Of a stretch of DNA of 21,359 bases, positions 1 through 21,359 are shown in pieces. Each line of letters begins with the position of its first letter. Within the stretch, counting starts at the first letter, position 1. The notes under the pieces were generated by a model. The model saw only the letters and a list, made by a program, of their open reading frames with translations, did not search any database and was not told the DNA's origin. Origin of the DNA: an uncultured Alphaproteobacteria bacterium. GTDB taxonomy: Bacteria > Pseudomonadota > Alphaproteobacteria > UBA3830. Location of the stretch: positions 1,276 through 22,634 of the forward strand of contig CAJOEB010000003.1 of assembly GCA_905233775.1 (NCBI GenBank), read 5' to 3'. Made by a program: the position numbers and the translations under genes.

Positions 1-2
1 AA

Positions 3-203
3 GATAATGCAACCCAAAAATTGGAGTTACCGAAAATAGAGCCAATGCATTCTGAGATAAATCGAACTCAAAATAATAATTTTACGATTAATATACAAGC
101 AGATAAAAAAGACGATGCTGAAAAAATATCTCAAAAAGTTATGAGTCGAGTTTCTGATTTCAGCAAAACATTTCTGTATGATACAGTGCCAGAGGTTTTG
201 TAA
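3..203 (+). CDS. Phage tail tape-measure protein, C-terminal fragment (partial)
   Basis: The reading frame is open to the left edge of the window and stops at TAA 201-203, so only about the last 66 residues are present. The visible part is polar, with NFTINIQADKKDDAEKISQK followed by SRVSDFSKTFLYD. This resembles the C-terminal tail of phage tape-measure proteins, where a short beta-rich NxTINI segment is followed by a helix and an LYD-type end. The assignment rests mainly on context: the stop overlaps the start of a gpU-like gene by one base, and in P2-like and Mu-like tail operons the tape-measure gene sits directly upstream of U, X and D. A TTG at position 21 is in frame but is probably not a start, because coding runs through it. 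The family call is an inference from position plus the short tail. Confidence 0.6.
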   Translation, partial: DNATQKLELPKIEPMHSEINRTQNNNFTINIQADKKDDAEKISQKVMSRVSDFSKTFLYDTVPEVL

Positions 204-778
204 TGATTCTCGGAGATTTTCAATTCAATTTAAAAAGTTTAAGTCCGAATACACTGAGTCGCACAACAGAATTCAACTGGTCAGATATGGAACGAATCGG
301 AGATTTACCGAATTTACAGAATCTCGGAATTTCGAAAGATCAAATTGAAATTGAAGGCGTCTTTTATCCAAAGATAAATGCAAAAACTCAATATAACTCG
401 ATTGAGAAACTAGCAATCGGAACAGCAAAAAATCAGATACAAAATTTTGCTGCGAAAGAATTAGGAATATCAGCTCTTTTTGATTCATCAAATGGTGGGT
501 ACAAAAACATAGATGATATTCGTAAATCAAACCTATGCAAAATAGCCAGCAATTTAATCAGCGATAATGGCGAGATTCTCGGGAAGTTCGTAATTACATC
601 AATTAAAGAAACGCAAAGCTATTTTGATAAAAACGGACAACCTCAAAAAATCGAATTTACATTAGTTTTGAAAAAATCACCGAGTACAACAAACAGCTCA
701 GCAGTCTTGAATAATAATTCTTCAAGTTCATTTGTTGATACTCTCACGAATTTAGCCAGGAGTTATTTGCGATGGTGA
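203..778 (+). CDS. Phage tail protein, gpU-like (P2 tail completion family)
   Basis: A 191-residue protein. The N-terminus (MILGDFQFNLKSLSPNTLSR) and the C-terminal block GKFVITSIKETQSYFDKNGQ followed by KIEFTLVLKK match the gpU pattern of a beta-strand opening and a G-x-W/F-V-I-T-S-x-x-E-T-Q...F-T-L-x-L ending. P2 gpU is somewhat shorter; the extra length lies in the middle (about residues 75-125) and after the family end (a Ser/Asn-rich tail near residues 160-180). In P2-like phages this protein acts in tail completion or at the tail-head end. The start codon overlaps the upstream stop (taATGa) and the stop overlaps the next gene by 7 bases, indicating translational coupling within a tail operon. 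Confidence 0.8.
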   Translation: MILGDFQFNLKSLSPNTLSRTTEFNWSDMERIGDLPNLQNLGISKDQIEIEGVFYPKINAKTQYNSIEKLAIGTAKNQIQNFAAKELGISALFDSSNGGYKNIDDIRKSNLCKIASNLISDNGEILGKFVITSIKETQSYFDKNGQPQKIEFTLVLKKSPSTTNSSAVLNNNSSSSFVDTLTNLARSYLRW

Positions 779-972
779 CATACATAACTAAAGAAGGCGA
801 TGTTTTGGATTGGATTGTTTGGCGACATTACGGCACGATTTCTGTTTTAGAAAAAGTAATGGAAGCGAATCCGAATATCACTTATGAAAAATTGAAAGCT
901 GGAATCGAAATCAAACTTCCGTATATCGAAACTGTTCAAAAAACTAAAGGAGAAGTGAGATTATGGAATTAA
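772..972 (+). CDS. Phage tail protein X-like, LysM-like fold
   Basis: A 66-residue protein with the layout of P2 tail protein X: an opening strand (MVTYITKEGDVLDWIVWRHYG), a helix (VLEKVMEANPNI) and a closing strand (IEIKLPYIE). This is also the LysM-like pattern of T-x-x-G-D-x-L-x-x-I-x-x-x-x-Y-G and V-x-x-x-N. In the family it is a small tail or baseplate-associated component of contractile phages. It overlaps the upstream gpU-like stop by 7 bases and the downstream D gene by 10 bases, so the three are coupled. Confidence 0.85.
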   Translation: MVTYITKEGDVLDWIVWRHYGTISVLEKVMEANPNITYEKLKAGIEIKLPYIETVQKTKGEVRLWN

Positions 973-1920
973 CCCCTGATTTTTTTATCTCGATAAATGG
1001 AAGCGACACTTTTCCGAAAGAACGAATAATTTCGATCCGCACAACTGATGAAGCCGGGATTGTTTCTGATTCATGTGAAATTGAACTTGACGATTTTGAT
1101 GGAGCTTTGCAATTTCCAAACACTGAAGCGAAAGTTGAAATCTCTCTTGGATATAAAGAAACTCGGTACTTATTTTGTAAAAGAAATTGCAGTTGATGGC
1201 GCAAGACACATTGTTCGAATTCAATGCAATGCAGCTTCAAAAGCGATGAGATCTCAAAAGACAAAAACAAATGAAGGAACGATTAAAAATAAGCTTCAGG
1301 AAATGGGAGATGAATTTGATTTTGATTCAGAAATTTCTGATGACTTAAAGGAGGTAACTTTGAGTGACTCCCCTCAATTTGCTGAAAGCGATATGAATTA
1401 TTTAACGCGCATGTCTCAAAAAATCGGGGCCGTTGCAAAACCAGTAGACGGACATTTAGTTGTTTCCAACGAAGGTTCAGGAAAATCTGTAAGCGGAAAA
1501 TCATTGCCAATAAAATATGTAGAAGCATCTGAAGTCGCAAGTTACTCATGCAATTTTCGAGAAACAGAATCAGGCGGATTTTCGGGAACTGTTTATGCGA
1601 ATTGGTATGAAAAAGAAACGGGAGAATATCATTTGGAAAAAGTCGGAAACGGAGATCCTGAAACAGAGCTTCAGGAAATTTTTTCAACAAAAGATCAAGC
1701 AATTTCAGCAGCTCAAGCTAAGTTTAAACGAGCCGCAAAATCAAACAAAACTTTTCGATTTTCTATAGCAGGAAGAACAGATTTATTTGCGGAAAGTCCG
1801 CTTGTGTTGCGAGGATTTAATCCGAAAATTCCAGCAAAATGGATTATTAATCGGGTTGAACATTCACTTAGCTCGAACGGTTTTGTAACAAATGTCGATT
1901 GTTGTAACGGAGAAGGATAA
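963..1920 (+). pseudogene. Late control D protein-like (gpD tail/baseplate hub), frameshifted
   Basis: Two overlapping frames together make one gpD-like protein. The first (963-1196) starts MELTPDFFISINGSD and runs to VEISLGYKET, the usual N-terminal domain of P2 D proteins. The second frame resumes at GTYFVKEIAVDGAR near 1165 and continues to 1920, including SDMNYLTRMSQKIGAVAKPV, the conserved D/VgrG-hub segment, and the C-terminal barrel that ends in NRVEHSLSSNGFVT. The switch falls at about 1155-1170. Relatives carry a few extra residues there (SLGY..TG..x..G.Y.V), so the simplest reading is a small deletion that shifted the frame. No heptamer slippery site is visible. The protein forms the hub below the tail tube in P2-like tails, so the lesion should disable tail assembly unless it is a sequencing error. 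AAGGAG upstream of ATG 963 supports that start. Confidence 0.75.
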
Positions 1921-2370
1921 ATGGCAGTTTATAGCGAAAAATTCAAGAAAGCATTCAATTATGTACTGAAAAATGAAGGCGGATATGTAAATAGTTCAGC
2001 TGACCCCGGAGGTGAAACAAAATACGGTATTTCTCAGCGCAGTTATCCGAACTTGAATATTCGGGAATTAAGTCTCAAAGATGCGCAAAAAATCTACTTT
2101 TGCGATTACTGGCTGAAGGGAAAATTCGAGCAAATTCCCGATGAAAACGTCGCAACTCAACTATTTGATTTATCAGTGAATTTAGGAATTCGAGCCACAA
2201 CGATTGTTCTACAGAGGGCATTGCGTTCGGTGGGTATAAATGTAGTCGAAGACGGTTTACTAGGTTCTCAGACTCTTTCTGGCGTGATTTTTTGTTGCAC
2301 GCCCAATGGGTCTGAACCATCAAATCTATTGGCTGCGATCAAGTCCGAAGCTAGCAACAGAAGTTTTTAA
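1921..2370 (+). CDS. Glycoside hydrolase 108-type endolysin, C-terminus truncated by frameshift
   Basis: The first 130 residues are a good GH108 N-acetylmuramidase: the catalytic Glu in the NEGGYV motif (Glu19) is followed by DPGGETKYGIS (residues 28-38) and then the peptidoglycan-binding-3-like half (IVLQRALRSVGINVVEDGLLG). After LLAAIKSEA (about residue 144) the frame ends in SNRSF-stop. The alternative frame at 2355-2405 reads QQKFLNGWLRRAYRKIN, which matches the normal family ending (K-F-L-x-G-W-L-x-R-A-Y). So roughly a dozen residues and the frame were lost near GCTAGC (2350-2355), and the vestigial end runs to TAG 2406. The muramidase domain is complete, so residual lytic activity is possible. 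It begins at the base after the D stop and lies just before a holin-like gene, the usual lysis arrangement. Confidence 0.8.
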   Translation: MAVYSEKFKKAFNYVLKNEGGYVNSSADPGGETKYGISQRSYPNLNIRELSLKDAQKIYFCDYWLKGKFEQIPDENVATQLFDLSVNLGIRATTIVLQRALRSVGINVVEDGLLGSQTLSGVIFCCTPNGSEPSNLLAAIKSEASNRSF

Positions 2371-2421
2371 ATGGTTGGCTGAGACGTGCATATAGAAAAA
2401 TTAACTAGGGAGAAGAGAAAA

Positions 2422-2586
2422 ATGGAAAATTTAAAATCAATAATCACAAATGAAAAAGTAAAAGGTGGAATCGCAATTGCTGCTGCGATCATCATGTTTT
2501 TTACCCCCGATCATATTGATCTCATAATTGAGTCATTGCTGGCAGCTTTCGGAATTCAAAAATTAGTTCTGAAAAAGGATGATTAA
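2422..2586 (+). CDS. Small membrane protein, probable phage holin
   Basis: A 54-residue protein with a short polar N-terminus (MENLKSIITNEKVKGG), one clear hydrophobic segment (IAIAAAIIMFF), then a second amphipathic or hydrophobic stretch (LIIESLLAAFGIQKLVL) and a charged end (KKDD). ATG 2422 is preferred over an in-frame GTG at 2386, because GGGAGAAG lies just upstream of 2422 and the earlier start would add a charged leader overlapping the remains of the endolysin gene. Placement immediately after a GH108 endolysin, small size and membrane character fit a holin. Sequence alone does not identify a holin family. Confidence 0.6.
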   Translation: MENLKSIITNEKVKGGIAIAAAIIMFFTPDHIDLIIESLLAAFGIQKLVLKKDD

Positions 2587-2616
2587 TTGCTTTTCTCATG
2601 TCTCAGTTCATATAAT
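2587..2616 (+). promoter_or_regulatory. Predicted sigma70-type promoter for the Cys-rich gene
   Basis: TTGCTT (2587-2592) and a consensus TATAAT (2611-2616) are separated by 18 bases. The expected transcription start, near 2623, lies about 25 bases before ATG 2648. This suggests the downstream gene is transcribed independently of the phage tail/lysis run. Confidence 0.45.
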
Positions 2617-2647
2617 TAAATTATGAAAAATTATAAGAGCGAAAGAT

Positions 2648-3082
2648 ATGAATGAATTAGAAATGTGGGTTGATGATTTATTAGGAACATTTAAGGAGAA
2701 TCCTTCGTCTGAAGCTATGACGTTAATTGAAAGCTGCGGGAAGTGTTGTGCCGAACGTAATAATCATCTGGAAGGAATTTTAAAATTGCGAGAAGTGGCG
2801 GCGGGATGCAAAACTCGATCCGAATATGTGAAATTTTTGCAAAAACACATTCCCGTAAAAATCGCAGAAGCGAAAGACGGAATTGTAATGCATCTGGGAA
2901 AAGAAAAATGCACTTGTACGCTAGCTCCCAAAATTTTTAAAAATTTCGATGCGTTATGCAATTGCACTTGCGGACACGAAAAAGCCCTGTGGAGTTTGTT
3001 CTTCGGAAAATCGGTCGAAGTTGAAGTTCTTGAAAGCTTTTTGCGCGCTGGAAAAGACTGTGTTATAAAAATTAATTTTTAA
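2648..3082 (+). CDS. Cysteine-rich protein, DUF6144 / 4-vinyl-reductase-like fold (tentative)
   Basis: A 144-residue soluble protein with ten cysteines in clusters: Cys30/33/34 (ESCGKCCAERN), Cys54, Cys88/90 (KCTCTLAP), Cys104/106/108 (CNCTCGHEK) and Cys138. The end, LFFGKSVEVEVLESFLRAGK followed by DCVIKI, looks like the C-terminus of V4R/DUF6144-type proteins (G-x-P-V-E-V-E-L-L-E-S-I-L-R-G-x-x-x-C). Proteins of this type are thought to bind small hydrophobic ligands or metal, but no specific function is known to me. It follows the phage lysis genes with its own promoter, like a passenger gene carried at the edge of a prophage. The family match is from memory of motif shape. Confidence 0.5.
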   Translation: MNELEMWVDDLLGTFKENPSSEAMTLIESCGKCCAERNNHLEGILKLREVAAGCKTRSEYVKFLQKHIPVKIAEAKDGIVMHLGKEKCTCTLAPKIFKNFDALCNCTCGHEKALWSLFFGKSVEVEVLESFLRAGKDCVIKINF

Positions 3083-3087
3083 ATGAA

Positions 3088-3116
3088 TTGAGCAATAATT
3101 AGCTTCATGTTATGCT
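3088..3116 (+). promoter_or_regulatory. Predicted sigma70-type promoter for the HU-family gene
   Basis: TTGAGC (3088-3093) and TATGCT (3111-3116) are spaced by 17 bases. The expected start near 3123 leaves a short leader containing the strong ribosome-binding site GAAGGGG (3131-3137) before ATG 3146. Confidence 0.4.
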
Positions 3117-3145
3117 TTTTTGTAGTTTTTGAAGGGGTTTTTATA

Positions 3146-3415
3146 ATGAACAAATCGGAATTAGTAAAAGCAATTTCTGAAAAAGCTGGAAGTACAGTAA
3201 AAGATGCAGAAAATTTCTTACAGGCGTTTGTCTCAACAATAACTGAATCAATGAAAAAAGGAGATGATGTTATGTTAGTAGGCTTCGGTACGTTTTCTGT
3301 AGCTGAAAGGGCTGAAAGAATCGGTCGCAATTTTAAAACAGGAAAGAATATTCAAATTCCAGCTTCAAAGTCAGTGAAGTTTAAAGCTGGAAAAACTCTG
3401 AAAGATGCTGTGTAA
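3146..3415 (+). CDS. HU-family DNA-binding protein
   Basis: An 89-residue protein, the normal HU length. It begins MNKSELVKAISEKAG and has the helical N-terminal dimerisation half (AENFLQAFVSTITESMKKGD). The diagnostic segment VGFGTFSVAERAERIGRNF is followed by KTGKNIQIPASKSVKFKAGK, covering the DNA-intercalating arm and the conserved closing strand. HU proteins bind and bend DNA without strong sequence preference and organise the nucleoid. ATG 3146 is chosen over an upstream in-frame start at 3107 because it has GAAGGGG at proper spacing and gives the family N-terminus. It stands alone with its own promoter. Confidence 0.95.
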   Translation: MNKSELVKAISEKAGSTVKDAENFLQAFVSTITESMKKGDDVMLVGFGTFSVAERAERIGRNFKTGKNIQIPASKSVKFKAGKTLKDAV

Positions 3416-3504
3416 TAACATTACAGGTAGCGAAAGTATTTTTAGATATGTGCAAAAGTAAGATGTTTTATAATGATGTTTCTGCTTATTTTCGTTTTGG
3501 AGAG

Positions 3505-3535
3505 TTGAATTTTAACCTTTGTCCAGTGATATAAT
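3505..3535 (+). promoter_or_regulatory. Possible promoter upstream of the exported protein gene
   Basis: TTGAAT (3505-3510) and TATAAT (3530-3535) are separated by 19 bases, slightly long. The predicted start would leave a leader of about 120 bases before ATG 3661. A partial repeat of the Cys-rich gene (3601-3627) lies inside that leader. Confidence 0.3.
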
Positions 3536-3660
3536 TTATAAACAGTAAGATGTTTAAACTAAAAATTAATTTTTTTGCGTATTTCTATAATCAGCTAGTT
3601 CGATTATGTGAAATTTTTGCATAAACAGTAAACAGCTTGTGATAGTAGTGTATGTAAGAA

Positions 3661-4971
3661 ATGCTAAATAGATATGTAATTAGTATATTATGTGTACTGT
3701 TTTGTTCTGATACAGAAGGGCGGCTTCCGAAATATCAAGGAAAAATAGCCGCTGAAGCTTTGGTTAATATAGCTTGGCCTGGTGAAGACACAATAGGTGA
3801 TTATGGAACCAGAGAAGCCTTTATTAATGATCTTATTGATCTAATCTACACTAATACTGGTAGGCAATCACTTGCTGATTGGATGTACGATAGAAGACCT
3901 GGGGGTGGTGTTGCTTATGGAAGATACAAGACATCTATTCTTCATCGCATTGAAGGAGATAGATTTACGACAGATTCTCTCTTTGGTTCATTACTTCAGA
4001 AGATACGAAATGCTGATAATGATAATCAGATTATTAACGCTAAATTTTCACAGCTGGTTAATTTAGCATTTCCCTGTTGGACTGGTACATTAACTTGCTA
4101 TATGCATAACACAGGAAGCGCTCTTGCAACAGAAGCATTACGAGAAAATCCAATGAAAATCATAGAAGCATGTCAATGGTTTTTAGGAATAGGAGGAATA
4201 ACTACCGATAATTTACCAGAAATAATACGAGCTAAAGCTACAATAAAAAATGATTTGATTACCAACAATAGTAATCTAATAAAGACTATAGGTGTCCTTT
4301 TTAGTCTTGAGTTAATTGACGATTGGAATCAATTGAAATTAATAGTAAACAATCAGGATTTGAATGAGCCTGATGTTCCTGAAGACTATTCATTTCTTCC
4401 TTCAGTAGTGCCAATACCGAATACATGTTACAACGTTGGAGGATACTGTAAATCAGATTGTCATTTAAATACATTAAAAAATTTAGTTGCTATTTTATGC
4501 CATGAACATTATGGTGAATATATTCTTAATGAAAGTACGAAGCAATATTTTTTTGGTAAACAAGGAACAACCGCATACCTAGAACATATCTTTGGAAGTA
4601 CTAGCAGGGTTGAACATACAACATGGGCTGATTCTTTACCAAATAATATAAAGACTGTTATTACCCCTACATTTCAATGGCTGGCGTATGCTTTACATGT
4701 ATTACTTCAGGAAAATATAGATTTTCTGACTTGGCGTAGCACACATAATACTTTAGTAACTATAAGAAACTCTATAGAAGAATCTATACGAAAAATTCAT
4801 GAAACTGCAACTGTCACAATTGAAGAAACAGGAGGAGCTCAATGGATTGAAAGTCAAATTGCAATAACAATTCCAAATTTTTTTAGAATAACGATTAAAG
4901 GAAAACTACTATCTGGAACTGGAACACATATAGAAATAACTGAAATCACCTCTATCGGAGACGAAGAATAA
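3661..4971 (+). CDS. Predicted exported protein of unknown family
   Basis: A 436-residue protein. Residues 1-20 have a short basic start and a hydrophobic core (MLNRYVISILCVLFCS), consistent with a signal peptide. The mature part is rich in aromatic residues and predicted helical. Features include ALVNIAWPGEDTIGDYGTRE, a Gly-rich RRPGGGVAYGRYK near residues 78-90, paired cysteines CYNVGGYCKSDC (about residues 257-268) that could form disulfides, LCHEHYGEYIL, and a C-terminal beta-rich domain (AQWIESQIAITIPNFFRITI followed by KGKLLSGTGTHIEITEIT). No transmembrane helix is evident after the leader. I do not recognise the family. The ribosome-binding site before ATG 3661 is weak (GTAAGAA). It converges with another predicted exported protein at 5038-5550; host-associated bacteria often carry lineage-specific secreted proteins of this sort, but no function is assigned. 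Confidence 0.75.
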   Translation: MLNRYVISILCVLFCSDTEGRLPKYQGKIAAEALVNIAWPGEDTIGDYGTREAFINDLIDLIYTNTGRQSLADWMYDRRPGGGVAYGRYKTSILHRIEGDRFTTDSLFGSLLQKIRNADNDNQIINAKFSQLVNLAFPCWTGTLTCYMHNTGSALATEALRENPMKIIEACQWFLGIGGITTDNLPEIIRAKATIKNDLITNNSNLIKTIGVLFSLELIDDWNQLKLIVNNQDLNEPDVPEDYSFLPSVVPIPNTCYNVGGYCKSDCHLNTLKNLVAILCHEHYGEYILNESTKQYFFGKQGTTAYLEHIFGSTSRVEHTTWADSLPNNIKTVITPTFQWLAYALHVLLQENIDFLTWRSTHNTLVTIRNSIEESIRKIHETATVTIEETGGAQWIESQIAITIPNFFRITIKGKLLSGTGTHIEITEITSIGDEE

Positions 4972-5037
4972 ACTCACAACAGTCCTACTCAGAATACAAA
5001 TTTATTTAACGCTTGAAAACAAAACTACCAGTATAAT

Positions 5038-5550
5038 TTATGGATCATACTCATCTTCTGGTCCATCAAAAACTAACGTACCGAAAGCTTCACTATTATA
5101 TTCACTAAGTAAAGATTCCTTAGTAATACGTTGTTTTGCTTGCTTACGAGACTTTACAGTCTCTAATAAGGTAGATACTTTTGCAAAACTTTCTTCATCT
5201 TTTTCAGTTTTATCTTTCATTTCCCATATAAAAGCCCAATAAGCTTTGTCTGCCACTGAAAAAGTCAAATCTTCACGGCACAAAAGTTCAATCAATGGTT
5301 CAATAATAGCCGTACCACTTTCTGCTATAATACAGGCAGCACTAACCAAAGACTCTTCTGTTAACGGAGAAGTATGAAGAGGCTTCGGGGATCGATAAAA
5401 AGTATGAGGAGATTTCATAGATGACACCACTAATTGATCATGCATTGCGTTGCGAGGAGGTAACGACATGCTATGAGAGTTTTCAATTGATAAGATACAA
5501 TACACAGAGGTAACGTAAACTAATTTTTTAACAAAACTATTGCTAAACAT
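5038..5550 (-). CDS. Predicted exported protein of unknown function
   Basis: A 170-residue protein beginning MFSNSFVKKLVYVTSVYCIL, a basic stretch followed by a hydrophobic core, with likely cleavage after about residue 26 (SIENSHS). The mature protein has a proline-rich linker (residues 30-63), a helical block (ESLVSAACIIAESGTAIIEP and LIELLCREDLTFSVADKAYW) and an acidic C-terminus (FDGPEDEYDP). I recognise no domain. ATG 5550 has GGAG 11 bases upstream, and a plausible promoter lies about 30 bases further out. It converges with the exported protein at 3661-4971, with 66 bases between the two stops and no obvious hairpin terminator. Confidence 0.6.
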   Translation of the reverse strand: MFSNSFVKKLVYVTSVYCILSIENSHSMSLPPRNAMHDQLVVSSMKSPHTFYRSPKPLHTSPLTEESLVSAACIIAESGTAIIEPLIELLCREDLTFSVADKAYWAFIWEMKDKTEKDEESFAKVSTLLETVKSRKQAKQRITKESLLSEYNSEAFGTLVFDGPEDEYDP

Positions 5551-5578
5551 CTCCGTTCTCCAACTAACCTCACTTTAC

Positions 5579-5607
5579 ATCGTACAGAATTTTTTTCAAA
5601 AAATCAA
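5579..5607 (-). promoter_or_regulatory. Possible promoter of the minus-strand exported protein gene
   Basis: On the minus strand, TTGATT (5607-5602) and TACGAT (5584-5579) are separated by 17 bases. Transcription would start near 5572, about 20 bases before ATG 5550. Confidence 0.35.
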
Positions 5608-5710
5608 CTTTTACATCAAAATAGCTGTACTATTCTCAATAGAGAGCTCATTTTATGATAGACACTAAAAAACTTCTACAAATTTTGCGCAATTGTACTA
5701 ATATGTGACC

Positions 5711-5848
5711 TTATTTATTTGAAAAATAAAACCAAAGTGCGAAAATTCCGAAAAGCGTAGCAAGAAAGGCCAAGAGTCCTTTTAGATTTTCATCTTTAAA
5801 TTTTTTCAAAAATAATTTTTTCTTTCGAAGAAGCCATTGTAAGAGCAA
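5711..5848 (-). CDS. Possible tiny single-pass membrane protein (doubtful)
   Basis: A 45-codon frame from TTG 5848 to TAA 5711 encodes a very basic N-terminal half (RKKKLFLKKFKDENLKG) followed by a hydrophobic segment LLAFLATLFGIFALWFYF and SNK. The hydrophobic stretch is long enough to span a membrane. No good ribosome-binding site is visible and the start codon is non-standard. An ATG in another frame (5836, MASSKEK...) runs into the same region and stops after 13 codons at an A-run, so this may also be a frameshifted remnant of a small protein starting MASSKEK. Confidence 0.25.
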   Translation of the reverse strand: MLLQWLLRKKKLFLKKFKDENLKGLLAFLATLFGIFALWFYFSNK

Positions 5849-5935
5849 TATCTGTGTTTATATCATATAAAAAAACAATGTAACATATGACCATTGAGAT
5901 CGTCTAAATATTCCGGATATTACGATAGCTAAAAT

Positions 5936-5974
5936 AACCTCAATTTCGTATAAGAACCTCAACTTCGGATAAAG
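5936..5974. repeat. Two-copy ~19-base tandem direct repeat upstream of the operon
   Basis: AACCTCAATTTCGTATAAG (5936-5954) is followed immediately by AACCTCAACTTCGGATAAAG (5955-5974). The units match at 17 of the first 19 positions. The pair ends about 135 bases before the operon's -35 element. Closely spaced direct repeats at such a position can be regulator-binding sites, but this is only positional inference. Confidence 0.5.
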
Positions 5975-5991
5975 TTTAACAAAATTGACTC

Positions 5992-6044
5992 AAACCTTCT
6001 TGCTTCGATCGATTCCATTATCTTAATACTTTTGCAAGAAGTTT
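5992..6044. repeat. Inverted repeat between tandem repeat and operon promoter
   Basis: CTTCTTGC (5996-6003) pairs exactly with GCAAGAAG (6034-6041). The match extends outward with AAAC (5992-5995) against GTTT (6041-6044), allowing one bulged C. The loop is about 30 bases. There is no long T-run, so a classical terminator is unlikely; a DNA-binding site or RNA structure is possible. Confidence 0.35.
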
Positions 6045-6109
6045 ATTCTATATCTAAACTTCAGCTGTTTTTTATTAGAAATTGTTCGCATTTGATATCT
6101 GAAAACTCA

Positions 6110-6137
6110 TTGCAATATCTTAGGAATTTTATATAAT
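6110..6137 (+). promoter_or_regulatory. Predicted promoter of the radical SAM operon
   Basis: TTGCAA (6110-6115) and a perfect TATAAT (6132-6137) are spaced by 16 bases. The predicted start near 6144 gives a 25-base leader to ATG 6170, which carries GGAG at 6159-6162. This supports 6170 over 6149 as the first start codon of the operon. Confidence 0.6.
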
Positions 6138-6169
6138 CGAGAAGAGTTATGTATTCATGGAGTTATTTT

Positions 6170-7726
6170 ATGGAATCTGTTACAATTCAAAGATATAATA
6201 TTTATTCAGGACTTTCTGTGAAATATGGCTCTGTTGAGTTATGTTTTGATCCTGCGAAAATTTGTAAACAAGATCTCTATAATATTAATCCAGATTTTAT
6301 TTTTATATCGCATGAATCAATGGATCATTTGGATCCATTCCAAGTTTATGTTTTGCAAAAGAAAAAAAATTGCGATGTATTTTGCAGTATTGCTGCAGCT
6401 GCTGATCTTGTCCAATTCTTTCCTAATGATACAGATTTCAAAGAACATATTCACGCTTTAATTCCGGGATCGTATGTCACAACTGAAAAATTTGTTATTG
6501 AGGCAGAAAAGTCCATACATTGTGATTATATGATGCCTATCGTTATAAAAATAACGGATCGTAGCACAAAAATATCTATACTCCATTGTTTTGATTCTTT
6601 CCTTTCTGGAAATATTGTCGAATTGTCCAAAAATACAGATATTGCAATTGTACCATTGGGAATAGCTAAAGGTATATCCGGAACGGAATGCCTGTCATTT
6701 ATTGATTCGTTACATAGTCGTTATTTTGTTACAAATCATTTTAAAAGCAGAAAGGAATTAAATGATTTCAGAACGATCACTGACAACCATGATAAATGCT
6801 TCTATGTAGACTGGAACGAAAAATGTTGTATTAATGTTGAAGGAGTTGGTGTAGTTGATACAGAAAAAGCGGAATTCAATGAAAATAAAAGTGAGATAAA
6901 TGTGGCGGAAATAATATCAAATTTTTCGGATTTTAAGTATATCGTATTAAATGATGAAACTTTTCTGAAAAAGATTTTTGAAGCTTATAAAGATTCGGAA
7001 TATAAAACAAAAATAAAATTGATTTTCCTGTACACGTTAATTGCTTTAGTTGATGCTTCAGTTATAGATGAGCAAGTTATCGATTTGATGAAATCTGACT
7101 TTTTAACAGTTGAAATACCCGATGAAAATAATTGTTTGCATGCTGTAATACTTTTCTTTTTAGGAATATATGCTCAACAATCTTCAAAAAGCTGTTCTGT
7201 TGATTTCGGTGAAAAATTAAAATCAGCGAATGAACATGTAATTTATTGGTTTACTGAATATCTGGGGAGAAGTATAACATCTTCTAAGGAAAATAATGAT
7301 AGTGTTAATAAACTAATCGAGATTATTTCTAATTCAGATTTCTATAATTCTGTTGTTATTCGGCGCAGAATATTTTGGGAATTGCATAGAGTTATGAAAA
7401 CTTTTCCGATGCTGGCGAAAAAATTTATGAAGACATTTGAAGATGGATTAGTTGATCAAAATCCGGATGTTCGGTTGTTAGCTGTTTTATGTTTTTCTTT
7501 AGCAGATAAGACAATGGTTTTAGATGATAACCAATTGGAAAAAATTTTACTTCTTTTGAGTGATGAAGAGGAAGATGTTCGAGAAAATACGGTAAAAATC
7601 GCGCGTGATCTGAAAAATCGTACGTTTGTAATGAAAGGTAAGGATAAAATATGTTTTCTTCTGAATGATCACGACTGTCATGTAAAAAATGAAGCAGAGT
7701 TAACAGTAAAAGCTTTAACGCAATAG
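6170..7726 (+). CDS. Metallo-beta-lactamase-fold protein with C-terminal HEAT-like repeats
   Basis: A 518-residue two-domain protein. Residues 1-225 look like an UlaG/Lactamase_B_3-type metallo-hydrolase: IYSGLSVKYGSVELCFDPAK, then FIFISHESMDHLDPFQ. This is the H-x-H-x-D-H metal motif with the second His replaced by Ser. Later come SIHCDYMM, ILHCFDSFLSGNI (the Asp-bearing strand) and FVTNHF (the distal His). Residues about 240-518 are helical repeats of HEAT/ARM type, clearest near the end (GLVDQNPDVRLLAVLCFSLA, LLLLSDEEEDVRENTVKIAR, LLNDHDCHVKNEAELTVKAL). Family members are hydrolases or scaffolds; the missing His makes catalysis uncertain, so a metal-binding or partner-docking role is equally possible. 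ATG 6170 is chosen for GGAG at 7 bases; ATG 6149 would be almost leaderless. First gene of the operon, ending 12 bases before a radical SAM gene. Confidence 0.75.
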   Translation: MESVTIQRYNIYSGLSVKYGSVELCFDPAKICKQDLYNINPDFIFISHESMDHLDPFQVYVLQKKKNCDVFCSIAAAADLVQFFPNDTDFKEHIHALIPGSYVTTEKFVIEAEKSIHCDYMMPIVIKITDRSTKISILHCFDSFLSGNIVELSKNTDIAIVPLGIAKGISGTECLSFIDSLHSRYFVTNHFKSRKELNDFRTITDNHDKCFYVDWNEKCCINVEGVGVVDTEKAEFNENKSEINVAEIISNFSDFKYIVLNDETFLKKIFEAYKDSEYKTKIKLIFLYTLIALVDASVIDEQVIDLMKSDFLTVEIPDENNCLHAVILFFLGIYAQQSSKSCSVDFGEKLKSANEHVIYWFTEYLGRSITSSKENNDSVNKLIEIISNSDFYNSVVIRRRIFWELHRVMKTFPMLAKKFMKTFEDGLVDQNPDVRLLAVLCFSLADKTMVLDDNQLEKILLLLSDEEEDVRENTVKIARDLKNRTFVMKGKDKICFLLNDHDCHVKNEAELTVKALTQ

Positions 7727-7738
7727 AATAATTAAGAA

Positions 7739-9295
7739 ATGATAAGAAGTTTAACAAAAACGTGGGGAGATTTCGGAAAAGTAGCTTGTTCAAAAGAGCA
7801 ATTTGTGTTAACTTATAGGCTTTTCTTTAGAAAATTAGAAGATAAATATAACAAAGAGCCTCCGTTATATTTAACAGTGAATTCTCTTTCCGGAGCGGTA
7901 GATATTTTCGATTCATCAGAAGGAGAATGTCTGGAAGCGTTTATAAGAGATAAAGATCCTTCGGTAATTTCAGATAAATTATTTTCGTTTCTAAGAAAGA
8001 GGGGATATATTTTTCCTTCAAAAAATTTAGAGAATTTAGCATTTGATACAGTTATAAAGCATCATAAGTACAAAAAGTATTTCAAAGATAAGATCTTAGG
8101 ATATTTTTCAATAGACATGTCTTGTCCTATGGGTTGTAAATACTGTTTCGAAAAAAAATACTCAAAAGATGATGGTATTTTTGAAAATGCTTTAATGGAT
8201 AAAACATCAATCGATGCAGCTTTTAATTTTCTGAATTTTATAAAAGACTTACAAGAAAAAGAGATCGATTTCGTCGCAGGTTGGGGAGGAGAACCACTTC
8301 AAGAAAAGAATAGCGATATAAATGAGTATTTTATAAAAAAAGCTGTTCAGAATGGATATAAGGTTGCGTATTTTTCTAATTTGGCGTTTGTCGGAGCAAA
8401 GCTTACCAAGATACTTAGTGAACACGCAGAGAATTTTAAGTTTATTCAGACAACTCTGGATGATATTCCTACAAAGCATGATCATTACCGCAATTTAAAT
8501 AACGCGTTTGAACGAACAGTAAATGCAATTGATGGACTTTTGAAATCGGATTTGCCGGTAATTGTTCGAACAAATGTTGGAGAACATAATATTGATGCTC
8601 TTCCATATCTTGCTGAGTTTTATGAAGAGAAAGGATGGTTTAACTATCCGAAGTTTAAAGGTTTTATTACTCATGTTTATGATCGTCATCATGAATTTAC
8701 TCAAAAATTCACTGGATATGAGAGTAAAATGCTCTCTCGTTTTTTAGAGTTAAGGGATAATTATCGTTGCGTTAGAAAAATACAAGGCATTAAATTCGCT
8801 CCATCAGTAAGTAATATTATTAAGGCATTCAAATTAAGAGAAGTAACGGATATCACAGAAGAAAATTTTGAAGTAGAAATAAAACCTATAATTTCTTATT
8901 GTGTGGCATCATCTAGAGCTGAATATGTATTTACTGGAGCTCCAAATTATTCGATATATAATTGTGCGGAATGTACAGGATTATCGAAGTTTAAAATCGG
9001 GCATTATTATCCAGAAGTAAATATAGATGATAATGCTGCGAAAATGTGGGGAATCAACAATAGTATTCACGATGTACGATCTATTGATTCACTGGACAAA
9101 TGTAAGAATTGCAAAGCTGCGACTTTTTGTGGAGGATATTGCGCATTAGAGGCTATTTGTGATAATGGAAATGTTAATGACGTCTTTTGTAAACAAGCTG
9201 ATGTGATAATAAATGATTTCCTTGAACAGGAATCAGATCGGCTATATAGACGAGCAAAAATTCTTTTAGAAAAAACTGAAAATATATCAATTTAA
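7739..9295 (+). CDS. Radical SAM/SPASM enzyme with N-terminal accessory domain
   Basis: A 518-residue iron-sulfur enzyme. Residues 1-115 form an N-terminal domain (LYLTVNSLSGAVDIFDSSEG and SFLRKRGYIF) resembling the PqqD/RRE-like leader-binding region found at the front of several peptide maturases. The radical SAM core has C129-x3-C133-x2-C136 (SCPMGCKYCF) for the SAM-binding 4Fe-4S cluster and GWGGEPL near 181-187. The C-terminal third carries many cysteines (CVASSRAEY, NCAECTG, CKNCKAATFCGGYCALEAIC, FCKQAD), the SPASM arrangement that binds auxiliary clusters. In known relatives such enzymes modify ribosomal peptides or protein side chains by radical chemistry. The substrate here is unknown. 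It sits between the MBL-HEAT gene and a second radical SAM gene with 11-12 base gaps; the ribosome-binding site before ATG 7739 is weak (TTAAG). Confidence 0.9.
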   Translation: MIRSLTKTWGDFGKVACSKEQFVLTYRLFFRKLEDKYNKEPPLYLTVNSLSGAVDIFDSSEGECLEAFIRDKDPSVISDKLFSFLRKRGYIFPSKNLENLAFDTVIKHHKYKKYFKDKILGYFSIDMSCPMGCKYCFEKKYSKDDGIFENALMDKTSIDAAFNFLNFIKDLQEKEIDFVAGWGGEPLQEKNSDINEYFIKKAVQNGYKVAYFSNLAFVGAKLTKILSEHAENFKFIQTTLDDIPTKHDHYRNLNNAFERTVNAIDGLLKSDLPVIVRTNVGEHNIDALPYLAEFYEEKGWFNYPKFKGFITHVYDRHHEFTQKFTGYESKMLSRFLELRDNYRCVRKIQGIKFAPSVSNIIKAFKLREVTDITEENFEVEIKPIISYCVASSRAEYVFTGAPNYSIYNCAECTGLSKFKIGHYYPEVNIDDNAAKMWGINNSIHDVRSIDSLDKCKNCKAATFCGGYCALEAICDNGNVNDVFCKQADVIINDFLEQESDRLYRRAKILLEKTENISI

Positions 9296-9306
9296 AAAAG
9301 GGAAAA

Positions 9307-10308
9307 ATGGAAGTAGATTTACATGTAACCAATCGTTGTAATTTTAGATGCAAACATTGCGTATATAAGTCAGGTGAATAGAGTATGCCTGATATGACTT
9401 TAGATACTGTAAAAAATCTAGTTAACGATTTTAAAGAGATGGGAGTTGAAGAGGTTCATATAACTGGAGGAGAACCATTATTAAACCCTGAGTTATTTGC
9501 AATAATATCGACATTAAGAAGCAATGGTTTTCTGGTTCGCATACAAACTAATGGAATGCTCATAAATGAAGAAACAGCAGATAAATTAAGAGATTCTGGA
9601 GTTCAACACGTTTTGATAAGTATAGATGGTTTAAAGAATTCACATAATGCATTTAGAAGGAATGAGAGATCTTTTGATATTGCTATACAAGCAAGTAAAA
9701 TATGTTTAAAAAAAGGACTATTTACTCGAATAAATACCGTCATTCATAAAAGTAATGTATCAGAAATTCCTTATTTGATCCGTTTTATAAAGACGCTAAA
9801 TGTTGATCAGCATTCTTTCTTTTATCTTACTCCTACAGGAAGAGGTGAATCAATGAAATCAGAAATTCTTTCACTTGAAGAATGGAAAAATGTGCAAAGG
9901 TCTATCATAGAGACAGCAATCAGTGAAAAAATTTTAGATAAGATACGAGTTCAAGATGTTTATCATGAAAATGATGTGCATTATAACGATTTTGATATAT
10001 GTAGAAAAGACAATTGTTTAATCCTAGCGAACGGAGACGTTTTTCATTGCGTATTTTTTGTGTACAGTAACTATAAATTAGGCAACATCTACAAATCATC
10101 ATTATCTGAAATATGGAAAAATCTGGACAATATGATCGAAAGCATTAATAACAAGAGAAAAAAACGCTGTAATAATAGTTATTGTGGGGGAGGTTGTCCA
10201 GGTATGTCCTTTATTATAGATGGAGATGTATGTGATTGTGATTCTAGATGCCAACCAGAGTATAACTTAATTTCCAGCTGTATTCGGAGGTATAGAACAG
10301 AATCGTGA
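9307..10308 (+). pseudogene. Radical SAM/SPASM enzyme interrupted by in-frame TAG at codon 25
   Basis: Starting at ATG 9307, which has a strong GGG-containing Shine-Dalgarno 5 bases upstream, the frame reads MEVDLHVTNRCNFRCKHC with the canonical C11-x3-C15-x2-C18 motif. It then hits TAG at 9379-9381 and continues in the same frame without another stop to 10308. The continuation is a complete radical SAM core (HITGGEPLLNPELF, RIQTNGM, LISIDGL) and a SPASM-like C-terminus (CRKDNCLILANGDVFHC, CNNSYCGGGCPGMSF, CDCDSRC). Without the stop it would be a normal 333-residue enzyme. ATG 9385 could restart translation, but its product would lack the cluster-binding cysteines and should be inactive. Possible explanations are a nonsense mutation, a base-call error, or suppression of TAG; the upstream MBL-HEAT gene uses TAG as its stop, which argues against general reassignment. 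The stop overlaps the next frame's GTG (GTGA). Confidence 0.75.
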
Positions 10309-10364
10309 AAAATATTTTTTTGTGTATGGGAATTTTTGTTGTTTTTGCAATAGTAGAGGGTATT

Positions 10365-10889
10365 ATGTCAACTAAAACAGAAGTAAGAAACAGTGTAAAA
10401 ATTGTTTTATTAAACGATAAAAACGAGCTCTTGTTAATGGGAACAGATGATCAGAATATCAAAAATGTTAATGGAGAATATAAAGGACGTTTTTGGCAAT
10501 TGATTGGAGGGAAAATTGAAGAAAACGAGACAATAATGGAAACAGCAAAACGTGAATTGTTTGAAGAAACTTCTATAAACAGTAAAGATGTTGAATTCGG
10601 TCCAATAATTTGGCATGGGGAACTAAATTTATTAATGAATAATATACAAACGACAATTAATCAAAAGTTTATTGTCGCTCGATTAAAGACAAATGTTAAT
10701 TTAAGTCTGAAGCATTTAACCAAAGAAGAAAAAAGAACAGTCACAGAATTAAAATGGTTTTCTCTGAAAGAAATCGAAGATAGTAAAGAAATAATTTATC
10801 CGGGAGTTTTACCTATTTATTTAAAACAATTATTGGACGGTAATATACCTGACAGTTCACTAAAAATAGATTTGGCAAAAATGAAATGA
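10365..10889 (+). CDS. Nudix hydrolase
   Basis: A 174-residue protein with a full Nudix box: GGKIEENETIMETAKRELFE followed by ETSI, i.e. G-x5-E-x7-REL-x-EE-x-S-I, where Ser takes the usual Gly position. Before it lie TEVRNSVKIVLLNDKNELLL and FWQLIGG, the usual opening strands. Nudix enzymes hydrolyse nucleoside diphosphates linked to another group, using the RE..EE glutamates to hold Mg2+. The substrate cannot be read from sequence. ATG 10365 has GAGGG just upstream and gives a normal family N-terminus. An earlier GTG at 10305 overlaps the preceding stop and would add a 20-residue hydrophobic leader (MKNIFLCMGIFVVFAIVEGI), which is unusual for Nudix enzymes but cannot be excluded. A Nudix enzyme inside a radical SAM operon could supply or dispose of a nucleotide-linked intermediate; that is inference. 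Confidence 0.88.
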   Translation: MSTKTEVRNSVKIVLLNDKNELLLMGTDDQNIKNVNGEYKGRFWQLIGGKIEENETIMETAKRELFEETSINSKDVEFGPIIWHGELNLLMNNIQTTINQKFIVARLKTNVNLSLKHLTKEEKRTVTELKWFSLKEIEDSKEIIYPGVLPIYLKQLLDGNIPDSSLKIDLAKMK

Positions 10890-10911
10890 TTCTTGTTTGG
10901 GAGTATGTGTT

Positions 10912-11973
10912 GTGAGATGGAATATCGGATGGGGACTTACATCGGCTTGTAACTCTTGCTGTCGACATTGTTATAATGCGTCTGGGGGAGCAAATATTAC
11001 ACAGATATCTTTTGAAGATGCAAAATCTATCGTAGATGTTTTGGCAGTTCATAATGTCGAAACGATAAATTATGGTACTGGAGAAAGTGGTTTAATCCCT
11101 TATTTTTGGGACTTGGTTAAATATGTCCATGAAAAAGGTATAGAGCAAGGTCTTACAAGCAATGGTTCATCTGTTACAGAAAAAACTATGCCTTTCATTA
11201 AGAAATATATAAATGATATAGATATATCAATAGATTATCCAGATGAACAAAGAAATAATGACTTTCGAGGATCTGAACACGCTTGGAATTGGGCTTTGAA
11301 TGCTTGTAACCTACTTAAAAATGAATCAATAAATTTCAGTATAGTCACATGTCTGCATTCCTTGAATTCTGATGAGAATACAATCTTAAAATTTTTGAGT
11401 ATGTGTAAGGAGTTTGGATGCGAATGGAGAGTAAATTGGTTTAAACCTACAGGTCGAGGAAAGTTTGATAAAGAATTGAAATTAGATCCCAAAAAAGTAC
11501 ATAGCATCTTTCGATTGATCGTTGAGAATTCTGTAATTACAGCCTTACCTGATCCGTATTTTTCCGCGATTATCGGATTTAATAAACGTATCGGAGCCCC
11601 ATGTGGTTGCGAGTCTTTTAGAATTACTCCAACAACAGAAGTCGTTCCGTGCGTATATTTCACGAAAGAGATGAAAAACTTATCGCTGCTTACCAGTAGT
11701 TTTTCTGAAGTCTTAGATAGTCCGTTAATGCAAATAGTCAGAAAACGAGATGTTGCAGTTTGCAAGGGGTGTGAGTATGAAAAATTTTGCCACGGAGGTT
11801 GTGTTAGTAGAGCGTATTTAGAGTATGGATCAATCAATTCTCCCGATGCATTTTGTTTTAAAATGAATGGTTTTGTCGACAACCCATTAAGAAACTTGTG
11901 TTATGTAGTAGAAGATGGGCCTAAGAAAGTTCACGAAAATTATTTATGCACTTTGATCGTGCGCCCGAAATAA
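10912..11973 (+). CDS. Radical SAM/SPASM enzyme with atypical GGEP motif
   Basis: A 353-residue protein. It begins MRWNIGWGLTSACNSCCRHC, with C13-x3-C17-x2-C20 as the cluster motif and an extra Cys16. The segment that usually reads GGEP is NYGTGESGLIP, a clear deviation in the SAM-amino-group loop. The SPASM-type C-terminus contains CGCESFRITPTTEVVPCVYF, CKGCEYEKFCHGGCVSRA and FCFKMNG, enough cysteines for auxiliary clusters. GTG 10912 is preferred because GGGAG lies 8 bases upstream; a TTG at 10897 would add five residues but without a site. It follows the Nudix stop closely and precedes the methyltransferase by 15 bases, so it is part of the same operon. Substrate unknown; the family includes peptide and small-molecule modifiers. 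Confidence 0.88.
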   Translation: MRWNIGWGLTSACNSCCRHCYNASGGANITQISFEDAKSIVDVLAVHNVETINYGTGESGLIPYFWDLVKYVHEKGIEQGLTSNGSSVTEKTMPFIKKYINDIDISIDYPDEQRNNDFRGSEHAWNWALNACNLLKNESINFSIVTCLHSLNSDENTILKFLSMCKEFGCEWRVNWFKPTGRGKFDKELKLDPKKVHSIFRLIVENSVITALPDPYFSAIIGFNKRIGAPCGCESFRITPTTEVVPCVYFTKEMKNLSLLTSSFSEVLDSPLMQIVRKRDVAVCKGCEYEKFCHGGCVSRAYLEYGSINSPDAFCFKMNGFVDNPLRNLCYVVEDGPKKVHENYLCTLIVRPK

Positions 11974-11988
11974 TAATTTGAGTTTGAA

Positions 11989-12690
11989 ATGAAATTTGAC
12001 GTAGAAAAACAGTATTTAGAAAATTATCCGTATTATGGGCGTTTTTGTCAGGATAAATTTGTAAACGACCATTTTTTTCACAACAAAAAAAATGGAGTAT
12101 TTGTTGATATAGGTGCTTATGATGGAGTAGAATCAAGTAATACATTATTTTTCGAAGAAAGTTTGAATTGGAATGGAATATGTGTTGAACCAATTCCTGA
12201 AATATACCAAAAATTGGAAAAAAATCGTAAGTGTAGCTGCTTTAATTGTTGTGCATCTAGTCATGATGGCATAGGAGAATTTCTACATGTAAAACCTGGG
12301 ATGAGACCAAAAAAGCAAAATACTGAGAGAACTTCAAACTATGAAAAGCTAAGTGGGTTGATAGAATTTTATTCTGAAGAACATAAGAAAATAATCAATG
12401 ATATAATTTTAAAAACTGGAGGAGAAAAAAACAAACTTTCTATTTCATGTAGATCAATAAATTCCATTTTGGATACACTAAAATGCAACAAAATCGATCT
12501 ATTGTCAATCGATACTGAGGGGAGCGAAATGCATATATTAAAAAGTATAGATTTTCGTAAATATTCCTGTTCTGTAATTATTGTCGAAGTTTTATACGAT
12601 ATTGAGAGTATGGATAACTTAATGAATACATTGGGTTATAAATACATAACCAAAATCGGATATGACGCAATTTATGTTAAAAATAACTAA
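11989..12690 (+). CDS. FkbM-family SAM-dependent methyltransferase
   Basis: A 233-residue enzyme with FkbM signatures: SAM motif I FVDIGAYDGVESSNT (about residues 37-51), the following ICVEPIPEIYQKL acidic-ribose loop, and the C-terminal IDLLSIDTEGSEMHILKSID block (about residues 165-184) that defines this family. FkbM-type enzymes usually O-methylate sugar or polyketide hydroxyls. Position as the last gene of the radical SAM operon suggests it decorates the product of the pathway. Its ribosome-binding site is weak (GAG in TTTGAGTTTGAA). Several cysteines (CSCFNCCAS) near residues 78-87 are unusual but have no assigned role. Confidence 0.9.
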   Translation: MKFDVEKQYLENYPYYGRFCQDKFVNDHFFHNKKNGVFVDIGAYDGVESSNTLFFEESLNWNGICVEPIPEIYQKLEKNRKCSCFNCCASSHDGIGEFLHVKPGMRPKKQNTERTSNYEKLSGLIEFYSEEHKKIINDIILKTGGEKNKLSISCRSINSILDTLKCNKIDLLSIDTEGSEMHILKSIDFRKYSCSVIIVEVLYDIESMDNLMNTLGYKYITKIGYDAIYVKNN

Positions 12691-12723
12691 AATTTAACTC
12701 TTATTTAAATTATTATATGATAA

Positions 12724-12729
12724 TATAAT
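12724..12729 (+). promoter_or_regulatory. Possible -10 element for the phosphatase gene
   Basis: A TATAAT at 12724-12729 lies 45 bases before ATG 12775. The upstream -35 is poor (TTATTT at 12701-12706, 17-base spacing). It suggests the phosphatase gene may be transcribed on its own as well as by read-through from the operon. Confidence 0.3.
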
Positions 12730-12774
12730 CCTATTGAGGAATATTGCTTTTTTATTCTATTACTGGAAGTTGTT

Positions 12775-13674
12775 ATGAAATTCATAATTAGCTTAGTTTT
12801 TTTTCTTACGGGTACTCTATTTGCGCAATCTATAGGATGCGCAATTGATGAAATGAATCTTAGAATAGATGAGTTGAGTACCAAACTAAAAAAAAGTTGT
12901 AGTCCTTATATATACAATTTAAAAGAAGAAGAAATTAAAAAACGGTTTAAATCTATAGAACAAGTTAGGTGGAATGTTTATTTTACAAATCCAGAGGATT
13001 ATGGGAAAAAAGGAGCTATTGGATTTTTCAAAAGTGCCTACAAAACGCCAAATGACTGGGAAAAGTATAGAAGTAGATATCCATTTCCAATGTCTTTTGA
13101 ATATAATTTAGCTGTACCATATTACAGTGCTAATATATTAGTTATTGATGAAGTAAAATTTATAGCAATAGAAGCTCCTTCGGAAAAAAATAAAGAAAAA
13201 TTTTTAGAGATTATAAAATCATATGATATAGGGCAAATAGTAAGACTCAACAAACCAGATGAATATCCAGACGAAAGTTACTATTTTTATTGGGAAGATC
13301 CATTGCTTCTTGATATACAAAATGTCGTATTAGAATGGCCACATAGAGATGGAATAAATCCGCAAGCATTATTGAAAACTGTAGAGACAGTATTTAATCA
13401 ACAAAAAATGTTATCATCAAAATTTATAGGTGTTTCTTGTCGAGCTGGAGCAGGAAGAAGTGGAACATTCATAGTCGCATATGCTCTATATAACAAAATA
13501 CAAAAAGAGATGCCGCTAGCAAAGAAAAAAGAAGACATAAAATTAAATATTGACGAATTATTTCTAAAAGCAAGTATCCAACGGCCTTTCGCTATTAGTC
13601 ATCAGTCTCAGTATATCACGCTTTACCGTTTTGTAGACTTAGTTATTGAAAAACTATTCTCGAAAACTATTTGA
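12775..13674 (+). CDS. Exported classical protein tyrosine phosphatase (eukaryote-like)
   Basis: A 299-residue protein with an N-terminal signal peptide (MKFIISLVFFLTGTLFA, cleavage likely before QS). The mature part follows the classical PTP domain in order: PYYSANILVIDEVKFIAIEA followed by PSEKNKEKFLEII, equivalent to YINANYI...YIA.Q.P....FW.M; QIVRL; a WPHRDG loop at residues 188-193 in the place of WPD; the P-loop SCRAGAGRSGTF with Cys222, Arg228 and Ser229 (C-x5-R-S); and an ending QRPFAISHQSQYITLYRF like the Q-loop region. The usual HC is SC, and the general-acid Asp of WPD is displaced to WPHRD, so catalysis may be altered. In host-associated bacteria exported PTPs act on host phosphotyrosine; that role is inference. 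GGAAG precedes the start. It lies next to, but is chemically unrelated to, the radical SAM operon. Confidence 0.85.
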   Translation: MKFIISLVFFLTGTLFAQSIGCAIDEMNLRIDELSTKLKKSCSPYIYNLKEEEIKKRFKSIEQVRWNVYFTNPEDYGKKGAIGFFKSAYKTPNDWEKYRSRYPFPMSFEYNLAVPYYSANILVIDEVKFIAIEAPSEKNKEKFLEIIKSYDIGQIVRLNKPDEYPDESYYFYWEDPLLLDIQNVVLEWPHRDGINPQALLKTVETVFNQQKMLSSKFIGVSCRAGAGRSGTFIVAYALYNKIQKEMPLAKKKEDIKLNIDELFLKASIQRPFAISHQSQYITLYRFVDLVIEKLFSKTI

Positions 13675-13682
13675 ATTAACTA

Positions 13683-14795
13683 TTAAAGTAATTTGTGCTG
13701 TGCTTTTACTATATCTTCATATCTTTCATTATTAGCATTAAAGTGAGGAGATTCTATATTTGATATCCATTGATAAATGACATTTTGTATATCTTCACTA
13801 AACGAAGACATATCAATAGATTTATCTTTTATCCCATCAAATAATTCTATGCAAAAAGGATGAGGAGAAAGAAGATCTCCTCCAGTTGAAAACGATATGG
13901 ATCGACATGCTCCTAAACACGTCTTCCAAAAAATGCACTTGGCACATAATCCTTTAAAATTTGCTTGATGCAATTCTCGTATTCTTTGGAAATGTGAGGA
14001 TGACCATATTTCTTTTAAAGGTCTCTCTTTTATGTTCCCAGCAATAAACGTTCTATTGTTGAAAGTAATTGGAGCGCATGATGTGACGTCGCCGTTTGGC
14101 ATAATTTCGCACCTATGAACTCCCCATCCACATTTTTTTTGACCTCCGCCCGAAAATATATCTGGTAATTCTATTATTACGTGTTTGTACCTATCTCTTA
14201 GTGTGCTAACAGTTTTAAGACAATCATTGATTTTTCTTAATGATATATTCTTTCCATTCCCATTTGGACTGTGAGCTAAAAAAACCCTGTTTCTAATGTT
14301 TAACCTTTCAGAAAATCCAAAAATATGATCTATTTCAGTATCATTGATATTAGTAATAACGGTTTGTATTTTAACATCGCATCCTATATCTACGAGTTTT
14401 TCTATATTTTTTCTTACAATTGCAGCTTGTTTGTCACCTCTCATTTTTTCGCCATCGTAACTTATTGCAAATTCAACTTTTGAGATAAAATTACCTAAAT
14501 TTTTTATGATTTTATCGATTAACATTCCATTGGATTCTACTTCTACTCTTAATCCTTTTGAAAAACAAAATATTATCGAATCAATAAGAAAATCTGATAC
14601 TAAAGGTTCTCCTCCTGTAAACGTCACTTTTCTGCATCCAAGATCTATAGCTTCTTCAACTAGTTTAGAAATCGTAACAAAATCAAGTTGTACATTATCC
14701 CCGAACCAATCTGCTGCATAACAATGAGGACAATTCATGTTACATTTTGAAGTTATTCTAATATGAAGGTCTTTTAATATAGGGAGTGAACTCAT
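13683..14795 (-). CDS. Radical SAM/SPASM enzyme (fourth in the window)
   Basis: A 370-residue enzyme. LHIRITSKCNMNCPHCYAAD contains C18-x3-C22-x2-C25, the radical SAM cluster site, and VTFTGGEPLVS follows near residue 60. Further core motifs are VESNGM and FAISYDGE. The SPASM end has CGWGVHRCEIMPNGDVTSCA and CAKCIFWKTCLGACRSISFS, then HPFCIELF. This layout is shared with peptide-modifying and heme/cofactor-related radical SAM enzymes, but the substrate is not evident. ATG 14795 has AAAGGATG 9 bases upstream and a candidate promoter (14842-14869). It is transcribed towards the phosphatase with only 8 bases between the stops, so it is a separate unit from the 6170-12690 operon, though it may belong to the same accessory region. 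Confidence 0.88.
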   Translation of the reverse strand: MSSLPILKDLHIRITSKCNMNCPHCYAADWFGDNVQLDFVTISKLVEEAIDLGCRKVTFTGGEPLVSDFLIDSIIFCFSKGLRVEVESNGMLIDKIIKNLGNFISKVEFAISYDGEKMRGDKQAAIVRKNIEKLVDIGCDVKIQTVITNINDTEIDHIFGFSERLNIRNRVFLAHSPNGNGKNISLRKINDCLKTVSTLRDRYKHVIIELPDIFSGGGQKKCGWGVHRCEIMPNGDVTSCAPITFNNRTFIAGNIKERPLKEIWSSSHFQRIRELHQANFKGLCAKCIFWKTCLGACRSISFSTGGDLLSPHPFCIELFDGIKDKSIDMSSFSEDIQNVIYQWISNIESPHFNANNERYEDIVKAQHKLL

Positions 14796-14841
14796 TATTG
14801 ATTACATCCTTTTACACAATATAAACACTATATGCGACTTA

Positions 14842-14869
14842 TTTATACTTATAATCCACTACAAATCAA
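14842..14869 (-). promoter_or_regulatory. Predicted promoter of the minus-strand radical SAM gene
   Basis: On the minus strand TTGATT (14869-14864) and TATAAA (14847-14842) are spaced by 16 bases. The predicted start near 14835 gives a 40-base leader to ATG 14795. Confidence 0.4.
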
Positions 14870-14912
14870 GTATTGTAAGCATATATTTTTCCATCAAATT
14901 ATAATGAACAAC

Positions 14913-15572
14913 TTATACCAGGATTTTTTTATTGGAGATGAAGGTATCTTCATTTTGAATTTGTTTCCAAATGTGAGCGAAAAATGCAGCAATGTTTCGG
15001 GCATCATTGAGGGCTATATGATCTCTTTTATACGGAGACACAAAATTAAAAGAATTTTTATAACCACTTGATATGCTGTTGAAACTCTTTTTATATTTTA
15101 AAATATACCATGCCTTTTGAATAGAGCCAACATCCCAAATCATTCTATATATTCCCGATGTACTATAGTTTAATGAGTATCTTTTTGTATATTTACTTAA
15201 ATACAAATTAATCCAACCAATATCAAATGATGGATTATCTGATATAATAATAAGGTTTGAATATTTGCATTCTACCTCATATAAAAAGGCTACAAATTCA
15301 TCCATAGCTAATCTAGGAGGAATAGTATTTGAAGTAGCAAAGTCATACGCTTCTTTATGAAGATTCCAAAAATTATTCAGGCATTCTGTATCAAAATGTA
15401 GGTTATCTTCTAAGGCCAGATTCCTTTGAAAGTAACATAATTCATTCATATCCCAGTCTTGCACTGTAACTCCGATACTAAGTAATCCATTAGATATAAA
15501 ATTTGGACCACTTGTTTCTACATCAATTGCAACAATAATTGGATCATTATCCATATTAAGGATTTTTGTCAT
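14913..15572 (-). CDS. DEDDh 3'-5' exonuclease (Rv2179c/RNase T-like)
   Basis: A 219-residue protein with the exonuclease-superfamily motifs in order: ExoI IVAIDVETSGP (Asp17, Glu19), ExoII LIIISDNPSFDIGWINLYL with the second catalytic Asp in SFDIGW, and ExoIII HIALNDARNIAAF (His then Asp, the DEDDh type). Together with AIDVETSG and HxALxDAR, the pattern is closest to the small 3'-5' exoribonuclease family typified by Rv2179c. Such enzymes trim RNA or single-stranded DNA ends with two metal ions; they often occur on phages and mobile elements. ATG 15572 lacks a strong ribosome-binding site, and an in-frame ATG six codons later is also possible. A TATAAT at 15608-15603 on the minus strand could be its -10. 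Confidence 0.85.
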   Translation of the reverse strand: MTKILNMDNDPIIVAIDVETSGPNFISNGLLSIGVTVQDWDMNELCYFQRNLALEDNLHFDTECLNNFWNLHKEAYDFATSNTIPPRLAMDEFVAFLYEVECKYSNLIIISDNPSFDIGWINLYLSKYTKRYSLNYSTSGIYRMIWDVGSIQKAWYILKYKKSFNSISSGYKNSFNFVSPYKRDHIALNDARNIAAFFAHIWKQIQNEDTFISNKKILV

Positions 15573-15602
15573 TGTACCAGTATAACTATATCAATTCTGT
15601 TT

Positions 15603-15608
15603 ATTATA
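15603..15608 (-). promoter_or_regulatory. Possible -10 element for the exonuclease gene
   Basis: A TATAAT on the minus strand lies about 30 bases before ATG 15572. No good -35 is visible at standard spacing. Confidence 0.3.
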
Positions 15609-15662
15609 ATCTTACACATTCGTTAGATAAATCTGAATTAAAGAAAAAGTAAAAAGTATAAA

Positions 15663-16898
15663 TCATAAATACCCAACAGGAATAGCTATAACATCATGTG
15701 AAAGTGGGATATCTTTTTCGCGCAGGCAGATAACAGCTCCTGTACCGATCTCTTTTTTCAAAGAATTTAAAACATTAAAGCTCTTTGCTGCAGTTAATGA
15801 AGGTGTGGCTGTTTTTTTTACTTCTGCAGGATATAAAATCCCGTTTTGCTCGATCACGAAATCAATTTCTCGCTGATCGGCGTCTCTGTAAAAATAAATA
15901 TTTGGCGTTTTCCCGTTGTGCCAATAGCTTTTTAAAATTTCACCAAAAGCATACGTTTCTAAAATTGCCCCACTCATAGCGCCTAGAGATAAGTTTTTCG
16001 GACTATCCCATCCTGTAAGAAAAGCGCAAAGCCCTGTATCTAAAAAATATAATTTTGGAGTCTTTATGATGCGTTTCGTAATATTGTTGTAATAAGGTTC
16101 AAGTAAATAAACCAGCCCTGATGCTACCAAAATTGAAAGCCAAGACTTTGCTGTCTTTGAATCAATATCGACGTCTCGAGCCAATTCTGAATAATTCAAT
16201 AATTGTCCCGTTCTTGCAGCTGTCGCTCTCAGAAACTTGTAAAATGACAATTCATTACTGATTCCTAAAATATCTTTTACATCTCTCTCAATATATGTTT
16301 GAACGTATGATTTGAAGAAAATATCTCTGTACTTTCCGTTTTCCGTAACCATTTTCGGAAACGATCCCAGCCATATTTTTTCAAAAATATTATCAATATT
16401 TGAAACGTATGATTGGTTTTCTCCGGCGTTATTTATCCATTCAGAAGAGGGCAAGAATGGCTTAGATTGATCCGCTTTTCCTGATATTTCCTTTGCAGAT
16501 AAACCAAGCATATCAACAACAGCAACACGTCCGGCTAAAGATTCTGTAATACCTTTCATAAGCTGAAAACGCTGTGAACCGGTTAGCCAAAAATCCCCTG
16601 GTTTTTGATTTTTATCTACATGCATTTTTATATAGGAGAATAATTCCGGAGCATATTGAATTTCATCGATAATAAGCGGTGTTTTATGCATTTGCAAAAA
16701 TAAACTCGGATCACTTTTGGCAATAGCTCGCTCTTCCAAATCATCCAAAGTAACATATGCTCGATTTTCCTTTGCACATAATTCCAGCAGAGTTGTTTTG
16801 CCGATCTGCCTTGAACCAGTTAAAAGTAAGATGGGAAATGCTTGTGATAAATCTTCGATTATATTTTTTAATGAACGTTTTAACACTATATGCCTCAT
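15663..16898 (-). CDS. AAA_14 / DUF4143 family ATPase
   Basis: A 411-residue protein of the common AAA_14-DUF4143 family. The N-terminal ATPase has Walker A GSRQIGKT (residues 28-35), YVTLDDLEERAIAKSDPSLF, Walker B PLIIDEIQYAPELFSYIK, and the sensor-like FWLTGSQRFQLMKGITESLA followed by GR. The middle has RDVKDILGISNELSFYKFLR (about residues 205-224) and a helix-turn-helix-like YSELARDVDIDSKTAKSWLS. The C-terminal DUF4143 part includes KLYFLDTGLCAFLTGWDSPK and a restriction-endonuclease-fold signature REIDFVIEQNGILYPAEVKK (D...E-x-K). The cellular role of the family is not established. It is a single gene with a very good promoter and no partner gene. Confidence 0.93.
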   Translation of the reverse strand: MRHIVLKRSLKNIIEDLSQAFPILLLTGSRQIGKTTLLELCAKENRAYVTLDDLEERAIAKSDPSLFLQMHKTPLIIDEIQYAPELFSYIKMHVDKNQKPGDFWLTGSQRFQLMKGITESLAGRVAVVDMLGLSAKEISGKADQSKPFLPSSEWINNAGENQSYVSNIDNIFEKIWLGSFPKMVTENGKYRDIFFKSYVQTYIERDVKDILGISNELSFYKFLRATAARTGQLLNYSELARDVDIDSKTAKSWLSILVASGLVYLLEPYYNNITKRIIKTPKLYFLDTGLCAFLTGWDSPKNLSLGAMSGAILETYAFGEILKSYWHNGKTPNIYFYRDADQREIDFVIEQNGILYPAEVKKTATPSLTAAKSFNVLNSLKKEIGTGAVICLREKDIPLSHDVIAIPVGYL

Positions 16899-16918
16899 AT
16901 AATTAGGAATCTAGATCC

Positions 16919-16947
16919 AATATACACGATTAGTCCTTTTTTGTCTA
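16919..16947 (-). promoter_or_regulatory. Predicted promoter of the DUF4143 ATPase gene
   Basis: On the minus strand TAGACA (16947-16942) and TATATT (16924-16919) have ideal 17-base spacing, and each matches consensus at five of six positions. Transcription would begin near 16912, leaving a very short leader before ATG 16898. Confidence 0.5.
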
Positions 16948-17340
16948 CAATATACTAAGAAAATACCTTTATTAATTACCAGAAAGCTAATAACGACAAT
17001 TTAATCATTAACATGAAGTATTCCTTGATATATGAGCTATTTGGAGACTATAAAAATTTATCTCATTGGAAACAAAGGATAAAATAGGCATTTTCCATTT
17101 TCCGTCCGCAGGAGCGGTCATTTTTGTATCGTTGTAACTTATTGAAAATAAAGTAGAAGTGCCAAAAAGCTCTCCAGTGACGAGTTATGAAGTAGGTACC
17201 ATCCGCTCCACCAGTGTTTTTACAAACATGAAGTTCAAAATAATTTTTCTCAATATGCAATAGGTGCTTTTATGTGTGCTCTTACAGAGGATTTACGCCC
17301 TTTTACCTTCATTTAAAAATAGCGTTTTCGGTCGCTTTTC

Positions 17341-17409
17341 AATTCTCCAAAGTGGATTAATTTTCTCTAAATCTCCGTTTTATCTCTAAAATAAGGGGTC
17401 TGGAGAATT
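17341..17409. repeat. Perfect 9-base inverted repeat, 51 bases apart
   Basis: AATTCTCCA (17341-17349) is the exact reverse complement of TGGAGAATT (17401-17409). Function unknown. Confidence 0.4.
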
Positions 17410-17636
17410 TTTGCACTTCCGTTTGAATCGTCTCTGTAGCAATGATTAGAGACTGTTTGTCGTATTATGCAATTTTTAGGTTCGAGAGATTTAAGTGCTC
17501 TAGCGGTCATTTCATAATATATTGATAAATATAGATATTTTTAGCATGCAATTTTGAAGTATTTTACGATTTTTTTGAAAAAACCTGATTTATCAGATAA
17601 CACGAGAAAGTTTGATACACATAAGGGTAGTTTACG

Positions 17637-17675
17637 CATCTTGTATCACTTAATTTCGCTGATACAGAGAAGATG
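17637..17675. repeat. Bulged hairpin downstream of the recombinase module
   Basis: CATCTT-GTATCA (17637-17648) pairs with TGATAC (17660-17665) and AAGATG (17670-17675), giving two 6-base stems separated by a four-base bulge and an 11-base loop. It lies about 65 bases beyond the stop of the minus-strand HTH gene. It might act as an RNA end structure for that operon, although no T-run follows on the minus strand. Confidence 0.35.
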
Positions 17676-17739
17676 TAGCTCTATTAATGAAGTTGAAAAA
17701 TATCAAATGACTATATTATGGCAAAAATGATAGTGAAAG

Positions 17740-18111
17740 TTACCGACCGAAAAACCAAAGTTCCTGTTCGCTCCAAATCAGTGGAAATTTGAAGTTTGTA
17801 ATTTTCGTTACGCTCAAATGTTTTGGCATATAACCTTCCATAATCGCCTTTTTAATCTTTGGACTCAGAATATTCAGAGACAATATACTTCGGGCGTATC
17901 GAGGGGAAATGCCAAGCTGCCAGCAAAAATTGTTATACGGCATTTCAGTATTGCGCATCAACTCTCTTTCAAGGATTTTCGCCTTAGCCAGCAGCCGAGC
18001 AAGAGGAACATCCGCATAATAATCATCAGGCCTGATTATTTGAGCTCGTCGCCCCATTCTTGTATCGATGTGAATCGGAATAAAAACCTCTTTTTTCAGT
18101 ATTTCTGACAT
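17740..18111 (-). CDS. Small HTH protein of the alphaproteobacterial recombinase module
   Basis: A 123-residue protein with the layout of the short protein that commonly follows large serine recombinases in alphaproteobacterial elements: a variable basic front (GRRAQIIRPDD), PLARLLAKAKILERELMRN, a KorB/ParB-like helix-turn-helix (FCWQLGISPRYARSILSLNI followed by LSPKIKKAIMEG), then PKHLSVTKITNFKFPLIWSE, which parallels the family's L-T-L-x-x-L-x-x-x-F-P-x-x-W-x-E-Q. The role is probably DNA binding, perhaps directing or regulating the recombinase; this is not established. A strong AAGGAG (18118-18123) overlaps the recombinase stop, and the gap is 11 bases, so the two are co-translated. Confidence 0.7.
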   Translation of the reverse strand: MSEILKKEVFIPIHIDTRMGRRAQIIRPDDYYADVPLARLLAKAKILERELMRNTEMPYNNFCWQLGISPRYARSILSLNILSPKIKKAIMEGYMPKHLSVTKITNFKFPLIWSEQELWFFGR

Positions 18112-18122
18112 AAATTTCTCCT

Positions 18123-19436
18123 TTATGAAGCCAATTGAACAAACAAACTGTCGAATCCGTCGAGATTCAGCGTAATTTTAATACCACGATCCTTCAGCTC
18201 GACACTGCTGATCAACATTTTCACAATTTTTCGCTGTTCCGCTTGATACAAAAAATTCCAAACGTCATTCAAATTTTTCAGTGCCAACATAAGATCGTTT
18301 CTGCTTACTTCTTTATTCTTTTCCGCAAGTTTGTTGATGTTCGAAACAACTTCAGGTGAACGCATGATTTTAAAAATTTCGTCGAGTACAGCTCTTTCAA
18401 TCGACTCTGCAGGAAGATTCCGATAAGGTGAATTACAAGTTTTATATCTAGAATGATTGCTGCAGATGTAATATCGATATCTCAATCCATGATTGCAGCA
18501 ATACATGCTTTTCATTTGCGCTCCGCAGGAACACTTTAAAAAACCTCGCAAAAAGCTTGCAGATGAGGAAGAAAAATGGTGTTTTACAGGTGCTGTGTCC
18601 GCAAATTCTTTGAAAATTTCTTGAACTTTATTCCAAGTTTCTTCATTTATTATGGCTTTGTGTTCGCCCGGGTAAGCTTGTCCTTTGTGGCGCACATAAC
18701 CTTTGTAGTATGGATTTTTCAGGATTCTTTCGACAGCATTTCGATCAAACAATTGTCCTCCGATTGTTTCACCATTTCGCAATTTTCTTGCTTTCGTTCT
18801 GAGACCTAATTTATTGACGAAATACGCTACTTCAGCGCATGAATTGCATTGTAAAAATTTTTCAAAAATGATCTTAACGGTTTGACTTTCTTCTTCATTT
18901 ATCAGCAATTTGCGTTCTTTAACATCATATCCGAGAGGAAGAGTTCCGCCCATCCAAATGCCTTGTTTCAGAGATGCCGCAAATTTATCTCGGATGCGTT
19001 CGCTTGATAATTCACGTTCAAATTGAGCAAAACTCAGCAAAATGTTCAGCATTAATTTTCCCGATGAATTTGAAGTATTGAAGGACAGAGTCACCGAAAC
19101 AAAACTGACATTGTACTTATCGAAAAGCTCTACAATCTTTGAAAAATCAAAGAGCGATCGTGAAAGCCTGTCGATTTTGTAAACAACGACCATGTCGATT
19201 AAACCTGCTTTAATGTCTTCAAAAAGCTCTTTCAGCGCAGGTCTGTTCATATTTCCACCGGAGAATCCGCCATCATCGTAATGTTTTGAAACCAAACGCC
19301 AATTTTCATGAATCTGACTGGCGATATAATTTTCACCTGCCAAACGTTGGGCATCAAGGCTGTTGAACTCTTGTTCAAGACCATCTTCACAGGATTTTCT
19401 TGTGTAAATTGCGCAACGAATAAATTTCTGTTCCAT
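18123..19436 (-). CDS. Large serine recombinase (resolvase/invertase family)
   Basis: A 437-residue recombinase. Residues 1-150 are the catalytic resolvase domain: RCAIYTRKSCEDGLEQEFNS with nucleophile Ser15, DGGFSGGNMNRPALKELFED, VVVYKIDRLSRSLFDF and LLSFAQFERELSSERIRDKF. The Recombinase domain (about 165-280) includes PLGYDVKERKLLINEEE and AVERILKNPYYKGYVRHKGQ. A zinc-ribbon segment follows (FLKCSCGAQMKSMYCC, YICSNHSRYKTCNSPYRNLP). It is somewhat shorter than many alphaproteobacterial homologues, which continue further at the C-terminus. Such enzymes integrate and excise mobile elements at att sites through a Ser-DNA intermediate. Middle gene of a minus-strand operon; AAGGAG precedes its ATG within the upstream DUF2924 stop region. 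Confidence 0.95.
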   Translation of the reverse strand: MEQKFIRCAIYTRKSCEDGLEQEFNSLDAQRLAGENYIASQIHENWRLVSKHYDDGGFSGGNMNRPALKELFEDIKAGLIDMVVVYKIDRLSRSLFDFSKIVELFDKYNVSFVSVTLSFNTSNSSGKLMLNILLSFAQFERELSSERIRDKFAASLKQGIWMGGTLPLGYDVKERKLLINEEESQTVKIIFEKFLQCNSCAEVAYFVNKLGLRTKARKLRNGETIGGQLFDRNAVERILKNPYYKGYVRHKGQAYPGEHKAIINEETWNKVQEIFKEFADTAPVKHHFSSSSASFLRGFLKCSCGAQMKSMYCCNHGLRYRYYICSNHSRYKTCNSPYRNLPAESIERAVLDEIFKIMRSPEVVSNINKLAEKNKEVSRNDLMLALKNLNDVWNFLYQAEQRKIVKMLISSVELKDRGIKITLNLDGFDSLFVQLAS

Positions 19437-19439
19437 AAA

Positions 19440-19880
19440 TTACTCCTTGATGTTGAAAAATTTCAGACCGTTCCATTTTGTACCTGTAATTTTTTGAGCA
19501 ATAGCTGAAAGCGAGCCGTAAACAGCTCCTTCATAAGCGAAACCATCGTTTACGACCAATATTTCGTGAGTTTTTCCTTTATAATTTTTCATAATTTTTG
19601 TTCCGATCATGGGTATATACTTTTTCACCAGAGTTTTCTTCGGACGATTCACATCACGTTCAGCAGCTCGAATTTTAGCTTCTGTCTGCTCATCAACGCC
19701 ACCGTAAGCCAGTTCTTGAATCTTATAAGCTAATTTTCCGATCATATGAGCCTTACTGCAAACTGCAGGAGGATGATCAAATAGCTTGTGCCAGAGCTCG
19801 TCCAGTTCTTTTATGCTTTTATTTTGAAGCTCAATAATTTGCTTAACTATTGTCAGATCAATCTGATTTTCAGGTTTCAC
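19440..19880 (-). CDS. DUF2924 family protein
   Basis: A 146-residue protein of the family regularly found beside large serine recombinases in alphaproteobacteria. Visible family features are IKELDELWHKLFDHPPAVCS, MIGKLAYKIQELAYGGV (the R-x-L-A-Y-x-x-Q-x-x-A-Y-G-G motif), then MIGTKIMKNYKGKTHEILVV, DGFAYEGAVYGSLSAIAQKI and TGTKWNGLKFF. Its biochemical role is unknown; the conserved pairing suggests an accessory function in recombination. GTG 19880 is preferred over ATG 19982, because AAGGAAC lies about 9 bases upstream of it and the longer form would overlap the preceding small gene across most of its length. Three bases separate its stop from the recombinase start. Confidence 0.9.
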   Translation of the reverse strand: MKPENQIDLTIVKQIIELQNKSIKELDELWHKLFDHPPAVCSKAHMIGKLAYKIQELAYGGVDEQTEAKIRAAERDVNRPKKTLVKKYIPMIGTKIMKNYKGKTHEILVVNDGFAYEGAVYGSLSAIAQKITGTKWNGLKFFNIKE

Positions 19881-19893
19881 GTTATTGTTCCTT

Positions 19894-20070
19894 TTAGTCA
19901 ACTTTATAATGTGCGTAATTAACACTCTGTTCGCTCTCCGAATCAAGTCGCAATTGACGAAATTCCTCTCTTTTCTGCGCATTTTTATACTTTATGTAAC
20001 GTTTAATCGCTCTATAAATAATTTCTGCCAATTTTTCAGGGCTTTTCCTAGTTTGTTCCTCATTTTTCAT
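19894..20070 (-). CDS. Small conserved-position protein between DUF2924 and DUF927
   Basis: A 58-residue protein, MKNEEQTRKSPEKLAEIIYR followed by AIKRYIKYKNAQKREEFRQL, highly charged and predicted almost wholly helical. In related alphaproteobacterial elements a very small helical ORF usually sits at this point, so it is probably real. ATG 20070 has AAGGTG upstream; the frame could begin earlier (20130), but that would overlap the DUF927 gene. It ends 13 bases before the preferred start of DUF2924. Function unknown. Confidence 0.55.
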   Translation of the reverse strand: MKNEEQTRKSPEKLAEIIYRAIKRYIKYKNAQKREEFRQLRLDSESEQSVNYAHYKVD

Positions 20071-20080
20071 AATTTTCACC

Positions 20081-21359
20081 TTATCCCAACAATATTTTGC
20101 CTGATATAACATAAACTTTCTTGTTTCCATACGGAGTCCATTTTTGCTGCCGATAGTCTCCGTTATGATCTTTCAACAAAAAACCCTTATCAATTAGCAA
20201 TGAAATAACTGATTTTCGATTGAAACCTTTGCAAATTTCGTTTTGAAAAACCGATGGTGAAACGAAAAACATCACAGCATCCTGATAAACAGATTTGTAG
20301 CCTGCCATGTTGCTGATTTTCTGGTCTTTGAAACCATCTAAATCGAAAAAACGACTGTGAGCGTGCAGCTCGAAAAAGGACTTCACATGCTCTAAAATCT
20401 GACGATTTTCATCGTCTCCGACGCCTTCTTTGTCTTCAAGCCATGAATTGAAACAAGCAACGGCAGCTTGATAAGCAGTGTTCGGTTTCCAGCAGATAAT
20501 GCCGTATTTTATCGCCAGTTCACCTGCAAAACCGACAAACATAAAATGCTCAAACGCTCGCATGTCCTGACCTTCTGCATTTGCAGGTAAGTACAAAGTT
20601 TTCAGTCGTTGAAATTCTTCCTCATACATTTTTTTGATGTTTGCTTGATATTTCAGAACTTCTTTGATGAAAGCGATCGATGCGACTCCATAATATTTCG
20701 ACGCTTTTTTTCCTCGAAGATAATCTGAAAATTCAGCTCCATCTTGAAATCCCATGAGATTTTCGAAAATTCCATTGCTTTCTTTCGAAGGTTTCGCTGC
20801 AATGTTCAGCAATCGAATTTTCTGTCCCGCCTTTGATGTTTTGTTATCTTCAGCCATATGAGAATTCAAATCGACTTCGCCACTGGAAAGAAAAATCAAT
20901 CTCCAAGATAGCGTTTCTCGAACATTACATTCTTTATCTAGACGCTTTTTCCCCTGTCCATTTGCGAGCATATAAGCGACTTCACCAGCTTTTGACGGAG
21001 AAATTTCTGAAAGCTCGTCTAAAATAAGCAGAGAATCGTTGCGCCTAAAAGCGATCGTTTCCATTGCATTATCAGTAGCTTTCCAAGTTACAACATATTT
21101 TGGATTCCCGAAAACTGAAGCTGCGATGTTCAAGCATGTGGTTTTTCCCGAAGAACTGTTTCCGACAAAATGAAAGCCAAAATTCGGCATATCGCATGGT
21201 TTTAGCAAAATGCTTGCGAAGGCTAAACTAATAGCAAAAATTAAGCGTGAATTTCCAACACACCAACGAGCAATCAAATCGTTCCATTGTTGCAAAGTTC
21301 CTGATGTGCTGTAAGACTCATCCTGAATCGCTGTGTCTAAAATGATTTCCTCTTTCGCT
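20081..21359 (-). CDS. DUF927 helicase/primase-associated ATPase (partial)
   Basis: The frame is open through the right edge, so the N-terminus is missing; about 425 residues remain. ESYSTSGTLQQWNDLIARWC and VGNSRLIFAISLAFASILLK match the start of the DUF927 ATPase core. Walker A is FHFVGNSSSGKTTCLNIAAS, then VTWKATDNAMETIAFRRNDS, and Walker B is SLLILDELSEISPSKAGEVA. The C-terminal part (QEIC.. region through VYVISGKILLG) is the less conserved tail. DUF927 proteins are superfamily helicase-like ATPases found on phages and integrative elements and are thought to serve element replication. It heads the visible minus-strand module ending in the recombinase and HTH genes. A TTG at 21295 is in frame but is internal. 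Confidence 0.88.
   Translation of the reverse strand, partial: AKEEIILDTAIQDESYSTSGTLQQWNDLIARWCVGNSRLIFAISLAFASILLKPCDMPNFGFHFVGNSSSGKTTCLNIAASVFGNPKYVVTWKATDNAMETIAFRRNDSLLILDELSEISPSKAGEVAYMLANGQGKKRLDKECNVRETLSWRLIFLSSGEVDLNSHMAEDNKTSKAGQKIRLLNIAAKPSKESNGIFENLMGFQDGAEFSDYLRGKKASKYYGVASIAFIKEVLKYQANIKKMYEEEFQRLKTLYLPANAEGQDMRAFEHFMFVGFAGELAIKYGIICWKPNTAYQAAVACFNSWLEDKEGVGDDENRQILEHVKSFFELHAHSRFFDLDGFKDQKISNMAGYKSVYQDAVMFFVSPSVFQNEICKGFNRKSVISLLIDKGFLLKDHNGDYRQQKWTPYGNKKVYVISGKILLG

Follow-up and report, generated by a model that had tools for sequence, protein, structure and literature searches.

Relation to described systems

Several described systems resemble parts of the locus reported here, a row of six genes (P1 to P6) within a window of 21,359 nucleotides, which is the whole stretch of DNA that was analysed. 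In the PQQ operon an MBL-like protein likewise adjoins radical SAM (rSAM) genes; PQQ biosynthesis was nevertheless rejected as an identity, based on PqqE scoring far under cut-off for P3 and P5 and the lack of any PqqD match at E ≤ 1. MftC (TIGR03962) was the best NCBIfam match of P5, and both are rSAM proteins with a SPASM domain and of similar length, but at 117 bits P5 fell short of the cut-off of 265, grouped in trees with a SPASM clade that left the MftC pair outside (support 100/99), and had no mftA- or mftB-like ORF nearby that we noticed by eye. Given its score, a mycofactocin identity was also rejected. The heme rSAMs NirJ, NirJ2 and AhbD were the best NCBIfam matches of the longer P3 piece (130 bits against a cut-off of 500), but P3 is interrupted and none of the window proteins scanned came from a heme d1 gene. 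The RiPP maturases ryptide, TIGR04463, CefB and FlmE/OhkG were among the top NCBIfam alignments of P2, partly across its front, but at 42–75 bits against cut-offs of 500–600 and with no precursor seen.

Among the best 25 NCBIfam models each for P2, P3 and P5, no named rSAM family, and hence no RiPP maturase family, reached its cut-off; the only model reached was the generic SPASM-domain model, by P2. Literature text searches found no paper on this gene set and, within the limits of those searches, the statement in the earlier note that no described pathway has this gene order stands.

Organization of the gene row

The row at 6149–12690 is real, with the corrections given below (Table 1). All six genes lie on one strand, as the earlier note had described, and no gap between them exceeds 56 bases when P3 is taken from 9307, P4 from the ATG at 10365 and P5 from the GTG at 10912. 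Pfam cut-offs were reached by P3 and P5 for both Radical_SAM and SPASM, by P4 for NUDIX and by P6 for Methyltransf_21. The gaps held no precursor-like ORF as judged by eye, in agreement with the earlier observation that no precursor peptide is visible between the genes. The "good promoter" proposed ahead of the row was not upheld: the match at 6110–6137 is well positioned yet no better than chance, and 28 promoter-like sites were observed against 38.3 expected in shuffles. There were no Rfam matches.

Table 1. Features of the window discussed in the text
Feature	Position	Strand	Basis or remark
Tailed-prophage end (tail proteins, endolysin)	1..2590	+	Frameshifts in gpD-like tail gene and endolysin
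P1: MBL-like front (variant HxHxDH) and HEAT-repeat C-terminal half, 525 aa	6149..7726	+	Pfam, motif
P2: radical SAM/SPASM protein, 518 aa	7739..9295	+	Pfam, NCBIfam
P3, first piece: 24 codons with CX3CX2C, terminated by TAG	9307..9381	+	ORF reading
P3, second piece: remaining radical SAM core and SPASM domain, same frame	9385..10308	+	Pfam, NCBIfam
P4: Nudix hydrolase	10305..10889	+	Pfam NUDIX; probable start ATG 10365
P5: radical SAM/SPASM protein, H..YLxTxI-tail clade	10897..11973	+	Trees, alignment; probable start GTG 10912
P6: FkbM-family methyltransferase	11989..12690	+	Pfam Methyltransf_21, NCBIfam
Protein-tyrosine-phosphatase-like gene next to P8, signal-peptide-like start (by eye)	12775..13674	+	Pfam
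P8: fourth radical SAM/SPASM gene	13683..14795	-	Pfam; 67% aa identical to G017 relative
Serine integrase with primase module, of a prophage type widespread in this family of bacteria	17740..21359	-	Integrase relatives

P1 had been described as an MBL-HEAT fusion, and it was the HEAT part that was confirmed, by significant HEAT-type matches (Cnd1, E 7.2e-8, above cut-off). MBL proteins are recognised by the motif HxHxDH; in P1 the corresponding stretch is SHESMDHLD, in which the second His is replaced, and the MBL match was weak (Lactamase_B_3, E 0.087). An alternative start for P1, the ATG at 6170 used in the earlier note, is also plausible. A structure model of P1 from sequence alone was too poor for use (pLDDT 33.9).

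An interrupted radical SAM gene

Three rSAM/SPASM enzymes had been counted in the row. The three genes are there, but P3 contains an in-frame TAG (9379–9381) directly past its CX3CX2C motif, which separates the motif, located in the 9307–9381 ORF, from the barrel encoded by the ORF at 9385. P3 therefore cannot be counted as an intact rSAM enzyme, and at most two of the three are intact. The first piece shares 56% identity across 23 aa with an rSAM protein of genome G770, whose two rSAMs were the best BLAST matches of P3 among the sequences compared. A tentative clade of these three proteins appeared in 42% of bootstrap trees with one row set (AU p 0.397) and with support 85/76 with another.

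The assembly is a draft, in which a run of N immediately precedes the window, and the TAG in P3 and the phage-gene frameshifts could be sequencing errors. Recoding of TAG is less likely in view of P1 itself ending in TAG and of ARAGORN identifying no tRNA gene within the window; the presence of three lesions in one contig favours decay or sequencing error instead. P3 function would probably have been lost via the nonsense codon and, if P3 is non-functional, the pathway is partly decayed or never required it. A bolder reading, in which the 24-residue cluster-binding piece and the core are made as two cooperating chains, is very improbable; the sequence AGGTGA lies 7 bases upstream of the second P3 ATG. 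The stop codon and the prophage setting had both been overlooked in the earlier note.

The P5 clade and its neighbourhoods

The clade to which P5 belongs was recovered in two trees of 20 rows each, one without and one with the G770 member. Its other members are encoded on plasmids of Phaeobacter, Enterococcus and Streptomyces clavuligerus and in genomes G115, G347, G449 and G770. P5 is similar to them over its full length, at BLAST identities of 27–29% (G770 excluded). The H..YLxTxI C-terminal tail, the CX3CX2C motif and other positions are invariant in an alignment of seven sequences (A1), and the G770 tail is alike. When plasmids were searched with the G347 protein (E ≤ 1e-15), the seven records recovered were again those of Phaeobacter, Enterococcus and S. 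clavuligerus, and MftC was not among them.

A gene for a pyrophosphate-cleaving enzyme, either a pyrophosphatase (PPase) or a Nudix protein, was identified by motif and BLAST within 8 kb in all seven other clade loci, a small sample in which G347 and G449 are from one genus, versus none of 22 controls, a convenience set with uneven flanks. With P8 excluded and only those controls counted that had 4 kb or more of flank to each side, the figure was 0/8. The PPase call in S. clavuligerus depends on a short alignment, 41 aa long at 44%. In the window the Nudix gene P4 is directly upstream of P5; it was overlooked by the neighbour motif scan because its Nudix box ends in EETS. Genes for a cobalamin rSAM, an adenylating enzyme or an adenosine-deaminase-like protein occur in six of the seven other loci, and that of Phaeobacter has a PhnM-like gene instead. 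The deaminase-like genes are those of G115, G347 (Pfam) and G449 (88% identical to that of G347), the G115 locus also has a thymidylate/deoxynucleoside-kinase-like gene, and the cobalamin rSAM partner, present in 4/7 loci, is not defining. The window differs from these loci in that there was no cobalamin rSAM, adenylating enzyme or deaminase among the ten window proteins scanned, and in the addition of P1, P2, P3 and P6.

Based on the clade of P5 and its neighbourhoods, the nucleotide-derived product, one of three kinds suggested in the earlier note (peptide, cofactor or nucleotide-derived), is supported for P4–P5. We tentatively propose, at a little less than even chances, that the row is an accessory cassette, gained by horizontal transfer and partly decayed, and that its P4–P5 core acts on a small molecule linked to a nucleotide or diphosphate. 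P4–P5 would be the best-supported core of this cassette, set in a variable region by prophage lysis genes. P5 would carry out a radical step on that substrate, P4 would cleave a diphosphate and P6 may methylate the product; substrate, order of steps and product are in each case predictions. It is a decidedly unlikely, though far-reaching, extension that the P5 clade represents an undescribed class of SPASM rSAMs for diphosphate- or nucleotide-linked natural products, located on conjugative plasmids and, in the window, beside a prophage and paired with a Nudix enzyme. Were the substrates indeed nucleotide- or diphosphate-linked, the clade would offer a testable handle on biosynthetic clusters now annotated merely as radical SAM protein, several of them on conjugative plasmids of human-associated Enterococcus and marine Phaeobacter.

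P2 and a possible peptide product

In opposition to the proposed small-molecule cassette, P2 is more like peptide maturases than small-molecule enzymes. P2 was just under the Radical_SAM cut-off (E 1.1e-5, 26.1 bits versus 29.5) and is probably an rSAM/SPASM enzyme closest to the peptide maturases: its top two NCBIfam alignments were to the ryptide maturase (74.7 bits) and TIGR04463 (60.8), the latter starting at residue 45, within the front. This argues for a RiPP cassette in which P2, and once P3 and P5, modifies or cross-links a ribosomal peptide whose gene lies elsewhere, with P6 as methylase of the peptide backbone and P1 as a partner protein. Consistent with such a role for P6, the sole characterised FkbM enzyme of a RiPP pathway N-methylates the peptide backbone, in the account given by PMC9259500, and the clade locus of G770 encodes a protein of 95 aa, part of which resembles a GG leader (by eye). 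We consider this alternative somewhat unlikely, given that no precursor was seen in the gaps, that P2 was far under every one of these family cut-offs with the SynChlorMet (58.1) and heme NirJ (50.7) models close behind, and that the G770 small protein had chance-level window matches and no family above cut-off. The PqqD/RRE-like front attributed to P2 was not confirmed: the front had no Pfam PqqD match at E ≤ 1, was marginally alike to one of four PqqD-like fronts (11/500 shuffles), and was too poorly modelled to judge (pLDDT 24–57; P2 mean 50.4 on a six-row alignment).

Occurrence in other genomes

There were no matches to P1 among 48 other genomes of the order at E ≤ 1e-5, or in plasmids or phages, and none to P2 in 288 other genomes of the class (E ≤ 1e-12) or 397 of the phylum (E ≤ 1e-10). 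P2 had two plasmid and two phage records (21–28% identity) and P5 had two faecal phage records (21–24%). Peptide-pattern scans for close relatives recovered two distant rSAM loci, L005 (23%) and L008 (32%), and further scans identified no close relatives. As P1, P2 and P5 had no convincing relative in related genomes, the set is not conserved in them, and the six genes together were not seen in any other genome examined. A DNA-alkylation-repair/Nudix fusion protein is present in G016, and P4 shares 68% aa identity with its Nudix half. The nearest relatives of P4 are lineage-native and, over the extent of their contigs, have no rSAM neighbours, and the P4–P5 adjacency may thus be secondary. These findings, together with the broken P3, spoke against one six-gene pathway as first conceived, and they would also fit unrelated accessory genes gathered in a decaying cargo region without a joint pathway. 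We regard that explanation as unlikely, since the six genes share a strand with such short gaps and G770 holds P5-type, P3-like and Nudix genes together.

Prophage setting

On one side of the row are prophage lysis genes and on the other a serine integrase, relatives of which were identified in 19 of 39 other genomes of the family. The stretch common to other prophage copies stops near 2587. Other copies carry different cargo, and in G017 P8 and tyrosine-phosphatase genes are immediately after the prophage endolysin; together these point to a variable accessory site. The cargo hotspots of P2-like phages, in the account of PMC9122126, likewise place variable genes beside conserved prophage genes and often contain antiviral systems, but are ~1–5 kb versus ~14 kb here. 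An anti-phage or inter-element conflict system, with rSAMs making an antiviral nucleotide or peptide, would suit such a site and the G004 copy, in which a type I DNA methylase adjoins the endolysin, but is very unlikely: the PADLOC matches were confined to viperin models, which covered the rSAM core, and a single Nudix model, the 55 bits of P5 against a cut-off of 180 led us to reject a prokaryotic viperin, and the cargo in other copies is not of one defence kind. A truncated primase was ruled out, as the primase reading frame stays open up to the end of the contig. Under the proposed cassette, a prophage-side cargo region of a reduced genome would carry radical-enzyme chemistry. P8 and the phosphatase gene lie just beyond the interval covered by the earlier note, and a homologous pair is present in locus L056.

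Organization and probable decay of the gene row

The six genes P1 to P6 form a real accessory cassette, restricted to this lineage and partly broken, within a cargo region beside prophage genes, and the clade to which the radical SAM protein P5 belongs is the transferable result of the analysis. The source draft genome is 1.2 Mb and 83% complete; the window covers nearly all of its 22.6-kb contig, and 65 consecutive N end immediately before the window start. As the earlier note described, six plus-strand genes follow in series with short gaps, none above 56 bases when probable starts are used and P3 begins at 9307. The cassette has 31.5% GC, a little less than seven further stretches of its genome (33.1–35.5%). 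The promoter-like site, matching at 10 of 12 positions, is well placed relative to the row, but the claim of one good promoter was weakened by the finding of 28 such sites in the region versus 38.3 expected, i.e. no excess.

Coordinates of features in the window and in the loci compared
Feature	Sequence	Position	Strand	Content
Promoter-like site	window	6110–6137
Row P1–P6	window	6149–12690	plus	six genes
P1	window	6149–7726	plus	525 aa
P2	window	7739–9295	plus	518 aa; radical SAM protein
P3	window	9307–9381, 9385–10308	plus	radical SAM protein
P4	window	10305–10889	plus	Nudix hydrolase
P5	window	10897–11973	plus	radical SAM protein
P6	window	11989–12690	plus	FkbM methyltransferase
Phosphatase gene	window	12775–13674	plus	tyrosine-phosphatase-like
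P8	window	13683–14795	minus	radical SAM/SPASM gene
Two cargo proteins	window	3661–4971, 5038–5550
ATPase-like gene	window	15667–17210 (stretch holding it)	minus
Recurring stretch	window	16999–17214
Fusion gene	L058 (G016)	135–1370
PqqD and radical SAM pair	L081 (G017)	8079–9476
Small protein	L093 (G347)	8519–8824
Small protein	L094 (G449)	5259–5534
Radical SAM/PqqD genes	L097 (Indioceanicola plasmid)	1162–8458
P8 relative	L108 (Parabacteroides plasmid)	4911–8535 (with neighbouring genes)

The proposed fusion of metallo-beta-lactamase and HEAT parts in P1 held for the HEAT part, with significant matches in the C-terminal half; the metallo-beta-lactamase match in front was weak (E 0.087). The motif of that family is HxHxDH, and because P1 reads SHESMDHLD at this position, one of its predicted metal ligands is replaced. 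The three enzymes described as radical SAM/SPASM (P2, P3 and P5) are all radical SAM proteins, but P3 is not intact. The ORF at 9385 matched the radical SAM profile from position 27 on only. Read from the upstream ATG (9307), this frame encodes 24 residues, including CNFRCKHC, before a TAG, after which the remainder continues in the same frame. This first piece aligned with part of a radical SAM protein of genome G770 (56% over 23 residues), which identifies it, on sequence grounds, as the lost front of P3. Relative to intact relatives, the gpD-like tail gene of the same contig has a frameshift near 1157, and the endolysin has a frameshift and has lost ~12 residues near 2355; the most similar copy among those fetched (G004:C55) has its own frameshifts in two tail genes. 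Decay is the simplest reading of the lesions in P3, the tail gene and the endolysin, with sequencing error a possible source of the TAG and the frameshifts.

Prophage setting and probable cargo site

Phage tail and endolysin genes lie left of the cassette and a serine integrase and primase lie right of it, the lysis end and the integrase end facing each other across 14 kb that may lie either inside one prophage or between two. Of 39 other genomes of the family, 19 encode integrase relatives (E<=1e-60), a link between the contig and this lineage. By comparison of sequences, the region beside the endolysin looks like a variable cargo site, based on the differing genes in three other copies: in G017, homologues of P8 (67% identical) and the tyrosine phosphatase start 0.3 kb past the endolysin, their order being the reverse of that in the window; the endolysin of G004:C24 has a type I DNA methylase gene as its neighbour; and G003:C126, tied to the window by short matching stretches past the endolysin only, has hydrolase, DNA-alkylation-repair and HxlR-regulator genes. 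Two proteins of the window's cargo region begin with what looks by eye like a signal peptide, and neither reaches the cut-off of any Pfam family. The stretch that holds the ATPase-like gene has counterparts of 91–92% identity in G000:C89 and G003:C56, which indicates that it moved or was duplicated recently. A short stretch between this gene and the integrase recurs (83–92% identical) in further contigs of the source genome and in contigs of G003 and G004, and may be a dispersed repeat.

Distribution of the row genes

Among 39 relatives, of which 23 belong to the family, P2 had a single weak partial match (G033, 24%, E 9.7e-5); it had none in 288 other class genomes (E<=1e-12) or 397 other phylum genomes (E<=1e-10). 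P5 was not matched in 39 other family genomes (E<=1e-10), nor P1 in 48 other genomes of the order (E<=1e-5). Few genomes of the family encode SPASM proteins (9/40, counting the source genome; 8 above the cut-off). A DNA search with 2400–18100, scoring the seven best candidates per genome only, matched the Nudix gene alone of the six, in G007 and G016, with no radical SAM neighbours on the visible contigs, both of which stop just downstream of it. Of the suggested new pathway of six genes, the cassette stands; a single pathway using all six is not supported. Plasmid matches to P3 (E<=1e-15) were chiefly NirJ and TIGR04347 proteins at 22–30% identity. In G016, a protein that fuses DNA-alkylation-repair and Nudix parts has 68% identity to P4 in its Nudix half. 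In G017 a PqqD protein adjoins a radical SAM/SPASM gene; the two could form a pair that modifies a peptide in this reduced lineage.

The P5 clade

On plasmids, P5 matched best to proteins of Phaeobacter (5 records), Enterococcus and S. clavuligerus, and MftC proteins ranked behind these. Relatives were detected in 3 of 397 other phylum genomes (E<=1e-25); searching 384 further genomes of the class with a profile (E<=1e-40) gave two, of which G770 was new, and 48 genomes of G347's class yielded two already-known members and none further. A C-terminal H..YLxTxI motif is common to the members. P5 and six others formed one group in a 20-row tree (support 100/99), with mycofactocin MftC outside, and support was again 100/99 with G770 added; the rows were picked by similarity to P5, so that both trees speak only to how it separates from the outgroups that were sampled. 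In a further tree P5 joined the Enterococcus member (98/93). Of the NCBIfam models listed, the scanned members passed the cut-off of just one, TIGR04085, which is a generic SPASM-domain model, and text searches of the literature, including the available part of PMC7159879 and with most subscription papers outside reach, returned no description of the clade. Judged by these cut-offs and searches, the clade is undescribed.

A PPase homologue or Nudix box lay within 8 kb at all seven clade loci, 0.6–5.1 kb away (Phaeobacter counted by one record of five), versus none of the 22 other SPASM loci fetched. PPase was found in the Phaeobacter, Enterococcus, S. clavuligerus, G347 and G449 loci and Nudix in G115 and G770; the two PPase queries were taken from the Phaeobacter and Enterococcus loci, each also matching the other, and in S. 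clavuligerus the match extends over just 41 residues (44%). Many controls are short-flanked, with at least 4 kb on both sides in nine, one of which is P8 of the window itself; P4 does lie near P8, but the scan missed it because the Nudix box of P4 ends in Ser. Leaving P8 out, the contrast among such controls is 7/7 versus 0/8, or 6/6 versus 0/8 with G347 and G449 counted once, the G770 Nudix (5.1 kb off) lying past the 4-kb limit that the shortest of the eight just exceed. In the window, P4 is immediately upstream of P5. Other neighbours are adenosine-deaminase-like genes (G115 and G347, both by Pfam, and G449), cobalamin-type radical SAM genes (Enterococcus; S. clavuligerus and G115 by similarity; G770 by weak similarity, 22–23%) and adenylating enzymes (Enterococcus by annotation, G770 by Pfam); a G347/G449 gene resembles an adenylating enzyme in one stretch, the G347 gene having no Pfam match. 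From these neighbouring genes we infer that the clade's substrate would be nucleotide- or diphosphate-linked. One small protein is common to the G347 and G449 loci, where its gene lies upstream of those for the PPase and the P5-type enzyme.

The alternative, that the row modifies a peptide (RiPP), draws on P2, whose top two NCBIfam alignments are to RiPP maturases (74.7 and 60.8 bits), but these scores are far below the cut-offs of 600 and 525, and SynChlorMet and NirJ models follow closely (58 and 51 bits). The RRE/PqqD-like front ascribed to P2 was not confirmed: P2 had no PqqD match at E<=1, its front was marginally similar to one of the four PqqD-like fronts with which it was compared, and the structure model was too poor to judge by. 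An FkbM enzyme is reported to N-methylate a RiPP backbone (PMC9259500), and therefore P6 does not decide between the readings.

At the G770 locus, the P5-type gene lies between two radical SAM genes that are the best BLAST matches of P3 among those compared; P3 grouped with them in 42% of bootstrap trees in one tree and at 85/76 in another. A Nudix gene lies 5 kb from it, and the locus also encodes a protein of 95 residues, leader-like by eye, with no family match above cut-off. Elsewhere, TIR and SIR2 genes of the Indioceanicola plasmid stand next to a PqqD gene and three genes with a radical SAM annotation, and on the Parabacteroides plasmid a relative of P8 (96/91, long branches) lies near a cytidylate-kinase-like gene and hpt.
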